In this document: positions 1-64,000 of the stretch, piece by piece
Layout of the letters: each line of letters opens with the position of its first letter
How positions within the stretch are numbered: the stretch's first letter is position 1
Source of the DNA: Anaerolineales bacterium
Lineage (GTDB): Bacteria; Chloroflexota; Anaerolineae; Anaerolineales; UBA11579
Direction of reading: 5' to 3'
DNA: 64,000 bases
Assembly (NCBI GenBank): GCA_019637755.1
Contig: JAHBVC010000001.1
Span: 372,001 to 436,000, forward strand
Made by a program: the position numbers and the translations under genes
Notes under the pieces: model-generated
Seen by the model: only the letters and a program-made list of their open reading frames with translations
What the model was told of the DNA's origin: nothing
Databases searched by the model: none

Positions 1-648
1 AACCAGGTCCACGCCCATTTCATCAGCCCGCGCCCACTGCAGCTGCCCGGCCGCCTGCCCTACCCCCGTCAGCACGGTGCGCCGCATCGCCACATCCAGC
101 TTGTCTCGGCGACCAGATGGATACATCACCTCCAGCCCGCTGGCACCCACGTTGCCCACGGCCGCCCGGATAGCCTGGTCGTAGCTCATGGCACCGCTGC
201 TCACCTGCAGGAAAGCCATGTCGGCCGCCTGCACAAAGGCTTGCTGAGCCGTCAGCACGGTGGTCTGCGTGAGGTTGCGCATGCTGCCATTGGTGCGCTG
301 GATGGCAATCGAGAGCACAGAGGCCATCTGCGGCGAGAGATTGAGCGGCAGCGGGTCCAGCCCGGCCGCCCTGTAAATGCCATCGTCAAAGCGTACCGCC
401 TGCACGCCCGCCTGACGCAGGATCTCAGCTACTTGGCGCTCGGATTGCCCAGTCAGCCTGGCCAGCTCGCGCAGAATGTCCTCGTACAGCGCTCCGGTTT
501 CGTTAAGCCGCTGCACCTGCCAGGCGGCCGAGGCAAAGTTGAGCCCAGCCAGCCGGCGAGCAATATCCTGCAGCACAGCATCCTCAAACTCGTGATAGAG
601 CTTGAGGATGGCATCTGCAGAAACGTCGAACTGGCCGGGCGTCAACAT
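1..648 (-). CDS. Phage minor capsid protein 2 (partial, runs off left edge)
   Basis: This reading frame opens with ATG at 648 and stays open for 216 codons to the window edge, so the C-terminus is missing. Visible stretches such as WQVQRLNETGALYEDILREL, a central SGAMSYDQAIR block and YPSGRRDKLDVAMRRTVLTG resemble the phage minor capsid protein 2 family (Phage_min_cap2), a head protein that follows the portal gene in SPP1/A118-like phages. The start lies 5 nt after the stop of the upstream glycosyltransferase, so it is probably translationally coupled in the late operon. Family assignment is from remembered motif similarity; the head role is inferred from the family and from the portal and terminase genes upstream. 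Confidence 0.75.
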   Translation of the reverse strand, partial: MLTPGQFDVSADAILKLYHEFEDAVLQDIARRLAGLNFASAAWQVQRLNETGALYEDILRELARLTGQSERQVAEILRQAGVQAVRFDDGIYRAAGLDPLPLNLSPQMASVLSIAIQRTNGSMRNLTQTTVLTAQQAFVQAADMAFLQVSSGAMSYDQAIRAAVGNVGASGLEVMYPSGRRDKLDVAMRRTVLTGVGQAAGQLQWARADEMGVDLV

Positions 649-653
649 CTCGT

Positions 654-1373
654 TTACTGGCTAGAGAGTTCTAGCGGTTTCGCGCCTTGTACTTGGTCAT
701 ACAGGCTTTGCTCAAACAAGACATGATTGTCGATGTACGGGACTATAGCCATAAGCAGGGCCGAGCTTTGATCTTTGGTATAACCTCGGGCAGCGAGGTT
801 CACTTTGGCCAAGAAGAAACGCTTACTGCGGGCCATCTGCTCGCGGTAGCCAGGCACCGTATAACGGCGATGCTCACCGCCGGGCTGGTCGGCCAAGTGG
901 ACGAAAGGCAAGTCGATCACTTCCAGGCCGAAGCCGGCCTGCTTGGCGCGCCAGCAATAATCGATATCATCGAAGCCGGCGTGCAGGTACTGCTCCTCGA
1001 AGGGGCCAACACCATCGTACAACTGGCGGTGCATTAGCAGGATCCAACCATAGAGGTACTCAACATCTGCACCCCACTCCTCTTTGGTCTTGTGGCGCAG
1101 TTCCATGCCATAGATATTGTTGGGATCGAGGCCGCTCACCAACTCTACAAATTCACCCTGGCAAAGGATGTCGTCATTGGTGAACATGAGCCAGTCACCG
1201 GCTGCCTGCCTGGCGCCCTGGTTGAGCGCCTGGGTGTAGCGATAATCTGGCTCACCCTCGGTGTTCACTCCCACCACCTGAACAGCAGGCTCGTGCTTGT
1301 GAATGCTTTCGGTGTATGGTGTTGCGAAATCGCCATAAGCCTTGGTGTAGGGGAAAATGACGGACAGCTTCAT
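654..1373 (-). CDS. Phage-encoded family-2-like glycosyltransferase
   Basis: A 239-residue protein starting at MKLSVIFPYT. I chose ATG 1373 because it overlaps the stop of the upstream methyltransferase as ATGA; an in-frame ATG at 1391 would lie inside that gene. It has a GT-A-type beginning, a TNDDI acidic motif like the DxD metal/nucleotide-sugar site near residue 72, and a later FDDIDYCWRAKQAGFGLEV block typical of GT2 enzymes (GFDDxDxxxR). It probably transfers a sugar, but donor and acceptor cannot be read from sequence. It is the last of three modification genes placed inside the phage head operon, just before the minor capsid gene. Confidence 0.7.
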   Translation of the reverse strand: MKLSVIFPYTKAYGDFATPYTESIHKHEPAVQVVGVNTEGEPDYRYTQALNQGARQAAGDWLMFTNDDILCQGEFVELVSGLDPNNIYGMELRHKTKEEWGADVEYLYGWILLMHRQLYDGVGPFEEQYLHAGFDDIDYCWRAKQAGFGLEVIDLPFVHLADQPGGEHRRYTVPGYREQMARSKRFFLAKVNLAARGYTKDQSSALLMAIVPYIDNHVLFEQSLYDQVQGAKPLELSSQ

Positions 1374-1945
1374 CGCTTCACCCCACTCCATACATGCTGA
1401 TGAATGCCCAACTGCTGAAACTCCAAACTTGCCACTTCGTCTACGAAGCGCTTCACCGCGGGCCAGGTGCGTGCCCCGTAGTCATGGAACGCTATCAGCC
1501 CGCCCGGCCTCACGAACGGTGCCCAAGCAAGATAATCCGCCTGCACCATCGCGTACGTATGCGTAGCGTCAATGTACAGCAGGTCGATGGGTCGACCACT
1601 CCATTTCTTGGACATTTCCACGCTCTCGCCTCGCATGGTCTGTACGTTGAAATGCCCGAGTGCGAGGCTGGATATGTTGCGTTTGAATTTTTCCAGGTCT
1701 ACCAGGTTGGGCCACTTGTCTACGCAGAAGAGTTGAACGCTTCGATGCATGGCTGAGGCCATATAGCCAGCACTGCGCCCCCAGAAGCTGCCAACCTCAA
1801 CAATGATGCCGTTCTCAGGCACTTGGCTAGCCAACCAGGCCAACCGCCGGGCGTCCGTCTCCTTTACGCCGATATGGCGACCGAAGGTATCGTCAATGAG
1901 CTGTGCATGCGGAGGGGTGAAGAGTCCGGCTTGTTGATTACTCAT
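1370..1945 (-). CDS. Class I SAM-dependent methyltransferase (Methyltransf_24-like)
   Basis: A 191-residue protein with a Rossmann SAM-binding start (GIIVEVGSFWGRSAGYMASA, about residues 48-67), an acidic loop (LFCVDKW) and the LLYIDATHTYAMVQADY motif followed by RPGGLIAFHDYG. These are typical of the Methyltransf_24 group, often found in sugar or peptide tailoring clusters. Both ends overlap neighbours by 4 nt (ATGA), so it is co-translated with the glycosyltransferase-like genes on either side. A role in modifying a phage or host-surface glycan is inferred from context; the substrate is unknown. Confidence 0.75.
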   Translation of the reverse strand: MSNQQAGLFTPPHAQLIDDTFGRHIGVKETDARRLAWLASQVPENGIIVEVGSFWGRSAGYMASAMHRSVQLFCVDKWPNLVDLEKFKRNISSLALGHFNVQTMRGESVEMSKKWSGRPIDLLYIDATHTYAMVQADYLAWAPFVRPGGLIAFHDYGARTWPAVKRFVDEVASLEFQQLGIHQHVWSGVKR

Positions 1946-2904
1946 AGGTACGCCTCCAAGCGTGAGATAAAGTGCTGCGGGTTGAATTGATGGCCAATAT
2001 GGTTGGCCTTCCAGTCTTCGACAGAAGCGGTGCCCTCACAGGCGCGCTTGATCGTTTCTGCAGCAACGCTGCTGCCTGTACTCATCTCGATCGAGTGTGG
2101 GAAGCGGGCAAAATCACGATACAGCTCCCAGTTGCGCACCCAGGCCATCTGGCCACCGCCGCGGGGAGTGTTGTGCGGACGGATATCCTGGCCCATCATC
2201 ACCGTTGGCTTGCCCAGCGCTACCGCCATGTGGGCATAAGTGCCGGCTGAGACCACCACGTCGGCTCGCTCCATGTCATCGGTGCGCCCGGTGAGCAGGG
2301 CCTCCTGGTAATTCACGTCGCTATGCCTGTGCAGGCCGTTGGTTGCCAGGCTGCCGTAAAAGCGTACGGTGAGCTTGGCCAGCGCCCCGGCTGTGCGAAG
2401 GGCAACTAATGTACGGAACACATGCTCATTGATCTCACGCTCCACCTGGGGTAGCGTGCCGCCCACAGGATGCAGGGGCGCAAACAGCACCCGCGGCTTG
2501 TGGCCGACGAACGGCGCAAACGGGCGCACGTCGCTGTACGACCATCCGACCACCTCCGTTGGCGTTGGATAACCAATCATCTCGAGCACCTTGGCATAGC
2601 CGGCTGAGTGGCAAAAGAATGCAGCGGCGGCCAGCGGCTCTACCTCAAGGTCGTGCGGCAGCCAGGGCGAGCAGAAGTGCGGGTACAAAAAGACCGGCTT
2701 GCCGTGCTCTACAGCATAGGCAGCCTCTTTGCGCAGCATGCCGTTGCCATTTAGCCCGGAGAATAGCCCAGCGTAGAGAAAATCCAAAAATACGAACTGA
2801 GCCTTCTCAAGGTTGCGAGTTTTGCAATACCCCGCAGCAAGCAAAGCTTCAAGATACGCTTTGCCCTTGTGCTGATGAGGCTTGAAAAAGAACGCGGGCT
2901 TCAC
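1942..2904 (-). CDS. Putative GT-B-fold glycosyltransferase or glycerophosphotransferase-like protein
   Basis: A 320-residue protein starting MKPAFFFKPHQHKGKAYLEA. The C-terminal half carries GT-B-like elements: a PRVLFAPLHPVGG strand-loop, then VVVSAGTYAHMAVALGKPTV, the pattern of nucleotide-sugar binding domains in which a small-residue turn precedes a conserved helix. The N-terminal half is not recognisable to me. It overlaps both neighbours by 4 nt. Together with the following methyltransferase and GT2 gene it forms a three-gene modification cassette. The fold call is moderate and the reaction unknown; an epimerase-like or CDP-glycerol transferase-like enzyme is possible. Confidence 0.5.
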   Translation of the reverse strand: MKPAFFFKPHQHKGKAYLEALLAAGYCKTRNLEKAQFVFLDFLYAGLFSGLNGNGMLRKEAAYAVEHGKPVFLYPHFCSPWLPHDLEVEPLAAAAFFCHSAGYAKVLEMIGYPTPTEVVGWSYSDVRPFAPFVGHKPRVLFAPLHPVGGTLPQVEREINEHVFRTLVALRTAGALAKLTVRFYGSLATNGLHRHSDVNYQEALLTGRTDDMERADVVVSAGTYAHMAVALGKPTVMMGQDIRPHNTPRGGGQMAWVRNWELYRDFARFPHSIEMSTGSSVAAETIKRACEGTASVEDWKANHIGHQFNPQHFISRLEAYL

Positions 2905-3737
2905 GCCTGCTGCACCCGGTGCTCGCGCTTCAGGACTTCAAAGATCTGGGCAACATACTTGCCGGGCAGGCCAAGCGCCGCACTGATCTCACCGGTGGTG
3001 GGTATGCGCCGCCGATTAAGTGAGAATTGCGTGACGTACTCAAAAACGCGCTGTTTGTCTTGGTCAAATTTACTGGTCGGCGGCGCGGGTTCCTCTGCCG
3101 GTTGAGGCTGACTGGCAAGCTCGCGCTGCTCCTGCCTCGCCTGCTGCCAAGCCGCCCGAGCCTCGTTCGTCCACTTGGTCAGCGCAGACTGATGAGCCTT
3201 TTCGGCTGCCGCCCGGGCCTGCTCAAATTTCAGCAGTTCAACGCCCAGCATCTCGCCGGAGAGCCAGGCCACGATTGAAGCGCCGGCGCCCAGGATGAGC
3301 GCCATCAGCCAGCTGAAGCCCTCCAGCCACTCAGCCGGCAATCCGATCACCAGACCCAGCGACTGGCCCAGGCCGGCCACCACGGAGATGGCTACCAAGA
3401 GAGCGATATTAGTTGCGATCAAGCGGGGCTTTACCTTGCCCTCTTGCTGGGCGCGCTTCACCGCGGCGTAGACCAGGCCGCCCTCGATGGCCAGCATCGC
3501 CGCCACGGCCTCGGCCAGACCCATCACCTGCGTTGCGATCGCACTCTCCATACCGTATACCTGGGCGGAGAGGATGGCGGCGGTGTAGAAGCTATGGGCC
3601 GTGCGCATGGCCGCCAAGACGATGGCACCCGCGGCCACGGCTACCGCCACCCAGAAGCCCCAGCCGAGCGCCAGGCTTTTGCGCGCCGGGCGCGGGTAGG
3701 TGTCTTCGTGGTTGGGGATGAATTCGGTGAATTTCAT
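2901..3737 (-). CDS. Phage membrane protein with coiled coil and C-terminal winged-helix-like region
   Basis: 278 residues from MKFTEFIPNHEDTY. Start 3737 is favoured over 3803 because GAGGAG lies just upstream and ATG overlaps the stop of the preceding small gene (TAATG). About four hydrophobic segments (near residues 27-45, 60-85, 105-125, 135-160) are followed by an Ala/Gln/Glu-rich helix (about 165-205), a Pro-rich linker and a C-terminal block (RRRIPTTGEISAALGLPGKY) that reads like a replication- or transcription-type winged helix. Membrane anchor plus DNA-binding-like tail between portal and glycosyltransferase genes is unusual. Function unknown. Confidence 0.6.
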   Translation of the reverse strand: MKFTEFIPNHEDTYPRPARKSLALGWGFWVAVAVAAGAIVLAAMRTAHSFYTAAILSAQVYGMESAIATQVMGLAEAVAAMLAIEGGLVYAAVKRAQQEGKVKPRLIATNIALLVAISVVAGLGQSLGLVIGLPAEWLEGFSWLMALILGAGASIVAWLSGEMLGVELLKFEQARAAAEKAHQSALTKWTNEARAAWQQARQEQRELASQPQPAEEPAPPTSKFDQDKQRVFEYVTQFSLNRRRIPTTGEISAALGLPGKYVAQIFEVLKREHRVQQA

Positions 3738-3886
3738 TACCAGGCTCCTCGCAGCAAAGCTGCCAGCTTCAGCGCAGACCACTCCAGCGCATAGATCAGC
3801 CATACAGTGGCAATGAGCATCAATAGAGCCGCAGCCACATCCCCCAAGAAGACCGATATTCTCTTGAACACAAAACGCTTTTCCAT
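3737..3886 (-). CDS. Small single-pass membrane protein (49 aa)
   Basis: A short gene beginning MEKRFVFKRISVFLGD and ending LAALLRGAW. It has a basic N-terminus and one hydrophobic helix (about residues 15-33). A strong ribosome binding site (GAGGAGGAG) lies immediately before the ATG, inside the end of the portal gene, and start and stop overlap the neighbouring genes as TAATG on both sides. The tight packing and the RBS make it likely to be translated. Function is unknown; it may work with the larger membrane protein encoded just downstream. Confidence 0.6.
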   Translation of the reverse strand: MEKRFVFKRISVFLGDVAAALLMLIATVWLIYALEWSALKLAALLRGAW

Positions 3887-5337
3887 TACTCCTCCTCTGG
3901 GAATAGCTCGGTTGTCTGGCTAGCTTGCGCCTCGGCCACCTTCTGCTTGGCCACGGCCTCGCTCTCGCCGTAGGTGCGCATACGTAACTCCACCGGCCCC
4001 ATTGCCCGCATGTTCACCATCTGGGTGTCCTGGGCGAACTGCTGCTGGCGATCGGTGACCAGGCTGTCATCAAAGGTGAAAGTGGCTTCGTAGCCCCCCT
4101 TGGGGGCCAATTTGAAGATGCTCGTCCATGCATCCATCGCATACAGCAGGTCACGGATGGCCGTCTCGAGCGCCTTTTGGATATCGACCACGGTGGCGGC
4201 GTACTGCTGCTTGCTGGATAGCACTTCGGTGGCCGTCTTGTCGACCTGCTGAGGATCGCTCAGCATGCCGCGGGCCATGCCGCAGTTGAACTCAATGCGC
4301 TTGAGGATGGCTTCCAAACCGTTGATGATGGCCTGCTCGCGAAAGGTCGGAGACCAGTCCTCAAACAGCTTCCCGGCCGCGCCCACATTGTTCGTGCTGC
4401 GCAGAACTCGATACAGCTCAACATCCTCCACAACAAACTTCCCAGTTTTGGGGTCCTTGGGGAGCGCCTGCTCATCCACAGTTAGCCGCCGAGAGCCGCT
4501 CTTGAATTCCCAGAGCAGCTGCGACCACTGGATGTCGGCCTGCTTGATAAGGTCTACGGCGCGGGCGTAAGCGCTCACGCCCAATGGCGATCCGGGCTCG
4601 ATGTTGTTGGCCTGCGGGAAGCGGAAGTAGCCGAACAGCGGCTGCCGGACGCCCAGGTAGCTCTCCTCCTCGCTGAGATCGGCCCACTCGGGCACCGAAG
4701 ACAGAGGAACCACGGAGCCGAGATCTGCATCTGAGGTGCTGCGCAGAACCTTGTTGCGGATGCGGTACGAGCCTTCGGCCCGAGCGCCGTCCTGGACGTA
4801 GCCGAGGAACTCATGGAACTCGAGGCGGGTGTAGTAATAATCCCCTTGCCGAAGCTTGTAGACGAAGATGCACTTCGAGGGCCGCTTGCGGCTGTCGAAG
4901 GCGACGGGGATGAATTGATCAGCCTGGGAGAAGTCCACCGCCAGCTGGTCCCCATCCACCCACGGCTTCATGATCAGGCCACCCTTGGCCACGCCGTATT
5001 CGACCTGTTCGCGTAGGCTGGGCAGGATACGCTGCAACTGCTCGTGTAGGAACTCGGCGCGCGCTCCACTGCCGCCAGATGCGCCGGTCACCTCCACTTC
5101 CATTTCGAGGGTTACCGATGTCGCAAACGCGCCGGCCACGGCTGCCGGCAGGTTGAGGGAGCGCACCGTTTTGCTGAGCCACTCGGCGCGGTTCTCGTAC
5201 ATCTTGGCCCATTCAGCCAGCGCCGTCATCATCGCCGAGGAGATGTCAACCTCAACCCCAAGCAGCCGCTTGATATCTGATTTACCAATCATCTTGTTCC
5301 ACACTCCTTTAGCCCAGCCCAATATGCGCTCGAACAT
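3886..5337 (-). CDS. Phage portal protein (SPP1 gp6 / A118-like)
   Basis: About 483 residues from ATG 5337; a GTG at 5340 is an alternative. The portal forms the dodecameric DNA entry ring at one head vertex and docks the terminase. It begins MFERILGWAKGVWNKMIGKS, continues with the helical ENRAEWLSKTVRSLNLPA region, and has GVAKGGLIMKPWVDGDQLAV and the later ADIQWSQLLWEFKSGSRRL, features I associate with the SPP1 Gp6-like portal family. Length fits. It directly follows the terminase gene (overlapping stop/start) and precedes other head genes, the usual packaging-module order. Confidence 0.85.
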   Translation of the reverse strand: MFERILGWAKGVWNKMIGKSDIKRLLGVEVDISSAMMTALAEWAKMYENRAEWLSKTVRSLNLPAAVAGAFATSVTLEMEVEVTGASGGSGARAEFLHEQLQRILPSLREQVEYGVAKGGLIMKPWVDGDQLAVDFSQADQFIPVAFDSRKRPSKCIFVYKLRQGDYYYTRLEFHEFLGYVQDGARAEGSYRIRNKVLRSTSDADLGSVVPLSSVPEWADLSEEESYLGVRQPLFGYFRFPQANNIEPGSPLGVSAYARAVDLIKQADIQWSQLLWEFKSGSRRLTVDEQALPKDPKTGKFVVEDVELYRVLRSTNNVGAAGKLFEDWSPTFREQAIINGLEAILKRIEFNCGMARGMLSDPQQVDKTATEVLSSKQQYAATVVDIQKALETAIRDLLYAMDAWTSIFKLAPKGGYEATFTFDDSLVTDRQQQFAQDTQMVNMRAMGPVELRMRTYGESEAVAKQKVAEAQASQTTELFPEEE

Positions 5338-5339
5338 CA

Positions 5340-7091
5340 CTACTCACCACCCCGACGCCAGTGAAGATTTGTTGCATAACGCGTAGAGTCAATGCTGTGA
5401 TTTTTCTTGTCCGGGTAGGCAGAAATAAAATCGCCGTCCTTGTCCCGCTCAAGTTCGTAATTCATGAATTCGTCTGCGGTGTGCGGGCAGCGCTCGTTGT
5501 CAATTACGATCTTCGCTAGGCTCTGCAGCCATTTCATCCCGTAGCTCACGCTATCGGGGCCCTTCTCAGCGCCGCGGATATTTGCTCCAAAGGAGCGGAA
5601 GTCGGCAATATCCTTAGGGCTGGCGCTATCAGCAATCAAGAGGTGATCGAGGGATAGCAAGCCCTTGGAAATCAGATCATCAAACGCTTGGCGGTTCTTC
5701 GTTTTGTTGGCTCGATACTCACCATAGATGTACAGGGTCATGCGCGCCGCGTCATAGTGCATCTTGGCGAAGTGCAGCGGATCCGGGAACCAGCCCCAGT
5801 CCATACCTTGCAGCGGGCGGTCAAATTGAGCAATCTGCTCATCGGTGATAGGTTCGAGCACAACGTTCTCGAACACCATGCCGCCGGTGCCGTTTACTTC
5901 ACCCAGGTATTCGTGCTCGTAGGCTTTGGGGTTGACCTCTTTGAGGTGCTCGGCCATATCGATAAAGGCGCGCCCGAGCCATTCGGGCGGCACATCTAGA
6001 TACGAGCTCTTATGCAGCAGGCGTTGCGGATCCGGGACCGCTACCCATTTGTTCACCCAATTGTTGGCGCTGCGTGGCGGGTTGTACGTCTTGAACTTGT
6101 AGGCGAGGTCACCGCCGCGGATCGCAGACTGCTCGATGTTGCGCACCGCATCCTCGCCCTTGAACTGGTCAAGCTCCTCAAGCCACAAGATGCCGATGTA
6201 GCCAAAGGGCGGCTTGATGGACTTGATCTTCTTCGGCTCGTCTGCGCCGCGGAAGTAGATCTTCTGCCCGGTGGGCAGGTACTCCATCTCTAGCGGGCTG
6301 CGCACCTGGCGAAAACGATCTTCCAGGCCCATCTCGCCGATCGCCCACTGGATCTGGCTGTACACGCTATCCCGCAGTGTGTTGGCGAACTGGCGCACAG
6401 CCAGCCAATGCATATCAGGATTGGCCAATAACAGCTCGAGGCCAAACATGCTTACTGCGCTCGACTTGGTCGAGCCGCGGCCGCCGTTGAAAACATACTC
6501 TGTGTGCCCGGCGGCGCGAATGTCACGGTAGGGCGCCAGGAAGCTGGGGGCCAGCATGTGCGCCGGCAGGCCGGCCGCCACCGGCGAAGTCGGCACCGGC
6601 GGCTCAGGGGCTGCCTTGCGCTCGCCCATTTCCGCCGCTATATCACCCAAGACCCCGCGATACTGCGTCACCAAAGGCGCGTTGAACTCATGGGTCTCCA
6701 CGAGTTCGCCGGAATTGACGCCACCCTCCCAGTGGGAGTCGGTAGTCCACCGGCGATTGGGGTCCATGACCTCTGCCTTCAGAGTTTCAGCAAGCTGATT
6801 CAAGTCGGCAATCCGTTTTTGATAAATGGCATAGCCGGTGATTGGTGCTGTTTGTTTGATGGCCTCCAGCTGGGCGGCAGCAATCTCGGCTTCCCGCTCG
6901 CGCACGCGCTCTTGCCAGCGGAAATCCGAGGACCACTTCTCGAGCGTGGACTTGTGGCGTGTCGGCGCACCCGCCTTAGCTTCGCCATACATTCGCACCA
7001 GTTTTGCCAAGCTACGGCCGGGCCCCAAGTTGAAATAATCCTCAAAAGCGCGGAGAGCCTTGTTGCTTTCTCGCTTGCCGGAATTGCCCAT
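5340..7091 (-). CDS. Phage terminase large subunit (PBSX type) with fused small-subunit-like N-terminus
   Basis: A 583-residue packaging motor. The ATPase has a Walker A variant GGRGSTKS (about residues 203-210, Lys209) and Walker B ILWLEELDQF with Glu305/306. The C-terminal nuclease-like half starts at GMDWGWFPDP and includes LIADSASP and KKNHSIDSTRYA, as in PBSX-type terminases. The first 80 or so residues (ALRAFEDYFNLGPGRSLAKL, then EKWSSDFRWQERVREREAEI) look like the helix-turn-helix and coiled coil of a small subunit, and no separate terS is visible nearby. It heads the minus-strand packaging/head operon. Confidence 0.9.
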   Translation of the reverse strand: MGNSGKRESNKALRAFEDYFNLGPGRSLAKLVRMYGEAKAGAPTRHKSTLEKWSSDFRWQERVREREAEIAAAQLEAIKQTAPITGYAIYQKRIADLNQLAETLKAEVMDPNRRWTTDSHWEGGVNSGELVETHEFNAPLVTQYRGVLGDIAAEMGERKAAPEPPVPTSPVAAGLPAHMLAPSFLAPYRDIRAAGHTEYVFNGGRGSTKSSAVSMFGLELLLANPDMHWLAVRQFANTLRDSVYSQIQWAIGEMGLEDRFRQVRSPLEMEYLPTGQKIYFRGADEPKKIKSIKPPFGYIGILWLEELDQFKGEDAVRNIEQSAIRGGDLAYKFKTYNPPRSANNWVNKWVAVPDPQRLLHKSSYLDVPPEWLGRAFIDMAEHLKEVNPKAYEHEYLGEVNGTGGMVFENVVLEPITDEQIAQFDRPLQGMDWGWFPDPLHFAKMHYDAARMTLYIYGEYRANKTKNRQAFDDLISKGLLSLDHLLIADSASPKDIADFRSFGANIRGAEKGPDSVSYGMKWLQSLAKIVIDNERCPHTADEFMNYELERDKDGDFISAYPDKKNHSIDSTRYATNLHWRRGGE

Positions 7092-7103
7092 AACATGCAG
7101 CTA

Positions 7104-7484
7104 TCAGCCCTCGTACGACCAGACCGGCTCGTGGCCCAGGTCACGGATCTGTTTGTGCAGTTTGGCTACGCCCCGGGAAAAGATCGAGATGGTGCGGTCC
7201 TTGATTGCCAGCTTGTTTTCCAGCTCATCAAGGCGATCCTCAAGCTCCCTGCGTTTCTCGCGCTCATCATCCAGCTTGGCGCTGAGCTCACCTATGAGGG
7301 TGCCTTGCTTTGCCTGGGTTTCTAGCATGCGCTGGTAATTCTCGGCTTCCTTTGCGCGCAACTCGCTCTCGGCCTGAGGCTCTTCGATGCGACGATAGCG
7401 CAACAAAGCCAGCAGGCCCCCTGTCCCCAACAGGGAGCCTGCCAGCCCAACGAGCACCTGCCAGTTATCCACTAGCCAGGCCAT
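7104..7484 (-). CDS. Phage membrane-anchored coiled-coil protein (spanin- or lysis-like)
   Basis: A 126-residue protein with one N-terminal transmembrane segment (WQVLVGLAGSLLGTGGLLAL, about residues 8-27) and a long charged coiled coil (about 38-100, rich in E/K/R/L, e.g. LDDEREKRRELEDRLDELE). It lies 6 nt after the holin-like gene and 12 nt before the terminase gene. One anchor plus coiled coil beside a holin resembles i-spanin or lysis-accessory proteins, but no domain is diagnostic, so function is inferred from position only. Confidence 0.55.
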   Translation of the reverse strand: MAWLVDNWQVLVGLAGSLLGTGGLLALLRYRRIEEPQAESELRAKEAENYQRMLETQAKQGTLIGELSAKLDDEREKRRELEDRLDELENKLAIKDRTISIFSRGVAKLHKQIRDLGHEPVWSYEG

Positions 7485-7490
7485 GAGATA

Positions 7491-7823
7491 TTAGGCCTGG
7501 GAGTGCGAGTAACCGATCACCGGCACGCCGCGCACCGCCGCATTGGCGGCACGAGACACGCCCAGCTGAGCCACGAAGGCCAGCACCTGCACCAGGATGG
7601 TAGCAATTTGCTGAGCGCCGGCATCCAGGCCGGCAACGTCGACATCAGGGGCATAGATCTTGAGCCCGGCGAATACCACAAACGCACCCAGGTTGAGCAG
7701 CAGGGCGGCCGTGGGCGCAGCGCCATCAGGTACCCAGCCGACCAGTTTGCCGATGTTTACCAGCACGGCGACCAGGGCAGCCACACCGGCGAGAGCGAGG
7801 AAGGACGTGAAGAGTTGTTCCAT
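7491..7823 (-). CDS. Holin-like phage membrane protein
   Basis: 110 residues starting MEQLFTSFLALAGVAA. I prefer ATG 7823, which has CAGGAG 10 nt upstream, over 7886, which lies in the terminator hairpin. Three hydrophobic segments (about residues 6-26, 36-55, 70-92), small size and a short polar tail fit a class I or phage-type holin that would permeabilise the membrane at lysis. It is the first gene after the terminator hairpin at 7869-7928 and is followed by a coiled-coil membrane protein. No endolysin gene lies in the window. Confidence 0.55.
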   Translation of the reverse strand: MEQLFTSFLALAGVAALVAVLVNIGKLVGWVPDGAAPTAALLLNLGAFVVFAGLKIYAPDVDVAGLDAGAQQIATILVQVLAFVAQLGVSRAANAAVRGVPVIGYSHSQA

Positions 7824-7860
7824 GCGAATTTCTCCTGTTGGTTGCGCACACCTATAGGGA

Positions 7861-7928
7861 AAACAAAACGGCGGGGTGACGTGCACAACTGAAAGCCATA
7901 GCCATCAGATGTGCACATCACCCCGCCG
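7861..7928 (-). terminator. Strong hairpin terminator upstream of the phage lysis/packaging genes
   Basis: Arms at 7869-7887 and 7910-7928 pair over 19 bp with a single mismatch (a G-U pair on one strand); the loop is about 22 nt. On the minus strand the stem is followed by TTTTGTTTT, so it should end transcripts arriving from the 8.5-8.0 kb genes. Whether late genes are then read by antitermination or from a promoter close to 7823 is unknown. Confidence 0.7.
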
Positions 7929-8002
7929 AGTTTTCTTTCTCGCGCTGTAAGGTGGTGCGCTGTATTAAGTTGTCGTAATGCTATACGGTCAGGTGCGCGG
8001 TG

Positions 8003-8341
8003 TCAAGCCAACATGCGCCGCAGTGTTGCGGCGGCCTGGGCCACATCGTGAGCGCAGCCGAGGATCCAGCCGGCTGACACCAGGCAGAATAGGCTCCAGG
8101 TCAGGGGCGTAGCACCGGGCATGGCACGCATCAAATAACTACCGATGGCCACCAACACCATCGTGCCGACCAGCGGCGCTAGAGCGATGATGAGCTCCTG
8201 TACGTCGGTCTCAAGATCAACCTCGGTCGCTCCAGCCACGATACGCGAAGGCAGGCGCATCGTGCGAGCCGCCAGATGATGCATCAGCTCGTGGGGGTAT
8301 GCCGCCAGGACGGCCAGAGAGCTTAGCTTTTCTTTGGCCAC
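8003..8341 (-). CDS. Small membrane protein with HExxH-like motif
   Basis: 112 residues; the start codon is GTG at 8341 with an AGGGGG-type RBS and a 19-nt overlap with the upstream helix-turn-helix gene. Near the N-terminus it has YPHELMHHLAARTMRLPS, where HELMHH matches the zinc-metallopeptidase HExxH pattern, and two or three hydrophobic segments follow (about residues 47-70 and 75-95). It could be a tiny membrane-bound zincin-like peptidase, for instance one acting on a regulator, but it lacks a visible third ligand and the motif could be chance. Its neighbour is a DNA-binding protein. Confidence 0.5.
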   Translation of the reverse strand: MAKEKLSSLAVLAAYPHELMHHLAARTMRLPSRIVAGATEVDLETDVQELIIALAPLVGTMVLVAIGSYLMRAMPGATPLTWSLFCLVSAGWILGCAHDVAQAAATLRRMLA

Positions 8342-8520
8342 GGCCGCCCCCTTGGTCGAGCTGGCGGCGCGATACGATCCAAATCCTCACGGAGGATGAA
8401 GTAGACACCGCCCTTCTTCTGGGCCTTGAGGCGCTTCTGCCGTATCAGGCGCGCAATGTAGGCAACCGTAACCTTTTTTACCTCGGCCGCTTCTGCCGTA
8501 GTGAGGTAGTCGTTCAACAT
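8323..8520 (-). CDS. Helix-turn-helix excisionase-type DNA-binding protein
   Basis: 65 residues: MLNDYLTTAEAAEVKKVTVA, IARLIRQKRLKAQKKGG, YFILREDLDRI. This is the MerR-like helix_turn_helix (HTH_17) fold shared by excisionases and small phage regulators, with the usual recognition segment and a wing that packs against the C-terminal helix. Its ATG lies 6 nt after a TATGCT box, so the message may be leaderless. It is transcribed divergently from the 8583/8636 genes and may control that switch or excision by the 9.5-kb recombinase. Confidence 0.8.
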   Translation of the reverse strand: MLNDYLTTAEAAEVKKVTVAYIARLIRQKRLKAQKKGGVYFILREDLDRIAPPARPRGRPWPKKS

Positions 8521-8526
8521 AGCTAT

Positions 8527-8555
8527 AGCATATCAAAATAATTGGTACTTGACAA
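8527..8555 (-). promoter_or_regulatory. Promoter for the minus-strand HTH gene (TTGTCA-17-TATGCT)
   Basis: Read on the minus strand: TTGTCA at 8555-8550, 17-bp spacer, TATGCT at 8532-8527. The ATG of the HTH gene follows after 6 nt, so transcription would start at or next to the start codon. The -35 box overlaps that of the divergent promoter, so the two cannot easily be used at once. Confidence 0.6.
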
Positions 8556-8576
8556 GATACTATTTATAGATATAAT
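8549..8576 (+). promoter_or_regulatory. Consensus sigma-70 promoter (TTGACA-16-TATAAT)
   Basis: TTGACA at 8549-8554 and TATAAT at 8571-8576 are both perfect. The ATG of a 16-codon frame lies 6 nt downstream at 8583, followed by the 55-residue gene at 8636. This is the best promoter match I noticed in the prophage and points to a lysogeny- or early-type transcript. Confidence 0.75.
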
Positions 8577-8582
8577 TAGTGC

Positions 8583-8633
8583 ATGTCTGAGATACAGTTT
8601 ACTCAGGCAAATACACGGAAAGGAGGTAAATAG
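8583..8633 (+). CDS. Possible 16-residue leader peptide
   Basis: A short frame, MSEIQFTQANTRKGGK, starts right where the 8549-8576 promoter would initiate. Its last codons contain the Shine-Dalgarno sequence (AAGGAGG) of the next gene, and its stop at 8631-8633 is 2 nt before that gene's ATG. It could couple translation to the 8636 gene; it may equally be untranslated leader. Confidence 0.35.
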   Translation: MSEIQFTQANTRKGGK

Positions 8634-8635
8634 CC

Positions 8636-8803
8636 ATGACGGAAACACAGAAGTACCGCAAGAGCCGACGCGTGCGCAAGTTCCAAGCGCAGCGAAGGAA
8701 GTATCGCCGCTCGCGATTTCTTTTCTTCGCCTTGCTCGGTGAAGCGGTGTTCGTGGGAACGCTGGTGCTTATTGGATTGAGCCTGCTGGGCGCACTTCGG
8801 TAA
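8636..8803 (+). CDS. Small basic membrane protein (55 aa)
   Basis: Encodes a very basic N-terminus (MTETQKYRKSRRVRKFQAQR and more Arg/Lys) followed by one hydrophobic helix (about residues 29-53, ending GLSLLGALR). An excellent ribosome site (AAGGAGG) and a consensus promoter lie upstream. A short basic-plus-membrane protein expressed early from a prophage could act in exclusion of other phages or in membrane targeting of DNA; this is speculation. I recognise no family. Confidence 0.6.
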   Translation: MTETQKYRKSRRVRKFQAQRRKYRRSRFLFFALLGEAVFVGTLVLIGLSLLGALR

Positions 8804-8935
8804 GACTGGCGGGTCGGGCGGGGTTCGTAGCCCCGCCCGACTTCCGTCACCATAATACCAGATCTACCAAATCGGATGAAATCACTTTAAACTAAGCACA
8901 ATGCGGGCGCCGGCCATCGGGGCGCAGGAGGAAAA

Positions 8936-9109
8936 ATGGAACAGCGCGAATACAAGCTTGATGTTTACCAGGTAATTGACGGCACAGACAATTGGCCCTT
9001 GGTGGACACGATCACGGGTAGCTCACCCGAAGAATGCCTGGATGCAGCAGAGGGCAAATACGGCAGCAACAACGAGTACCACTGGACCAATCCTGTGGAA
9101 ACCAACTAA
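8936..9109 (+). CDS. Hypothetical acidic protein (57 aa)
   Basis: Starts MEQREYKLDVYQVIDGTDNW and ends YHWTNPVETN. A clear RBS (CAGGAGG) lies 5 nt before the ATG. It reads as a small soluble alpha/beta protein without a motif I recognise. It lies between the early promoter region and the recombinase operon, where phages often keep small regulatory proteins. Confidence 0.5.
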   Translation: MEQREYKLDVYQVIDGTDNWPLVDTITGSSPEECLDAAEGKYGSNNEYHWTNPVETN

Positions 9110-9132
9110 CACCTTGACAGGGCCTAGATTTA

Positions 9133-9144
9133 GAACTCATGTTC
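9133..9144. promoter_or_regulatory. LexA/DinR-type SOS box candidate
   Basis: GAACTCATGTTC fits the Gram-positive-type LexA box GAAC-N4-GTTC perfectly, with one extra symmetric base each side. A TTGACA lies 13 nt upstream and an extended -10 (TGCTAGAGT) starts directly after the box at 9145. The next genes are the 76-residue protein and the tyrosine recombinase, so SOS control of excision is a natural hypothesis. Confidence 0.45.
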
Positions 9145-9279
9145 TGCTAGAGTCTGGGCCTGGGGGAGCGCAAAAGTCCCCCTCTAAAAACACAAACCGC
9201 CCGGCAAAGCCGGGCGGCGCTACCTCTGAAGCGCGTTAGCCAGGAAGCCATTCGCTGCAGAGAAGGAGGATAGTTTACC

Positions 9280-9510
9280 ATGCCCCACCCCGATAAGTTG
9301 CTTCAGCCACCAGCTAAGTTTCATCAGCACATGGCCACCCAACTGACCCAGCGCATCATCGACCAGATGGACCAGCTCGGTGCCCCGCCAGCGGCCATCG
9401 ACTTGGCGCTCTGCCTTTCGTACTTTCAGGACCCACAGCGGTCACCCCGCGACCTGGCTTTCTTCGTTGGCCAGGCCACTACTGCCCTCGCGGCCACCGG
9501 AGGTCTGTAA
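9280..9510 (+). CDS. Hypothetical protein upstream of recombinase (76 aa)
   Basis: 76 residues, MPHPDKLLQPPAKFHQHMAT to TTALAATGGL, mostly helical, with no family I recognise. The RBS (AAGGAGG) is strong and its stop overlaps the ATG of the recombinase gene (TAATG), so the two are co-translated. A partner role such as directionality factor or arm-site accessory is possible from position only. Composition is acidic-neutral with no membrane segment. Confidence 0.6.
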   Translation: MPHPDKLLQPPAKFHQHMATQLTQRIIDQMDQLGAPPAAIDLALCLSYFQDPQRSPRDLAFFVGQATTALAATGGL

Positions 9511-10472
9511 TGAATGACCAAAACGCCCGCAAGGTGACAAGGTTTCTGATGGAGAGCAAATACACCGATGCCACGAAGGTGCTGTATCGCACCAACCTGG
9601 GCTATTGGTTTAGCTGGGTGGAGGCCTGCGGCTTCCCGCTTGACCAGCTTGACCAGGAACATGTGGCGGAGTTCCTTGAGATGGAGCACCCCAAGGGCTA
9701 CTGGTCCCAAGCCAGCAAGTACAACTTTGCAGGAACCATCAAGGCCTTCTACAAATGGGCCTACCCCGAAATCACTCATCCCATCACCCGCATCCGCGTC
9801 CGCAAGGCTCCCGTAAAACCGCGGCCTTTTTACAAAGACGAGGAAATTGAGCGCCTGCTGGACAGCTTCGGCGACACTTCAGTAGAGATTCGCAATAAAG
9901 CGATTGTCTCGCTCGCCTACACCACCGGCCTGCGCGTCTCGGAGATCTGCAGGCTGGAGATTGATGACGTCAACTTCTCAGATCTCTCGCTGGTGGTGCT
10001 GGTGAAAGGCCAACGCTACGAGACGGCCATATTCACCCGCGAAACAGCTCAGTACTTACTAGATTGGCTTTCGCTGCGTGAACAGTATGTGACCGATGCC
10101 CGCGTGAAGAACGTTTTCATTGCGCTGTGGGGTGGCTACTGCGGCCGCCCACTCACTCGGCATGGGCTGCGGGGCATCTTCTATGCGTTCACCGAAGGCG
10201 CAGGCCTGGAGCGTGGCTCGCCCCACCGCTTCCGCCACTCCTGTGGGAACAACCTGCTGGAGAATGGCGCCAATGAGCTGCTGATTCAGATGGGCTTGCG
10301 GCTCAAGGACCGCCCCACCGTAGCACGCTACACATCTGGCCGCAATCTCAGCCAGCTGCGCAAGCACCTACCCCGCGCCAGCGCTGCACCAGACCCGCTC
10401 TTGCTCTTTGACCCCAGCCGGCGACCGAATCCCAATATGCCAACTTTCAAGTCCAGATACAACAAAACATGA
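9510..10472 (+). CDS. Phage tyrosine recombinase (XerC/D-like integrase)
   Basis: 320 residues with a SAM-like core-binding N-terminus (residues 5-95) and a catalytic domain carrying TTGLRVSEICRLEI (Arg142), HRFRHSCG (His239, Arg242, His243) and the nucleophile in VARYTSGR (Tyr274). It would cut and rejoin DNA at short core sites to integrate or excise the prophage. It lacks the extra N-terminal arm-binding domain seen in the integrase at 36 kb, so it is of the shorter Xer-like class. It lies in the middle of the prophage rather than at an end, with a co-translated small gene in front and a 17-bp perfect palindrome behind. An alternative role is dimer resolution or a phase switch. Confidence 0.85.
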   Translation: MNDQNARKVTRFLMESKYTDATKVLYRTNLGYWFSWVEACGFPLDQLDQEHVAEFLEMEHPKGYWSQASKYNFAGTIKAFYKWAYPEITHPITRIRVRKAPVKPRPFYKDEEIERLLDSFGDTSVEIRNKAIVSLAYTTGLRVSEICRLEIDDVNFSDLSLVVLVKGQRYETAIFTRETAQYLLDWLSLREQYVTDARVKNVFIALWGGYCGRPLTRHGLRGIFYAFTEGAGLERGSPHRFRHSCGNNLLENGANELLIQMGLRLKDRPTVARYTSGRNLSQLRKHLPRASAAPDPLLLFDPSRRPNPNMPTFKSRYNKT

Positions 10473-10537
10473 CGGCCGGCCACCCAAAAAAGAGACCGCA
10501 GCAAGTATAGGTTGAACCAAAGTCGGGCCGTTTGTTC

Positions 10538-10574
10538 CACCAGGTAGCGGATGAAACTCATCCGCTACCTGGTG
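10538..10574. repeat. Perfect 17-bp inverted repeat with 3-nt spacer
   Basis: Arms at 10538-10554 and 10558-10574 (CACCAGGTAGCGGATGA and its exact complement) flank AAC. No T-run follows on either strand, so it is not a standard terminator. It lies 66 nt after the recombinase stop codon. It may be a recombinase-recognised site, a protein operator, or a structured RNA end. Confidence 0.7.
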
Positions 10575-10611
10575 TGCTTGATTTCAAAAGACGCCACGGA
10601 GACCATCCAAT

Positions 10612-10642
10612 CAAAAAGCCGCCCCAATCGAGGCGGCTTTTG
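10612..10642. terminator. Bidirectional rho-independent terminator
   Basis: AAAAGCCGCC and GGCGGCTTTT pair around an 8-nt loop, giving an A/T-flanked GC stem that works on both strands. It separates the recombinase gene (plus) from the end of the minus-strand early operon. Confidence 0.75.
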
Positions 10643-10663
10643 AAATACAGAAGAGAGGCGAGG

Positions 10664-11590
10664 CTAAGCCACTGCCTGCAAAGGCACAGGGGCGGCAGAC
10701 AGCAACTCCAAAAGTTTCTCAGCTTGCGCGTCCCTGGCGGCGGCCCTGGCGGCGGCCCTGGCGGCGGCCCTGGCGGCGGCCCTGGCGGCGGCCCTGGCGG
10801 CGTCCCAGGCGGCGGCCCTGGCGGCGGCCCTGGCGGCGTCCCAGGCGGCGGCCCAATCACCTTCCTCAGGCATATCGCCCGCGATGGCCCGTTCGTGCAA
10901 CGTGGCTACACGCAAGATCACGTCATGCACTTCAGGCTCGCTCTCACGCGGCATCAAGCGTAGCACGCCGTGCTCCGGATCCACCAACAGCCAATGGCAG
11001 AACTTGTAGTAAACACCCTCCAAGTCTGCGCCAACAGGAATTGCTTCTAGGAAGCGCAGCGGGAACTCTTTAGCCTTCGCATTAGGCAAGCCCTCGAAAA
11101 TGCCATCCTCCAGATAGGCCAGCCACTCTGGAATGCCGAGCTCGGTTTCGTAGCGCTTATGTTTGCTGCCGTGGATGGTGCACCCCACTGCACAGCCCTT
11201 ACCGTTCTCCCAGTATTTGCCCTGGATGATCTCGTCAGCCAACTGGTGGGCTTTTACCCGGTCGAGGTACTTCGTTTTCACGGCTGGGTCACCGTGATAA
11301 GCCAGCAACTTTTTGTCACTCATATTGCACTTCCTTCCATAGTAGAGGTTTGATTGCGAATGGCAGCCTTCAATTTCTCTGTTGGCAAGGGCTTTAGCGC
11401 CGTCGCCAAAGATGCGATCAGTTTGCAGGCCAACGCCAGTAGCCATGTTGCGGGCCAAGCCTTCGTATGCGCCTTTAGTGCCTGCGCGCCTGATGAAGCA
11501 TTCAAATCCAGCCAAAAAGAATGTTGGTCGGCGGCCAGAGAACAGAAAATGCTTCACATCAATCTTCCTGACGTCCTGGAGGTCGCTCAT
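10664..11590 (-). CDS. Phage early protein with C-terminal Ala-Arg repeat helix
   Basis: 308 residues if the ATG at 11590 is used; it overlaps the upstream stop as ATGA. An internal in-frame ATG at 11323 (MSDKKLLAYHGDPAVKTKYL) has GGAAGGAAG upstream and could give a 219-residue product. The middle part (CAVGCTIHGSKHKRYETELG, PLRFLEAIPVGADLEG) is globular and unknown to me. The end is a long run of ARAA-type repeats (about residues 247-287) encoded by a 12-bp tandem repeat, predicting one extended helix. Third and last gene of the early operon. Function unknown. Confidence 0.55.
   Translation of the reverse strand: MSDLQDVRKIDVKHFLFSGRRPTFFLAGFECFIRRAGTKGAYEGLARNMATGVGLQTDRIFGDGAKALANREIEGCHSQSNLYYGRKCNMSDKKLLAYHGDPAVKTKYLDRVKAHQLADEIIQGKYWENGKGCAVGCTIHGSKHKRYETELGIPEWLAYLEDGIFEGLPNAKAKEFPLRFLEAIPVGADLEGVYYKFCHWLLVDPEHGVLRLMPRESEPEVHDVILRVATLHERAIAGDMPEEGDWAAAWDAARAAARAAAWDAARAAARAAARAAARAAARAAARDAQAEKLLELLSAAPVPLQAVA
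10733..10855. repeat. 12-bp tandem repeat encoding ARAA units
   Basis: About ten units of GGCGGCGGCCCT (plus-strand reading), with a few GTCCCA variants that give Trp-Asp in the encoded protein, lie inside the 3' part of the minus-strand gene. The unit is a multiple of three, so unit gain or loss lengthens the Ala-Arg helix by four residues without breaking the frame. Confidence 0.85.
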
Positions 11591-12342
11591 CCGAATTTAG
11601 CCTTCACATACTCAAATGCTTTGATGGCGTTAGTTTGACCATCGCCATACTCCTGGGCGATCTTTACCGAGCTAACATGATCCATCAAAGCATCAGCGTA
11701 TTTGTAATAAGTCGTCCAGTCTTTGGAGTCAATTGGCGCACCTTGAACCGTAGTCGTGGCTGGAGATTGATCAGATTGCGTATTCGCCGGGGATTCGGAG
11801 TACTCCGCATCGATCACGCCCTCCATCTCCTCGGCCGGTGTGGGCTTGTAACCACCAAGCACCATGATCCATGCCAAGGCAATACGCAGCGCCTTGCTGG
11901 TTGCCCGAGTGATGGCCATTGAGCGAGGTGCGTTCAGGTCCATCCCACCCCAACGCTTGTAAGAGCCGCCGCTTTTGCGATTCAGCACCTCATCTGTGCG
12001 ACAGATAGCAGACGCTCCGCCAATCACAACGCCGTCAGAGTTACGCACAAGGTCGATATAGGCCTCAAACTGGTGCACCCGGTCCGGCCCCTCCCCTTCA
12101 ACCACAGTCTCTACGGAGCGTTCCTTCGGCGTGATGCCAAGCATTGATCCAAGCGTCGCCCAGCCCTCAACCTTCACGTACTTTCCGTTCTTCATCGGGA
12201 CAAATAAGTTCTTGTCCTCGATGATTTTGGCAAGTTCTCGCGCCACCTCTGTAGCAGTAATCACCACGTCGCGGGGCGATGCCAACTGCACGCTGCCCAG
12301 AAAGACGCTACTTTGCAAAACCAGATCCTTACTTTCGTTCAC
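11587..12342 (-). CDS. Phage early protein, possibly recombination-related
   Basis: 251 residues: a lead-in (ITATEVARELAKIIEDKNLF), the block MKNGKYVKVEGWATLGSMLG, a strand-rich middle (YIDLVRNSDGVVIGGASAIC) and a helix DLNAPRSMAITRATSKALRI ending LGGYKPTPAEEMEG. This pattern recurs in phage early genes near recombination functions. I cannot name a confirmed family; a single-strand annealing (Rad52/ERF-like) fold is one guess. It sits between a zinc-ribbon-like protein and the Ala-Arg repeat protein, with 4-nt overlaps on both sides, so all three are made together. Confidence 0.6.
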   Translation of the reverse strand: MNESKDLVLQSSVFLGSVQLASPRDVVITATEVARELAKIIEDKNLFVPMKNGKYVKVEGWATLGSMLGITPKERSVETVVEGEGPDRVHQFEAYIDLVRNSDGVVIGGASAICRTDEVLNRKSGGSYKRWGGMDLNAPRSMAITRATSKALRIALAWIMVLGGYKPTPAEEMEGVIDAEYSESPANTQSDQSPATTTVQGAPIDSKDWTTYYKYADALMDHVSSVKIAQEYGDGQTNAIKAFEYVKAKFG

Positions 12343-12788
12343 GCTACCATCTCCATTTCGCGAGTGTTTTTGATTGCATTAGCCAATCTGCCTTCTGTGC
12401 CGCAGCCGGTGCAGATGGTGCGCTCGCCAATCACGGCCAGCATGCGGCCACAAATGCAGCGCGGAGTATCTTCGTTCGCTGCATCGTCCGCCTCAGGAAA
12501 ACGCAGCGCCAGGGCGCCACGCACATCTTCGATGTTTTTGAAGGTCGGGGCCGGTCTCTTGAACATGAGGCTGAAAACCAGCCTCTCATCCATCCCCAGC
12601 ACCGCCCACTCAACGCCATCATCCTTGTGTAAGGCCATGAATGTGCGGCGGATGGTCAGCTCGCTCGCGTCGCATTGCTCCTGAGTGTCGGCTTTGTAAG
12701 CCGCCGTGTACTCCCAGGGTAAGTGCGGAGCTTTGCGCTCAAACACGACCAACTGGATCCGATAATCGTCATTGATTTCTGCTGTCAT
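12339..12788 (-). CDS. Phage early protein with C-terminal zinc ribbon
   Basis: 149 residues. The N-terminal part (MTAEINDDYRIQLVVFERKA) is of unknown fold, and the C-terminal part has four cysteines spaced as CICG and CTGC (about residues 111-132), a small zinc ribbon. It is the first gene of the minus-strand early operon and starts about 40 nt after the TATAAC box at 12828. Such proteins often accompany phage replication or recombination genes. Function unknown. Confidence 0.55.
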   Translation of the reverse strand: MTAEINDDYRIQLVVFERKAPHLPWEYTAAYKADTQEQCDASELTIRRTFMALHKDDGVEWAVLGMDERLVFSLMFKRPAPTFKNIEDVRGALALRFPEADDAANEDTPRCICGRMLAVIGERTICTGCGTEGRLANAIKNTREMEMVA

Positions 12789-12827
12789 GGCTTCTCCCTG
12801 TCACTAAAACTTAGTCTGTTATTCCAA

Positions 12828-12856
12828 GTTATAAACCCAGATAGAATTGGTGTCAA
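12828..12856 (-). promoter_or_regulatory. Early operon promoter (TTGACA-17-TATAAC)
   Basis: Read on the minus strand: TTGACA at 12856-12851, 17-bp spacer, TATAAC at 12833-12828. It would drive the 12788-10664 operon. Its -35 box is the left arm of the 12851-12881 palindrome. Confidence 0.7.
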
Positions 12857-12881
12857 GTTGGATTTATAATCCGACTTGACA
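12851..12881. promoter_or_regulatory. Palindromic operator containing both divergent -35 boxes
   Basis: A 31-bp near-perfect palindrome. The arms TGTCAAGT and ACTTGACA lie at the outside and the centre is GGATTTATAATCC. Each outer arm is the -35 box of one promoter (minus at 12851-12856, plus at 12876-12881). A dimeric repressor bound here would block both, as at a CI/Cro-type switch. Confidence 0.65.
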
Positions 12882-12904
12882 GTCTGGCTTTTGTCGATTA
12901 CATT
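12876..12904 (+). promoter_or_regulatory. Promoter of the XRE-type regulator (TTGACA-17-TACATT)
   Basis: TTGACA at 12876-12881, 17-bp spacer, TACATT at 12899-12904. An ATG at 12911 lies 6 nt downstream and would be leaderless; the better-spaced RBS-led ATG is at 12950. Confidence 0.65.
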
Positions 12905-12949
12905 GTCTGCATGAGTTTGAGAGCTGTACTAGCTGCCGAGGAGGACGTG

Positions 12950-13174
12950 ATGGTTGGAAAGATCATCAACCGCGTCCCCGAACTCTTGGCAAAACGAGGT
13001 GAGACCCACATTGAACTGATGTGGGGCGCTCAGCTTGTTTTCGAAACAGCCGCAGCATGGGCTGAGTTCGAAGGCCGCCAGGCACCCACCCGCGTTGAAG
13101 CGAACACAATGGCTAAATTGTGCAAGCACTTCGGGGTTCAGCCTGGCTCAATCTGGGAGTACATCCCGGAGTAG
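12950..13174 (+). CDS. XRE/Cro-CI-family transcriptional regulator
   Basis: 74 residues from ATG 12950, which has GAGGAGG 5-10 nt upstream; an in-frame ATG at 12911 placed right after a -10 box would add 13 residues. The protein has a helix-turn-helix core of the XRE kind: ELLAKRGETHIELMWGAQ, then ANTMAKLCKHFGVQPGSIWE, ending EYIPE. It lies next to a palindrome spanning two divergent promoters, so it is the likely Cro- or CI-like switch protein acting on the early operon. Confidence 0.75.
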   Translation: MVGKIINRVPELLAKRGETHIELMWGAQLVFETAAAWAEFEGRQAPTRVEANTMAKLCKHFGVQPGSIWEYIPE

Positions 13175-13338
13175 GAAAGAGATTGGGGCACAAAACAAAA
13201 AGCCCCAGCCTCTCGACCAGGACTTTCTGTTTTTTTTGTTCGCCGACCCCCGCCTGCAAGCTGAAGCGGTGAACAAGGCACCTTCACAACCGAACACTCA
13301 GTTGTATTGGCTTTTTTCAAACCACCGAAAAAAGCGTA
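13175..13338. other. Intergenic stretch between prophage regulator and tRNA remnant
   Basis: About 160 nt without a convincing gene. A weak hairpin (TGGGGC with GCCCCA across an A-rich loop near 13184-13206) and a run of eight T at 13212-13219 are visible. If the prophage also used the tRNA as target, its right attachment end would be the tRNA copy that follows. Confidence 0.4.
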
Positions 13339-13384
13339 GTGGCGAGAGTGAGATTCGAACTCACGACCAAGGGCTTATGAGTCC
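13339..13384 (-). repeat. tRNA 3'-half remnant, attachment site of the integrated element
   Basis: This 46-bp segment repeats 37186-37231 with one mismatch (A here, G there, at 13347/37194); 13348-13384 is identical over 37 bp. It covers the tRNA from the acceptor 3' end through the T arm and anticodon loop to the anticodon stem, then similarity stops. It is the displaced original 3' end of the tRNA gene, in the same orientation as the intact copy. Confidence 0.9.
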
Positions 13385-13634
13385 TGGGCAAGCCACCGAA
13401 AGGAGCAGTATAAAGCGAATTTACGGGTAAAAAGCTTCCACAGAGTACGCAGTTTCCAAGATTTCCACACCAATTGCACCAAATCTGCACCCAACATTTA
13501 GAGCTAGGAAAGAGCGCGTTTCTCGGATCAAAAATCTTTCCCTTGAGAGAAGCTGATATAATCCGAACACTCAAATGGTTGAATCTGGACTTTGTGGGGT
13601 TTGATCCTTCAAAATAGGACAGGGACATAAAATC
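13385..13634 (+). other. Left-end leader region of the element
   Basis: 250 nt with no convincing gene. It holds the arm-type site and a good -10 box (TATAAT at 13557-13562) without a clear -35, which could drive the ABC transporter genes. Start of the AT-rich composition. Confidence 0.4.
13473..13492 (+). repeat. Left arm-type integrase site candidate
   Basis: Two TGCACC motifs 10 bp apart within a 20-bp segment that matches 37107-37126 at 17 of 20 positions, in the same orientation. It lies 88 bp inside the left repeat. Paired short repeats near both ends fit arm sites bound by the N-terminal domain of the integrase. Confidence 0.6.
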
Positions 13635-14930
13635 ATGAAAAAAGCAAATCGATTATCTTCATTATTGCTTATCTTCCTAATCATCGCTATTTCAGGTTGC
13701 TCACCTGCAACAAGCGCTAGTAATTCCGAACCTATTCATATAACCATGTGGAGCATAGCTATTGAAGCCGATGCAACCCACGACGCCTTTTCCAATGCCG
13801 TCGAAACATATAACGCCAACCATTCTGATGTTCAAATTGACGTAAGTTACATTGAGAGCGAAAGTTTTAAAACACAGCTCCAAGTCGCAATTGCCGCGGG
13901 AGAAACACCTGATATTTTTCAAGACTGGGGAGGAGGAGTACTGAACACCTTAGTTGAAGCAGGTGTAGTTCGTGAAATCCAAGCACTTGGCGGAGAGGCC
14001 GGAAATGTCTTTAGACCCGCAGCCTTGGGTCCAAGTACATTCGATGGAAAGCACTATTCTGTGCCAGTCGATCTAGCATTTGCTCTCTTTTTCTACAACA
14101 AAGACCTTTTCGCTCAGCACAATGTGCAGATCCCTACCACCTGGGACGAGTTTATTAGTGTGTGTCACACTTTTAGAGAAGCCGGAATAGTTCCAGCAGC
14201 GATAGGAAATATTGAACGTTGGCCGGGCGTTTTTTACATGGACTACTTAGTAAATAGAATCGGTGGCCAGGAGGCTTATGTGGATGCCACATATAATCAA
14301 GCCAATGGCGGAACCTATAACAATGACACGTTCATACAGGCGTGGCAGAAGATAAGCGAAGCTGTTGAAGGTGGATGCTTTGAGGACGGTATTAACGGAA
14401 GCAACTCTCATGACGCGGGCCTGATGGTAGCCACCGACCAGGCGGCCATGCAGCTTCAGGGTAATTGGATGCTTTTCTTTTACAGGGATACTGATCCCGA
14501 GTTTGCCAACTCCAGTCTTGGAGTATTTCCTTTTCCAGCCTTTGAAGGAGGAGAAGGAAACCCCACGGATCTATTAGGAGGAACCGGGCAGGCTATGGCG
14601 ATTTCCGCAACTGCCCCGCCGGAAACAGAGGCCGCGCTTATTGAAATGCTCGGCAGCGAGCAGTTTGCCAGAGATTTAGCCGGGGCAGGACTAATTCCTG
14701 CGGCTGCTGGTTATGATGAGATTTTTTCCGATGATCCAATTATGCTAAGTATTTTAGCGATGCTGTCCTCTGCGAACAATCTCCATCTCTTTTACGGAAC
14801 TGACCTCGCGCCAGAACTCGCTAATGCTTACAACAATGTAACCCAACAAATTTACGGGCAAGCCACAACGCCTGAACAAGCCGCACTAGATATGCAAGAA
14901 GCTGCCGAGGGCTTGAACGAAGGCAACTAA
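13635..14930 (+). CDS. ABC transporter sugar-binding lipoprotein (family 1 SBP)
   Basis: 431 residues. The signal peptide (LLLIFLIIAISGC) ends in a lipobox with Cys24, so the protein should be anchored outside the membrane. The mature part has family-1 solute-binding features: IHITMWSIAIEAD, GETPDIFQDWGGG, the PVDLAFALFFYNKDLF hinge strand and DLLGGTGQAMAISA. It would deliver an oligosaccharide or sugar to the two permeases encoded next. Substrate unknown. This is unusual cargo for a mobile element and its base composition matches the element. Confidence 0.85.
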   Translation: MKKANRLSSLLLIFLIIAISGCSPATSASNSEPIHITMWSIAIEADATHDAFSNAVETYNANHSDVQIDVSYIESESFKTQLQVAIAAGETPDIFQDWGGGVLNTLVEAGVVREIQALGGEAGNVFRPAALGPSTFDGKHYSVPVDLAFALFFYNKDLFAQHNVQIPTTWDEFISVCHTFREAGIVPAAIGNIERWPGVFYMDYLVNRIGGQEAYVDATYNQANGGTYNNDTFIQAWQKISEAVEGGCFEDGINGSNSHDAGLMVATDQAAMQLQGNWMLFFYRDTDPEFANSSLGVFPFPAFEGGEGNPTDLLGGTGQAMAISATAPPETEAALIEMLGSEQFARDLAGAGLIPAAAGYDEIFSDDPIMLSILAMLSSANNLHLFYGTDLAPELANAYNNVTQQIYGQATTPEQAALDMQEAAEGLNEGN

Positions 14931-15024
14931 TTCGTTTTGCACCGAATAGAATCGCCAGGGGAAATCCGTTTTTTTACTTAAGTTTCGTTGACCAGATTGT
15001 GTTGGTGTTCCTTTGAACCATTCA

Positions 15025-15939
15025 ATGCCGCGCCCCCGGATTCGGTCGGAAGCTAAAGCAACTGGAGCTTTATTCCTCCTACCGGCCGCATCGATTTTTG
15101 CTGTATTCGTTTTATGGCCAATAATCCAATCGGCTCGGTACAGTCTTTTTGCCTGGGATGGACTTGGCACTCCGGTCAATTTTGTGGGGTTTCATAACTA
15201 CGAACGGATGATTGGCGATCCAATTTTTTGGAATGCCCTAAAAAATAATGGGGTCGTTTTGTTATTTTCGTTGTTTATCCAAATTCCCCTTGGAATATCT
15301 CTGGCGATTCTTCTTACAGGAAAGATGAAGGGGTTGGCATTCTTCCGCACAATTTATTTATCTCCTATCGTCTTATCTGGTGTGATCGTTGGACTGTTGT
15401 GGCAATGGATATACAATCCTGGCTTTGGTTTGGCAAATTCCTTACTTAGGGAATTTGGTTTAAATGGGCTAGTGCAAAATTGGCTAGGCGATGATCAGCG
15501 AGTATTACTTTGGATTATTGTTGCAGGAATTTGGCGAGATATTGGTTTCTACATTATTATTTTTATCGGGTCGATCCAGGCTATATCGCGAGAAATATAC
15601 GAAGCTGCAGAAATGGATGGAGCAACGGGGTGGCAATTACACAGAAATATTACCTTGCCATTGATAAGACCCACGATGTTAACGGCGGCAACATTAGGAA
15701 TAATTAGTTCATTCCTGATCTTTGATTTAATATGGGTGATGACAGAAGGTGGCCCTTATAATTCTAGCGAAGTTTTAACAACGTATATGTTTAAGATGGC
15801 ATTTCATCTCCGAGATTGGGGTTACTCCACATCGTTGGCTTTTACACAGTTCTTTATCGTCGCTATTTTTACTGGCTCAGTTTTAGGTATTATAAAAATT
15901 CGGCGACGTAGTATTGAAGGTTCAACGGGTAAAGTTTGA
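15025..15939 (+). CDS. ABC sugar transporter permease, MalF-like
   Basis: 304 residues from ATG 15025 (a TTG at 15013 is also possible). Six hydrophobic segments are visible, with SIFAVFVLWPIIQSARYSLF first. The EAA loop EIYEAAEMDGATGWQLHRNI, where the ATPase docks, is intact near two thirds of the length. It lies about 95 nt after the binding-protein gene and its stop overlaps the next start. No ATPase gene occurs in the element, so a host multitask MsmK/UgpC-like ATPase is presumably used, as is common for CUT1 systems. Confidence 0.85.
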   Translation: MPRPRIRSEAKATGALFLLPAASIFAVFVLWPIIQSARYSLFAWDGLGTPVNFVGFHNYERMIGDPIFWNALKNNGVVLLFSLFIQIPLGISLAILLTGKMKGLAFFRTIYLSPIVLSGVIVGLLWQWIYNPGFGLANSLLREFGLNGLVQNWLGDDQRVLLWIIVAGIWRDIGFYIIIFIGSIQAISREIYEAAEMDGATGWQLHRNITLPLIRPTMLTAATLGIISSFLIFDLIWVMTEGGPYNSSEVLTTYMFKMAFHLRDWGYSTSLAFTQFFIVAIFTGSVLGIIKIRRRSIEGSTGKV

Positions 15940-16769
15940 AAAGAATTCGTCCAGTTCGACCGGTTCTGTTGTTTCAATATGGAATTTTATTAATTCTTGG
16001 CATTTTCTTCGGCTTTCCATTGATTTGGATGGTCTATTCTTCGTTTAAATCAAATAGTGAACTTGTAAACAATATCTGGGCTCTTCCGGTCAACCCGTCG
16101 TTTGATGCTTTCAGATCAGTTTTAGAGGTGCCAGCATTTAAGACATACTTCTCGAATTCGCTAATTATTACAATTATTAGCGTTGGTTTTTTGACCATCG
16201 CAGCCGCGATGGCGGCATTTGCGTTGGCAAGGCTTAGAGTACCAGGGGCGAAGATATTGCTTTATGTTTTTCTTGCTGGTTTGATGATTCCCCCACACGT
16301 CACTCTAATACCTCTTTATTCAATGTTGCGGGATTTGGGGCTTCTCAACAAGTTAATCGCCTTATTTTTCCCTTACGTTGGTTTCGGCCTTCCCGTTTCA
16401 ATCTATATACTGCACACATTTATTTCGCAATTGCCTATTGATCTTGAGGAAGCAGCCCGATTAGATGGCGCATCATTTGCGCGGTTTTTTTGGAAAATAT
16501 TGTTGCCCACGCTAAGCCCTGCACTGGTTGCGGTAGTTATCATTAATGTGATCAATGTTTGGAATGAGTATCTATTTTCTCTTACGTTTGTATCGGGCAA
16601 CAGTGAAGCCTATCCACTCCCCTTGGGCGTGTATTCAATGGTTATCTCTTTCAGCTCGATTCAGTACAACCGGGCTTTCAGCGCCTTTACGCTTGCCGCT
16701 CTTCCGGTCTTAGTGATTTTTTACCTAATGCAGAAAAGAATTATAAAAAGTCTCTCGGAAACCATTTGA
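15936..16769 (+). CDS. ABC sugar transporter permease, MalG-like
   Basis: 277 residues starting with TTG that overlaps the stop of the first permease. Membrane segments start at LLFQYGILLILGIFFGFPLI, and the EAA loop (DLEEAARLDGASFARFFWKI) is intact, followed by LLPTLSPALVAVVIINVINV and the typical WNEYLFSLTF. It completes the CUT1-type permease pair. The next gene runs in the opposite direction, so the transporter unit ends here without an ATPase. Confidence 0.85.
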   Translation: MKRIRPVRPVLLFQYGILLILGIFFGFPLIWMVYSSFKSNSELVNNIWALPVNPSFDAFRSVLEVPAFKTYFSNSLIITIISVGFLTIAAAMAAFALARLRVPGAKILLYVFLAGLMIPPHVTLIPLYSMLRDLGLLNKLIALFFPYVGFGLPVSIYILHTFISQLPIDLEEAARLDGASFARFFWKILLPTLSPALVAVVIINVINVWNEYLFSLTFVSGNSEAYPLPLGVYSMVISFSSIQYNRAFSAFTLAALPVLVIFYLMQKRIIKSLSETI

Positions 16770-16783
16770 CACTCAAGCGCGGG

Positions 16784-17620
16784 TTACGCAATATTCGATT
16801 TCTTGGCTGCAGATACGCCCACAGAGAAGAACTGATAAATGGCCAGCCATTGATCGAATATTAAGTCCGTCGGCTTTGCATCTATGTTGAATCGATTATC
16901 CCTTGATAATCGCTTCCATTGCTCGTAAGTGAAAACCGACTTAAACGCAGTCTTTAAATCCTTTTTCCAAGCTCCGAAACCAAACTTTACAAACCTTGTA
17001 TATTGTTTTGCCTCTTCATTTTTGATCAAGGATATTTCTCTTCTGCGAATGTGCAGCAACACAACATCAACCGCTGGCGCCGGCACAAAGTCAGATTTCT
17101 TGAAACTCCATAATTCTTGCAAAGAAAACCACGGTTTGGCAAGAACCGAAAATTCGCTTTCCCTTGGACTTCCGGAAAACTTGCCGGCCGCTTCTTTCTG
17201 GAGTATTAGGTATGCATCTATTGGAGGATTCCTAGCATAAAGAAGCTTTCTCACCGTTTCTGCAGTTATATTGAATGGTAGATTTGCGAAAACCTTGTAT
17301 TTCTCATCGGGAATTTGAAAATCTATGAAATTTCCTTGGACGATCTCAATATTGGTCGAGCCAGTAAATTGATTGGTCAACCTTTTTACTAAGTTCTCGT
17401 CCAATTCAATGGCTATTACCTTCCGAGCAATTTTTGCCAACTCAGCCGTGATAATGCCATTTCCAGGCCCGATTTCATAAACAGTATCTTCTCTCCCAAT
17501 TGATGACTGTGCAACCAAGGTTTTTACTAAAGATGCACTCTTAAGGTAGTTTTGTGCATACAAAATTCTTTTTCTTATTCCGCTGTCCTTTTCGAGCCGT
17601 CTATAAAATTTCCTTGACAT
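16784..17620 (-). CDS. Erm/KsgA-family rRNA adenine N6-methyltransferase
   Basis: 278 residues from MSRKFYRRLE; ATG 17653 is an upstream alternative. It has the SAM motif YEIGPGNGIITAELA (about residues 48-62), an acidic loop (AIELDENLV) and the target-adenine motif NLPF (residues 113-116), where KsgA usually has NxPY and Erm enzymes NLPF/NIPY. This suggests Erm, which dimethylates A2058 of 23S rRNA and gives macrolide-lincosamide-streptogramin resistance, rather than housekeeping KsgA (16S rRNA). Location on a mobile element supports the Erm reading. It is convergent with the ABC genes and stands alone. No leader peptide for induction was identified. Confidence 0.75.
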   Translation of the reverse strand: MSRKFYRRLEKDSGIRKRILYAQNYLKSASLVKTLVAQSSIGREDTVYEIGPGNGIITAELAKIARKVIAIELDENLVKRLTNQFTGSTNIEIVQGNFIDFQIPDEKYKVFANLPFNITAETVRKLLYARNPPIDAYLILQKEAAGKFSGSPRESEFSVLAKPWFSLQELWSFKKSDFVPAPAVDVVLLHIRRREISLIKNEEAKQYTRFVKFGFGAWKKDLKTAFKSVFTYEQWKRLSRDNRFNIDAKPTDLIFDQWLAIYQFFSVGVSAAKKSNIA

Positions 17621-17899
17621 GGCAGTGATTTTACTAGACACAGAGATAAACACAACTCGAAGTCAGTATTCCGATCTGTCTCCAAGTTAAACAATTATCG
17701 TGTTGGACACGAGCCAAATTCCAAAAGCTTAGTTGGCTTATTTATCTCTACAGAATATATTTTTTTCGTTGTTACATATACAATTGACCTTCATAGCTTT
17801 GTCAAGTCTCCTCGCTTGTGCCTCTCTCGCTTGCCGATCTGACAAGCAAGTGAGGTCATTAAGTATTAAAATCACTTAGGGATGTAAAATAGAGGGCAA
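17621..17899. other. Intergenic region between erm-like and OLD-like genes
   Basis: 280 nt, AT-rich, between divergent genes, so it should carry promoters for both. A TAAAAT box just upstream of the RBS (AGAGGG) of the 17900 gene is visible; no full consensus promoter stands out. Confidence 0.4.
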
Positions 17900-19918
17900 A
17901 TGAAGCTAGCAAAAGCTCACATAACGAATTTCCGCTCGATCGTTGATAGCGATCCTATCGAAGTGGAGGATAGGGTTACTGTTCTAATCGGGAAAAACGA
18001 GCAGGGCAAAACAACTTTCTTGAAGGCGCTAGAAAGCTTTAACACGGCATACTCATACAAAGCGAGCGACCTACCCAATCATCTTCGGCCGCAATTAGCA
18101 AACCAAGATGCAAAGTCGATTCCTATAATCGTTTTGACATTCGGCCTTGACCAAGATGATCTGAAATCGATTGAAGGCGATCTTGAAGGCATAGAGTACG
18201 TCAGAATCGCAAAACACTTCGGAAATAATTACATTTTTTCGTGGGTAAACACCAAGGGCGAAGTTATCCCTATCCAGTTAATAAAGCCCGATGTTACATC
18301 TCACGTTACCGAGTTAAAAAGTAAGGGTACGGCGCTTGAAGCCAAGTTAATTGCTCAGTCAGAGAGGCTGGCAGAATTTGCCGGTGCCAAAGATCGCTTT
18401 CAAAAGGCAATACAAGCCTTTGTAAATTCCCGATTCGAGGATGTCAATAAACTTGAGGACACGTACGAAACCTTCTCGACAGCACTAAAAGGATTGCCCG
18501 GGCAGGACGAAACCCTTCAACAGGAAATCAATGGCGAACTAACTGGAATCAAGGCCATAGTGAATGCAATTAAAGAAAAGCTTCTTGTTGATCCTGCCGA
18601 AAGGATAAGAAAGCTTATTCCGAGTTTTATTTTTCATCAAGCAACTATTCATCATATTCCGGACGAAGTCGACATTGAGAGCTTCATTGCTGACCCTAAT
18701 AAGGTATCGGCAGGAATGCACAATCTTTGTAGAGCTGCCGGTTTATCTTTACAAACTATTGCAACACTGGCTAAATCCACCGATACAGCGGACGTGCATT
18801 CTTACGAAGACTTCCATAAGAGTGCCATTTCCGGTGGGTTAAATGAATTTTGGACTCAGGAGACCTACCAAGTTCATTTTGACATTGCAAACAGTAAACT
18901 CTCCGTTTCAATCAGTGATGGAACTTATGAACCACGGATACCACCTACAGCACGTAGTGAAGGATTTCAATGGTATTTGTCTTTTTACAGTGCGATGCTG
19001 ACTGATGTAGGCAGAACGGGAAAAGTAATCTTCCTTCTTGATAACCCCGCGCTTGAACTACACGTAGACGGACAACGGGATATCAAGCGGTTTTTGGAGG
19101 AGAAAATTGCATCTGACAGCCAAGTAATGTACGTAACCCACTCACCCGCTCTTATAAACCCGTTCAATCTTTCTCAGGTAAGAGTGGTCGCACTGAAGCG
19201 GAATAATGAAGGAACAAAAATTTCCGCAATTACTCCAAAGCCGGGTGAAGATTTTGATTTACTTGAGCCTGTGAGGTCGGCAATTGGCACAAGCATAATT
19301 GCCAGCTTGGTATTTAATGAGTACAACATCTTGGTTGAAGGCGCGGCCGACAAACCTATCTTGGAGGCTATTTTCTCTCTTAAACACAAAGATCTGGAAA
19401 ACAGGGTTTTAATAAACGGTAACGTTGCGGAAAGTAAAGATATATTCATAGCGCAATTCTTTGATCGAAGTGGATTGCCCTTTGTTGTATTTTTAGACGC
19501 CGATGATTCAGGCAGAACTATAAGGGGAGAACTCAAGAAACTGGGTTTTGATAAGGATTACGTCGTCCCGCTGGAGGAAGTTATTACGCAAAAAAATGGA
19601 GCGGATTTTGAATTGGAGGACGTGATCAGCCCTGACTTTTATCATCGTGCGGTACAGGACACTTATCCCTCACAACCAGTAGATCAACCGAGTGATGGCA
19701 ACAAAAAGAGAACAAAATTATACGAAGAATCATATCGAGAAAAATACGGTTTCGGATTTAGTAAAAGACGGGTTGGGGACACTTTAAAAAGACTTTTAGA
19801 AAACGGTGAGGGCGACGAACAGACTATAGAAAACCTAACCAAAATTTCCGAGGCCCTTTTGGGCAAGCTGAAAGATCAAGCCAACACAAAGGAAAGTACT
19901 AAGGAATCGGAAAAATAA
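17900..19918 (+). CDS. OLD-family ATPase-TOPRIM nuclease (defence candidate)
   Basis: 672 residues. The N-terminal ABC/SMC-like ATPase has Walker A GKNEQGKTT (31-39), a coiled-coil insert (about 140-240), and Walker B VIFLLDNPALELH (Asp381, Asn382), then YVTHSPAL. The C-terminal TOPRIM domain has LVEGAADKP (Glu480) and FLDADDSG (Asp533, Asp535). OLD nucleases act against phage or foreign DNA. The residue after the Walker B Asp is Asn where most ATPases have Glu, which would slow ATP turnover. No UvrD/GajB helicase follows, so it is not a Gabija pair. It lies beside a type III restriction-modification locus that is encoded convergently. Confidence 0.8.
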   Translation: MKLAKAHITNFRSIVDSDPIEVEDRVTVLIGKNEQGKTTFLKALESFNTAYSYKASDLPNHLRPQLANQDAKSIPIIVLTFGLDQDDLKSIEGDLEGIEYVRIAKHFGNNYIFSWVNTKGEVIPIQLIKPDVTSHVTELKSKGTALEAKLIAQSERLAEFAGAKDRFQKAIQAFVNSRFEDVNKLEDTYETFSTALKGLPGQDETLQQEINGELTGIKAIVNAIKEKLLVDPAERIRKLIPSFIFHQATIHHIPDEVDIESFIADPNKVSAGMHNLCRAAGLSLQTIATLAKSTDTADVHSYEDFHKSAISGGLNEFWTQETYQVHFDIANSKLSVSISDGTYEPRIPPTARSEGFQWYLSFYSAMLTDVGRTGKVIFLLDNPALELHVDGQRDIKRFLEEKIASDSQVMYVTHSPALINPFNLSQVRVVALKRNNEGTKISAITPKPGEDFDLLEPVRSAIGTSIIASLVFNEYNILVEGAADKPILEAIFSLKHKDLENRVLINGNVAESKDIFIAQFFDRSGLPFVVFLDADDSGRTIRGELKKLGFDKDYVVPLEEVITQKNGADFELEDVISPDFYHRAVQDTYPSQPVDQPSDGNKKRTKLYEESYREKYGFGFSKRRVGDTLKRLLENGEGDEQTIENLTKISEALLGKLKDQANTKESTKESEK

Positions 19919-20101
19919 CGTCTGTTAAATAACTGTCTCTGCTTCTGATATGGATGTTTGTGTCGCACAATGTTGCTTTTATGTCCTTGGTTACCAGGCC
20001 CAAGCTAATGTCGCGATTTGTATAACACCCGGCTCCAGGTCAGAAGGTAATTTTAATCGTCCTATAAAACAACAGACAAGACCTAAATCTTCGTTCGGGT
20101 T

Positions 20102-20542
20102 TTAACCCTTTGTTTCCATGCCTTCCAACATGACAATGTATTCGGCGGGCAATTCATGTTCTTTTGCGCCGCTAGTGATGTAAGCCATATATTCTGCAGT
20201 CGGTGGCGCTCCGGTTAGTTTGTCAGAAATGTAGGTCTCTGCATTTACCACCTTCCCATCAAGTTCGACTTGCATAGTTACGCGATCATATCCGTTTTCA
20301 AATGCATCAAGACGGCTAAGGTCGGCTTTGGAAATTTCGAAGACAACACCCCAAACTGTGTCACCTTCTGCCCTAAAAATATTGCCCTTACCGCTCCCGT
20401 CGGCACTTCGTTTATTACAAACAAATTTGTATCCGTCCAATGTGGCGCTACCAATTGGCTTGGCACTTGGGATGCGTTCCTGCATTCGACGATTCAGCAT
20501 ATTTGAGCCGTAAGCATATACATATGGCAATTTTTCCTCCAT
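20102..20542 (-). CDS. GGCT-fold (gamma-glutamylcyclotransferase-like / AIG2-like) protein
   Basis: 146 residues from ATG 20542. It has the fold's signature VYAYGSNMLNRRMQERIPSA near the N-terminus and the catalytic-type glutamate in SRLDAFENGYDRV. Family members release 5-oxoproline from gamma-glutamyl peptides or amines. The ATG overlaps the stop of the type III restriction gene by one base (TGATG), so it is the third gene of that operon. Its partner role in a restriction system is not known to me; a damage-control or cofactor-related task, or chance capture, are options. Confidence 0.8.
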   Translation of the reverse strand: MEEKLPYVYAYGSNMLNRRMQERIPSAKPIGSATLDGYKFVCNKRSADGSGKGNIFRAEGDTVWGVVFEISKADLSRLDAFENGYDRVTMQVELDGKVVNAETYISDKLTGAPPTAEYMAYITSGAKEHELPAEYIVMLEGMETKG

Positions 20543-23500
20543 CACCGACTAATCTTGTTGAATATCTTTCCGATGTACCCATCTGGATCATCTTTTTGGA
20601 AGAGTATGTTCCGCTTCTCCCATTCTGCCTGACTCATGTTTTCCATTTGCAAAGGAACTTCATTTAGGGGTGTGCTCGAAACTATGAAGGAGTGCAAATG
20701 GACATTTTTATCGGCTAATTCTTTTTCAAGGGCTTTGATCTCCTCGAAAAAGGTGATCTTCGGATCCTCGACCCCGATATTTCTAATCCCTTTGGGATCA
20801 ACGAACGCCACCTGCTGGATTCCTTCCTCCACAAGCCATAGGATAAAGTCGGGATAGAAATTACCAGCTTCGAAAAAGCCGATGCCGCTCCCGCGACTCC
20901 GGTTTCTAAGGAGATACATTTCCTTATTTGCGAACAGTGCAGCATTGGCCTCATAGAAATTCTTTAGATCAGAGACAAAAGTCATTTCTCCTTCATTCAA
21001 TGCCACAGGCTTTATTTCCAACTCCATACCCTTGCCTAAATAAAGTAGTGGCTGATAGAGATGCTGACCAAACATAATCGATGCAAAGCGCTGATATTCA
21101 ATCGACCGGAATTTTCCGCCGACAACCGCATCTTTTATCTCGTTTAATATTTTAATGATGTCGTGCCGCGACTTCTCTACCTGGATTCTGTATTCATCGA
21201 AGAAATTTGAGTCATCCGGTGAAAGGTCTTGGTACTCCAACAAATCGCTTTCCCACTTAGCTTTCTGGTACTTATAGTATGCATCCGCGTATTTCTTGAG
21301 CAGTGCCGATGCAATTTCTTGCCAACGGAAGACCTGCTCAAAACCCCGGAATTCCATTTCGTCCGGTGGGATATACAGTTGGTACCACGATCCATCTACT
21401 AATAGTTTCTCGATTCTTTCGCGTGGGATGCTCAGGTTATCCCAACCCCGCTCACCCTTGTAATCCTGTAAATCGAAATAGAGCTTATCAACGTCAAGGA
21501 ATGCAATGTGTTTCGATTCAAACTTGCCCTTATTCAATAAGGCAACGTTTTCTTGACCTTCGAAGCTTGAAAGCGCCTGAACTCGCGGGTACCAATTAAC
21601 ACTGATGGGTTTGCGCTTTTGTCGCTCGTCTGGAATATCTAAAATAGGCGTTGGTGCGTCACGCTTGAAATCCTTGCCGTCTTTAACTTTTATGATCTTT
21701 AGCTTCTGCTTGCCAAGTGCCTTCACGACGGGCATAACAAACTCAACCTTTTGCTTGGCAGGTGCAACGCCTTCGTCGCGCAAGTATTCCTCGAATTGTC
21801 GCATGTAGTCGGCACGGACACCAAAGACATTTAGGGTCTCCACCAATGGGAGATTCGGAGGTGCAGCATCCTGGGTAGCGGTACTTCGTTTCAAACTGAA
21901 ATTCTTACCCTTTAGGCGAACTCCCCGGCCGAATAACTGAATAATCTGCGTGCCTTCTCCCCTACCTACGTTGAGCAAACCCATGGTTGAAACCCGCCAA
22001 CTATTCCATCCCTCCATAAACTTGCGAGAACCGACGAGGATGTTGATATTGGAATCAGCTTTGTCCAACTGTTGAAAAATCGATGTTGAAATAGGTTGTT
22101 CTTCGACGATCACCTGCTCACCAAAACCTTCCGCCATCTTGCACAAGCTATTGGCATCGCCTACGTTTACTATTCCAAAATACTCGTTATCTCCCAGGCG
22201 TAGACCAATCTCTCCAGCGGCGCCTTTAAGGTTTTCCATCACAAGCCTGGCGGGTTGTTCACTGTTAAACAACGCCAAAAGAACGGCGTTGTAAATTTCC
22301 GTGGCGCTATTTCCTAAAGAAGCTAAATACTGAAAGCTATTCTCAAAAATATCATTACGGTTCTGATCTAGCAGACCGGCTTTTCCCTTTAGGAAACCTT
22401 CTAACAATTCAATATTACGTTCCCGCTTTTCAGGCGAAGCGAAATCTGCAAGAAACAAGATGACATCCAAGACATCGGATACTTGCTGCTTATTTTGCTT
22501 TCGTATTGCATTGACGCTGCTTCCCACAAAGACCCAGAGCGGTTTTTCAATGAGGTATGCCTGAATTTGGGACGCGTTGCCTTGATACACCGCCTGCTGT
22601 TGATAAAAAGCCAAGAGGCATGCGCTCAGGTATCGGTAACGTTGTTCTTCGTCAGAATCGTCCTCCATATTAAGGATTCGGTATTCTTTTCCATAGCCGT
22701 CGCCGTAAAAATATCGATAGGAATAATCAAACAGGACACTTTTCGCATAAGCTTGTAACAACCCTTTGTCGGTTTTTACTGCCTGGCCGAAAGTCGCTGA
22801 ATACTCGAACGAAAAGCCGTCCTCACAAAGCGCGTTACGGCGGCTCATCCAAGCGCCCTCACCCCCGCTGCTTGCTCCCGTGTGACCTTCGTCTACCATG
22901 ACAAGGTTGCGGCCTTCAAAAGCGGCCACATTGATTGTTTTCTCTCCAGTAGTCTCAGCGAGCTTGTTAATATCAATAATTTCAACGTACCCGCCACCAG
23001 CGAAACTGCCCAGCGTTTGTTTTGAGAAAATGGTGGCGGCGATTTTCGACAAAGCGAATTCCCGTAGATGTTGTTCGGATAATCCTTCATTTGGAGTCAA
23101 TAGAATCACCCGATTGATCTCCCTACTTCGCCGATGTTGCGTTAGATAATGCTGGTATTGCAGCAAATTGCAGTGCATTAACAACGTCTTACCACTGCCG
23201 GTTGCCATCCAAAATGCCAGTTTGTTTAGTTCGCTTTCGCGAAATGCTTCTATCTGGTCTACAACTTGCTTGCCCAAATTGAAGCCCTCAATCGATCTGT
23301 TGATTTCGATCAACAAAGACGACGGGTTTACAAAATATGCATCCAGGTAAATTTCTACAAGCAGAAGCGCTAAATACTGAAAGTATTTCAGGTGGAGAGT
23401 ACGCCCTTCCCGCAAATTGCGATTCTCAGTGATCCGTTTCCAGTGGCGAACGATGTTCTGGTCGTATCTGAGCAAATCATCTTGGGAGATCTGGCTGGCA

Positions 23501-23685
23501 GCAAGGTGAGCCGCCAGCGCCTCGTAAAAATGGCTAGTTCCTTCTGAATTAAAACCTTCTAATTCGTCGCCGGAGAGCCAATTCTTTAGCTGCTCGAAAT
23601 CGCTAACACCCAACCTATCAAAAACCCATCGCTGAAGAATGAGCTTTTGCTCGAACGGGAGACCATTGGACGCTTTGCGCGGCAT
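20542..23685 (-). CDS. res: Type III restriction endonuclease, Res subunit
   Basis: 1047 residues. The SF2 motor begins with Walker A ATGSGKTLL (about residues 161-169) and has motif II VDEGHTG (Asp265). A helicase C-domain follows, with IQLFGRGVRLKG as motif VI. At the C-terminus a PD-(D/E)xK nuclease is visible: YPDFILW (Asp946) and FVDPKG (Asp963, Lys965). Together with the Mod subunit it would translocate or slide and cut 25-27 bp from pairs of inversely oriented unmethylated sites. It begins 3 nt after the mod stop and is intact over its full length. Confidence 0.93.
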   Translation of the reverse strand: MPRKASNGLPFEQKLILQRWVFDRLGVSDFEQLKNWLSGDELEGFNSEGTSHFYEALAAHLAASQISQDDLLRYDQNIVRHWKRITENRNLREGRTLHLKYFQYLALLLVEIYLDAYFVNPSSLLIEINRSIEGFNLGKQVVDQIEAFRESELNKLAFWMATGSGKTLLMHCNLLQYQHYLTQHRRSREINRVILLTPNEGLSEQHLREFALSKIAATIFSKQTLGSFAGGGYVEIIDINKLAETTGEKTINVAAFEGRNLVMVDEGHTGASSGGEGAWMSRRNALCEDGFSFEYSATFGQAVKTDKGLLQAYAKSVLFDYSYRYFYGDGYGKEYRILNMEDDSDEEQRYRYLSACLLAFYQQQAVYQGNASQIQAYLIEKPLWVFVGSSVNAIRKQNKQQVSDVLDVILFLADFASPEKRERNIELLEGFLKGKAGLLDQNRNDIFENSFQYLASLGNSATEIYNAVLLALFNSEQPARLVMENLKGAAGEIGLRLGDNEYFGIVNVGDANSLCKMAEGFGEQVIVEEQPISTSIFQQLDKADSNINILVGSRKFMEGWNSWRVSTMGLLNVGRGEGTQIIQLFGRGVRLKGKNFSLKRSTATQDAAPPNLPLVETLNVFGVRADYMRQFEEYLRDEGVAPAKQKVEFVMPVVKALGKQKLKIIKVKDGKDFKRDAPTPILDIPDERQKRKPISVNWYPRVQALSSFEGQENVALLNKGKFESKHIAFLDVDKLYFDLQDYKGERGWDNLSIPRERIEKLLVDGSWYQLYIPPDEMEFRGFEQVFRWQEIASALLKKYADAYYKYQKAKWESDLLEYQDLSPDDSNFFDEYRIQVEKSRHDIIKILNEIKDAVVGGKFRSIEYQRFASIMFGQHLYQPLLYLGKGMELEIKPVALNEGEMTFVSDLKNFYEANAALFANKEMYLLRNRSRGSGIGFFEAGNFYPDFILWLVEEGIQQVAFVDPKGIRNIGVEDPKITFFEEIKALEKELADKNVHLHSFIVSSTPLNEVPLQMENMSQAEWEKRNILFQKDDPDGYIGKIFNKISR

Positions 23686-23688
23686 TTA

Positions 23689-26600
23689 TTAGCCTTCCCC
23701 AGTCTCTTCAAACATCAGACGATGAAAGGCTTCCTCAATTAAGTGTACGTTCCAAGAATCGTCTTTTGTTTTTGCATTAGCTAGGTTGTGATCACCGTTT
23801 ACATAAATGTCAGTTACCTCAGATAGGTCTGAGGCAATTCCTTGTTTAAAAAATTTCGTCAAGGCCGCATTGTCCATTTTGGATACATCGCGCCACATGA
23901 CCAAAACATTTCGGTCGTCTCCGGTGTTCCCACGAACAACGACCACGCCATCAAGGTATCGCATGGTTTTTACGTGCAAACCAAGCAAATAGTTGAAAGT
24001 TTCCACCAGGTCGACATTCTTAGCTTCGGCTTCACCCACAGTTCCATCAGCAATCAACATTTGATAGTCAAAAGGAGTATTGAACTTTTCAATATTTAGC
24101 AGGCTGCCCTTCGCCTCGACGTCCAGCATGTAGCGGAGGATAAAATCATTTCGAAAATCAGCGTTGCTATCTAATGCAAGTTGCTGATCCGCAGAACGGA
24201 ACAATTGCAGGTTGTTAAGTGAGTCTTCGTAGCTTTCAAGTTTTATGTATTTAAAGGCATGGCTTATTCCTTCCCTCGCGATTGGTTTTCCATCCTTCCA
24301 GTCCCGCGAGTAGATCGCTTTTTCAATTCTAGGTTTTGTTACATCATCAAAGTATTTTCCCATTTCAACAAGGATATATCTTCTGCTTTCTCCATCCTCT
24401 CTCTCTAAATCAATCAGAGCATGACCAGTAGTCCCAGAACCCGCAAAACAATCAACGACGATGTCATCAGACGAACTTGAAACAACAAATAAAGAATCCT
24501 TTACTGTATACAATGATTTTGGAAACGAAAATACTCTTGCTTCTCCAAACATGTTCTGCAAGAGTTTTGTCCCGTGAGAGGACGCGTCATATTTGCTACC
24601 CACCCAGACCGACTTTGGGCGGATACCATCCTTAAGCCGATCAACAATTTGGACCTTCCAGGTGCCTTCCCTATTTCTAACAACTTGAATTTCACCCTTT
24701 TCGAGATGTTGCTGAAAAGATGGTGGGGTTTTACGCCAAACACGCTGTTTCCCATTGCTATCAATTGGTAGTATTTCTGCCCAACCCTTCTTTTTCTCCA
24801 AAGAAATACCATTTGTTTTCTCATCATAGAAAATGGGATAGTATGAGTTCGGACGCTCAAAAGGAGTCGAGTACCCTCCAGTTCGCAGGAAATCTCGCCA
24901 TTTGAAAGCTCCTGCCGCATCCTCTTGCTTATAGGCTTGCTTCTGATCCTCCGTAAGCCCGAAAAAGTTGATTTCGACGCGTCCAGGATTCTTTGAAAAA
25001 ATCAGTAAGTACTCGTGTGAGGTGGCAAGGAATTCGTCGTTGGTGCGCCCGGAGGGCTTGATTTCAATTACGAGATTCCCCAAATGGTTTTCTTTGCCAA
25101 AAACCAATTCACATAGATTAATTAAAACTGGCAATTCAAAATCATCGATGGCAACTTCAATAACCCCGTCCTCCTGAAGGAGATCACGCAATATCGACAA
25201 CCTTTCAATCATCATGGCGGCCCAAGAGGAATGCTTGTATTCGTTCTTATAAAGGAATGTTTCCTCTACGGTATTGAATGGAGGGTCAATGTAGATGCTC
25301 TTGATCTGATTTTCGAATCTAGATTTCAGGAGAGTTGTAGCTTGAAAATTCTCACTTTGAACCATCACGCCATTCATTTGAGCATCGAGATTATCGAGTT
25401 TTTCCAACAACCTATACTTAAAGCCAACGTCAAAAAAGAATGTGTCAACAACCAAAAAGCTATTCGCTTTCAAAAACTCAGTTTTTAACGGTTCACTGTA
25501 CTCAACCTTAAATAGATCGCCTTTCTTTATCTGATCAATTGAAAAAAGCCGAACCCATTCTTTTCTTTGTTGGTCGTTTGCTGCTATCTCGGAATAGAAC
25601 TCTTCGGGAATGCGATCCAAGGTGATGCAATAGTTGGTTTCAACGACAAATTTCTTTTTGAGCCATAGCTTTTTCTGAAAGTCCTCGATCTGAGCGAGGA
25701 AATCAATCAGCCGGTGAGCGATTAATCGAATCACCCGAACCTTACTCAGGTATTGCTCAACTCGAGGGGCTGTTTCATTTTCAACATTATCGAGCTGCAT
25801 AATCTCGTTCTTGATATAGAAATCGAGTTCACGGCGGAGGAATTTCCCCAGGTCTTTATGGATAAAGTAGTCCTGGGTGTTGCGTTTCGTGTAATCCTCA
25901 AGGTGTTTTTCTACTAACGTACGCTTGTTGTTTTTCTCTGTTGGCACTGGAGTCGCCAGTTCCAATAACACATCTTTTTTAGCTTTGTCTTTTTCCTTTT
26001 CCCTCAACTTATAAATCACTTCTATGGAGGCTTCGTTGCATTTAGTCTGGGATCGGCTCTGCTCATCCCCCTGAAAGTGGAAATGAAAGACAGGCTCATT
26101 GCCTAGCCAGGAAATAGGTTCAGCACTGAGGATAAAACGGCGCTTTTTATCTTCGGCTTCTTTGCGATTATCCTTTTCAACCTCGGCCTCGCTCAGCTTA
26201 AAATGAGCACGCTTTCCCGAAGGCAACTGGAAGGAATAGTCTCGAAAATGCTCCGTTGTTTTTACGTAAAACTGATCATGATTAGCCCAATGTAGTTTTA
26301 CCTCCTCGCCCTCATAAGGAATGGCATACACGCCATCTTTGTAGCGGCGCTGTGAAATGAAGTCTCCTTCGTCATAGTAGCGGCTAAAGAAGTTGTATAG
26401 CGCAGAATAGACTTGGTTTTCAAGTTCAGTTAAGTCAACCGCGTAACTAGCTATTTCTTCACGGATTTTTCGAGCGGCTGGTGCTTCATCTGGGTTTTCC
26501 AACCCGGCTTTTTTTGCACTTTCAATAGCCTCAGCTAGCTGCTTTTCCTTCTGTTTTTTATCCAGAGAGTCATATTGAGAAAACGCGGTTTTTACCTGCC

Positions 26601-26742
26601 TCAATAGTTCTTCGTCTAGAAAACGGTTGATCTCGTCCCGCCGCTGGTTTATGACGCGATAAATCCCAAAATCCAGGTCGGCTTGGTTTGTTTGAAATAG
26701 CTCTTTGAGCAACCCCGATAGCTTTTCGAATTGTTTCGACAT
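23689..26742 (-). CDS. mod: Type III DNA methyltransferase, Mod subunit
   Basis: 1017 residues, long for the family. The order of motifs is beta-class: IDPPFNT (Asp486) precedes CFAGSGTTGHAL (Phe766-Gly770). The target recognition region lies between them. The extended N-terminal 480 residues are charged and helical. It would methylate an N6-adenine in an asymmetric site on one strand and supply specificity to Res. A GGAGT ribosome site precedes the ATG. It is the first gene of the mod-res-GGCT operon. The recognised sequence cannot be inferred. Confidence 0.93.
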   Translation of the reverse strand: MSKQFEKLSGLLKELFQTNQADLDFGIYRVINQRRDEINRFLDEELLRQVKTAFSQYDSLDKKQKEKQLAEAIESAKKAGLENPDEAPAARKIREEIASYAVDLTELENQVYSALYNFFSRYYDEGDFISQRRYKDGVYAIPYEGEEVKLHWANHDQFYVKTTEHFRDYSFQLPSGKRAHFKLSEAEVEKDNRKEAEDKKRRFILSAEPISWLGNEPVFHFHFQGDEQSRSQTKCNEASIEVIYKLREKEKDKAKKDVLLELATPVPTEKNNKRTLVEKHLEDYTKRNTQDYFIHKDLGKFLRRELDFYIKNEIMQLDNVENETAPRVEQYLSKVRVIRLIAHRLIDFLAQIEDFQKKLWLKKKFVVETNYCITLDRIPEEFYSEIAANDQQRKEWVRLFSIDQIKKGDLFKVEYSEPLKTEFLKANSFLVVDTFFFDVGFKYRLLEKLDNLDAQMNGVMVQSENFQATTLLKSRFENQIKSIYIDPPFNTVEETFLYKNEYKHSSWAAMMIERLSILRDLLQEDGVIEVAIDDFELPVLINLCELVFGKENHLGNLVIEIKPSGRTNDEFLATSHEYLLIFSKNPGRVEINFFGLTEDQKQAYKQEDAAGAFKWRDFLRTGGYSTPFERPNSYYPIFYDEKTNGISLEKKKGWAEILPIDSNGKQRVWRKTPPSFQQHLEKGEIQVVRNREGTWKVQIVDRLKDGIRPKSVWVGSKYDASSHGTKLLQNMFGEARVFSFPKSLYTVKDSLFVVSSSSDDIVVDCFAGSGTTGHALIDLEREDGESRRYILVEMGKYFDDVTKPRIEKAIYSRDWKDGKPIAREGISHAFKYIKLESYEDSLNNLQLFRSADQQLALDSNADFRNDFILRYMLDVEAKGSLLNIEKFNTPFDYQMLIADGTVGEAEAKNVDLVETFNYLLGLHVKTMRYLDGVVVVRGNTGDDRNVLVMWRDVSKMDNAALTKFFKQGIASDLSEVTDIYVNGDHNLANAKTKDDSWNVHLIEEAFHRLMFEETGEG

Positions 26743-26809
26743 CTTTTACTCCTGCCTTGATTCTATGCGCATGGATAGTTCCTGTCCATCTTATAGATCA
26801 GAACGACAC

Positions 26810-27883
26810 CTATTCAAGCAACCCCTTATACTTTTTTGCTAACCGATACTTTCGCGCTTTTCGCGACGGGTCAGCCACATCTAGCCATCCATCATTTACC
26901 CAGGTTGACATCAAGACTCTGGCTTGCCGGTCAGATACACCCAAGAGCCTTGCTACTTGGGATGACTGAATCAGATCTTGCTGAGCAAAAAGACCCAAAA
27001 CTCTACGAGCACGGTGGTCGAGGTCATGAAGAAATCTTTGCTCGGCTGTAACTTTGCCACTGGCCTGAGTTAGGATCACACCTGCTACCTTTTCAAACAC
27101 GCCAGCCATGCCTTTTAGAAAGTACTCCAGCCAGGGAGTGATGTCCGCTTTATTTCGCCCTTCGTAATAATTGTGATTAGGATGTGTGACTAAGGCTTGG
27201 TAATACCCATCTAAGTCCTGGGCGTAAAACTCTTCCAAAGAATAGAACTTGCCTAGGTCATAACCTCCCAGATACAAAATCCAAGTGGTCAGCAAGCGAC
27301 CTGTTCGCCCATTGCCATCGTAAAACGGATGGATGGTTTCAAATTGGTAGTGGGCAATTCCGGCAACCACAGGTACCGGCACCTCTTTTACGGAATTATT
27401 GATCCAATCCAATAGTTCTTTAATAAGCTTGGGAACATCTTTGGCTTCTGGTGGCAGGTACACGATTTGCCCGTCGGTCTCTCGAATGACGTTCTGCCCG
27501 TCTCTGTAAGCCGAAGGGCGCGCTCGCCCACCCTTCATGATTTGTGCATGAAGCTTGCGCAATCTTTCCTCGGTGATTCCCTGCCCCTTCTCCACCCATT
27601 TCTCCATTTGCTGCAAAGCAAGGTAATAGCGCTCAACTTCTTTGACATCGCGTTCTCGCCCAGGAAAAAGTTTTCCCTGCTGGATAACTTGCTCTGTCTC
27701 TTTGAGGGTTAAGCGATTGCCTTCAATGCGGGTCGAATAATGAGTCGCCCGTAACTGTGCTTGGGTTCGTAGTTGCTCCGCTAAAGCCGGGGGCAGCACT
27801 ACATGCCGCAATCGTTCCCGCGCGCTTTCAATCACTTGCAAATTCCGAACTATGGATGTGGTGAATTGAAAACGATAAGGCAT
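26810..27883 (-). CDS. Fic-domain AMPylase with self-inhibitory helix and C-terminal winged helix
   Basis: 357 residues. The Fic core HPFYDGNGRTGR (residues 185-196) has all catalytic residues for transfer of AMP to a protein hydroxyl. Near the N-terminus, STRIEG (50-55) matches the (S/T)xxxE(G/N) inhibitory motif, making this a class II Fic that keeps itself off. The C-terminus (LARLLGVSDRQARVL-like block, then YRLAKKYKG) is a winged helix, suggesting DNA binding and autoregulation. It follows the same strand as the mod-res operon but starts upstream of it. A stress or anti-phage role is plausible but unproven. Confidence 0.9.
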   Translation of the reverse strand: MPYRFQFTTSIVRNLQVIESARERLRHVVLPPALAEQLRTQAQLRATHYSTRIEGNRLTLKETEQVIQQGKLFPGRERDVKEVERYYLALQQMEKWVEKGQGITEERLRKLHAQIMKGGRARPSAYRDGQNVIRETDGQIVYLPPEAKDVPKLIKELLDWINNSVKEVPVPVVAGIAHYQFETIHPFYDGNGRTGRLLTTWILYLGGYDLGKFYSLEEFYAQDLDGYYQALVTHPNHNYYEGRNKADITPWLEYFLKGMAGVFEKVAGVILTQASGKVTAEQRFLHDLDHRARRVLGLFAQQDLIQSSQVARLLGVSDRQARVLMSTWVNDGWLDVADPSRKARKYRLAKKYKGLLE

Positions 27884-27901
27884 CGGGTCAGTATAGCATC
27901 A

Positions 27902-27940
27902 TTGCCGATAAATTACCGTTAATTTGCCGATAAGTTACCG
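27902..27940. repeat. Direct repeats upstream of the Fic gene (operator candidate)
   Basis: TTGCCGATAAATTACCG at 27902-27918 recurs with one change at 27924-27940 (22-bp period), and a partial third copy (ATAAACCGCCG) follows. They start 19 nt before the Fic ATG in transcription direction, a good place for the Fic C-terminal winged helix or another repressor to bind. Confidence 0.6.
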
Positions 27941-27973
27941 ATAAACCGCCGTTATTCTGCCAAAACTTTTAGG

Positions 27974-28324
27974 CTATTCATCCTCAAAATGTTTCCCGTG
28001 ATGCGCTAATAAGTCTTTGAGTGTTTTTGGTTGATAGTGAATATCTCGCTCCACCGGCAATCCAAGCGGCCCGCGCACGGATTGAAGTTCTGAAAGCAGG
28101 AAATACCCAAGCTCAACATCCAGTCCTGCCACCAGCCCAAAGAAAGTGTCATCGCCGTCAAATTCACTGGCGTACCACGTCCAGTTGCTATCAGGTGTAA
28201 AGAATTTGACCAAGGCTTGAGCCATCAATCCCAATTCCTCATTGCTGTTCAAGGGAGGCAATTTTTCGCGGCTAGCTTGATCGAGTAGGTCTTTGCCAAA
28301 CGGTTTTGCCGTTTCTTCTGACAT
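27974..28324 (-). CDS. DUF2958 family protein
   Basis: 116 residues from MSEETAKPFGKDLLDQASRE; I prefer ATG 28324 to the longer frame at 28480. It contains TWYASEFDGDDTFFGLVAGL and ELGYFLLSELQSVRGPLGLP, which I recognise as the DUF2958 family, small proteins common on plasmids and conjugative elements. Molecular role unknown. It is divergent from parA and upstream of the Fic gene on the same strand. Confidence 0.8.
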   Translation of the reverse strand: MSEETAKPFGKDLLDQASREKLPPLNSNEELGLMAQALVKFFTPDSNWTWYASEFDGDDTFFGLVAGLDVELGYFLLSELQSVRGPLGLPVERDIHYQPKTLKDLLAHHGKHFEDE

Positions 28325-28456
28325 GACCCGACAATAGCAAATCCATGCAGTATTTTCTAGTTGACAATCCCCTATTCGCCATGCTTTCATAATCAAAAGT
28401 ACATATTGCTCTGTTGGCGGAAAACCCTTACCGGCTTTCGCTGGCTGAAAGAAAAT

Positions 28457-29209
28457 ATGATCGTTGCAGTTGCCACCCAAAAAGGTGGCACCGGAAAAAC
28501 CACTACCTCGATTTCTTTAGCTGCTGGACTTGCCAGGCTCCACAATAAGAAAATCCTTTTGATTGATATAGACAGCCAGGCTAACACGAGCAAAGTGTTA
28601 GTACCTGACTACCGTTCGCTTCCCAAAGAACAAACTATTTGCGCTACTCTGCTTGATCGTGCGCCGTTGCCAGTCTTACAGTCAGCCGTGCCAGGCCTGG
28701 ATGTCGTCGCCTCGCACATCCTATTGTCCAATGCAGACGTTGAACTAACGACTGCTAAGGATCACCGAGAAGCACGCTTGCGAGACCGTTTAGAGCCAAT
28801 CAGAAGCCAATACGACCACATTTTTATCGACTGTCCCCCTGCGCTTGGTTGGCTGACTATCAATGCCTTTACCGCGGCCGACAGCGTGCTGGTTGTCGTC
28901 GAACCTGGCTATTTCGAGTTAGACAGCATTGTGCAACTGAATAAGACCCTGGCTGAGGTACGTGAGTTCTATCACCCCAGCCTGCATATCTTGGGCTACT
29001 TGTTTACCAAATCAGATCCAACCGTTAACAGCCGCGAGAGCCTCAAGCTCTTGCGCCAGGCATATACCGACAAAGTTTGCCGCACCGTCATTCCCCGCAA
29101 TGTTTCCCTCAAGGATGCGATCTTCAACAAGAAAGATATTTTCGAATTTGAGCCAACATCAAAAGCTGCCCTCGCCTATCAGAAACTTATCGAGGAACTC
29201 TTTATATGA
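28457..29209 (+). CDS. parA: ParA-family partition ATPase
   Basis: 250 residues from MIVAVATQKGGTGKTTTSIS; the deviant Walker A KGGTGKTT is at residues 9-16, LLIDIDSQANTS forms the A-prime region, and HIFIDCPPALGWLTINAF the Walker B part. No N-terminal DNA-binding domain is present, as in small type Ib ParA. With the overlapping ribbon-helix-helix gene it makes a partition pair that would keep an excised circular form of the element in dividing cells. The ATG has a weak RBS (GAAAGAAAAT). Confidence 0.9.
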   Translation: MIVAVATQKGGTGKTTTSISLAAGLARLHNKKILLIDIDSQANTSKVLVPDYRSLPKEQTICATLLDRAPLPVLQSAVPGLDVVASHILLSNADVELTTAKDHREARLRDRLEPIRSQYDHIFIDCPPALGWLTINAFTAADSVLVVVEPGYFELDSIVQLNKTLAEVREFYHPSLHILGYLFTKSDPTVNSRESLKLLRQAYTDKVCRTVIPRNVSLKDAIFNKKDIFEFEPTSKAALAYQKLIEELFI

Positions 29210-29607
29210 GCAAAAAACAACTCAATACTGAAAACGTCCTGAGTGAATTGACGGGCCAGTCGGCTTTCTTCCCCAAAGATGCTGAAACTCCAACACCATC
29301 AGATGAAGTCAAACCGAATACCCGACCGCCCGAACGGGCGACCGAGCGAACGATCGAACGACCGACCGAGCAAACGCCCGAACGGGTTATCGGAACTCCA
29401 GCCAGGCAACACCGGATCATCAGGCGCTACAGTTTTGAAGCCTATGATGATCAAGTAAGGCACCTCAAGAAAATCTCTTTAGAAGCCGAGATCGCGGGGG
29501 AAACACGGTCAATCTCTGAAATGATCCGCGAAGCCGTTGATAGCTATTTGAAAACCCAAAATGAAGTGAACCCGACCCAGCGTTCGACCGAACGCCCGAA
29601 CGGGTGA
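29206..29607 (+). CDS. Centromere-binding ribbon-helix-helix protein (ParB/ParG-like partner)
   Basis: 133 residues overlapping parA by 4 nt (ATGA). The first half has a low-complexity, charged TERxxER-type repeat region (about residues 40-62); the second half has RYSFEAYDDQVRHLKKISLE and SISEMIREAVDSYLK, a strand followed by two helices typical of ribbon-helix-helix DNA-binding proteins. It should bind the CCCGAACGGG and GACCGA repeats that lie inside and just after the gene, and stimulate ParA. The disordered N-terminus would be the ParA contact. Confidence 0.7.
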   Translation: MSKKQLNTENVLSELTGQSAFFPKDAETPTPSDEVKPNTRPPERATERTIERPTEQTPERVIGTPARQHRIIRRYSFEAYDDQVRHLKKISLEAEIAGETRSISEMIREAVDSYLKTQNEVNPTQRSTERPNG

Positions 29608-29635
29608 ACGGGCGACCGAGCGTTCGACCGACCGA
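29329..29635. repeat. Centromere-like repeats (CCCGAACGGG / GACCGA motifs)
   Basis: CCCGAACGGG occurs at 29329-29338, 29377-29386 and 29595-29604; GCGACCGAGCG at 29338-29348 and 29612-29622; CGTTCGACCGA at 29581-29591 and 29621-29631. The clusters lie in the coding region of the ribbon-helix-helix gene and immediately downstream, so part of the site doubles as the low-complexity protein segment. A parS-like role is inferred. Confidence 0.55.
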
Positions 29636-30661
29636 GAAAAAAGACGGACTTGACAACCTTTTTTGCGTGTGCAATTAATAGATTACGCACATTTAAATCC
29701 ACCTACTGAAGTAGAGATGACGACAAGCACCCAATGCATCGTCCTAGGCTGAGGAGCCGAACGAAAGAGGTAGGAGGTCGCGCCGCCGGAGAAAAAAGAA
29801 CGGCAGGGGAGAGAGGAACACAAACGCCTCGGTTTCCCAAGGCGTCGTTACAAGTCTGATGGTCAAGCTAAGGAAACCTGATATGTAGCTTTAGCTTAAC
29901 GATTTTGCGAAGCAAAATAAATCTTAGATTTTGTGAGGGGCGTTGTCAAGCAGTAACCCTTAAGCCTAGCTAGTCGATCTTCCTAAAAGGCAGAAGCAGA
30001 AAATCAACCAGCTAGAGGCGTCAAACACAAGCTTAAACCAAAGTACCAGATCGAACAGATAAAAAACCCACCTTGTTGGAGCAGGTATTGATAAAGGCGT
30101 TGAATGCTCTCAACAGGTGGCCTCAAGCCTTCGGGCATCGAGCCACTCGTCTTGAGCGGGGAGAGCCGCCTTGTTCGGGCAGGTTGCGGGGAAACCGCCC
30201 CGCGCCTTAAAATCGTGTGCCTGCGAATCCTGAAAACAAGGAACGGCACACCATTTCGGCATTACCTACCGCTCACCAAGGCGGTGCGTGTCGGGTTGAG
30301 GCCGAGGTGAAGCGTTTCGGCTCGACCCCGACCGCCAACTCTGCGCCTCTGGTTAACCGTCCTATAGCACGTCCGGTTTACCGCCTGGCGCTACGCTTGT
30401 TGCTCACCTCGCTCGCATCAAGCTAACGTGTTGGCGGTCGGCGTCACACAACGCCGACACGCACGCGGCCGACGGCATCTCCCCGAAACCCTCTGCCTGG
30501 CCGCGAAAATCCTTAAACCTTTAGCCTAGCCTCTTTAGCTTACCAGCCGCCTCGCCTTGTCAAGGACTTCGTCAAAAAGCAACTGCGCAAGTCCGCCTGC
30601 GGCGTCTCCTTGACAAGCCTGCGAACGGGCTGGAGTGTTGCCTTAGCTAGGCAGGAAAAAT
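29608..30661. other. 1.05-kb non-coding region of the element, origin or transfer-site candidate
   Basis: No reading frame here is convincing. Structures visible: a perfect palindrome ATTTTGCGAAGCAAAAT (29902-29918); GCGGGG/CCCCGC near 30186-30203; GTCGGCGT/ACGCCGAC with a 6-nt loop (30437-30458); and an 11-bp inverted repeat CTTGTCAAGGA (30556-30566 and 30607-30617). TTGACA at 29650 could belong to a promoter. Location between the partition genes and the mobilization genes suits an origin of replication or oriT; a structured RNA is another possibility. Confidence 0.5.
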
Positions 30662-31717
30662 TTAGTTACCCACCGAGATATGCCAAGTTGCGCGCTCAAT
30701 GTCCGAGAAATATTCTAGGGTGAAATAAAGATCTGTAACGCCTGGAGAGAATAAATCGTCAGAATCATACACAAAAGTCACGTCTGTGTAATTCCCGTAA
30801 GTGATGAAAATCTTCTCCCCCGCAGACACGATCTCATCCCAAGGCCCATAATCAAACCAGTTATTGATGGAGTACTTAACCCCAAGATTGTCTTCGAGGA
30901 AACCATTTTGGTTAGGGTCCCACCGAAAATAATGATCCTGGTTTGATTGATTCCACAACTCAACCAATAAAAAAATCCTTTCGTCATCAATGTGCCAGTC
31001 AAATAACCTAAACCAAAGATCACCTTCTTTATGCCAATCTTCAACTTCATAAACGGGTCCAAAATTTGGCGTGGCTGAAGATCGGGGAGTCAAGGTATAG
31101 GTCGCAGAGGGGAGAGGCGTGTCGCTCGGAACGCTTGTGGCTGATTGCGTTTGGCTTGGAGTCAAGGTTGGCGTTTCCTGAACTTCAACTACCGTTAGAG
31201 CAGGTTCTGTATCGGTTGCAATACTTTGCGGTTGAGCAAACGCGCCTTGAATAAGCGACAAGCCATCAAAGTACCAGAAGGCAGCGGCGACAACTACAAG
31301 CATGATCAATGTGAGCGGGAAACAAGCTAGCCGAGACCGTCGTCTGGGCGGAGGAACTAACTTGGGAGGCTCGGTAACCACCAAGGCTTTCATGGTCGCT
31401 TCGTCTTGGTCGATCAAGGCTTCGACCTCTGGCTCTATCTGGTCGACGATTTCAACGTCAGGCTCCACAGCTTGCGCTGCCTGCGGTTCAGATTGGACTA
31501 GCGGCCAGTATTCCTCGCGCAGCGTAAATGCCCTAGCCTTTGGCGGCAGGTGCATCAGACCAAGCTTCTGATAAATGTGCTGCATGTGCGACTTGACGCC
31601 TTTAACCGAAATGAAGAGGCGTTCGCCGATATCTCGATACAGAAGACCTTGGCAAAAAAGATCCAGGACTTCGCGTTCCCTGGCGGTCAATTGTCTAAAG
31701 CGTTCGATATGGTTCAT
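30662..31717 (-). CDS. Membrane-anchored LuxR-type regulator with extracellular domain
   Basis: 351 residues. The LuxR helix-turn-helix is at the N-terminus (LTAREREVLDLFCQGLLYRD, about residues 10-55), an acidic linker follows, then one membrane helix (about 130-151, RLACFPLTLIMLVVVAAAFW), a Ser/Thr/Pro-rich stalk (about 170-225) and an extracellular beta-type domain to the C-terminus. Such a one-component arrangement, with DNA binding inside and sensing outside, resembles ToxR/CadC but with a LuxR head. A CAGGAGAG ribosome site precedes the ATG. It lies opposite to the membrane-protein and coupling-ATPase genes, which it may control. Confidence 0.75.
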   Translation of the reverse strand: MNHIERFRQLTAREREVLDLFCQGLLYRDIGERLFISVKGVKSHMQHIYQKLGLMHLPPKARAFTLREEYWPLVQSEPQAAQAVEPDVEIVDQIEPEVEALIDQDEATMKALVVTEPPKLVPPPRRRSRLACFPLTLIMLVVVAAAFWYFDGLSLIQGAFAQPQSIATDTEPALTVVEVQETPTLTPSQTQSATSVPSDTPLPSATYTLTPRSSATPNFGPVYEVEDWHKEGDLWFRLFDWHIDDERIFLLVELWNQSNQDHYFRWDPNQNGFLEDNLGVKYSINNWFDYGPWDEIVSAGEKIFITYGNYTDVTFVYDSDDLFSPGVTDLYFTLEYFSDIERATWHISVGN

Positions 31718-31900
31718 ATCTCTCCTGAAACAAAGGTTTAACAGCAGCCCTGCCGCAGGCTTGGACGCACCACAAAACTTAAACCTTTATTTCCACCTTA
31801 GTCCAATGATTTCAATTGTTCCTGCTGGTATTTTGTGGGCACCCTGCGATATGCCCCCATCAGGCAACGAAGGGATTTATACCACCGAAGGAGAAACCGC

Positions 31901-32146
31901 ATGCAGCAAAACCCATTCGAAACGCTTCAGTTTGATCGCCGCCTGCGCGTTCGATTGTCACCTAGAGGTCTTTGGCTCCTGGCAGTTGGCGCGCTCTACC
32001 TGCTTTCGTGGTGGCTGTTATCGGCAGGCGCGCTGTTTTGGCTTGGATTGATTGCCATACTCATACTGTCGTGGGCGGCCAGCTTTGCCTGGCGTAAGGC
32101 ATTGCACATCATCGACGTGCTCTTGCACCGGCTCGAAAGAATGTGA
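31901..32146 (+). CDS. Small two-helix membrane protein
   Basis: 81 residues from MQQNPFETLQFDRRLRVRLS with RBS GAAGGAG. Two hydrophobic segments (about residues 24-40 and 44-60) are followed by a basic tail (RKALHIIDVLLHRLERM). The first gene of a plus-strand operon reaching to the coupling-protein ATPase, with 6 nt to the next gene. Probably a membrane component of the transfer or mating machinery; no family recognised. Confidence 0.6.
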   Translation: MQQNPFETLQFDRRLRVRLSPRGLWLLAVGALYLLSWWLLSAGALFWLGLIAILILSWAASFAWRKALHIIDVLLHRLERM

Positions 32147-32152
32147 GGAGAC

Positions 32153-32686
32153 ATGAACGAACCTACCCTATACGATCCGAAAATCCATCTAGCTCAAAGC
32201 AAGCCCACCAAGGAGCTTATGCACTTGAGCATGCGTGAAGGATGGGTGTTTGCCATCCTGGGCATTGCCCCCATGCCCAATGAGCGCATTCGCATGTCCA
32301 AGTGGGAGATCGTGCCCGCCCATCTTGATACCTCTGAAATTCCGGCGCGTCCCCTCACGCGAATTCAAGCAATTTTCGCCGCCGGCATTCGCCCGAAAGG
32401 GTTCGTACTGGTGCACGAATTGCCTGACCAGTTGCCCGCCGGTGCTGCGGACATCATCGACGGCGAATACACGGTTATCAAACCCTATGAAATCACGCTC
32501 GACGTCGGCAAGGTGATCGACCTCGGACTGAAAGCTGTCGGAGCGATGGCAATGGCTACCATCGCGGTTGCGGGTGTTGTTCTGCCAGCCATGTTTGCGA
32601 TGGGCAGCGCGCTGCTATTAGACCCTATCCTGGTCGCGGTCACGGAAGATAACGTGTGGATTGAGATTGATCGTTGGTACGAGTAA
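32153..32686 (+). CDS. Hypothetical protein with C-terminal membrane segments
   Basis: 177 residues starting MNEPTLYDPKIHLAQSKPTK, RBS TGAGGAGAC. The N-terminal 100 residues look soluble (HLSMREGWVFAILGIAPMPN, RIQAIFAAGIRPKGFVLVHE); two hydrophobic stretches follow (about 128-147 and 150-165). It sits between two small membrane protein genes ahead of the coupling ATPase and is likely part of the same complex. No known family seen. Confidence 0.6.
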   Translation: MNEPTLYDPKIHLAQSKPTKELMHLSMREGWVFAILGIAPMPNERIRMSKWEIVPAHLDTSEIPARPLTRIQAIFAAGIRPKGFVLVHELPDQLPAGAADIIDGEYTVIKPYEITLDVGKVIDLGLKAVGAMAMATIAVAGVVLPAMFAMGSALLLDPILVAVTEDNVWIEIDRWYE

Positions 32687-32690
32687 TCAG

Positions 32691-33092
32691 ATGGGCGGCA
32701 ATCTCTTGATGGTAGTCTGCTTCTCAGTTTGCGGGGCTCTAGCCATTGGCGCGATTGGCATCCTTTTGAACTTTCCGCGCCTTTTGCAAGGGTTGCTCTT
32801 AGCGGTGAGATTGCTTCTGCGCGGTTCGTTCCAACTCTATGCTTTTAGTCTCAGCAAGCTTCGCCCCTTGATTTATTCAACCACCGGCCTTGATGTGCTG
32901 TCCCCGCATGCGCGAGTCATCTCGTGCACAGTGCTTTCCCTTGCGATTGGCTGCGGGTTTTTGGTTTGGCTTGGCTGGCACATTGGCTTCTGGTGGCTTG
33001 CCATCTTCACGGCTCATGGCTTACTGATCGGTTCCGTGTGGGAGCACATTGAAAACCCAGGCGAGTTTCGCCTGGGGGAGAGGATGCCATGA
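32691..33092 (+). CDS. Membrane protein upstream of coupling ATPase
   Basis: 133 residues from MGGNLLMVVCFSVCGALAIG. Hydrophobic segments at about residues 5-27, 30-50 and two near 80-115; the tail ENPGEFRLGERMP is soluble. The stop overlaps the ATPase ATG (ATGA), so the two are co-translated. Because the ATPase lacks its own membrane anchor, this gene may supply the membrane half of a split VirD4-type coupling protein. Confidence 0.6.
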   Translation: MGGNLLMVVCFSVCGALAIGAIGILLNFPRLLQGLLLAVRLLLRGSFQLYAFSLSKLRPLIYSTTGLDVLSPHARVISCTVLSLAIGCGFLVWLGWHIGFWWLAIFTAHGLLIGSVWEHIENPGEFRLGERMP

Positions 33093-34462
33093 GCAAGGCG
33101 GCCGAGTGGCTGATGGGTGAGAGAGAAACCGCCTTCGGCTTCACAGACCGTGCAACCCACACCTATGTGGTCGGGCAATCTGGCACCGGCAAATCGCGGG
33201 CGCTTGAGTCTTGGGTTATGCAAGACATCCTCAATGGAAGGGGAGTGGGTGTTATCGACCCGCATGGAGATCTCTTCAACAATCTACTGACTCGCATTGC
33301 CATAAGACACCAGCTTCATGATCGCGTGGTGATCTTCGATCCGCTTGACCCGGATTGGATCGTCGGTCTCAACCCGCTTGAACCAGTCCAGGGCTTCTCC
33401 CAAGAGCGGATTGCGTTGTATCTTACCGACGTTGTGATCAAGGTTTGGAAATTAAAGCCGGAGAACGCACCGCGCATGATTTGGCTTTTGACCAACAGCT
33501 TTCTGGCACTTGCCAACCTCGGGCTGACCTTACTGGATTTGCAGCGCTTCCTGGTCGATAGCGACTACCGTGAAGAACTCACTGCGAAGCTTACCAACCA
33601 AGCTGTGCGCCATTATTTTGAGCGTGAATACCCCACGACCACCAAGTCTTCCCAGCAGTGGGCGACACCGATCCTAAACAAGCTAGGGAACCTGCTATTC
33701 GATCCGGACGTGCGAAGGATTTTCCAAAAGAAAAGCACAGTCAATTTTCGCCAAGTGATTGACGAGCAAAAAATCCTGTTGGTCAATGTGCCAAAGGGCA
33801 TCCTGGGTGAAAGCCTCAGTTCGCTTTTGGCGGCGTTCGTAGTTGCGCACTTGCAAAAAGCAGCGCTATCCCGCGCCAGTTCACCTACCCGTCCACCCTT
33901 CTATCTGTACTTAGATGAGTTTCAAAACTACACCACCGACAATATTGCTGACATCCTGTCTGAAAGCCGGAAATACGCGCTTTCATTGATCCTGGCGCAC
34001 CAATATTTGCAGCAACTCCCCGATGAGCTTCGCAGTGCAGTCCTCAATACCGCTGGCACGATTGTCAGCTTCAGGGTGGGCTACAAAGACGCTATGGAGC
34101 TAGCCAAGGAAATTTTCCCCCGCCCAGATTTCTTTCAAGCCACAGGCTTTCGGCCAAACCTGCGCGCCCCGTGGTTTTTGCCGGTGAGCTTTCCTGGCGA
34201 AAACAAACCCAAGGGTTGGGAGAGACCGGCGCGGGAGCTAGCAAGCCTCGAAAACCGCCAATTCTGGTCTCGCAAAAGAGGCAATCACCAACCCGTGAAA
34301 CAACAAAGCTACTTCATGCCGGATCCAAAGCTCACGCCCGAACTGCAAAACCAGATTCAAACTTTGCGCAACATTAGTGGTCAGCGTTACGCCATCCCCA
34401 AATCAAAGTTGCAATCACATGAGCAATCTCTTGAACCAGACCCTCCACTTTGGACGACCTGA
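33089..34462 (+). CDS. VirD4/TraG-like coupling-protein ATPase (soluble)
   Basis: 457 residues. Walker A VVGQSGTGKS (residues 28-36) is followed by GVGVIDPHGDLFNNLL, LNPLEP, and Walker B FYLYLDEFQNY (Asp276, Glu277), then SESRKYALSLILAHQYLQQL, all typical of the TraD/TraG-VirD4/HerA-like group that pumps DNA through a membrane channel. The N-terminal membrane helices of VirD4 are absent; the membrane genes just upstream may replace them. It points to DNA transfer, yet no relaxase is present in the element. Confidence 0.85.
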   Translation: MSKAAEWLMGERETAFGFTDRATHTYVVGQSGTGKSRALESWVMQDILNGRGVGVIDPHGDLFNNLLTRIAIRHQLHDRVVIFDPLDPDWIVGLNPLEPVQGFSQERIALYLTDVVIKVWKLKPENAPRMIWLLTNSFLALANLGLTLLDLQRFLVDSDYREELTAKLTNQAVRHYFEREYPTTTKSSQQWATPILNKLGNLLFDPDVRRIFQKKSTVNFRQVIDEQKILLVNVPKGILGESLSSLLAAFVVAHLQKAALSRASSPTRPPFYLYLDEFQNYTTDNIADILSESRKYALSLILAHQYLQQLPDELRSAVLNTAGTIVSFRVGYKDAMELAKEIFPRPDFFQATGFRPNLRAPWFLPVSFPGENKPKGWERPARELASLENRQFWSRKRGNHQPVKQQSYFMPDPKLTPELQNQIQTLRNISGQRYAIPKSKLQSHEQSLEPDPPLWTT

Positions 34463-34478
34463 ATGCTAGAGTGAAACG

Positions 34479-35450
34479 ATGCAAGTTGAACAGAAACGCT
34501 TCGAAAGAAAAGTAGCAACGCCACCTATGCGCTTCCAAGTGCGTGATGGCGAAATTCTCGCCGCCATTCACAAATACGATGGTGTTCTTGCCAAGCGTCA
34601 AATCAAGGCGCTTTTCTGGCCTCAGGCAAGCCTACAAGCCATGGAACGGCGTCTGTCCTTGCTCTATCACACGGGCTATCTCAACATGCCGGATTTTGAG
34701 CAAAGACGCATTCATCCCATCTCTGAACCTATCGTCTGGCTTGGCTGGCGCGGCATTCTGTTTGTGGCCAGCCAGTTAGGCATCGAAGTTGACCCGCCAA
34801 AGCCCGTCAACGAAAACCAGCTGCGCCGACTTGAAAAGCGTTTGCGTGAGGCTGGTATGCGCTGGCAGCGCGAACCGCGCTGGAGCCAGTTAGCCCACGA
34901 TATTGCCGTCAACGATTTTCGCCGGGCCGTCGAACAGGCGGCTGATCACTGGCCATCGATTTCCCTTGAGGAATGGATCCCCGAAGGTGACTTCCTCACC
35001 AATATGGACACGATCACGATTTCTGAAAGTGACAAGCGGCGCAAAGGCGTGCGACCGGACGGCTTTTTTATTCTGGTTGATCACTTGCGTCAAATTGACA
35101 ATTCACCGGCAAAGGCACGATTCTTACTGGAGCTTGATAACAGCACCCATCCGCTCAATCGCTTCGGTCGGGATAAGGCGTTGTCAGGCTTGGCTTACAT
35201 CCGAAGCAGTGCGTACAAGAAACGCTTCGGTTTCAATTCCGGCCGCTGGCTGGTGGTTTGCAAGAGTGGCGTCCGCATGCGCAATCTCAAAGCGCAAACG
35301 GAAAAAGTCTTGGGCAGACAAGCCAGCAATTTCCTGTTTACGACTTTCAACAAGGTCACATCCGCGACTGTGCTCAACGCACCTATTTGGTGGCGGGGCG
35401 GATCGAGTGACCTGATCGCGCTAGTCGGCAACATTGGAGTCAACCGTTGA
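34479..35450 (+). CDS. Replication-relaxation family protein
   Basis: 323 residues. The N-terminal winged-helix part (ILAAIHKYDGVLAKRQIKAL, ERRLSLLYHTGYLNM) and a C-terminal part with GVRPDGFFILVD and ARFLLELDNSTHPLNRFGRD match what I know as the Replic_Relax family of plasmid and conjugative-element proteins. The PDG...LELD spacing resembles a PD-(D/E)xK nuclease core. It could act as the DNA-processing protein at the origin, in place of a classical relaxase. It follows the coupling ATPase by 16 nt. Confidence 0.75.
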   Translation: MQVEQKRFERKVATPPMRFQVRDGEILAAIHKYDGVLAKRQIKALFWPQASLQAMERRLSLLYHTGYLNMPDFEQRRIHPISEPIVWLGWRGILFVASQLGIEVDPPKPVNENQLRRLEKRLREAGMRWQREPRWSQLAHDIAVNDFRRAVEQAADHWPSISLEEWIPEGDFLTNMDTITISESDKRRKGVRPDGFFILVDHLRQIDNSPAKARFLLELDNSTHPLNRFGRDKALSGLAYIRSSAYKKRFGFNSGRWLVVCKSGVRMRNLKAQTEKVLGRQASNFLFTTFNKVTSATVLNAPIWWRGGSSDLIALVGNIGVNR

Positions 35451-35605
35451 TTTTTGAGATTATTTTTTGCATGATAGTGGCTCGTCCCGCACGATTGCTT
35501 CAAAAGCAAGGAAGCGGTCGTGCAGTTGCCGACCACTTGCCTGTTGGTGCCTGTGACGTTATTGGGGCGGCAAGAAACCTCAATAGCATTATCGGGGCGT
35601 GTGAC

Positions 35606-35632
35606 TGCCCCTGCCCACTGCGAGCAGGGGCA
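35606..35632. repeat. 9-bp perfect hairpin ahead of the excisionase-like gene
   Basis: TGCCCCTGC (35606-35614) pairs with GCAGGGGCA (35624-35632) over a 9-nt loop. The region 35451-35651 has no gene. The hairpin ends 20 nt before the GTG start of the next gene and could attenuate it or be part of its operator. Confidence 0.5.
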
Positions 35633-35651
35633 TTGCTTCATCGAGGTTGCC

Positions 35652-35858
35652 GTGGCTGAACGATTAGTTGAAGCTGAACAAACAACCCACTTGCTTCGCG
35701 CTCGTGAGGTTGCCAAAATCCTCAACGTCAGCCAAGCCCTTGCCTATCGGCTGATGCAAATGGGCGAAATTCCTTGTGTGCGCATTGGTACCGCGGTGCG
35801 CGTGCGTCCGGAAGACTTAGAAGCTTACATCCACGCAAACCTGAGCACGGGTATCTGA
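35652..35858 (+). CDS. xis: Excisionase/HTH_17-type DNA-binding protein
   Basis: 68 residues from GTG 35652, preceded by GAGG; longer upstream frames include the hairpin and are unlikely. It carries LLRAREVAKILNVSQALAYR, LMQMGEIPCVRIGTAVRVRP, EDLEAYI, the usual excisionase helix-turn-helix with wing. It lies 122 nt before the integrase gene, so a role in directing excision of this element is likely. The symbol reflects role by position, not a named orthologue. Confidence 0.8.
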   Translation: MAERLVEAEQTTHLLRAREVAKILNVSQALAYRLMQMGEIPCVRIGTAVRVRPEDLEAYIHANLSTGI

Positions 35859-35980
35859 TGAGAATTTTGCTTTCGCGATTCGAAGCTCGGTTAAAATCCT
35901 CGAAGCGATCCTGCACCTTACCAACCGCATATCGCCGAGGAACCGTCTTTCCTAGCTCTCTGTAGAAAGGAGACTAGGAA

Positions 35981-37102
35981 ATGGCAAAACGACGTTACAA
36001 AGAGGGGACGATTTTTCAGAAACCAAACGGTAAGTGGCGCGCCCAAATCGTGCTCAACGGCGGCCGGCTTAGTAAAACTGCCAGCACCCGCACCGAAGCT
36101 CAGGAATGGCTAAGGGCAACCCGGAACCAAATCGATTCAGGTTTGACCCTGCGGGGAGCCAAAACCACCTACGGAGAGTTTCTGGCCGAGTGGTTGGTTA
36201 CGGCCAAGCAACGCCTGACAGTTGGCACCCACTACAGCTACTCACAACTTGCCGCAAAGTACATTCTTCCGGCGTTGGGAAAAATCAAACTGCGTGATCT
36301 AAATCCAAGCTCCATTCAGCGCTTCTACAACCAAAAAGTAGCTGAAGGGGTTGGCTTGCGTACTGTGCAGAAAGCGCACACAGTCATCCACGCTTCGCTC
36401 AATGGCGCCCTCAAAATGGGACTGATTGGCCGCAATCCGGATGATGCCACCCAACCACCAAAGCCAGGTCACAAAGAGATGCGCTTTCTTAATCAAGGCG
36501 AGGTGAAAGTCTTGCTGGAAACAGCCAAACGAACGGGCGACCGCAACTATGCTCTGTACTTTACTGCCATCGTCACCGGCATGCGCCAGGGCGAACTGCT
36601 GGGCTTGAAGTGGGACAATGTTGACTTGGACAAGGGGTTACTCAATGTCAAATTCAGCCTCACCCGCCTGCCAGGTGGCAGCCTCACAATACAGAAACCC
36701 AAGACCAAGTCATCGGAGCGATCCGTAAAACTTGGCAAAGAATCGATCACCGTTTTGGAGGAACACAGAGCACAACAGCGACGAGAAAGGGAACAGTTGA
36801 ATGGCTACTGGCAAGAAACTGGCCATGTGTTTGCTTCAACCGTTGGCACAGCCATCGACCCGACTAACCTTAATCGCCAGTTCTCTCACTTGCTCAAGGA
36901 AGCTGGTCTGGGCAAAGTCCGCTTCCATGATCTCAGACACACCGCCGCTTCGCTCATGCTCAACAATGGAGTGGATGTCTTAGTTGCTTCACGCCGACTT
37001 GGGCATGCCAAACCCAGCATCACTTTGGATGTGTATGGCCATCTCATCCCGTCCGTTCAAGCAGAAGCGGCAGACGTGATGGATCGCTTAGTAGTGAGCT
37101 AA
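35981..37102 (+). CDS. int: Tyrosine integrase of the tRNA-integrated element
   Basis: 373 residues. The N-terminal 50 residues (KRRYKEGTIFQKPNGKWRAQ) form an AP2-like arm-binding domain as in Tn916 integrase; residues 60-165 are the SAM-like core-binding domain; the catalytic domain has TGMRQGELLGL (Arg202), HDLRHTAASL (His316, Arg319), GHAKPS (His342) and DVYGH (Tyr352). All catalytic residues are present. It would recombine at the tRNA-derived 37-bp core, with arm sites at 13473-13492 and 37107-37126. RBS AAAGGAG precedes the ATG. It ends 85 nt from the tRNA gene, the classic layout. Confidence 0.95.
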   Translation: MAKRRYKEGTIFQKPNGKWRAQIVLNGGRLSKTASTRTEAQEWLRATRNQIDSGLTLRGAKTTYGEFLAEWLVTAKQRLTVGTHYSYSQLAAKYILPALGKIKLRDLNPSSIQRFYNQKVAEGVGLRTVQKAHTVIHASLNGALKMGLIGRNPDDATQPPKPGHKEMRFLNQGEVKVLLETAKRTGDRNYALYFTAIVTGMRQGELLGLKWDNVDLDKGLLNVKFSLTRLPGGSLTIQKPKTKSSERSVKLGKESITVLEEHRAQQRREREQLNGYWQETGHVFASTVGTAIDPTNLNRQFSHLLKEAGLGKVRFHDLRHTAASLMLNNGVDVLVASRRLGHAKPSITLDVYGHLIPSVQAEAADVMDRLVVS

Positions 37103-37106
37103 AAAG

Positions 37107-37126
37107 ATTGCACCAACATTGCACCC
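37107..37126 (+). repeat. Right arm-type integrase site candidate
   Basis: Two TGCACC motifs 10 bp apart within 20 bp, matching the left-end segment 13473-13492 at 17 of 20 bases in the same orientation. It lies directly after the integrase stop codon and 69 bp before the core repeat. Confidence 0.6.
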
Positions 37127-37154
37127 GAAATCCCCGAACCCGCCATAATCCAAC

Positions 37155-37180
37155 AAAAATCCCCCGATTTACGGGGGAAA
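37155..37180 (-). terminator. Terminator for the tRNA gene
   Basis: On the minus strand CCCCCG and CGGGGG pair around TAAAT and are followed by ATTTTTG. It lies just after the 3' end of the tRNA and, by the att position, is carried by the element, restoring termination to the reconstituted tRNA. Confidence 0.7.
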
Positions 37181-37186
37181 ACGAGG

Positions 37187-37258
37187 TGGCGAGGGTGAGA
37201 TTCGAACTCACGACCAAGGGCTTATGAGTCCCCTGCTCTACCACTGAGCTACCTCGCC
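37187..37258 (-). tRNA. tRNA with CAU anticodon (Met or Ile2), reconstituted by the element
   Basis: A 72-nt cloverleaf: acceptor GGCGAGG / CCTCGCC, D arm GCTC..GAGC, anticodon loop CTCATAA (CAU at 37226-37224), T arm GTGAG TTCGAAT CTCAC, discriminator A. CCA is not fully encoded (CCT follows). The stem and the CTTGGTCG after the anticodon arm resemble the CAU tRNAs read as Ile2 after lysidine modification, but elongator Met is equally possible. The 3' half, from the anticodon stem on, is the copy brought in by the element. Confidence 0.9.
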
Positions 37259-37348
37259 AAGACAACGCGGGCGAGTTTACTATGCAGGCGGGGGATTTGT
37301 CAACAAGGCGGCCTGCCGCGCCACAGGCGGCCACCGCAGGCGCTGCGT

Positions 37349-39100
37349 TTAGGGAATATGTGGATACAGCGCCAGTGCCGCGTTGATCACCGCGGGGTCA
37401 TCTGGCAGCAGCAGCCACACGACCTCGGCGGCGTTGGCCAGCAGGCAGGCGGCCTGGCCGCCAGCTTGCCAGCAGCGGCCGCGGCCCAGCTCGCCGGGCG
37501 CCCCGCCAAAACGCTGCGATAGGTATTGTTGCACGCCGGCATGTAACTCCTGGCCGTTGGCGGCATCATCCATCAGCCAGTGCTGCGCCAGCGCCAATTG
37601 GCCATCGCTACTGCGCCAGTAGACCTGCAGCTCATCGCCGCCCCAGCCCGCCGCAGCGGTCACGGCGCTCTCTTCCGGCAAACGCGTATCCGCATCGGCG
37701 CCGGCCGCCAGCAGTAGCCGCGTGAGCCATTCGCCCAATTGGCCACGACCTTGCAATTGCCAGCCTGCACCTAGCGCATCCGCCAGGTCAGCCGGCTGCA
37801 AGTTGAGCGCAGCCTCGTTGGCAACGTATTTTTCGGGGTGCAATATATGCTCCGTGGTGCTGGGCAGATTGCGATAGGCGCTATTGACCTGTTCCCAGCC
37901 GCCGGCTGCAAACAGGGTCTGCACAAAGCTCTGGCCCGTCTCGGCGGCAAAGCGCGTATCCAGCACGGCCACATCGGCCGAGGCCGGATCGGTGAAATAG
38001 GTGTAGTTGGGTTGCGGCAGGCTGCTGGCGTCAAAGGCCGCCGCGCCGGGGCCGCGCAGCCACTCCGCGGCGGCCCAGTTAGCATCGCCTTGCACCAGGG
38101 CCAGGCGGGCGCGGCAGCCATCATCGAATATCGCGCAGTTTTGCAGCGGCGCGTAGACCTCAGGGAACTGGTCCGCCAGGGCGGCGCGCCCCACCCCGCG
38201 CGCATAGGCATAACTGAGGCCATTGTTAAGCTGCTCACCCAGCAAAAGCACACGGTGGGCGCTGGCCTGGTAAGCGCCAGCATACGCATCCACCTGGCGA
38301 TTGCGATAGTACGCCGCCAGGTTGCCATCGGCGGGCAGCAGGCCGAGGGCCTGCAGCATGCGTGCCTCAGCCGCCGGGCCGCCCGGCGCCAGGCTTGCGA
38401 CCGCATCGGCCGCCGCGGCCGTGGGCACCAGCAGCGCAGGCACAGCCCGGCTGGGGGCAAGGCCCCGCACGCTGGCCACCTGGTCAGCAATAGTTTGCAA
38501 CAGCGCTTGGCCATCGGCGGGCAAAGTGAGCTGGCTGGCCGGCGTAGTGGTGGCAGTGCCCGCGGGCTGCGGTGTTGCGGTCCACACCGCTGGCAGCGTG
38601 CGGAAGGGCGCATTGGTGAGCGTGGGCGGCAGTGCGCCGCCGCTACCAAGCCCGGAAAGCCAGCCCTGCCCCAGCAGCCACAAGGCAGCGACTACGACAA
38701 CTGCCAGCAGGGCGAGCAAAATCGTGCGCAGCGGCGAGCGGCGCGCAGGCAGCGGCGGCTCCTCCACGCGCAGGGCTTGCTCTGCCTCCCAGGGCGGCGC
38801 CGCGGGCATATCACTGAAGGCGGGAGTTATCGGCTGGCTGGGCGGCGCGGCGGGCAGCTCGCCACGCAGTTGTTGCAAGCGCTCCTGCGCGCGCTCGAAA
38901 TCCGGCTGGGCCTTGAGAGCTTGCTGCAGCGCGTACTGCTTACGCTGGGGATCATCGAGCACAAAACTGAGCAGGTACCAGGCCTGGGCATTGTTGGGTT
39001 CGAGGCGCAGCAGCCCCACCAATTGGTTGCGGGCATCGTCAAGACGCCCGGCACGAATGAGCTCGGCGCTCTTCTTCAGGGGCGAGTGTTGCGCACTCAT
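37349..39100 (-). CDS. TPR protein with single membrane anchor and large extracellular domain
   Basis: 583 residues. Residues 5-80 contain TPR-like helices (AGRLDDARNQLVGLLRLEPN, NAQAWYLLSFVLDDPQRKQY) on the cytoplasmic side; a Pro-rich linker leads to one membrane helix (about 125-143) and a long outside domain with several short globular blocks. Similar architectures are frequent in Anaerolineae. The outside part has a repeated ALLVPTAAAADAVASLAPGG-like alpha-rich make-up and no catalytic motif that I can identify. A TATAAT box ends 7 nt before the ATG, so the mRNA is probably leaderless. Confidence 0.75.
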   Translation of the reverse strand: MSAQHSPLKKSAELIRAGRLDDARNQLVGLLRLEPNNAQAWYLLSFVLDDPQRKQYALQQALKAQPDFERAQERLQQLRGELPAAPPSQPITPAFSDMPAAPPWEAEQALRVEEPPLPARRSPLRTILLALLAVVVVAALWLLGQGWLSGLGSGGALPPTLTNAPFRTLPAVWTATPQPAGTATTTPASQLTLPADGQALLQTIADQVASVRGLAPSRAVPALLVPTAAAADAVASLAPGGPAAEARMLQALGLLPADGNLAAYYRNRQVDAYAGAYQASAHRVLLLGEQLNNGLSYAYARGVGRAALADQFPEVYAPLQNCAIFDDGCRARLALVQGDANWAAAEWLRGPGAAAFDASSLPQPNYTYFTDPASADVAVLDTRFAAETGQSFVQTLFAAGGWEQVNSAYRNLPSTTEHILHPEKYVANEAALNLQPADLADALGAGWQLQGRGQLGEWLTRLLLAAGADADTRLPEESAVTAAAGWGGDELQVYWRSSDGQLALAQHWLMDDAANGQELHAGVQQYLSQRFGGAPGELGRGRCWQAGGQAACLLANAAEVVWLLLPDDPAVINAALALYPHIP

Positions 39101-39107
39101 GCAGGAA

Positions 39108-39113
39108 ATTATA
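39108..39113 (-). promoter_or_regulatory. -10 box of a leaderless promoter (TPR gene)
   Basis: TATAAT on the minus strand, 7 nt before the ATG at 39100. No clear -35 box is seen 17 bp further upstream. Confidence 0.55.
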
Positions 39114-39133
39114 TACGCAGCGTAGCTTAAAAA

Positions 39134-39163
39134 GAAAATAGCCAGTGGTTCACTGGCTATTCG
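39134..39163 (-). terminator. Terminator after the relA-moeA-VKOR operon
   Basis: AATAGCCAGTG pairs with CACTGGCTATT around a 3-nt loop (39137-39161). On the minus strand it is followed by TTTCTTTTT. The stem includes the stop codon of the small Cys/acidic protein gene. Confidence 0.7.
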
Positions 39164-39417
39164 TCTTCAAAATCGTCGTCTTCCTCTTCTTCTTCCAGCT
39201 CGTCGTCCTCGTCCTCTTCTTCATCCGGGGCGAAGCCGGCTTCTTCCCATTCTTCTTCGAGGGCCTCGTTATCGTCCCAGGCGTCCTCGGCGGATACTTC
39301 GCCAGCAGCGGCGTAGGTAAGGCAGCCCTCTTCGGAGTCGAGCTCTACCGCTGCGGCGGCGCAATAGCCTTCATCAAGAAAAACGCAATCAACGTAATGG
39401 CAACGAATGCGTGGCAT
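39157..39417 (-). CDS. Small cysteine-containing protein with very acidic tail
   Basis: 86 residues from MPRIRCHYVDCVFLDEGYCA; an upstream ATG at 39468 is less likely because it lies in the VKOR gene. Four cysteines (CHYVDC, GYC, EGC) in the first 35 residues fit a small metal- or disulfide-bound knot of the DUF1540 kind, with the last 45 residues almost wholly Asp/Glu. It starts 7 nt after the VKOR gene. A redox partner or metal chaperone is possible; function unknown. Confidence 0.6.
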   Translation of the reverse strand: MPRIRCHYVDCVFLDEGYCAAAAVELDSEEGCLTYAAAGEVSAEDAWDDNEALEEEWEEAGFAPDEEEDEDDELEEEEEDDDFEDE

Positions 39418-39424
39418 CGGGCAC

Positions 39425-39844
39425 CTAGGCAGTGTGTAGATCGTTGCGCAAGCGCAGGATCGAGACAACCAGCATGGCCACCAGGATCACCGCGGAGACC
39501 ACACAGAAGGGGCAGATGGCATGGATCACGTAGAGCTCCAGGTAGGTGAGATAGGCTGAGTACAGCACACCGATCAGCGCCATGCCGAAGACAATCATGC
39601 TGCCGTTGACGGCGAAGAAATCATTGCGCTCTTCGAGCCACAAGACGGCCAGCATGGCCAGGTACGCCACCGCGCCGATGGCGGCGATGGGGATACCGGC
39701 CAGCGAGGCATACGGGCTGGTGTTGACGATGGCACAGCCCCCGCTAATGGCGCATACACCATCCTCCAGCACTTTGATATAGGTGAGATAGGCTGCATCC
39801 AGCAAGCCCAAGATCGCCAAACCGATCAAAACTGTTCTAAGCAA
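39425..39844 (-). CDS. Vitamin K epoxide reductase (VKOR) family protein
   Basis: 139 residues with four membrane helices. The redox residues are in place: Cys31 and Cys37 in the loop (GVCAISGGCAIVN) and CPFC (Cys111, Cys114) at the start of helix four, plus the conserved Ser/Thr after Cys37. VKOR reoxidises a DsbA-like thiol oxidase with quinone as acceptor and so drives disulfide formation outside the membrane. No DsbA domain is fused and none is adjacent. Start codon TTG with GGAGG upstream. It follows moeA by 12 nt. Confidence 0.9.
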   Translation of the reverse strand: MLRTVLIGLAILGLLDAAYLTYIKVLEDGVCAISGGCAIVNTSPYASLAGIPIAAIGAVAYLAMLAVLWLEERNDFFAVNGSMIVFGMALIGVLYSAYLTYLELYVIHAICPFCVVSAVILVAMLVVSILRLRNDLHTA

Positions 39845-39856
39845 GCAATGCCTCCG

Positions 39857-41089
39857 CTACAGTGGCCAAACATCTACCCAAGATTTTGCACGAATCTTCT
39901 TAACACCCGCCGGCACCAGCATCAAGGCTTCTGCCTGAACGAGCGAGTAAAGATTACCTGAACCCTGATGGCCTGTCAAATAAACCTGCCATTCGCGCGC
40001 CTGGGGCTGGATGCGCACGCGCAGGTAGCTCTGGCGGCCATCCGATTCGACCGCGTCCATCAGCCGGGCGCGCACCACACGGCGCTGCCAGCCGATGACG
40101 CCGCCCAACTTGTGCAACGCCGGGCGCAAAAAGACTTCGAAGCCCACGAAGCTTGAGGCGGGGTTACCGGCCAAGCCCACGAAGGGCAACTGGCGGTAGC
40201 GGCCAAAGGTGAAGGGCTTGCCAGGGCGCATGTTGACCTGCCAGGCATCGATCTGCCCTTCGCTTTCCACTGCGGCGCGCACGAAATCATAGCTGCCCAC
40301 GCTGACGCCGGCGCTGGTGAGGATCAGGTCCACCCCGGCTTGGTAAGCACCTTCCAAATGGGCCTTCACATCCGCCAGGCTGTCTTTGGCGGTGCCCAGC
40401 AGCAACGCCTCGCCGCCGGCGCTCTCCACCAGGCCGCGCAGCGTGTAGGAATTGGTTTCGTAGATCTTGCCGGGCTGCAGCTTCTCACCGGGCGGCAACA
40501 ACTCATCGCCTGAAGAGAAGATGGCGACGCGCGGTTTGCGGTGCACGGCCAGCTCGGCCTGGCCCAGCATGGCGCACAGCGCCAACTCCTGCGGGCGTAG
40601 GCGCGTGCCCGCCGCCAACAGCGCATCGCCACTGGCGAAGTCTTGCGCCGCCGGGCGCACATACGCCCCGGGCCCGCCCGAGGCAAAGATCTGCACCACC
40701 GCGGGCAGGGCCGCGCCGGCCTGGGCGGCGGCATCGCTATCCTCTACCGGCACGACCGCATCGGCGCCGGCCGGCAAGGCTGCCCCGGTCATGATGCGCA
40801 TGGTGTGGCCAGGCTGCAAAGTGGTGCTGGAGGATTTGCCCGCCGGAATATCCCCGGCCACTAGCAGGCTCTTGGGCTTCTGGCGGCTGGCGCCGTGCAC
40901 ATCGGCCGAGCGCACGGCGAAGCCATCCATGCTGGAGTTATCAAAGCGCGGTGAATCAAACGGCGCCGCCAACGGCTCGGCCAGCACGCGGCCGTTGGCC
41001 TCGGCCAGCGGCACGCGCTCGGCATCGGTGACCGGCAAACTGGCCAGTAACCGTTCTAAGGCTTCCTCAACGGAGATCAATGCACCCAT
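39857..41089 (-). CDS. moeA: Molybdopterin molybdenumtransferase MoeA
   Basis: 410 residues, the usual length. Visible landmarks: SMDGFAVRSADV, GDIPAGKSSST, RIMTGAALPAGADAVVPVED, RVAIFSSGDELLPPG, YETNSYTLRG, LILTSAGVSVGSYDFV, MRPGKPFTFGRY and GLAGNPASSFVGFEVF. It inserts molybdate into adenylated molybdopterin, the last step of molybdenum cofactor synthesis. It starts only 6 nt after the relA/spoT stop, so it is read in the same operon. No other cofactor genes lie nearby. Confidence 0.95.
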   Translation of the reverse strand: MGALISVEEALERLLASLPVTDAERVPLAEANGRVLAEPLAAPFDSPRFDNSSMDGFAVRSADVHGASRQKPKSLLVAGDIPAGKSSSTTLQPGHTMRIMTGAALPAGADAVVPVEDSDAAAQAGAALPAVVQIFASGGPGAYVRPAAQDFASGDALLAAGTRLRPQELALCAMLGQAELAVHRKPRVAIFSSGDELLPPGEKLQPGKIYETNSYTLRGLVESAGGEALLLGTAKDSLADVKAHLEGAYQAGVDLILTSAGVSVGSYDFVRAAVESEGQIDAWQVNMRPGKPFTFGRYRQLPFVGLAGNPASSFVGFEVFLRPALHKLGGVIGWQRRVVRARLMDAVESDGRQSYLRVRIQPQAREWQVYLTGHQGSGNLYSLVQAEALMLVPAGVKKIRAKSWVDVWPL

Positions 41090-41095
41090 CCTGTT

Positions 41096-43300
41096 TTAGC
41101 CTGGGCGCACACGCCGCGCCTCAAGCACATTAGGTAACGTTTCAATGCGGGTAAGCACACGGCTCAATTGGGCAATGTTATCGACGTTCAGCACCAGGTC
41201 AAAAGTGGCTTCGTTACGATCGACATCCACTTTCACCTGGCTCATGCTCACCCCTTCATCGGCGATCAGGGTCGAGACATCGCGCATCAACCCATCACGG
41301 TCGTACGCCTGAATGCGTACCGCCACCGGGTAGGTGGACTTCGGCGCGCCCCACGAGACCTGTACCAGGCGCTCGCGGTCACGCGCCCGCAAAATGTTGG
41401 GGCAATCGCGGCGGTGGATCGTGGCGCCGCGGCCACGGGTGATGTACCCGACGATCGGATCACCCGGCACCGGCTTGCAACACTTGGCCATGGTGGTTAG
41501 CAGCCCGCGCAGGCCCAATACACTGACGCTATCGCCGCTGGAGAACGGCGTCTGCTGGCCCGGCGGCAAGGGCTCGAGCTTCTGCTCGCGTTCGCCGCCC
41601 AAGTTCAACTTGCTGATCACGCGCCCTACCGACATATCGCCGGTACCGATCGCCTCGTAGAGGTCATCACTTTCTTTGAAGCCCGCATCCTGCACCAAGC
41701 GCTCGAGGCTGAACTCAGGCAGGCTCAGGCGGCGCAGCTCGCGCTCCAGTTGGCCACGCCCCATGCTGATGTTGAGCTCACGGTCCTGGCGCTTGAACCA
41801 GTGGCGCACTTTGGCACGCGCCCGCTCGGTATTGAGCAGGCGTAGGTTGGGGTTGAGCCAATCCCGGCTGGGCCCGCCGCGCTTGGTGGTGAGGATCTCA
41901 ACCTGGTCCCCGGTGCGCAGGCGTGTATCCAGCGCCACCAGCTTGCCGTTCACCTTGGCGCCGCGGCAGCGGTGGCCAACATCGGTGTGCACATGGTAGG
42001 CAAAATCAAGCGGCGTAGCGCCGCTGGGCATATCAATGATGTCTCCGCGCGGCGTGAAGGCATACACGCGGTCACTGAAGACATCTGTCTTCATCGTATC
42101 CACGAACTGGCCGGCGTCATCCACCTCGTGCATCCAATCCATCAGCGAGCGCAGCCAGATCACGCGGCGTTCGTAATCCTTATCCTGCGGCGTGCCCTCT
42201 TTGTAGCGCCAGTGGGCAGCGATACCCAGCTCGGCGCTTTCGTGCATTTCATTAGTACGGATCTGGACTTCCAGAGGGCGGCCATCTTCGTAAATCACGG
42301 CCGTGTGCAGCGAACGGTAAAAGTTATCTTTGGGGGCGGCGATGTAATCGTCAAACTCACCCGGCACCGGGCGGAAACGTGAATGGATGATGCCGAGCAC
42401 TTGGTAACAGGTGGCAATATCCTTGACGATGATGCGCGCGGCGCGCACATCCATCAACGCTTCAAACGGCACGCCTTTGCGGCGCATCTTGTTATAAATG
42501 GAATAGATATGTTTGGGGCGCCCGGAAACCTCCGCCTCGATGCCTTCTTGTGCCAGCATGCCGCGCAAGGTTTTCTCGATCGATTGCAGGCTCTTCTCGC
42601 GCTCTGAGCGGCGCTCGGCCAGATTGGCGGCAATTTGCTTATAGGTGTTGGGCTCCGAATGGCGGAAGGCCAGGTCTTCCAGCTCCCACTTGAGCTGCCA
42701 AATACCCAGGCGGTTGGCCAGTGGCGCAAAAATGTCCAGGGTCTGCTTGGCGATGCGCTGGCGCTTTTCGTCCGGCAGATAGCCGAGGGTACGCATGTTG
42801 TGCAAGCGATCGGCCAGCTTGATCATCACCACGCGCACATCTTCGCCCATCGCCAGGAAGGTTTTGCGCAGCGTCTCTGACGCCAAGTCGGCGCCGCGGC
42901 TGCGATCCTCCTCGATGGCTTCGTCGTCCTCGCCCTCCCCATTGCGGCGCAGTTTGCCGCCACCGGCGATGCGCGAGACACGCGGCAACTGGCTGAGCTT
43001 GGTGACGCCCGAGACCAGCTTGGCCACTTCTTCGCCAAATTCGCTTTGCAGATCTTTGAGGGTGACACTGGTATCTTCTACGGTATCGTGCAGCAGGCCG
43101 GCTGCCACCAGGGCCGCCGGCACTTCGAGCTCGGCCAGAATGATCGCCACCGCCAGGCAATGATTGATATACGGCTCGCCGGAGGCGCGCTGCTGGCCTT
43201 CGTGTGCTTTGGCGGCGTATTTGTAGGCGCGCTGGATCAGCTCCAGATCAGCTGGGGTGTAGCGACTGGGCAAAACTTCAACTAACGCGTCAAACTCCAT
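41096..43300 (-). CDS. rel: Bifunctional (p)ppGpp synthetase/hydrolase RelA/SpoT (Rel)
   Basis: 734 residues from MEFDALVEVLPSRYTPADLE. I chose ATG 43300 because a TATACT box lies at 43318-43313, inside the longer frame. The HD hydrolase domain has HDTVEDT (His71, Asp72) and MIKLADRLHNMRTL; the synthetase domain has ALMDVRAARIIV and NFYRSLHTAVI; a TGS domain (VYAFTPRGDIIDMPSGATPL) and a C-terminal ACT domain (VAVRIQAYDRDGLMRDVSTL) follow. It makes and degrades the stringent response alarmone. An acidic insert (GEGEDDEAIEED) lies after the hydrolase start. Confidence 0.95.
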   Translation of the reverse strand: MEFDALVEVLPSRYTPADLELIQRAYKYAAKAHEGQQRASGEPYINHCLAVAIILAELEVPAALVAAGLLHDTVEDTSVTLKDLQSEFGEEVAKLVSGVTKLSQLPRVSRIAGGGKLRRNGEGEDDEAIEEDRSRGADLASETLRKTFLAMGEDVRVVMIKLADRLHNMRTLGYLPDEKRQRIAKQTLDIFAPLANRLGIWQLKWELEDLAFRHSEPNTYKQIAANLAERRSEREKSLQSIEKTLRGMLAQEGIEAEVSGRPKHIYSIYNKMRRKGVPFEALMDVRAARIIVKDIATCYQVLGIIHSRFRPVPGEFDDYIAAPKDNFYRSLHTAVIYEDGRPLEVQIRTNEMHESAELGIAAHWRYKEGTPQDKDYERRVIWLRSLMDWMHEVDDAGQFVDTMKTDVFSDRVYAFTPRGDIIDMPSGATPLDFAYHVHTDVGHRCRGAKVNGKLVALDTRLRTGDQVEILTTKRGGPSRDWLNPNLRLLNTERARAKVRHWFKRQDRELNISMGRGQLERELRRLSLPEFSLERLVQDAGFKESDDLYEAIGTGDMSVGRVISKLNLGGEREQKLEPLPPGQQTPFSSGDSVSVLGLRGLLTTMAKCCKPVPGDPIVGYITRGRGATIHRRDCPNILRARDRERLVQVSWGAPKSTYPVAVRIQAYDRDGLMRDVSTLIADEGVSMSQVKVDVDRNEATFDLVLNVDNIAQLSRVLTRIETLPNVLEARRVRPG

Positions 43301-43312
43301 AGCGTATGGTTG

Positions 43313-43318
43313 AGTATA
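43313..43318 (-). promoter_or_regulatory. -10 box of the rel operon
   Basis: TATACT on the minus strand, 12 nt before the ATG at 43300. A very short 5' leader is expected and no ribosome binding site precedes the start. Confidence 0.5.
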
Positions 43319-43399
43319 ACCATGCCAAACAGAGGAACGCAAGCAATGCCGGCCTCATGCCGAATGGTGTGTACTGGCAATCGCACCGGCGCGCTTGTG

Positions 43400-43405
43400 T
43401 ATAAT
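43400..43405 (+). promoter_or_regulatory. -10 box of the fabG operon
   Basis: TATAAT, 23 nt before the fabG ATG, with CTGAGGAG between as RBS. A possible -35 (TGGCAA at 43375-43380) is 19 bp upstream. Confidence 0.5.
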
Positions 43406-43428
43406 CAGCCTCATCTGAGGAGCTTCAC

Positions 43429-44190
43429 ATGCCCGTAAACCCCCGCCCATTTGAGAACAAAGTTGCCGTCGTTACTGGCGGTTCACGCGGCATTGGCCGC
43501 GCCATTGCCATTGAGCTGGCCGCGCGCGGCGCGTCGGTCGTGGTCAACTACAACAGCAACGGCAAGGCCGCCGAGGACGTCGTGATGGAGATCGTCAAGG
43601 CGGGTGGCAGTGCCGCCGCCTTCCCCGGCGATGTAGCCAAAGTGGAAGACGCCACCAACTTGATCAAGGCCGCGGTTGAAAAGTACGGCAAGATCGACAT
43701 CCTGATCAACAACGCTGGCATCACCCGCGACATGCTGATCATGATGATGAGCGAAGAATCCTGGGATGCGGTGATGGACACTAACCTCAAGGGCACCTTC
43801 AACTGCTCCAAGGCAGCCGTGCGCTACATGATGAAGGCACGCTACGGCCGCATCATCAACATCTCCTCCATCTCCGGCCAGATCGGCAACGCCGGCCAGA
43901 CCAACTACTCCGCCTCCAAGGCCGGCCAGATCGGCTTCACCAAGGCGCTCGCCCGTGAGGTCGCCGCCCGCAACATCACCGTCAACGCCGTAGCCGCGGG
44001 CTACGTGGAAACTGAAATTTGGGAAGGTGTGCCCGAGGAAGCGCGCACCGGCCTGCTCAACATGATCCCGCTCGCCCGCAAGGGGGAGACGCAAGACATT
44101 GCCAACGCGGTCGCCTTCCTCGCCTCCGATGAAGCCAGCTACATCACCGGCCAGACCCTGGCGGTGGATGGCGGCATGGCGATGGCCTAA
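43429..44190 (+). CDS. fabG: 3-oxoacyl-[acyl-carrier-protein] reductase FabG
   Basis: 253 residues, classical SDR. The NADP(H)-binding TGGSRGIGRAIAIELA, the NNAG motif and the catalytic triad Ser147, Tyr160, Lys164 in ISSISGQIGNAGQTNYSASK are all present; the tail YITGQTLAVDGGMAMA is typical. It reduces beta-ketoacyl-ACP in fatty acid elongation in the cytoplasm. A clear RBS (GAGGAG) precedes the ATG. It leads an operon with an Asp23 protein, nusB and the tat genes. A related acetoacetyl-CoA reductase role cannot be excluded. Confidence 0.93.
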   Translation: MPVNPRPFENKVAVVTGGSRGIGRAIAIELAARGASVVVNYNSNGKAAEDVVMEIVKAGGSAAAFPGDVAKVEDATNLIKAAVEKYGKIDILINNAGITRDMLIMMMSEESWDAVMDTNLKGTFNCSKAAVRYMMKARYGRIINISSISGQIGNAGQTNYSASKAGQIGFTKALAREVAARNITVNAVAAGYVETEIWEGVPEEARTGLLNMIPLARKGETQDIANAVAFLASDEASYITGQTLAVDGGMAMA

Positions 44191-44192
44191 AC

Positions 44193-44531
44193 ATGAGCAG
44201 CTCCTTACGTTCCCCCGGCCTCACCACGGTAGCGCCCGATGTGCTGTTGGCCATCGCCCGCCTGACCGCGCTGCAAGTGGATGGCGTGTACGCCATGGCG
44301 CGCGCCCCGCGCCGCAGCAAGGATGAGCACACCACCGAAGGGGTGCTGGCCAGCATCTTTAGCGATGAAATTGACCTGGACCTTTACCTGGTGCTGCACA
44401 AAGACGTGAATCTGCGCCAGGTGGCCCGCGCCGTGCAAGATGAAGTGCACCGCGCCATCACGGAGATGGTGGGCATGTCGCCCGGCCACATCAACGTGCA
44501 TATCGAAGACATTCACTACCCCGAAGCCTAG
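44193..44531 (+). CDS. Asp23/Gls24 family protein
   Basis: 112 residues beginning MSSSLRSPGLTTVAPDVLLA, with LTALQVDGVYAMA and YLVLHKDVNLRQVARAVQDE, then EMVGMSPGHINVHIEDIHY, which is the Asp23 fold. Family members are membrane-associated or cytoplasmic proteins tied to envelope stress in Firmicutes and often lie directly before nusB. It starts 2 nt after fabG and ends 2 nt before nusB, so all three are coupled. Confidence 0.9.
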   Translation: MSSSLRSPGLTTVAPDVLLAIARLTALQVDGVYAMARAPRRSKDEHTTEGVLASIFSDEIDLDLYLVLHKDVNLRQVARAVQDEVHRAITEMVGMSPGHINVHIEDIHYPEA

Positions 44532-44533
44532 CG

Positions 44534-44974
44534 ATGAAACCGCGCACTCGGGCGCGCAGCCTGGCCCTACAGGCGCTTTACGAACTCGACCTGACGGCCC
44601 ACCCGCAAGGCACCGTGTTCGAGGGACGCGCTGCCGAATATGCCCTGGAAGGTGAGCTGGAGGATTTCGCCCGCCGCCTGGTACTCGGCGTCTTGCCCAT
44701 CCGCAAAGAGCTTGACCACTACATTGCTCAGCACGCCCCGGAATGGCCGATCGACCAGATCTCGGTGATTGACCGCAACCTGATCCGCATGGCCACCTGG
44801 GAATTCGCCGTGAGCGGCGAGACCCCGGTCAAAGTAGCCATCAACGAAGCGGTGGAGCTGGCCAAGCGTTACGGCTCAGACAGCTCGCCGCGCTTCGTCA
44901 ACGGTGTGCTCGGCAGCCTGGCCGAGCGCAGCGAAGAAATTAAGCAAGCCCTGGGACAAGTTGATCCAAAGTAG
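44534..44974 (+). CDS. nusB: Transcription antitermination factor NusB
   Basis: 146 residues, normal length. RTRARSLALQALYELDLTAH at the start, then FARRLVLGVLPIRKELDHYI, WPIDQISVIDRNLIRMATWE and KVAINEAVELAKRYGSDSSP, the standard NusB helices. It binds boxA RNA with NusE (S10) and keeps RNA polymerase processive on rRNA operons. Position after the Asp23 gene is a common arrangement in Gram-positive-type genomes. Confidence 0.95.
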   Translation: MKPRTRARSLALQALYELDLTAHPQGTVFEGRAAEYALEGELEDFARRLVLGVLPIRKELDHYIAQHAPEWPIDQISVIDRNLIRMATWEFAVSGETPVKVAINEAVELAKRYGSDSSPRFVNGVLGSLAERSEEIKQALGQVDPK

Positions 44975-44988
44975 GGCATGATTGTTGC

Positions 44989-45387
44989 ATGCAATTTCTC
45001 GGTATCAGCCCCACTGAGCTTTTCTTTGTAGCCATCATCCTCTTTCTGGTGCTCGGCCCGCAAGACCTGGTGAAGCTGGGCGCGCGCCTGGGGCGCACCA
45101 TTCGCACCGTGCGCCAATCGGGCGCCTGGCATACCTTCACCGAGGCCACACGCCAACTGCGCGAGCTGCCGCAAACGCTGGCACGCCAAGCCGGCGTGGA
45201 TGAGCTCGAAATGATGGGGCGCGAGATCGGCAGCGAGCTCAAGCAGCAGCGCCAGAAGATCGAAGAGCTCGACCGCCAATTCGTGGCCTGGACGCGCAAC
45301 CCAACCCCCAGCCAGCCGCCCGCCCCCACGCCGCCTGACCCGGACGCGGCCGCTGGCCCGGGCAACGACCCTGGCGAGGGCGCCTGA
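44989..45387 (+). CDS. tatA: Twin-arginine translocase subunit TatA/TatB
   Basis: 132 residues. A short N-terminal membrane helix (SPTELFFVAIILFLVLGPQD) with the typical GP hinge is followed by an amphipathic helix (LVKLGARLGRTIRTVRQSGA) and a long charged, then Pro-rich tail (TPSQPPAPTPPDP). The length and the Gly-Pro-x-x-Leu-Pro/Leu hinge could mark it TatB-like; a second TatA may be elsewhere. The stop overlaps the tatC ATG. It forms the pore or receptor part of the folded-protein export machine. Confidence 0.9.
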   Translation: MQFLGISPTELFFVAIILFLVLGPQDLVKLGARLGRTIRTVRQSGAWHTFTEATRQLRELPQTLARQAGVDELEMMGREIGSELKQQRQKIEELDRQFVAWTRNPTPSQPPAPTPPDPDAAAGPGNDPGEGA

Positions 45388-46265
45388 TGGCCAGCAAGCT
45401 CGGCGCCGCCATACGCCGCCTGCTCGGCGGCCTGTGGCGCGTGCTCAGCGCCCCCTTCCGCTGGCTGCTGCGCCCGCTGCAGCCCTTTTTGGCCGAGGAG
45501 CCGGCCTATGTACCGCTGAGCGAAACGGTGCAGAAGGCCGTCGCCAACCCGGGCGATGTGCTCGTGCACCTCGCCGCGTTGCGCGGCCATTTGGTGCGCT
45601 CGGTCATTGTGCTCATCCTCGCCTCATTGGTCGCCTTCGAATTCGCCCCGCAGCTGCTCGGCTGGCTGGCGGCCCCCATCGGCGGCCTGCCCGCCCTGCA
45701 AGCCGTGGATGTTACCGAGCCAGTCGGCGTAGTGATGCGCATCACCTTCTTCAGTGCCTTTGTGGTCAGCCTGCCGTATATCGCGTTTGAGGCGTTGAGC
45801 TTTGTAGCGCCGGGGCTCTCGCGCCGCTCGCGTCTGGTGGGCTTGATCGCCATTCCACTGATCCTGATCCTGTTTGCGTGCGGCGCCTTGTTCACCTATT
45901 ACATTTTGCTGCCGCCCGCCGTTACCTTTCTTGTGAACTTTATGGAGATCCCCACCCAGGTGCGGCCTTCTTCGTATATTGGGTTTGCCACCGGGCTGAT
46001 GTTCTGGATCGGGCTGGCCTTTGAACTCCCGCTGCTTTCCTTCGTGCTGGCTGCCATCGGCCTGTTGCCCGCCCGCTGGCTGAGCGCCAACTGGCGCATC
46101 GCCGTGGTGGTGCTGGCGATCATTGCCGCAGCGATCACCCCCACGGTTGACCCGATCAATATGCTGCTGGTGTGGGCGCCGCTGGTAGCCCTTTACTTCC
46201 TTAGCGTAGCGACCGCCTTGCTGGCCCAACACCAGCGTGTGCGCCGCCGGAGCCAAGACCTATGA
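45387..46265 (+). CDS. tatC: Twin-arginine translocase subunit TatC
   Basis: 292 residues with six hydrophobic segments. An N-terminal extension of about 55 residues precedes the conserved start (LVHLAALRGHLVRSVIVLIL, normally HLxELRxR, here HLAALRGH). Later landmarks: FSAFVVSLPYIAFEALSFVA, SRLVGLIAIPLILILFACGA, FVLAAIGLLP and AAAITPTVDPINMLLVWAPL. TatC is the signal-peptide receptor of the Tat pathway. Slight departures from the consensus in the first helix are worth noting, but the rest is typical. Confidence 0.92.
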   Translation: MASKLGAAIRRLLGGLWRVLSAPFRWLLRPLQPFLAEEPAYVPLSETVQKAVANPGDVLVHLAALRGHLVRSVIVLILASLVAFEFAPQLLGWLAAPIGGLPALQAVDVTEPVGVVMRITFFSAFVVSLPYIAFEALSFVAPGLSRRSRLVGLIAIPLILILFACGALFTYYILLPPAVTFLVNFMEIPTQVRPSSYIGFATGLMFWIGLAFELPLLSFVLAAIGLLPARWLSANWRIAVVVLAIIAAAITPTVDPINMLLVWAPLVALYFLSVATALLAQHQRVRRRSQDL

Positions 46266-47533
46266 GACGTGCCCTATCTCTAGCCCTGCTGGGCCTGCTA
46301 CTGGCAAGTTGCCAACCCGCCCGCCCTGCCATTACGGATGTGCAAAATCCGCCGCTGGTCAGCGTGATCCTCAACGTGCTCACCCCGCCGGGCACTCCCG
46401 CCAACGAGCCCGTGCAGCTTGATGTTGTCGATCTGCTTACCGGGCTGAGCTTCAACCGCCAGGCGGTCAACATGCAGCGCAGCGGTGAGGGCAGCTATGC
46501 CACCACGCTCAGCGTGCCCGCCGGCAGCTTGCTCACCTATCGCTACAGCCGGGTGAGCGCCGCCGCGGCCGTGGATGAAGTCAGTGCCACTGGCGAGCCG
46601 ATCGCCTACCGCAGCTTCCTGGTCAGCGGCGCTGGCCATGTGGTGCATGATCTCATCGCCGCCTGGGCCGACGCGCCAGCCAGCACCCTGCCGGTTGGCC
46701 AGGTAGCCGGGCGCATCACCGCCGCCGATAGCGGCCAGCCGCTCGACGGCATCGCCGTGCGCGCCGCCGGCCTGGCTACGATCAGCGATGCGGAAGGACG
46801 CTTTTATTTTGACGGCCTGCCACAAGGCTTGCACAACATGGTGCTCACTGACCCCGAGGGGCGCTACCAGAGCTTCCAGCAAGGCGCCCTGGTAGCGGCG
46901 GGCTCACAAACGCCGGCGGAACTGCAATTGCAGCCGGCGGTGCTGGCCAATGTAACCTTCATCCTGGTGCCCAGCGCCAACAGCCCGGCGGGCGTACCTG
47001 TTTTCCTGCTGGGCAACCTCACCGCGCTGAGCCACGGCATGGTGCTCACTGCTCACGATGGTGGCTATTCGCTGACCCTGCAACTGCCTAGCGGTATTGA
47101 CCTGCGCTACAAGTACAGCCTGGGGGATGGCTTCTGGAACGCCGAGCACTATGCCGAGGGCGGCTTCGTGCAGCGCCAACTGATCATTCCGGCCGGCACC
47201 CAGCAACTCACCGTGCGTGACAACCTGCAAGGCTGGACGGCGGGCAGCAGCGCACCGTTGTGGTTCGATCTGAGCGCCCCGGCGGATAGTGGTGCGGTGT
47301 ATTTGCAATTCAAGCTGCTCGATTGGGCCACCCCGCTGCCGATGTGGGATCTGGGGGGCGGGCGCTATACCTATGTGTTGTACAGCCCCACCAACTTTGG
47401 CGAAGGGCTGGAGTATCGCTACTGCCGCGATGCCGCCTGCAGCCAGCTGGAAGCTGACGCCCCTGTACGTCAGGTGAATGGCAATCAACGTGAGATGCAA
47501 CAGATCCAAGACAATCTGTCCGCCTGGCAGTGA
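46262..47533 (+). CDS. Surface lipoprotein with beta-sandwich domains
   Basis: 423 residues. The signal peptide LSLALLGLLLASC has a lipobox with Cys19. Three or four beta-domains follow: an N-terminal Ig-like part (PPLVSVILNVLTPPGTPANE), a carboxypeptidase-regulatory-like domain (VAGRITAADSGQPLDGIAVR, then ISDAEGRFYFDGLP) and one or two domains resembling starch-binding or polymer-binding modules (YSLTLQLPSGIDLRYKYSLG). It overlaps tatC by 4 nt and probably sits on the outer face, binding polysaccharide. No catalytic motif is visible. Confidence 0.7.
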   Translation: MRRALSLALLGLLLASCQPARPAITDVQNPPLVSVILNVLTPPGTPANEPVQLDVVDLLTGLSFNRQAVNMQRSGEGSYATTLSVPAGSLLTYRYSRVSAAAAVDEVSATGEPIAYRSFLVSGAGHVVHDLIAAWADAPASTLPVGQVAGRITAADSGQPLDGIAVRAAGLATISDAEGRFYFDGLPQGLHNMVLTDPEGRYQSFQQGALVAAGSQTPAELQLQPAVLANVTFILVPSANSPAGVPVFLLGNLTALSHGMVLTAHDGGYSLTLQLPSGIDLRYKYSLGDGFWNAEHYAEGGFVQRQLIIPAGTQQLTVRDNLQGWTAGSSAPLWFDLSAPADSGAVYLQFKLLDWATPLPMWDLGGGRYTYVLYSPTNFGEGLEYRYCRDAACSQLEADAPVRQVNGNQREMQQIQDNLSAWQ

Positions 47534-47590
47534 CAAACAACACTCACATAGCGTTTAAGAAATCAAATATAAAGCTTATAGGCCGTACGC

Positions 47591-47596
47591 TATAAT
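47591..47596 (+). promoter_or_regulatory. -10 box upstream of the 47616 gene
   Basis: TATAAT overlapping an upstream ATG (47595), which argues that translation starts at 47616 instead. The gap to that start is 19 nt. Confidence 0.5.
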
Positions 47597-47615
47597 GCGG
47601 GCTGAGCAGCGAAAA

Positions 47616-48044
47616 ATGACTGACGATTTTGCAAACGACCATGTCAACGGGGAAGCCGCTGCATCGTCCAAGGGGCTGATGATCGGCCTGGGCGTGCTGG
47701 CGGTGCTGTTCATCGGCGCGCTGGTTGCCGGTGTCTACTTCCTGCTGCAGCCCGGCGCCCCCACCGAGACGGTGCGCGACATCGTGATCATCCTGGTGGC
47801 GTTTGAGTTCATGCTCGTGGGCCTGGCCTTGGTCATCCTGCTGTTCCAACTGGCCCAGCTGATCAACTTGTTGCAAAACGAGTTGCGCCCCATTATTGAC
47901 TCCGCCAGCGATGCGGCGCACACCCTGCGGGGCACGGCGCGCTTCCTGAGCGATCATTTGGTGGAGCCTGTAGTGAAAGTGAATGCGAGCCTGGCGGCTG
48001 CTCGCAAAGCGCTGGATATGCTGAACTTTAGCCGTCGTAAGTAA
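47616..48044 (+). CDS. Membrane protein with two helices and amphipathic tail
   Basis: 142 residues from MTDDFANDHVNGEAAASSKG. Two membrane segments (about residues 22-45 and 55-80) are followed by a helical region (INLLQNELRPIIDSASDAAH, LSDHLVEPVVKVNASLAAAR) like that of DUF948-type or YtxH-partner proteins. The next gene, 25 nt later, encodes a YtxH-like protein, a frequent neighbour. Probably an envelope- or stress-related pair; mechanism unknown. Confidence 0.65.
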   Translation: MTDDFANDHVNGEAAASSKGLMIGLGVLAVLFIGALVAGVYFLLQPGAPTETVRDIVIILVAFEFMLVGLALVILLFQLAQLINLLQNELRPIIDSASDAAHTLRGTARFLSDHLVEPVVKVNASLAAARKALDMLNFSRRK

Positions 48045-48069
48045 CCTGGGAAATCAAAAGGAGATAACT

Positions 48070-48420
48070 ATGTCTGACCGAAGTAGTAGTGAATTCAGCG
48101 GCTTTCTGTCTGGCTTGCTGGTAGGTGGTTTGGTCGGTGCGGCAGTGGCTTTGCTCACCGCCCCCCACTCCGGCGAGGAGACCCGCCGCATCATCCGTGA
48201 CCGCAGCATTGAGCTGCGCGATCAGGCCAGCGACAGCCTCGAAGAAGCCGCCGCTGAGGCGCGCGCCCGCGCCGATGAGCTGACCAAGATGGCCAAGCAG
48301 CGTGCCGAGGAAGTATCCAAGTACGCCAAGGACCAAACGGCCGGCCTGCGCAAGAGCGCCGAAGACTTGAAGGCGCGTGGCGAAGCCGCCATCGAAGCGG
48401 CCAAGAAGTCGCCCAAGTAG
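48070..48420 (+). CDS. YtxH-like stress protein
   Basis: 116 residues. The N-terminus has a Gly-rich membrane segment and the conserved SGFLSGLLVGGLVGAAVALL followed by TAPHSGEETR, the usual YtxH start. The rest is a long, highly charged Ala/Glu/Lys amphipathic helix (DSLEEAAAEARARADELTKM and onward). Members are induced in general stress in Bacillus. RBS AAAGGAG. It ends just before a bidirectional terminator shared with nnrD. Confidence 0.85.
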   Translation: MSDRSSSEFSGFLSGLLVGGLVGAAVALLTAPHSGEETRRIIRDRSIELRDQASDSLEEAAAEARARADELTKMAKQRAEEVSKYAKDQTAGLRKSAEDLKARGEAAIEAAKKSPK

Positions 48421-48439
48421 GCTCCCACCTGTATCTTCA

Positions 48440-48474
48440 AAAAAAAGAGACCCGCGATGCGGGTCTCTTTTTTT
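48440..48474. terminator. Bidirectional terminator between YtxH-like gene and nnrD
   Basis: AGAGACCCGC and GCGGGTCTCT pair over 10 bp around GAT, flanked by A-run and T-run. It serves both converging genes; the nnrD stop is at its edge. Confidence 0.9.
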
Positions 48475-50032
48475 ATCGCTCAGCCCATAGTGGGAGTGCA
48501 TCCAACAGGTCACCGGCCAGCACGGCCGCGGCCCCGCGCACCCGGGCCACATTCAGGGCAGCCTGCCCGTGCAGCCACACCGCCGCGCAGGCCGCCTCAA
48601 AGGCGGGTGCACCTTGGGCGCGTAAGCCGGCCAGCAGGCCAGCCAGCACATCGCCCGTGCCTGCGCGCGCCAGCGCCGGGGTAGCCAGGGGCAGCACCGC
48701 CGTGCGGCCATCCGGAGCGGCCACCACGGTGAAGGCGCCTTTGAGCACCACCACTTGCTGCCAAGCCTGCGCGAATTCCTCGGCGGTGGCGATGCGCGCC
48801 CGCTGGATCTCTTCTACGCTGCGGCCGGTGAGCGCCGCCATCTCGCCCGGGTGCGGCGTTAACACCGCATCCAGGGCAAAACGCCGGAACCAATCTTTAT
48901 AGGCGGCCATCAGCTTCAGCCCGTCTGCATCCACCACCAGCGGCGGCAGTTTCTCTTTAAGCAGCTTGCCCACGAATTCGCCCGTGGCTTCGGTGAGGCC
49001 CAGCCCCGGCCCCAGCAGCAGCGCGCTGGCTTGCGGCAGAGCGGCTTTGAGTGGCTTGAGCGCACTGGCCGCCAGCCAGCCTTCCAGCGCCGGCAGCGGC
49101 AGCCAGATCGCCTCGGGCAAATGGCCCCCCAGCAGAGGCTGCAAAGGTTTAGGCAGCGCCAGCTCCACCAGGCCGGCACCGCTGCGATAGCCAGCACGCC
49201 CGGCCAGCAACGCCGCGCCAGGGTACTGCAACGAGCCGGCTACGACGAGCAGGCGGCCGAAGCTGCCTTTGTGCGCCCCTAGCGGGCGCGGCGGCAGGTA
49301 GCCGCGCACCATCTCACTATCGATGGTCTGGCGTTTGATCTCTGCCCACGGGCGCACACGGTTGGTGATGCCAATATCGGCCACCTGCAGCTCCCCCAGG
49401 TAACCAAACGCGGGAAGGGTCAGCATGCCATATTTGACCGCCGCCATACACACGGTCAGATCGGCGGGCAGCGCCTGCGGCGCCACCTCGCCAGTATCGC
49501 AATCCATGCCCGAGGGGCAATCCACTGCGACGACGTAGGGCCTGCGCGGGCTGAGTTCAAAATTGGCTTTGAGCGCGGCCATTACGCGTGCCAGCGGCTC
49601 GCGTACCGGCGTGCGCACGCCGGTACCGAGGATGCCATCCAGCACGCAGGCAAAACTGCGCAGCCAGTCGGCATGCGCATCCAGCGTTTCGTGATTGTCA
49701 TAATCCAGGCTGCGGATCGCGGCGCCAGCCTTGCGGGCGCGCTTGACATGCTCATCATGGCTGAAGCGCTTGCCGATCAGCAAGGCGCCGGTTTTCCAGC
49801 CCAGCGTGGCCAAATGCGCCAGGGCCACCAGCGCATCGCCGCCATTGTTTCCACCGCCCACCAGCGCCACCACGCTGCGCTCGCCCCCTCGTTCTCCCTG
49901 CTGGCTATGCGCAAGCAAGGCGTTGGCTAGCGCTTTGCCGGCATTCTCCATCATTTGCGCATAGCTTAACCCGAGTCCATCGGCGGCCTGCTCGATGGCG
50001 CGCATTTCGGCCACACTGACAAGTTTTGACAT
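48473..50032 (-). CDS. nnrD: Bifunctional NAD(P)H-hydrate epimerase / ADP-dependent dehydratase
   Basis: 519 residues from MSKLVSVAEMRAIEQAADGL; the longer frame to 50131 has no support. The N-terminal YjeF/NnrE domain has ALVGGGNNGGDALVALAHLA and VDCPSGMDCDTGE; the C-terminal NnrD domain has AHKGSFGRLLVVAGS, ALLLGPGLGLTEATGE, LTPHPGEMAALTG, VVLKGAFTVV and ARAGTGDVLAGLLAGL. The pair repairs hydrated NADH and NADPH. Full-length fusion, as in most bacteria. Confidence 0.95.
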   Translation of the reverse strand: MSKLVSVAEMRAIEQAADGLGLSYAQMMENAGKALANALLAHSQQGERGGERSVVALVGGGNNGGDALVALAHLATLGWKTGALLIGKRFSHDEHVKRARKAGAAIRSLDYDNHETLDAHADWLRSFACVLDGILGTGVRTPVREPLARVMAALKANFELSPRRPYVVAVDCPSGMDCDTGEVAPQALPADLTVCMAAVKYGMLTLPAFGYLGELQVADIGITNRVRPWAEIKRQTIDSEMVRGYLPPRPLGAHKGSFGRLLVVAGSLQYPGAALLAGRAGYRSGAGLVELALPKPLQPLLGGHLPEAIWLPLPALEGWLAASALKPLKAALPQASALLLGPGLGLTEATGEFVGKLLKEKLPPLVVDADGLKLMAAYKDWFRRFALDAVLTPHPGEMAALTGRSVEEIQRARIATAEEFAQAWQQVVVLKGAFTVVAAPDGRTAVLPLATPALARAGTGDVLAGLLAGLRAQGAPAFEAACAAVWLHGQAALNVARVRGAAAVLAGDLLDALPLWAER

Positions 50033-50069
50033 ACGTGCTGAGGACTCCCCTGTGAGAATTGGTGGCACG

Positions 50070-50453
50070 CTATGCCGCCCGGCTGGGCTGCTGGAAAAGC
50101 AGCCAGCCGAACAAAATGGCGAACAGCGCATACAGCCCGCCGGCCACCCACAGCGCCGTGCCGGCCGCTGCGGAAAGCTGCTTGAGGATCGCCAGCGCGG
50201 CGATCACAAAATGGCTGACGTTGGCCACCAACAGTGGGCGGTTGTAGATGCCGCCGATGATGCCATCTCTAAGCATCCAATTCAGCATGGCGAAGCCAAA
50301 ATACAGGCTGCCGACAATTTGCGCCAGCAGCAGGCTGGCGGCCTCGGCCGGGATGCGCAGGGCGCCCAAACCGAGTTCGGGCGCGAAGGTGAGCACAATG
50401 CCCGCCAGCCCCAGAACACACGCGCTGGCGGTCAGGATCGTCTTGCTGTTCAT
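50070..50453 (-). CDS. Four-helix membrane protein
   Basis: 127 residues with four hydrophobic segments (about residues 6-25, 40-60, 75-93, 98-118). VLTFAPELGLGALRIPAEAA, AQIVGSLYFGFAMLNWMLRD and IYNRPLLVANVSHFVIAALA are recognisable conserved-looking blocks shared with small uncharacterised membrane proteins of bacteria. It overlaps no neighbour; the upstream YdeI-like gene ends 4 nt before the start. Function unknown. Confidence 0.6.
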   Translation of the reverse strand: MNSKTILTASACVLGLAGIVLTFAPELGLGALRIPAEAASLLLAQIVGSLYFGFAMLNWMLRDGIIGGIYNRPLLVANVSHFVIAALAILKQLSAAAGTALWVAGGLYALFAILFGWLLFQQPSRAA

Positions 50454-50457
50454 TGGA

Positions 50458-50901
50458 TTACTTCCTTTTGGCTTCCAAGCTGGCGATGATCTTCTCTATG
50501 CGGCGCTGGCGCGTCTCGGCTGCTTTGGCGGATTCGACCTGGCGCACAAATTCTTTCTTGGCCGAGGGTGCGCTAGCCTCAAAGGCGGCCAGCACGCCGG
50601 CGCGCTTGAGCGCCGCGGCCAGATCCGTTGGCAGCTCCACGGTGCGCGGCGCCGTATCCAGCACCAGCGTCACCGCCACCCGATCGCCGCCCTTAAGGCC
50701 GCTGGCGGCGCGATGGGCCGCGCTGAACGGGATCAGGCTCTGGCCACCCATGGCGCCTACGCTGCTGGCGTAACTGTACTCTCCCACGGTTACTTTGACG
50801 GGCGGCCGCTTGCCCGCCCCGAGCGCCTCAAGCACCTCAGGCGGCACTGGGATGCCCGTGTTGTTACCACTTTGCCAGATCGTGGTGGTGTATTTGGTCA
50901 T
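50458..50901 (-). CDS. DUF1905/YdeI-OmpD-associated family protein
   Basis: 147 residues. The first 90 have TTTIWQSGNNTGIPVPPEVL and VKVTVGEYSYASSVGAMGGQ, a DUF1905 beta-barrel-like domain, and the end (TDLAAALKRAGVLAAFEASA, KKEFVRQVESAKAAETRQRR) is the YdeI/OmpD-associated helical tail. Cytoplasmic; function poorly known, linked in some species to antimicrobial-peptide tolerance. Overlaps the upstream DUF2277 gene by 4 nt. Confidence 0.85.
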   Translation of the reverse strand: MTKYTTTIWQSGNNTGIPVPPEVLEALGAGKRPPVKVTVGEYSYASSVGAMGGQSLIPFSAAHRAASGLKGGDRVAVTLVLDTAPRTVELPTDLAAALKRAGVLAAFEASAPSAKKEFVRQVESAKAAETRQRRIEKIIASLEAKRK

Positions 50902-51176
50902 TGCGCTTGCAAGCCATAGCGCTTGGCAGCGCGTTCACGCGCCCGCTGGGCGATCACATCGCGATCACGCGGCGGGGCGGAAGTTTCCAGGCTGCCCAGC
51001 AACTTATGGGTCGCCGCGGCCACTTCTTCCACCGCCAGCGCAAACGCGGCAGCATTCACCTTCGAAGGCTTGGTGAAGCCAGATACTTTGCGCACAAACT
51101 GCAACGCGGCAGCCTGCACTTCATCTTGCGTGGTGGGTGGTTCAAAGTTATAGAGCACTCGGATATTGCGGCACAT
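50898..51176 (-). CDS. DUF2277 family protein
   Basis: 92 residues. The start MCRNIRVLYNFEPPTTQDEV, then AALQFVRKVSGFTKPSKVNA and TSAPPRDRDVIAQRARERAA follow the DUF2277 pattern closely. Members occur in actinobacteria, Chloroflexi and others; function unknown. GGAGGG lies 5 nt before the ATG and a TATACT box about 30 nt upstream. It heads a three-gene minus-strand operon. Confidence 0.9.
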   Translation of the reverse strand: MCRNIRVLYNFEPPTTQDEVQAAALQFVRKVSGFTKPSKVNAAAFALAVEEVAAATHKLLGSLETSAPPRDRDVIAQRARERAAKRYGLQAQ

Positions 51177-51225
51177 ACGACCCTCCGGTTTTGGCTAAGT
51201 ATAGCGGATGGCCATACGCAGATAC

Positions 51226-51263
51226 GAAAAGGAGTTTCTGCTCAGTATCGAACAGAAACTCCT
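51226..51263 (-). terminator. Terminator for tRNA-Leu
   Basis: AGGAGTTTCTG and CAGAAACTCCT pair perfectly over 11 bp around a 12-nt loop; TTTT follows on the minus strand. It ends the tRNA-Leu transcript before the DUF2277 operon promoter. Confidence 0.85.
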
Positions 51264-51289
51264 CAAGTCTCGCCGCCAGGCGAGGCGAG

Positions 51290-51371
51290 TGCGCTGGGTG
51301 GGAATCGAACCCACACGCCTTGCGGCACATGGCCCTCAACCATGCCTGTCTACCAGTTCCAGCACCAGCGC
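51290..51371 (-). tRNA. tRNA-Leu (GAG)
   Basis: 82 nt with acceptor GCGCTGG / CCAGCGC, an anticodon stem CATGG / CCATG around TTGAGGG (anticodon GAG), the long variable arm expected of Leu, and T arm GTGGG TTCGATT CCCAC. CCA is not encoded. The gene looks complete. Confidence 0.93.
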
Positions 51372-51467
51372 AAGACGCAGTATTATAATGCGCTCACCCT
51401 GCCCGTCAAGCGGGGTCCTTCATCTGGGCCTTAGCGCTCATTACCCATTTATTCTTCGAGGAGACGT

Positions 51468-52484
51468 ATGCGCATTGTTTTAGATGCCATGGGCAGCGAT
51501 AACCACCCTGCCCCTGAAGTAGAGGCCGCGGTGGAGTATGCCCGCCAATACAGCGAACCGCTATACCTGGTGGGCGACGCGCCACGCCTGAAGACCCTGC
51601 TCGGCTCGCGCACGGCCGGCATTGAGCTGGTGCATGCCCCGGATGTATTCGAGATGACCGACCACATCTCGCCTGGTTCGCTGCGCAAGATGCAGAACAG
51701 CATGGGCGTGGGGATGGATCTGATCAAGGAAGGCAAGGCAGATGCGTTCGTCTCGGCCGGCAACACCGGCGGCCAGATGGCGATTGCCCTGGCGCGCCTG
51801 GGCCGCCTGCGCGGCGTCAAGCGCCCCGCGCTCACCGTGTTCTTCCCGGTGGCGGGCGGGCGCTGCGCCGTACTCGATATCGGCGCCAATGCGGAATGCA
51901 AGCCCGAATACCTGCTGCAATTTGGCCTGCTCGGTTCAGTGTATGTGGAGAAGATGCTGGGCGTGAAGAACCCACGCATCGGCCTGCTCTCCAATGGCGA
52001 AGAGGCGGGCAAGGGCAACGAACTGGTCAAGGCCACCTACCCGCTGCTGCAAAACAGCGGCTTGAACTTCGTAGGCAACGTAGAAGGCAAGGAGCTCTTC
52101 GGCGGCGAGGCCGATGTGGTGGTGACGGATGGCTTTACTGGCAATGTAGTGATGAAATCGGCTGAAGCCATCGCCAAGCTGATCACCGACCGGTTGCGCG
52201 AGCAGATCAGCAGCTCGCCGATCACCACGCTGGGCGGTCTGCTGGCGCGCCCGGCCTTTCGCGGTCTGCGCAAGGAGCTGGACCCGGCCGAAGTGGGTGC
52301 GGCGCCGATGCTGGGCATCAACGGCCTGGTGTTCGTGGCCCACGGGCGCTCCGATTCACGCGCCCTGCTCAGCGCGCTGCGCCTGGCACGCCACTCGGTT
52401 GAGGTCAACCTGCTGGCCTCGCTGGCCGAGACCATCGAACACGGCCTGGCACAGCTCACTTCGTTCGAAACCTCTCAGGAGTAA
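51468..52484 (+). CDS. plsX: Phosphate acyltransferase PlsX
   Basis: 338 residues. MRIVLDAMGSDNHPAPEVEA at the start, ISPGSLRKMQNSMGVGMDLI, DAFVSAGNTGGQMAIALARL, LLSNGEEAGKGNELVKATYP, FVGNVEGKELFGGEADVVVT and DGFTGNVVMKSAEAIAKLI are all hallmark PlsX motifs. It makes acyl-phosphate from acyl-ACP for PlsY, whose gene lies near 63 kb. GAGGAG RBS. fabG, nusB and tat genes are 7 kb away, so no classic plsX-fabD operon is present. Confidence 0.96.
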   Translation: MRIVLDAMGSDNHPAPEVEAAVEYARQYSEPLYLVGDAPRLKTLLGSRTAGIELVHAPDVFEMTDHISPGSLRKMQNSMGVGMDLIKEGKADAFVSAGNTGGQMAIALARLGRLRGVKRPALTVFFPVAGGRCAVLDIGANAECKPEYLLQFGLLGSVYVEKMLGVKNPRIGLLSNGEEAGKGNELVKATYPLLQNSGLNFVGNVEGKELFGGEADVVVTDGFTGNVVMKSAEAIAKLITDRLREQISSSPITTLGGLLARPAFRGLRKELDPAEVGAAPMLGINGLVFVAHGRSDSRALLSALRLARHSVEVNLLASLAETIEHGLAQLTSFETSQE

Positions 52485-52488
52485 TTGG

Positions 52489-53181
52489 ATGCGCCTGATC
52501 ACCAACGAAAGCCTCTACAAGCGCAATACCCGCGTGGCCCTGGTGGCCAACCTCACCGGCATGTTCATGCTGGTGATCTCGGTCTATGTGCTTTTTCGCC
52601 AGAATCAGGATTTTGGGCTGTATTTGTTGTTCCTGACCGGTGGCATGATCTTTACCCAGGTGGGCACATACTTCAACCGCTGGAATAAGCGCCCGGACCG
52701 CCAGCTCTATCAGGCGCTCAAATCGCTGGATGATAGCTACAGCCTGTACAACTACACCAGCCCGGCCTCGCACCTGCTGGTTGGCCCCAGCGGCCTGTGG
52801 ATCTTGCTACCACGCCAGACCACGGGCACGATCACCTATGATGCCAAGCGCCGGCGCTGGAAGGCCAGTGGCGTGCCGCTGCTCAAGCGCCTGACGCAAG
52901 AGGGCATCGGCAACCCGGTGGCCGAAGCCACCGCCGAGGCAGAGGCGCTTGACCGCTGGCTCTCCAAGCACCTCAAGGAGGAGAGCGTGCCGGTATCGGC
53001 GGCATTGGTATTTTTAGACCCGGCCAGCGATGTGCAGGTCGGCACAGCTGCCATTCCCACGGTTTCGAGCAAGAAACTGAAGCCATTGGTGATCAAGGCG
53101 CCCAAAGGCGCCAGTATGGGCGCGGCGCGCGCCAAGCAGCTTAGTTTTCTATTCGAAAATGCCAAGCAGAAGGCCCGTTAA
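52489..53181 (+). CDS. Membrane protein with NERD-like domain
   Basis: 230 residues from MRLITNESLYKRNTRVALVA (RBS CAGGAG). Two membrane segments (about residues 16-36 and 42-60) precede a soluble domain with SHLLVGPSGLWILLPRQTTG, ITYDAKRRRWKA and PVSAALVFLDPASDVQVGTA, which resembles the nuclease-related (NERD) fold, although a full catalytic set is not obvious. It starts 4 nt after plsX. Function unknown. Confidence 0.65.
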   Translation: MRLITNESLYKRNTRVALVANLTGMFMLVISVYVLFRQNQDFGLYLLFLTGGMIFTQVGTYFNRWNKRPDRQLYQALKSLDDSYSLYNYTSPASHLLVGPSGLWILLPRQTTGTITYDAKRRRWKASGVPLLKRLTQEGIGNPVAEATAEAEALDRWLSKHLKEESVPVSAALVFLDPASDVQVGTAAIPTVSSKKLKPLVIKAPKGASMGAARAKQLSFLFENAKQKAR

Positions 53182-53252
53182 TCGGCTGGCAGCAACGGCC
53201 GCAAGCTGTTAGAGTCGGTCTATCCTTTTTTCATAATCCCTAAGGAGGAATT

Positions 53253-53675
53253 ATGGCAACAACCAAGAAAGCAGTAAGCAAGAGCAAGCGCACCACCAAG
53301 AGCACCGCCGCAGCCAGCAACGGCAGCGACATGGCCATGATCGGCCGCTACACCTTTTTGGCTGGCGTAGTGGTTTCGATCATCGCCGGCATTCTGTTCG
53401 TGCTGCCTGGCGTCAACATCCAGAGCGTGCAGATGCCGATCGCTTACATCATCATCGTGTTGGCGTTGGTGGGTGGCTGGCTGCACATCGGCAAGGATTC
53501 GCAGAAGGGCTTCCTCATCATCGCCCTGGCGCTCTCCTTCTTTGCTGACCGCCTGAACTTCGTGCCCGTCGTCGGCCCGTACATCACCTCCGCCCTGGGC
53601 CTGCTGGGCCTGTTTGTTTCCATTGCGGCCCTGGCCATCGTGGCCCGCACCGTGATCGGCTGGTTCCGCTCCTAA
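53253..53675 (+). CDS. Small four-helix membrane protein, paralogue A
   Basis: 140 residues. A Lys/Ser/Thr-rich, histone-like N-terminus (TTKKAVSKSKRTTKSTAAAS) precedes four membrane helices, e.g. YTFLAGVVVSIIAGILFVLP and IAYIIIVLALVGGWLHIGKD. Strong RBS (AAGGAGGAATT). It aligns by eye along its whole membrane part with the next gene (GxxF..D, VVGPYITSALGLLG), so both came from one duplication. Function unknown. Confidence 0.75.
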   Translation: MATTKKAVSKSKRTTKSTAAASNGSDMAMIGRYTFLAGVVVSIIAGILFVLPGVNIQSVQMPIAYIIIVLALVGGWLHIGKDSQKGFLIIALALSFFADRLNFVPVVGPYITSALGLLGLFVSIAALAIVARTVIGWFRS

Positions 53676-53702
53676 TCCATTGCAGCTCTTATTTTTAAAG
53701 TC

Positions 53703-53730
53703 AAAAACGCCCGGCAAGCCGGGCGTTTTT
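53703..53730. terminator. Terminator between the two paralogous membrane protein genes
   Basis: AAAAACGCCCGGC and GCCGGGCGTTTTT pair around AA. Works on both strands; here it closes the 53253 gene. Confidence 0.9.
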
Positions 53731-53833
53731 GATTGGGTTGGACAATTAACTATAACACGGATCCGAACCTTGCGTTGTCTCCAACAGCGCGGCCGCAGTG
53801 GCCGCACATCCACGCCCAAGTGAAAGGATACCT

Positions 53834-54184
53834 ATGGATCGTAGTGAAATGGCTCGTTGGGCCTTCATCGCCGGACTTGTGTTGGCTGTCATTCTCGCCC
53901 TGGTCACGCCCATCCACTCCGCCTTTGTGTGGCTCATGATCTTGCTCGGCTTGTTTGCCGGCTACACCTTCATCACCGAGGATATGGAGCACCACTTCTT
54001 CCTGGTGGCGGTTGGTCTGGTGTTCTTCAGCCAGACGCTCTCCGAATTGCCCACCATCGGGGAGCCGCTCACCGCCCTGCTCACCAGCATCTCCACCTTT
54101 TTTGGGGTGATGATCGTGGCTCTGGTGGTGCGCAACATCATCGCCTGGATCTCGGCCAGCCCACGCGGCAGCAAGCGCGTCTAG
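53834..54184 (+). CDS. Small four-helix membrane protein, paralogue B
   Basis: 116 residues from MDRSEMARWAFIAGLVLAVI with RBS AAAGGATA. Same four-helix plan as the gene before it: first helix after RWAFIAG, then VWLMILLGLFAGYTFITEDM, VGLVFFSQTLSELPTIGEPL and FFGVMIVALVVRNIIAWI. It lacks the Lys-rich N-terminal tail. Own terminator after it and a separate terminator before it suggest separate transcripts. Confidence 0.75.
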   Translation: MDRSEMARWAFIAGLVLAVILALVTPIHSAFVWLMILLGLFAGYTFITEDMEHHFFLVAVGLVFFSQTLSELPTIGEPLTALLTSISTFFGVMIVALVVRNIIAWISASPRGSKRV

Positions 54185-54200
54185 GCTGCACGCATACACA

Positions 54201-54234
54201 AAAAAGACCTCGCAAATTGCGAGGTCTTTTTTTG
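54201..54234. terminator. Bidirectional terminator
   Basis: AAAAAGACCTCGCAA and TTGCGAGGTCTTTTT form a long stem that ends both the 53834 gene and the converging DoxX operon. Confidence 0.9.
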
Positions 54235-54256
54235 TTTCCGTGCGGAAAGCGTGAGG

Positions 54257-54625
54257 CTAAAACAGCCCCCAGCGGCCCCAGGCCACCAGTGCGGCGAGGA
54301 GCAACAGCACCACATTGATGCCGATGTTGGGGTACTCCTTGCGGCGCAAGTGAAACACAATCGCGGCTAGCATCACCACCGCCAACAGTGCGGCAGCCAG
54401 CGGGGTGAGCCAGGGCGCAATGCCTGTGGGCATCGGCAACAACAGCCCCAACCCACCGGCAATCTCAGCCAAGCCAATAAAGGTCATCAGTGGCTTAGGC
54501 ACCGCGGCCAACCAGGCCATCGGCGGCTGCTTGGCCATCGTCTCCGCCTGGAAGGCGTGCATGGCGCCCGCACCGATGAACATCAGGCCGAGCAGCGCTT
54601 GTACGATCCAGAGCACGGTGGCCAT
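54257..54625 (-). CDS. DoxX-like membrane protein (second of a pair)
   Basis: 122 residues with four membrane segments: VLWIVQALLGLMFIGAGAMH, LMTFIGLAEIAGGLGLLLPM, LTPLAAALLAVVMLAAIVFH and the last at NIGINVVLLLLAALVAWGRW. This is the DoxX-like (DoxX_2) family. It starts 2 nt after the first DoxX gene. Members form small redox- or quinone-related membrane proteins whose exact role is unclear. Confidence 0.85.
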   Translation of the reverse strand: MATVLWIVQALLGLMFIGAGAMHAFQAETMAKQPPMAWLAAVPKPLMTFIGLAEIAGGLGLLLPMPTGIAPWLTPLAAALLAVVMLAAIVFHLRRKEYPNIGINVVLLLLAALVAWGRWGLF

Positions 54626-54627
54626 CG

Positions 54628-55035
54628 TTACCAGCCGAGGCCCGCGTCCAGCGCCAGCGCACCGGCACCGGTGAACACCAGCGCCAGGGCGGCCATGCCG
54701 AGGATGAACTCAAACTCCCAGCCACCCGAGAACTTGGCCTTGGCCATGCCGATCTTGACGACCTTGATCGCCACCAGCATGGCAAACGCCATACCCAACG
54801 CCATCACGCGGGTGCCCAGGCCGAGCACTAGCAAAATCGCACCGAGGGTTTCCACCAGGGCTACGATCCAGGCCGATACCACCGGCATGGGAATGTTGGC
54901 CTGCGTGAAGAAGCCGGCCGTCTGGCCCACATTCTTAATCTTGGGCAGCCCGTGCACAAAGAACACCACGGCTACGCCAATGCGCAGGATGAGCAAACCC
55001 CAATCGGGGGACAACAACGAAACTACTGCTTGCAT
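54628..55035 (-). CDS. DoxX family membrane protein
   Basis: 135 residues: SPDWGLLILRIGVAVVFFVH, GLPKIKNVGQTAGFFTQANI, IVALVETLGAILLVLGLGTR and a final FEFILGMAALALVFTGAGAL. DoxX/DoxD pattern with four helices. RBS AGGAGAAAT before the ATG. It is divergent from a TetR regulator, which probably represses this two-gene unit. A role in thiol or quinone redox is likely by family. Confidence 0.88.
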   Translation of the reverse strand: MQAVVSLLSPDWGLLILRIGVAVVFFVHGLPKIKNVGQTAGFFTQANIPMPVVSAWIVALVETLGAILLVLGLGTRVMALGMAFAMLVAIKVVKIGMAKAKFSGGWEFEFILGMAALALVFTGAGALALDAGLGW

Positions 55036-55121
55036 CTATTTCTCCTATCTAAAACAACAAATGTAAGGTATCCTACAGATGATAATAAGGAACTCGGTTA
55101 CGTCAACCAACAAATCGGAGA

Positions 55122-55139
55122 GTTTGTTAGCTAAACAAC
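55122..55139. promoter_or_regulatory. Operator candidate for the TetR regulator
   Basis: GTTTGTTAGCTAAACAAC is an imperfect palindrome with 14 of 18 symmetric positions in the DoxX/TetR intergenic space. Centre AGCT. A TetR dimer bound here would affect both genes. Confidence 0.5.
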
Positions 55140-55151
55140 AAAACGGCGAAA

Positions 55152-55841
55152 ATGTTAATTACTCAAGAAAAAACCAAGAATCCGGAAGACCCGCGCGTTG
55201 TGCGCACGCGTGCCCTGCTGGTGGATGCGCTGCACGCACTGATGGGCGAAAAAAGTTTTGATGCCATCACCGTCAGCGAGATTGCCAGCCGCGCCACCCT
55301 GAATCGCGTCACCTTCTACGCGCACTTTCAGGATAAGTATGCGCTGCTCGAATACGATATGAGCAGCCGCATCCGTGCCGAGCTGGATGCCGCCCTCGGC
55401 CCCCAGTTGCAGCTCAGCGAGGATGCGCTGCATGCCTTGCTGCGTTTTGTGTGCACCTTCCTGGACAAGACCGAAAGTCACTGCCCGCCACCGCGCGGCC
55501 AGATGGAAGCCCTGGTGGAGAAGCAGCTCAAGGCCCACATCTACGAACGCCTGATGCAGGGCATGGCCCCCTACGCAGCGGCGCGCCACCGCGCCGAGGC
55601 CCCCACCCTGTCGCAGACCGCCACCGTGGCGGCCTGGGCGCTGTACGGTGCCGCCCAACAATGGACGCACCAGCAGCCGCGCCAGGCGCTTGACCCCTTT
55701 GTGCAGCAAGTGCTGCCGCTGGTGGCCGCCAACCTGGTGCCCTACTTGCCGCCCAAACCCAGCCGCAGCGTCCCCGCGGCGGCTGGCGGCCGCGGGCCAC
55801 GCGCCCTGCTCAGTTCCCCGCTGCGCCTTGCGCTGCGCTAA
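55152..55841 (+). CDS. TetR-family transcriptional regulator
   Basis: 229 residues. The DNA-binding domain is RVVRTRALLVDALHALMGEK, FDAITVSEIASRATLNRVTF and YAHFQDKYALLEY, a typical TetR helix-turn-helix (about residues 15-62). The C-terminal helices carry no recognisable ligand motif and the tail is Pro/Ala/Arg-rich. It is divergent from the DoxX pair and 18 nt upstream of the carboxypeptidase gene on the same strand. Confidence 0.9.
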   Translation: MLITQEKTKNPEDPRVVRTRALLVDALHALMGEKSFDAITVSEIASRATLNRVTFYAHFQDKYALLEYDMSSRIRAELDAALGPQLQLSEDALHALLRFVCTFLDKTESHCPPPRGQMEALVEKQLKAHIYERLMQGMAPYAAARHRAEAPTLSQTATVAAWALYGAAQQWTHQQPRQALDPFVQQVLPLVAANLVPYLPPKPSRSVPAAAGGRGPRALLSSPLRLALR

Positions 55842-55859
55842 CCCTCAAGGACATCAACG

Positions 55860-57368
55860 ATGCAAGCCAAACTCAATGACCTCAAAAACCGCTTGGCCGA
55901 AGTGGCTGACCTGAGCGCAGCCGGCGCGGTGCTCAGTTGGGACCAAGCCACCTATATGCCCAAAGGCAGCGCAGCCGCCCGCGGCCGCCAGATGGCCACC
56001 CTGGCCAGTCTGGCGCAAGCCAAGTTCACCGATGCGGAGATCGGCCGCCTGCTCGACGCTCTGGAACCCTGGGCGGCCGAGCAACCCGCCGGCTCCGACG
56101 ATGCCGCCCTGGTGCGCAAGACGCGTAAGGACTACGACAAACAGGTCAAAGTATCCGCCGATTGGGTGGCACGCGCCAACCGTCATATGGCCGAAAGCTA
56201 TCAGGCCTGGACGGAAGCTCGCCCCGCCAATGACTTCAAGGCGGTGGCCGAGCGCCTGCAAACCACGCTGGATCTCAGCCGCGAGTATGCCAACTTCTTC
56301 CCGGGCTACGCGCACATCGCCGACCCGCTGATCGATGGGCCGGACCCTGGCATGCGTGCCGAGAGCATCCGCAGCCTGTTCGCCGAATTGCGCCAGGAGC
56401 TGGTGCCCTTGGTGCAAGCCATCACCGCCCAGGCAGAGGCCGATGACCGCGTGCTGCGCAAAGACTATCCCGAAGAACAGCAACTGGCGTTTGGCTTGGG
56501 TGTGATCAGAGATTTCGGCTTCGATTTTGAGCGCGGCCGCCAGGACAAGACCCACCACCCCTTCTGCACCAGCTTCTCGATCAGTGATGTGCGCATCACC
56601 ACCCGCGTCAAGCCCAACTACCTGGCGGACGCGTTGTTCAGCACGCTGCACGAAGCCGGGCACGCCATGTACGAGCAGGGCATCCACCCGGCCTATGAAG
56701 CCACGCCGCTGGCAGGCGGCACCTCCTCCGGCGTGCACGAGAGCCAATCGCGCACCTGGGAGAACATCGTCGGCCGCAGCCGCGGCTTCTGGGAGCACTA
56801 CTTCCCCAAGCTGCAGCAGCAATTCCCCAGCCAACTCAAAGACGCCGATGTGGATGGCTTCTACCGCGCCATCAATAAGGTGGAGCGTTCGCTGATCCGT
56901 ACGGATGCCGACGAGGTGACCTATAACCTGCACGTGATGCTGCGCTTTGACCTGGAGTTGCAGTTACTGGAAGGCAGCCTGGAGATCAAGGATCTGCCGG
57001 CGGCCTGGCAGGCACGCTACCAGAGTGACCTGGGCATCCAGGCCCCCAGCGATGTGGATGGTGTGCTGCAGGATGTGCACTGGTATGCTGGCCTGATCGG
57101 CGGCGCCTTCCAGGGCTACACCCTCGGTAACATCATGAGCGCCCTGTTTTACGATGCGGCGTTGCAGGCCCACCCCAGCATTCCAGGGGAGATCGCCGCC
57201 GGCCAGTTCGGCACGCTGCACGGCTGGCTGCGCGAGAATATCTACCAGTATGGCGCCAAGTACGAACCCAACGAGCTGGTGGAACGCATCAGCGGCGGCC
57301 AGCTGCGTATCGCCCCGTACATGCGCTACTTGAAAGACAAGTACGGCCAACTGTATCGCCTGGATTGA
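55860..57368 (+). CDS. M32-family metallocarboxypeptidase
   Basis: 502 residues, normal for the family. LSWDQATYMPKGSAAARGRQ near the start, DRVLRKDYPEEQQLAFG, the zinc motif TLHEAGHAMYEQGI (His264, Glu265, His268) and the third ligand region GVHESQSRTWENIVGRSRGF are all present, as are DEVTYNLHVMLRFDLE and the tail. A cytosolic zinc carboxypeptidase with broad specificity (except after Pro). RBS AAGGACAT. It follows the TetR gene but the functions appear unrelated. Confidence 0.95.
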   Translation: MQAKLNDLKNRLAEVADLSAAGAVLSWDQATYMPKGSAAARGRQMATLASLAQAKFTDAEIGRLLDALEPWAAEQPAGSDDAALVRKTRKDYDKQVKVSADWVARANRHMAESYQAWTEARPANDFKAVAERLQTTLDLSREYANFFPGYAHIADPLIDGPDPGMRAESIRSLFAELRQELVPLVQAITAQAEADDRVLRKDYPEEQQLAFGLGVIRDFGFDFERGRQDKTHHPFCTSFSISDVRITTRVKPNYLADALFSTLHEAGHAMYEQGIHPAYEATPLAGGTSSGVHESQSRTWENIVGRSRGFWEHYFPKLQQQFPSQLKDADVDGFYRAINKVERSLIRTDADEVTYNLHVMLRFDLELQLLEGSLEIKDLPAAWQARYQSDLGIQAPSDVDGVLQDVHWYAGLIGGAFQGYTLGNIMSALFYDAALQAHPSIPGEIAAGQFGTLHGWLRENIYQYGAKYEPNELVERISGGQLRIAPYMRYLKDKYGQLYRLD

Positions 57369-57389
57369 GCCCACCCCGCCACGCGCCGT

Positions 57390-57421
57390 GCGCAGCCGGT
57401 GAATTCACCGGCTGCGCTTTT
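57390..57421 (+). terminator. Terminator after the carboxypeptidase gene
   Basis: GCGCAGCCGGTG and ACCGGCTGCGC pair over 11 bp around AATTC and are followed by TTTT. Confidence 0.85.
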
Positions 57422-57447
57422 CGCGCTGGCACGATGAGAAAGACACG

Positions 57448-58710
57448 ATGAATCTCTCCCGCATTCGTAGCACCGTGGCCGGCAACCTGGGCGCCAAGTT
57501 CATGCGCCTGTGGCAGGCCTCCTTCACCACCAACCTGGCGGATGGCGTATGGCTCTCGGCTGGGCCACTGCTGGCGGCCAGCCTGACGCGTGACCCCTTG
57601 CTGATCGCAGGCCTGGTCACTGCCCAGCGCCTGCCTTGGCTGCTGTTCTCGCTACCCAGCGGTGCCGTGGTCGACCGCCTGGATCGCAAACGCATCATGT
57701 GGATCGGCAACGCCATTCGCGCCAGCCTGATCCTCGCCCTGGGGCTCAGCACCTACTATGGTTTGTTGAGCATCTATGGCATGTATGTATTCTTTTTCTT
57801 GCTGGGCACGGTGGAACCTTTTGTGGATAATGCCTCTTTTGCCATCCTGCCGCGCGTAGTGCAGCAAGGCCAACTGGAGAAGGCCAACGGGCGCTTGTTT
57901 GCCACCACCACCGTGGCCAACGAACTGGTCGGCCCACCGGCGGGCAGCTTCCTGTTCACCTTGTTTCCGCCGGCAGCTTTTATCATCAGCAGCCTGGCCT
58001 ACGGTGGCGCGGCGGGTTTGCTCGGCACCCTGGAGGGCACCTACCTGGCACAACGCAAGCCCGGCGCAGCCACGCGCCTGCTCACCGAGATCCGCGAAGG
58101 CCTGCACTGGTTTTGGAACCACCGCGTACTGCGCGCCCTGGCGCTGCTGGTCACGCTGCAAAACCTGGTGTTCACCGCCGGCTATTCGCTGCTGGTCTTG
58201 TATGCGCAAGACCAGCTGGGGCTGAGCGCCACCGGCTACGGGCTGCTGCTCTCGATGGGCGCCATCGGCGGCCTGACCGGTGCGGTGGTCTCTGACCGCG
58301 CCGGGCTGCGCTTGGGCACCGGCCGCGTGATCATCCTCGGCATCGTGCTGACCGGCCTGGCCTTCATCGTGCTGGGCGTCAGCCACAACACCTGGTTGGC
58401 GGCGGCCATGCTGGCGCTCAACTCCTTCTCCACCACGATGAGCGTTACGCTGATCCTGGCGCTGCGCCAGACGCTGATCCCCGATGATCTGCTCGGCCGC
58501 GTGACCAGTGTGTATCGCTTTATTGTCATCGGCACGGCGCCATTGGGCAGCCTGGCCGGTGGCCTGCTGGCACGCCGCTATGGGCTGGAGATGCCCTATT
58601 GGGCGGGCGGCGTTCTGATCCTGCTGGCCACGCTGCTGACCTATCGCTACATCGGTAACCAGGCAGTCGAGCAGGCCAAGGCGGAGACCAGCCGCCCGGC
58701 AACTTCCTAA
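57448..58710 (+). CDS. MFS exporter (MFS_3 / EntS-like)
   Basis: 420 residues with about 12 membrane segments. AKFMRLWQASFTTNLADGVW opens helix one; the loop between helices two and three (LPSGAVVDRLDRKRIMWIGN) has the MFS signature DRxxRK; ARRYGLEMPYWAGGVLILLA ends the core. This is the MFS_3 type seen in siderophore, macrolide and drug exporters. The substrate is unknown. RBS GAGAAAG. Confidence 0.88.
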   Translation: MNLSRIRSTVAGNLGAKFMRLWQASFTTNLADGVWLSAGPLLAASLTRDPLLIAGLVTAQRLPWLLFSLPSGAVVDRLDRKRIMWIGNAIRASLILALGLSTYYGLLSIYGMYVFFFLLGTVEPFVDNASFAILPRVVQQGQLEKANGRLFATTTVANELVGPPAGSFLFTLFPPAAFIISSLAYGGAAGLLGTLEGTYLAQRKPGAATRLLTEIREGLHWFWNHRVLRALALLVTLQNLVFTAGYSLLVLYAQDQLGLSATGYGLLLSMGAIGGLTGAVVSDRAGLRLGTGRVIILGIVLTGLAFIVLGVSHNTWLAAAMLALNSFSTTMSVTLILALRQTLIPDDLLGRVTSVYRFIVIGTAPLGSLAGGLLARRYGLEMPYWAGGVLILLATLLTYRYIGNQAVEQAKAETSRPATS

Positions 58711-58748
58711 GCGCTAGATGAGTAGCGCCAATCGGCAAATTTGCTGGA

Positions 58749-58754
58749 TAGAAT
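58749..58754 (+). promoter_or_regulatory. -10 box of a leaderless promoter (NBR1-Ig lipoprotein)
   Basis: TAGAAT ends 7 nt before the ATG at 58762. No -35 stands out. Confidence 0.55.
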
Positions 58755-58761
58755 CGTACCC

Positions 58762-59382
58762 ATGATGAAACGCATCCTACTTCTCCCCCTGCTGACGCTC
58801 TCGCTAGTGCTGGCAGCCTGTGGCCCTTCGGAGGCCGACATCCAGGCTACCGTGGCAGTGGCCGAGACGAACGCCGTTTCAACCGCTTACGCCCAATTGA
58901 CTGAATATGCCTTGGCCAATCCTTCGGCCACCCCCACTGAAATGCCCACCGCTACTCCGCAGCCCACGGCCACTCTATCGGCCACGGCCACGGTGGGTAG
59001 CGGCGGGGCCGGTACGGGCGGCACTGGCGGCACTGGCGCCGCGACCACCTGTGGCGCGATGACCTTTGTGGCCGATGTGACCGTGGAAGATGGTGAAGAG
59101 ATTGCCGCAGGCACCGCCTACACGAAAACCTGGTCGGTACGCAACTCGGGCACCTGTGAATGGAGCACAGAATTCCAATTGCTCTACAACGGTGGTGACC
59201 AGATGGGCGGCCCCTCCAGCAGCAAGCCCTTCACCGCCGCCGTTCCGGTGGGCCAGAATGGCAATGTTTCGATTGCCCTGGTAGCGCCCAGCACGGCCGG
59301 CGACTATACCGGCTACTGGGCGCTGGCAGATGCCAGCGGCACGCCGTTTGGTTATCTCTCCGTAGTGATCAAGGTTCCCTAG
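58762..59382 (+). CDS. Lipoprotein with NBR1-type Ig-like domain
   Basis: 206 residues. The signal peptide (LLPLLTLSLVLAAC) has a lipobox Cys. A Thr/Pro-rich stalk (ATPTEMPTATPQPTATLSAT) and a Gly-rich stretch lead to an Ig-like domain with AYTKTWSVRNSGTCEWSTEF, NGNVSIALVAPSTAGDYTGY and WALADASGTPFGYLSVVIKV, the NBR1-Ig pattern (PF16158) known from the autophagy receptor NBR1 and many Chloroflexi surface proteins. Start 58762 is supported by the -10 box lying inside the longer frame. Confidence 0.85.
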   Translation: MMKRILLLPLLTLSLVLAACGPSEADIQATVAVAETNAVSTAYAQLTEYALANPSATPTEMPTATPQPTATLSATATVGSGGAGTGGTGGTGAATTCGAMTFVADVTVEDGEEIAAGTAYTKTWSVRNSGTCEWSTEFQLLYNGGDQMGGPSSSKPFTAAVPVGQNGNVSIALVAPSTAGDYTGYWALADASGTPFGYLSVVIKVP

Positions 59383-59397
59383 CCGCACACGCTTAGC

Positions 59398-59436
59398 AAT
59401 AAAAAAAAACAGGCCGCAATTGCGGCCTGTTTTTTA
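59398..59436. terminator. Bidirectional terminator
   Basis: ACAGGCCGCAA and TTGCGGCCTGT form an 11-bp palindromic stem flanked by A and T runs; shared by the lipoprotein gene and the converging DUF1801 gene. Confidence 0.9.
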
Positions 59437-59442
59437 TCGTGC

Positions 59443-59847
59443 TTAGGGATCGTTGGCGTCAGGCGGGTCTGGGCGCGGCGTGCGCTGCACCGCCTCTTGC
59501 AGCAGCGAGAGGATGCCCGGCAAGGTTACATCTTCGAGGCTGTAGATCTTGACGTGGCGGGCGCGCTGGCCTTCGCCTTCCAGCAAAGCCTCGGGGTCTT
59601 CCAGATCTACCCCGCGCGGAAAGCCGAGGTTGATGTAATCCTCCTGAAAGATGATCACGCAAATCAAGTGGGTATAGGTTTCGGCGAAGCCATAGCCCAA
59701 CAAATGCGCTGCCGGGTCGAGCTGCTCTAGCGCGTCGGGCGCCAGCTCGAGGATCTGGCTGCGCAACTCCAGTGCCATGGCTTGCAGCGGCTCAGGAAAA
59801 CTGGCCAGAAAACGCTGCAAGTTCACCGGCAGCCCGTTCTCACTCAT
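59443..59847 (-). CDS. DUF1801 (YdhG-like) family protein
   Basis: 134 residues from [20 protein letters not shown]; the start overlaps the DinB stop by 8 nt. LQAMALELRSQILELAPDAL, HLLGYGFAETYTHLICVIIF and INLGFPRGVDLEDPEALLEG, then ARHVKIYSLEDV follow the DUF1801 plan, a CyaY/YjbR-like fold. Function unknown. Two small soluble proteins in one operon. Confidence 0.82.
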   Translation of the reverse strand: MSENGLPVNLQRFLASFPEPLQAMALELRSQILELAPDALEQLDPAAHLLGYGFAETYTHLICVIIFQEDYINLGFPRGVDLEDPEALLEGEGQRARHVKIYSLEDVTLPGILSLLQEAVQRTPRPDPPDANDP

Positions 59848-60403
59848 AGGCAACCTCAGGCAAGCCCAGCAAGCGTTGCATATCATTGACGTGGTGCAGG
59901 TTGTGGTAGCGGGTAAAGAACAGCAACTCGCGCAGGGTGAGCTTGCCCAGCAAAGGGTGCGGCACCTGCGCCTTATCCAGATCCGCCTCCTGCCAGCCGT
60001 CGAGCGTCTTCAGCAGCTTAGACATGCTCTGCATCCATTGCTCCAGCAAGGCGCGCTGCCCGGCGGCCGGGTCGGCTGGCGGTTCGCCCAGCTCCGGCAG
60101 GAAGGCTGCCGGTGCTTCGGCGCCGCCTTCCAGCTTGGCGCGGTAGGCCGCCAGCAGCTCGGCATAACTGCGGCTGCGGCTGGCGGTGCCCCACACCAGG
60201 CCCGACATACGCGCCGGCAGGCGGTAGGCCAGCGTAGCGATGCGCACCGACTTGATCAGGTGCGCCAGGTTCTCAGCGGCTGACCATACCTGCGGCGGGT
60301 GCAGATAAAACTGCGCCGCAGGCACCGCCGCGAAGGCCGCGGCCACTTGCTGTGCGTTGTCGCGCAGCTCAGTGATGATCTCAGGGAGTGAATAGGCCTG
60401 CAT
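59840..60403 (-). CDS. DinB-family protein
   Basis: 187 residues from [20 protein letters not shown]. Four-helix DinB-like bundle with [20 protein letters not shown], and [20 protein letters not shown], which carry the three putative metal-binding His (His in AHL and HNLHH). Family roles: thiol transferase- or metal-dependent detoxification. A TATGAT box ends 7 nt before this ATG, supporting this start over the longer frames. Confidence 0.85.
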
Positions 60404-60410
60404 AGGCCGA

Positions 60411-60416
60411 ATCATA
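60411..60416 (-). promoter_or_regulatory. -10 box of a leaderless promoter (DinB-family gene)
   Basis: TATGAT on the minus strand, 7 nt before the ATG at 60403. Confidence 0.5.
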
Positions 60417-60468
60417 ACCTGCATCGCGGCGCGCGGGGCCACAGGCAGCAAACCCGGCGGGCAAGGTA

Positions 60469-60474
60469 TATAAT
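60469..60474 (+). promoter_or_regulatory. -10 box of ino1
   Basis: TATAAT 25 nt before the ATG; the leader contains AAAGGAGAAAC as RBS. This is a normal leadered promoter, in contrast to its divergent neighbour. Confidence 0.5.
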
Positions 60475-60499
60475 CACCGCAACTTTACAAAGGAGAAAC

Positions 60500-61594
60500 A
60501 TGGCAAACACATCTTCAAAAGTACGCGTGGCAATCATCGGTGTTGGCAACTGTGCCAGCTCCCTTGTGCAAGGCGTGCAGTATTACCAGAACGCCGCCGA
60601 CAATGACGAAGTCCCCGGCTTGATGCATGTCAACCTGGGCGGCTATCACATTCGCGACATTGAATTCTCGGCTGCGTTCGACGTGGTGGCCACCAAGGTG
60701 GGCAAGGATCTGAGCGAAGCCATTTGTGCCTACCCCAATAACACGATCAAGTTCGCCGATGTGCCCCACCTCGGCGTGGAAGTGCAGCGCGGCATGACCC
60801 ACGATGGCCTGGGCAAGTACCTGCGTGAAGTAGTGGAAAAGGCGCCCGGCGCCACCGCCGATATTGTCAAGGTTCTGAAAGACACCGGCACCGATGTGGT
60901 GGTGAGCTACCTGCCGGTGGGCTCTGAGATGGCCACCAAGTGGTACGTGGAACAGATCCTCGAGGCCGGTGTGGGCTTCGTGAACTGCATCCCCGTGTTC
61001 ATCGCCAGCCAGGATTACTGGGGCGAGCGCTTCAAAGAGCGCAACATCCCCATCATTGGCGATGACATCAAGAGCCAGGTAGGCGCTACCATCACCCACC
61101 GTGCTCTGACGCGCCTGTTCGTGGAGCGCGGTGTGCACCTCGACCGCACCTACCAGCTGAACTTCGGCGGCAATATGGACTTTTACAATATGCTCGAGCG
61201 CGAACGCCTCGAGTCGAAGAAGATCTCCAAGACCGGCGCCGTTACCAGCATGCTGCCCTATGCACTGGACGGCGGCGATGTGCACGTTGGCCCTAGCGAC
61301 TATGTGCCCTGGCTGACCGACCGTAAGTGGTGCCACATCCGCATGGAAGGCCGTGCCTTCGGCGATGTGCCGCTGCAGATGGAAGTCAAGCTGGAAGTGT
61401 GGGATTCGCCCAACTCGGCTGGCGTAGTGATCGATGCGGTGCGCTGCGCCAAGTTGGCCATGGATCGCGGCATCGGCGGCCCGCTGATCGCCCCGTCTTC
61501 CTACTTTATGAAGACCCCGCCGCAGCAGTTCACCGATGACCTGGCCCGCACCAACACGGAGACGTTCATCGCCGGCGAGAGCGTACCCGCATAA
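60500..61594 (+). CDS. ino1: Inositol-3-phosphate synthase
   Basis: 364 residues, typical of the short actinobacterial/archaeal type. The NAD-binding start is [20 protein letters not shown]; later come [74 protein letters not shown] and [20 protein letters not shown]. It converts glucose-6-phosphate to 1L-myo-inositol 3-phosphate, for inositol lipids or solutes. No inositol monophosphatase nearby. Confidence 0.96.
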
Positions 61595-61604
61595 TCAGCA
61601 ACCG

Positions 61605-61649
61605 CAAAAACAAAAAAAACCACAGCGAATGCTGCGGTTTTTTTTGTTA
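61605..61649. terminator. Terminator shared by ino1 and crcB
   Basis: AAACCACAGC and GCTGCGGTTT pair around GAAT with one A-C mismatch on plus, a G-U pair on minus. A-run before and T-run after. Confidence 0.8.
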
Positions 61650-62021
61650 ACCTAACCGTGCGGCCACTGCCCTGCCCGCCCATACAGCCAGCAACCCGCC
61701 CACATTGCTGGCCAGCACATAGGCCGCCGCCTGGCCAAGCAGGCCTGCAGAAAGCAAGCTGAGGAGCTCCAAGCCAAAGCTGGAGAAGGTGGTGTAACCT
61801 CCCAAAAATCCGCTGATCAATAACGGCCCATAATCCGCCAGGCGGCCATGCTGTAACAGCCAGTGCGACAGCAGGCCAATCGCAAAACAACCGCTGAGAT
61901 TGATGCCCAACGTGGCGTAGGGAAACGGCGCAACGCGCCCTGCCTGCATTTGTATCGAAAGCACATAGCGCAGCATCGCCCCCAGTGCACCGCCCAGCCC
62001 TACCCAAAGAATGTTAACCAT
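61647..62021 (-). CDS. crcB: Fluoride channel CrcB/Fluc
   Basis: 124 residues from MVNILWVGLGGALGAMLRYV. Four membrane helices, with the hallmark NLSGCFAIG and GFLGGYTTFSSFGLELLSLL motifs. The Fluc dual-topology dimer exports fluoride. It is preceded by a fluoride riboswitch on the same strand, which fits control by fluoride. Gly-Gly and Phe residues lining the fluoride path are present. One gene only, so a homodimer is expected. Confidence 0.95.
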   Translation of the reverse strand: MVNILWVGLGGALGAMLRYVLSIQMQAGRVAPFPYATLGINLSGCFAIGLLSHWLLQHGRLADYGPLLISGFLGGYTTFSSFGLELLSLLSAGLLGQAAAYVLASNVGGLLAVWAGRAVAARLG

Positions 62022-62043
62022 GGCAAGCCTCCACATCGATGAA

Positions 62044-62123
62044 TGCGTAGGAGTCATCAGCCATTCGGCGGTTTGGGCTGCCCATACAGTATAGGCGGCG
62101 CGCGGCGAACTCCATCACCTGCC
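62044..62123 (-). ncRNA. Fluoride riboswitch (crcB motif)
   Basis: On the minus strand, 23 nt before crcB: GGTGATGGAGTTCGCC, a GC-rich variable arm, CAAACCGCC, then GGCTGATGACTCCTAC. These match the conserved pseudoknot segments of the crcB RNA motif. The variable hairpin is longer than usual. It overlaps the 5' region of the divergent epimerase gene's promoter but lies on the other strand. Confidence 0.88.
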
Positions 62124-62155
62124 AGACACAATTCTACCGCTGCAGCGATGCCCCT

Positions 62156-62161
62156 TATAAT
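62156..62161 (+). promoter_or_regulatory. -10 box of a leaderless promoter (SDR epimerase)
   Basis: TATAAT ends 7 nt before the ATG at 62169. Confidence 0.6.
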
Positions 62162-62168
62162 CCTGCCC

Positions 62169-63152
62169 ATGAACGTACTGGTTACCGGAGCCACTGGCTT
62201 CATCGGCGGGCACATTGCCCACGCCGCCCTGGCACAGGGCTGGCACGTGCGCGGCCTGCGCCGGCGGGCAGGCCACCACGGCCATCTGGCGGCGGATGCC
62301 GGCGTGGCCTGGGTGGAGGGTGACCTGAACGATGCGGCCAGCCTGGCGGGCGCGATGGAAGGCGTAGACCTGCTCTTCCATGCCGCCGCCTACTACCCAC
62401 GCCGCGAACACCAACTGAGCCGCGCCCAGCACCTCGCCGCGGCAGAGGCCGAAATGCAGCGCGTGCTGGCCGCCGCCCGCGCCGCCGGCGTGCGGCGCAT
62501 GGTGTACACCTCGGCCTTGTTTTGCATCGCCAACCTGCCGCCCGGTGCCGGGCGCCTGGCCGACGAGCGCGATGTGTATACGCTGGGCGATTTTCCCGAA
62601 AGCGCCTATTTTGAAACCAAAATTCTGATGGAGCAGTTGGCCTTGGCCGCCAACGCGCCGGATTTTGAAGTGGTGGTGACCAACCCTACCGCCGTCTTCG
62701 GCCCGGGCGACCTTAACCGCACCCTGGGCACGCTATTGATCCTGATCGCCAAGGGGCTGGCCTTTTTCTGGCTGCCCGCAGGAGCGAACGTGGTAGATGT
62801 GCGCGATGTGGCCAATGCCCACATCCAGGCCGCCCTGCGCGGGCGCCCCGGCGAGCGCTACATCCTCGGCGGGCACAACACCACCTTGCGCGACGCGATC
62901 AGCACCGCGGCGCAGGTGGCCGGGCGCAAGGCGCCCTGGCTACGCCTGCCGCTGTGGGTCGTGCCGCCGGTGGTGTGGCTGGGCGATCGCATCCCCAATT
63001 TTCCGCTGCCCGCCAATCATTTGCGCAGCATCCGCCGCTGGCAGCCCTACAACACCACCAAGGCCGAGGGCGAGCTGGGGCTGCAGGCGCGGCCCTTTGA
63101 AGAAACCGTGCGCGATGCGCTGGCCTGGTTCAAGGCCAATGGGGATCTATAG
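62169..63152 (+). CDS. NAD-dependent epimerase/dehydratase (extended SDR)
   Basis: 327 residues from MNVLVTGATGFIGGHIAHAA; the longer frame would overlap the riboswitch region and the -10 box. GATGFIGG binds NAD; a DLLFHAAAYYP strand and VRRMVYTSALFC follow; the Tyr of the YxxxK motif is in SAYFETKILMEQ (Tyr, Lys). Then VTNPTAVFGPGDLNRTLGTL and VVDVRDVANAHIQAALRGRP. It resembles the hopanoid-associated or dihydroflavonol-4-reductase-like epimerases. Substrate unknown. Confidence 0.88.
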   Translation: MNVLVTGATGFIGGHIAHAALAQGWHVRGLRRRAGHHGHLAADAGVAWVEGDLNDAASLAGAMEGVDLLFHAAAYYPRREHQLSRAQHLAAAEAEMQRVLAAARAAGVRRMVYTSALFCIANLPPGAGRLADERDVYTLGDFPESAYFETKILMEQLALAANAPDFEVVVTNPTAVFGPGDLNRTLGTLLILIAKGLAFFWLPAGANVVDVRDVANAHIQAALRGRPGERYILGGHNTTLRDAISTAAQVAGRKAPWLRLPLWVVPPVVWLGDRIPNFPLPANHLRSIRRWQPYNTTKAEGELGLQARPFEETVRDALAWFKANGDL

Positions 63153-63155
63153 CCA

Positions 63156-63734
63156 GTGAAGCTCTTGCTCAGTGTGCTGATTGGCTACCTGCTGGGCTCG
63201 CTGCCCTTCGCGCACATCCTCGCGCGCCGCGTCACCGGCGTGCGCCTGGCGGAGACGGGCAGCGGCAACGTAGGCACGCGCAATCTAGCGCGCACGGCCG
63301 GCCTGGGCTGGGGAGCTGTGGGCGCCGTGCTGGATTTCTCAAAGGGGCTGGCGGCGATGGCCATCGGCCAGGCGCTGGCCGCCGATAGCGGCGCCTGGTG
63401 GATGTTGGCCGGCAGCGCGGCAGTGGCTGGGCATAACTGGCCGCTGTGGTTGCGCTTGCGCGGCGGCAAGGGGCTGGCGACTGCGCTGGGCGCCAGCGCC
63501 TTTGTAGCCTGGCCGCAAGTGCTGCTGGTGATCCTTATCGGCTGGCTGGTGATGCGCCGGGTGCACAACATCACCGTCACCGCGCTGGTGTGCTTTGCCA
63601 GCATGCTGGCGGCTCTGTACGCCACCCGGCAGCCGGCAGATTACAGCTATTTTGTGCTCAGCCTCGGTGCGCTGGTGGCGCTGGCCACGCTGTCGGGCCT
63701 GTGGCCGCCCGCGGCCCGGCGCAAAGCCACCTGA
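63156..63734 (+). CDS. plsY: Glycerol-3-phosphate acyltransferase PlsY
   Basis: 192 residues, start codon GTG. LLSVLIGYLLGSLPFAHILA, the SGNVGTRNLARTAGLGWGAV motif (normally GSGNxGATN), AVAGHNWPLWLRLRGGKGLA with the catalytic GHxxP-like and GGKG segments, and several membrane helices are present. It acylates glycerol-3-phosphate using acyl-phosphate from PlsX, whose gene is in this window at 51.5 kb. It starts 3 nt after the epimerase stop. Confidence 0.93.
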   Translation: MKLLLSVLIGYLLGSLPFAHILARRVTGVRLAETGSGNVGTRNLARTAGLGWGAVGAVLDFSKGLAAMAIGQALAADSGAWWMLAGSAAVAGHNWPLWLRLRGGKGLATALGASAFVAWPQVLLVILIGWLVMRRVHNITVTALVCFASMLAALYATRQPADYSYFVLSLGALVALATLSGLWPPAARRKAT

Positions 63735-63815
63735 GCCAGCCGACAACGAACCCGCCCCGCTGGGGTTTATGTATTTAATCCAAATTCTCCGCGCGTATCT
63801 CTGAAAGGAAGTTGC

Positions 63816-64000
63816 ATGCTTAATCTTCTCCGTTCTGACCTTAAAGCCTACTGGCTGCGCTGGCTGTTTGCAGCCATCACGGTCACCTTTGGCTTGCAGG
63901 AATTGCGCGTGCTGTTCGTGAGCTTCGTGGGCTACTTGCGTGATTCCACCGGGATGAGCTCGCTCAGCCTGGCGCCCGTGGCGATCGGTGTCTTCGCCCT
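63816..64000 (+). CDS. Membrane protein (partial, runs off right edge)
   Basis: Starts MLNLLRSDLKAYWLRWLFAA with RBS GAAAGGAAG and continues open for 61 codons to the window end. A hydrophobic first half (ITVTFGLQELRVLFVSFVGY) suggests a membrane protein or transporter subunit. Too little is visible to name a family; a transporter of the major-facilitator or permease kind is possible. Confidence 0.6.
   Translation, partial: MLNLLRSDLKAYWLRWLFAAITVTFGLQELRVLFVSFVGYLRDSTGMSSLSLAPVAIGVFA

Follow-up and report, generated by a model that had tools for sequence, protein, structure and literature searches.

Among the described systems closest to the locus analysed here are the class 8 integrative mobilizable elements (IMEs) of streptococci, in which a VirD4 coupling protein gene is followed by those for a MobC (PF13814) relaxase, an excisionase and an integrase (PMC5357655); the coupling protein-relaxase-excisionase-integrase order is thus already described for streptococcal mobilizable elements. 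PF13814 (Replic_Relax) is the MOBC relaxase family and the Pfam counterpart of the CONJscan MobC (PMC5357655; the family also appears in PMC12857230), and the layout given for MOBC proteins in the literature is a wHTH followed by PD-(D/E)XK. Coupling proteins without a transmembrane domain (TMD-less T4CPs) that have small membrane partners are a named T4CP subfamily (PMC7434980). Structured or non-coding elements on integrative elements, i.e. the sgm-sRNA of SGI1 and sso1 of ICEBs1, have tested roles tied to transfer or second-strand synthesis (PMC9299015; PMC4595007).

Organization of the Element and Its Relatives

The window, i.e. the whole 64,000-nucleotide stretch of DNA that was analysed, comes from an Anaerolineales bacterium (Chloroflexota) and contains a 23.85-kb element, both ends of which are a perfect 37-bp tRNA-Met repeat. 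The features are as follows (positions in the window).

13348..13384: attL, 37-bp perfect direct repeat, 3' part of tRNA-Met
13635..28351: cargo, comprising an ABC solute-binding protein and two permeases, a KsgA-like rRNA dimethylase, OLD-like AAA/TOPRIM, AIG2-like, ResIII helicase and N6/N4 DNA methylase, Fic and DUF2958
28457..29209, plus strand: ParA-type partition ATPase (AAA_31, Pfam; ATG start picked by eye)
29206..29607, plus strand: small protein with a ribbon-helix-helix (RHH) region (RHH_1 sub-threshold), overlapping parA
30117..30492, minus strand favoured: conserved non-coding element with a predicted structure, in RNA or in single-strand DNA
30662..31717, minus strand: membrane-anchored LuxR-type regulator with an HTH and a single TM, reading away from the transfer operon
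31901..32146, plus strand: M1, small protein with one TM
32153..32686, plus strand: M2, soluble part of ~135 residues and one TM near the C-terminus
32691..33092, plus strand: M3, about three TM, gene overlapping that of the T4CP
33089..34462, plus strand: T4CP, 457 aa, TMD-less coupling ATPase of the VirD4/TrwB type
34479..35450, plus strand: MOBC relaxase (Replic_Relax, PF13814), 323 aa, predicted winged helix and PD-(D/E)xK-like core
35520..35858, plus strand: excisionase (HTH_17 / TIGR01764)
35981..37102, plus strand: tyrosine integrase (family match)
37195..37231: attR, second copy of the 37-bp repeat, within tRNA-Met 37185-37258 (minus strand)

The initial annotation had recognized a five-gene block at 31901-35450 as a DNA-transfer module. 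The five genes all lie on the plus strand, and the block continues past 35450 into the excisionase and tyrosine integrase genes, giving the order M1-M2-M3-T4CP-relaxase-Xis-Int, then the tRNA-Met att site; the att repeats, integrase, excisionase, T4CP and MOBC relaxase together place the module on a mobile element, as had been proposed. The excisionase probably starts at a position internal to its listed frame, because its homologues are ~69 aa. Two of the features that characterize an IME are present: an integrase and excisionase of its own with att repeats at a specific site (the 37-bp repeat at tRNA-Met), and a relaxase without mating-pore genes, as judged by Pfam scans of the element genes and a VirB4 search of the genome. 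The five-gene block is very likely the mobilization module of an IME.

A search with a T4CP profile found related loci; with the relaxase sequence as query, there were no relatives among the genome contigs or viral contigs searched. M2-M3-T4CP-relaxase recurs in other Anaerolineae elements at 26-60% identity, implying that the block is not a chance arrangement. Among 23 relaxase loci, 17 have a Walker-A ATPase gene directly 5' of the relaxase gene, and in 20 such a gene lies no more than two genes away (counts made by eye). The order T4CP-relaxase-(Xis)-Int-tRNA is seen in four loci: L046 (at tRNA-Met), L047 and L048 (both at tRNA-Arg) and L095 (at tRNA-Lys). The LuxR-type regulator is kept in five related elements, and relatives of the RHH-region protein adjoin ParA in three loci (L027, L145 and L147). 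Pelolinea submarina MO-CFX1, whose complete genome has a copy of the module, is a possible test system.

That the island has decayed and is no longer mobile is improbable, even if it is the best surviving of the alternatives to an IME mobilization module. Neither an empty site nor a circular form was seen, and no helper was found in this genome; against decay, every module gene is an open frame, the att repeats are perfect, the structured element is conserved, and the same gene order occurs in relatives at other tRNA genes.

The Relaxase

The protein encoded by the last gene of the block scores 53.2 bits against PF13814 (cut-off 25.3), a family that is also above cut-off in the MOBC-typed plasmid pAM373 and the Chloroflexota plasmid pHAU02. 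Profile-profile comparison matched it to enterococcal MOBC relaxases of the pAM373 family (probability 93.1, E 3.2e-7), with the aligned pairs D194/D152, E218/E170, D220/E172 and H140/H102, so that acidic active-site residues are common to this protein and to experimentally studied MOBC relatives. His140, Pro193-Asp194 and Glu218-x-Asp220 are invariant in 17 aligned Chloroflexota proteins.

The structure model (pLDDT 87.9) has a wHTH and an alpha/beta core. The N-terminal region matches winged-helix folds (Z up to 8.7), and the top Foldseek matches for the core, which are weak (E 8.5e-3 and worse), include restriction endonucleases and a nickase. These weak fold matches, together with the order of strands and helices and the positions of PD...ExD, support the PD-(D/E)xK-like core predicted by the initial annotation. 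In place of E-x-K the motif reads E-x-D, a point against the mobilization-module reading. Judged by its family and residues, the protein is a MOBC relaxase, and as such would nick an oriT. PF05713-type "MobC" accessory proteins, which were also considered, are another family with only the name in common.

The initial annotation had described the module as being without a relaxase, a view that it regarded as incompatible with a known relaxase in related elements; the match to PF13814 and the alignment with enterococcal MOBC relaxases reveal the 323-aa protein itself to be one. Its further suggestion of an unrecognised relaxase equivalent was right in that the last protein is a relaxase, but the family was already known (PMC5357655; PMC12857230).

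Neither a nick site nor an oriT was found in the element. As a candidate MOBC binding site we considered the 11-bp iterons at 27902-27961, by analogy with pAD1 TraX, which binds direct repeats.

The Coupling ATPase and Membrane Proteins M1-M3

The T4CP is above the Pfam cut-offs for two conjugative coupling-protein families (PF02534, 26.0 versus 20.1; PF10412, 25.8 versus 20.5), whereas no match to the FtsK/TraB family was reported in the Pfam scan. Its structure model is poor (pLDDT 66.5). A fused form of M3 and the T4CP in pHAU02 was considered; comparison of the T4CP profile with the single coupling proteins of pHAU02 and pAM373 gave matches to the motor motifs only. Hydropathy analysis indicates no N-terminal TM segment, and the M3 and T4CP genes overlap by 4 bp (ATGA), in agreement with the soluble ATPase overlapped by a membrane-protein gene that had been noted initially. 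A VirD4/TrwB nucleotide-binding domain with an adjoining gene for a small membrane protein is the combination that characterizes TMD-less T4CPs. On the basis of the gene overlap and order, we propose that M3 may be the membrane domain of a coupling protein split over two genes. The other two membrane proteins, M1 and M2, are conserved accessory components. Upstream of M1, of M2 and of the T4CP gene there are AG-rich stretches resembling Shine-Dalgarno sequences.

The linkage of ATPase and relaxase genes across many loci, and the scores of the ATPase against coupling-protein families, also bear on whether the main task of the relaxase is to initiate or regulate replication of the excised circle, with the ATPase serving partition or replication instead of transfer. 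Such a role is favoured by the Pfam name (replication-relaxation), by the nearby genes for ParA and the RHH-region protein, by the presence in locus L024 of a primase gene close to the structured element, and by the remark that some elements of this kind may have relaxases that also initiate replication (PMC5357655). It nevertheless appears slightly less probable even than decay, given that linkage, those scores and the fact that PF13814 proteins are relaxases of conjugative MOBC plasmids, e.g. pAM373.

Mating Channel and Proposed Working

VirB4 was not found in this genome, nor in five of the six genomes with related loci tested (the genome of L049 gave one weak match), negatives that are limited by the insensitivity of PF19044 to the VirB4-annotated protein of pHAU02 and by the weak evidence that absence from draft genomes provides; Pfam scans revealed no other T4SS families among the element genes. 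Because VirB4 was not found, the element is most likely mobilizable rather than self-transmissible and most likely needs a helper, making the minimal transfer system suggested by the initial annotation unlikely.

The least probable explanation is that M1-M3 and the ATPase form a conduit of their own without a classical T4SS, like Streptomyces TraB or TdtA in Thermus transjugation: the missing VirB4 in the host and related genomes, the three conserved membrane proteins without a known family, and the fact that T. thermophilus TdtA is encoded, together with DNA-cleaving enzymes, on a small island integrated at a tRNA gene (PMC5365140) are in its favour, but the ATPase matches TrwB/VirD4 families and, in the Pfam scan, not FtsK/TraB, the nuclease is Replic_Relax and not NurA (so that the FtsK/HerA motor with NurA, or with no relaxase, of TdtA/TraB-type dsDNA systems is not seen), pHAU02 has a VirB4-annotated gene near its Replic_Relax protein, and draft genomes say little about VirB4.

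As an IME, the island would be excised by its integrase and excisionase at the 37-bp tRNA-Met repeats. The relaxase would bind the element's oriT via its winged helix and nick it with the PD-(D/E)xK-like site. With the three-TM M3 as its membrane anchor, the soluble VirD4-type ATPase would deliver the relaxosome to the type IV secretion channel of a co-resident conjugative element. The divergent membrane-anchored LuxR-type regulator probably controls the transfer operon, and the probable role of ParA and the RHH-region protein is to stabilise the island once it is excised.

A Conserved Structured Non-coding Element

Upstream of the five-gene block, the ~370-nt non-coding stretch at 30117-30492 recurs in related loci. 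Its multi-helix secondary structure is backed by compensatory changes at 29 of the 54 pairs; no Rfam 15 family came near its gathering score. A plus-strand reading was dropped, as energies and G-U/A-C counts favour the minus strand. The RNA model gave no above-chance match in L023, L026, L027, L029, L036, L046, L050 and L052, implying that some MOBC/T4CP loci lack the structured element or have a diverged version of it. It is a candidate ncRNA, single-strand origin or part of oriT. We tentatively suggest, with a little less than even confidence, that Anaerolineae mobilizable islands carry an undescribed ~370-440-nt structured RNA or ssDNA element that acts in transfer, beside a MOBC relaxase and split coupling protein (e.g. 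as a transfer-required RNA like SGI1 sgm-sRNA, or a primase-recruiting single-strand origin). This co-conserved element is a specific candidate for a hitherto unknown ncRNA, or single-strand origin, with a part in conjugative transfer, and it is a more novel part of the island than is the transfer module.

Comparison with Known Systems

With these results, the range of MOBC-based mobilization systems that bring their own coupling protein extends to Anaerolineae. Typing tools for plasmids apparently overlook such systems there: pHAU02 is typed as "non-mobilizable" despite a Replic_Relax protein, an adjoining coupling-type ATPase and a VirB4-annotated protein encoded nearby.

The island resembles streptococcal IME class 8 with respect to its relaxase family, its own VirD4-type coupling protein and the compact order beside the integrase. 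However, class 8 elements have a serine integrase, whereas the island has a tyrosine integrase, a TMD-less ATPase accompanied by three membrane genes (one of them overlapping the ATPase gene), ParA/RHH, a structured non-coding element and a Chloroflexota host. The enterococcal MOBC plasmids (pAD1 TraX, pAM373) share the wHTH and PD-(D/E)XK layout, the aligned acidic residues and the conserved histidine, but carry T4SS-type genes, of which the island has none. Judged by description, CloDF13 (a MOBC1 plasmid; PMC7434980) is similarly mobilizable and encodes both a MOBC relaxase and a coupling protein of its own, but is a replicating bacteriocin plasmid, whereas the element here is integrated. 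The soluble ATPase with a separate small membrane protein is reminiscent of pIP501 TraJ and its membrane partner TraI (PMC7434980; PMC13037476); in contrast, the ATPase here is paired with a MOBC relaxase, and the gene for its putative partner shares 4 bp with that of the ATPase. SGI1 sgm-sRNA (PMC9299015) and ICEBs1 sso1 (PMC4595007) are, by description, comparable as structured or non-coding elements on integrative elements; the candidate element here differs in being a covarying multi-helix structure of ~370 nt without an Rfam match.

Organization of the Island

The initial annotation described a five-gene block at 31901–35450, all genes of which were located as described; an excisionase gene (Xis) continues the block and is followed by a tyrosine integrase gene (Int).

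31901–32146, membrane protein M1
32153–32686, membrane protein M2
32691–33092, membrane protein M3, ~3 TM segments
33089–34462, coupling-type ATPase (T4CP), 457 aa, 4-bp overlap with M3
34479–35450, REL, 323 aa
35520–35858, Xis
35981–37102, Int, ending 83 bp short of tRNA-Met
37185–37258 (minus strand), tRNA-Met
13348–13384 and 37195–37231, 37-bp perfect repeat of the tRNA-Met 3′ part

The island between the 37-bp repeats spans 23.85 kb of a 2.26 Mb genome in two contigs, and its G+C content is below that of its flanks. Between fic and a DUF2958 gene, approximately five 11-bp direct repeats (TTGCCGATAAA-like; 27902–27961) are possibly an operator, a centromere or a relaxase binding site. Left of attL, an ORF (9510–10472) reads by eye like another tyrosine recombinase, and possible phage-like recombination genes at 9510–12788, likewise recognized by eye, are perhaps a second element. 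A fluoride riboswitch (62041–62128, minus strand; Rfam RF01734, 52 bits) lies outside the island.

The Relaxase

The block was initially read as a DNA-transfer module without a relaxase, which REL itself contradicts: it scores 53.2 bits against Pfam PF13814 (Replic_Relax; cut-off 25.3) and aligns with enterococcal MOBC proteins. The accompanying suggestion that REL is an unrecognized relaxase equivalent holds as to relaxase but not as to unrecognized, PF13814 being the known MobC superfamily as recognized by CONJscan (Coluzzi et al., PMC5357655). A profile of 17 Chloroflexota proteins matched five enterococcal proteins with a probability of 93.1 (E 3.2e-7), pairing D194/D152, E218/E170, D220/E172 and H140/H102 (Chloroflexota/enterococcal), and the MOBC-typed pAM373 encodes a “replication-relaxation family protein” above the PF13814 cut-off. 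According to a 2025 review, MOBC relaxases are kin of PD-(D/E)XK restriction endonucleases, with an N-terminal winged HTH in pAD1 TraX and an active site confirmed through mutagenesis (PMC12857230). The predicted structure of REL (pLDDT 87.9) comprises a winged helix, backed by VIA-align (Z up to 8.7), followed by an α/β core with PD193-194 and E218-x-D220 on adjacent strands, bearing out the PD-(D/E)xK-like core noted initially. Foldseek ranked restriction endonucleases first for this model and also listed the N.BspD6I nickase and XisH proteins, all as weak matches (best E 8.5e-3). By sequence and predicted structure, REL is a MOBC relaxase.

Related Elements

REL relatives occur in 14 of 396 genomes sampled from the same class, the window’s genome included. 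Searching genome contigs with a T4CP profile identified the closest modules (loci L046, L047 from Ornatilinea, L048 from Anaerolineales, L049–L052, L053 from the complete genome of Pelolinea submarina MO-CFX1, and L095), the L046 T4CP being 73% identical to that of the window. The block is indeed conserved elsewhere in Chloroflexi: M1 and/or M2-M3-T4CP are present in L047–L051 and L053, with REL next in line in all except L051, where the contig stops after the ATPase. Xis and Int lie downstream in L046, L047, L048 and L095 (Xis of L046 and L095 via tblastn only), adjoining tRNA-Met, -Arg, -Arg and -Lys, respectively; in P. submarina the integrase, situated beyond ParA, adjoins a tRNA-Arg. Counted by eye, 17 of 23 loci have a Walker-A ATPase gene immediately 5′ of the relaxase gene, and in 20 one is at most two genes away.

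In Herpetosiphon plasmid pHAU02 (CP000877.1), a Replic_Relax protein gene overlaps a T4CP-like ATPase gene, with a VirB4-annotated gene close by; PLSDB types this plasmid as non-mobilizable despite these three proteins. The Ornatilinea locus, by tRNA-Arg (L145 9117–13249), shares with the window island its ABC-transporter cargo, an SBP-permease-permease set (60–67% identity), and a KsgA relative (36%). L049, whose contig was assigned to Patescibacteria in binning, shares 94% identity with L053 over 9.4 kb, reflecting either recent transfer or misbinning.

Coupling ATPase and Proposed Mechanism

T4CP scores above the cut-offs of both PF02534 and PF10412 and has no N-terminal TM segment; the M3 gene overlaps its start. 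In L047, L048, L050 and L051 an M3 homologue immediately precedes the ATPase gene; L023 and L052 have short ORFs with TM segments in this position. From gene position, M3 may be the missing membrane domain of T4CP. A second TrwB-like ATPase gene is present near the relaxase gene, on the other side from the first, in five related loci (L023, L026, L027, L030, L036), compared with a single one in the window island.

The analysis established anatomy, family, att repeats and conservation; every enzymatic and transport step is inferred. Int and Xis would excise the island at the tRNA repeats, the MOBC relaxase would nick an oriT, and the M3-anchored ATPase would pass the DNA on to a type IV channel. 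Neither PF19044 nor the pHAU02 VirB4-annotated protein as query detected VirB4 in the host genome; because PF19044 scores that protein below cut-off, absence judged by this profile alone is weak. With no VirB4 detected, a helper element is assumed.

A Structured Non-coding Element Upstream

A non-coding stretch between an RHH-region gene and a LuxR-type gene is conserved in L047, L048, L049, L051 and L053, and copies lie upstream of MOBC/T4CP modules as follows.

Window, 30117–30492 (minus strand)
L047, 1841–2240
L048, 2007–2384
L049, 2788–3146
L051, 46–400
L053, 2783–3141
L024, 4893–5327
L025, 14643–15083
L140, 440–839

A covariance model made from one half of the element, with the L024, L025 and G392 copies left out of model building, matched L024 (E 1e-14) and L025 (E 2.5e-22), where the element precedes the T4CP gene by ~2 kb and ~1.5 kb, respectively, in matching orientation relative to it, and genome G392 (E 2e-33), close to a contig end. 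Four strong matches (E < 1e-12) were found among 396 class genomes, three with a relaxase in the same genome at most ~10 kb away. Between element and T4CP gene, L024 encodes an AEP-TOTE primase with a CHC2 zinc finger (5470–6441); L025 has a 324-aa gene in the matching position.

In an eight-sequence alignment the window copy is 47–57% identical to the other seven. All copies fold far more stably than shuffles (z −5.7 to −7.4), every one better on the minus strand. The minus-strand consensus has 54 pairs, with 94% of cells paired (41 G-U and 6 A-C cells), and 29 of the 54 show compensatory, both-side changes, compared with a mean of 13.9 and a maximum of 21 in 500 shuffles; the plus-strand consensus is weaker. 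Folding energies and pair statistics therefore favor a minus-strand reading. No Rfam family matched near threshold. Just upstream, a second conserved non-coding stretch (29637–29934), holding TTGACA-like and hairpin sequences, is 70.7% identical over 311 columns to L047 1286–1585, its only blastn match among related loci.

Comparison with Known Systems

The structured element could be an ncRNA, for which SGI1 sgm-sRNA offers a comparison (PMC9299015), a single-strand origin, comparable to ICEBs1 sso1 (PMC4595007) and with the L024 primase gene neighboring the element, or part of oriT. TMD-less T4CPs are a recognized subfamily, some with small membrane proteins, e.g. pIP501 TraJ with TraI (PMC7434980; PMC13037476). 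The module is a MOBC mobilizable element in Anaerolineae with its own TMD-less coupling protein, a variant of an already known type: in streptococcal IMEs, genes for CP, relaxase, excisionase and integrase follow one another compactly in that order, one class combining a VirD4 CP with a PF13814 relaxase (PMC5357655).
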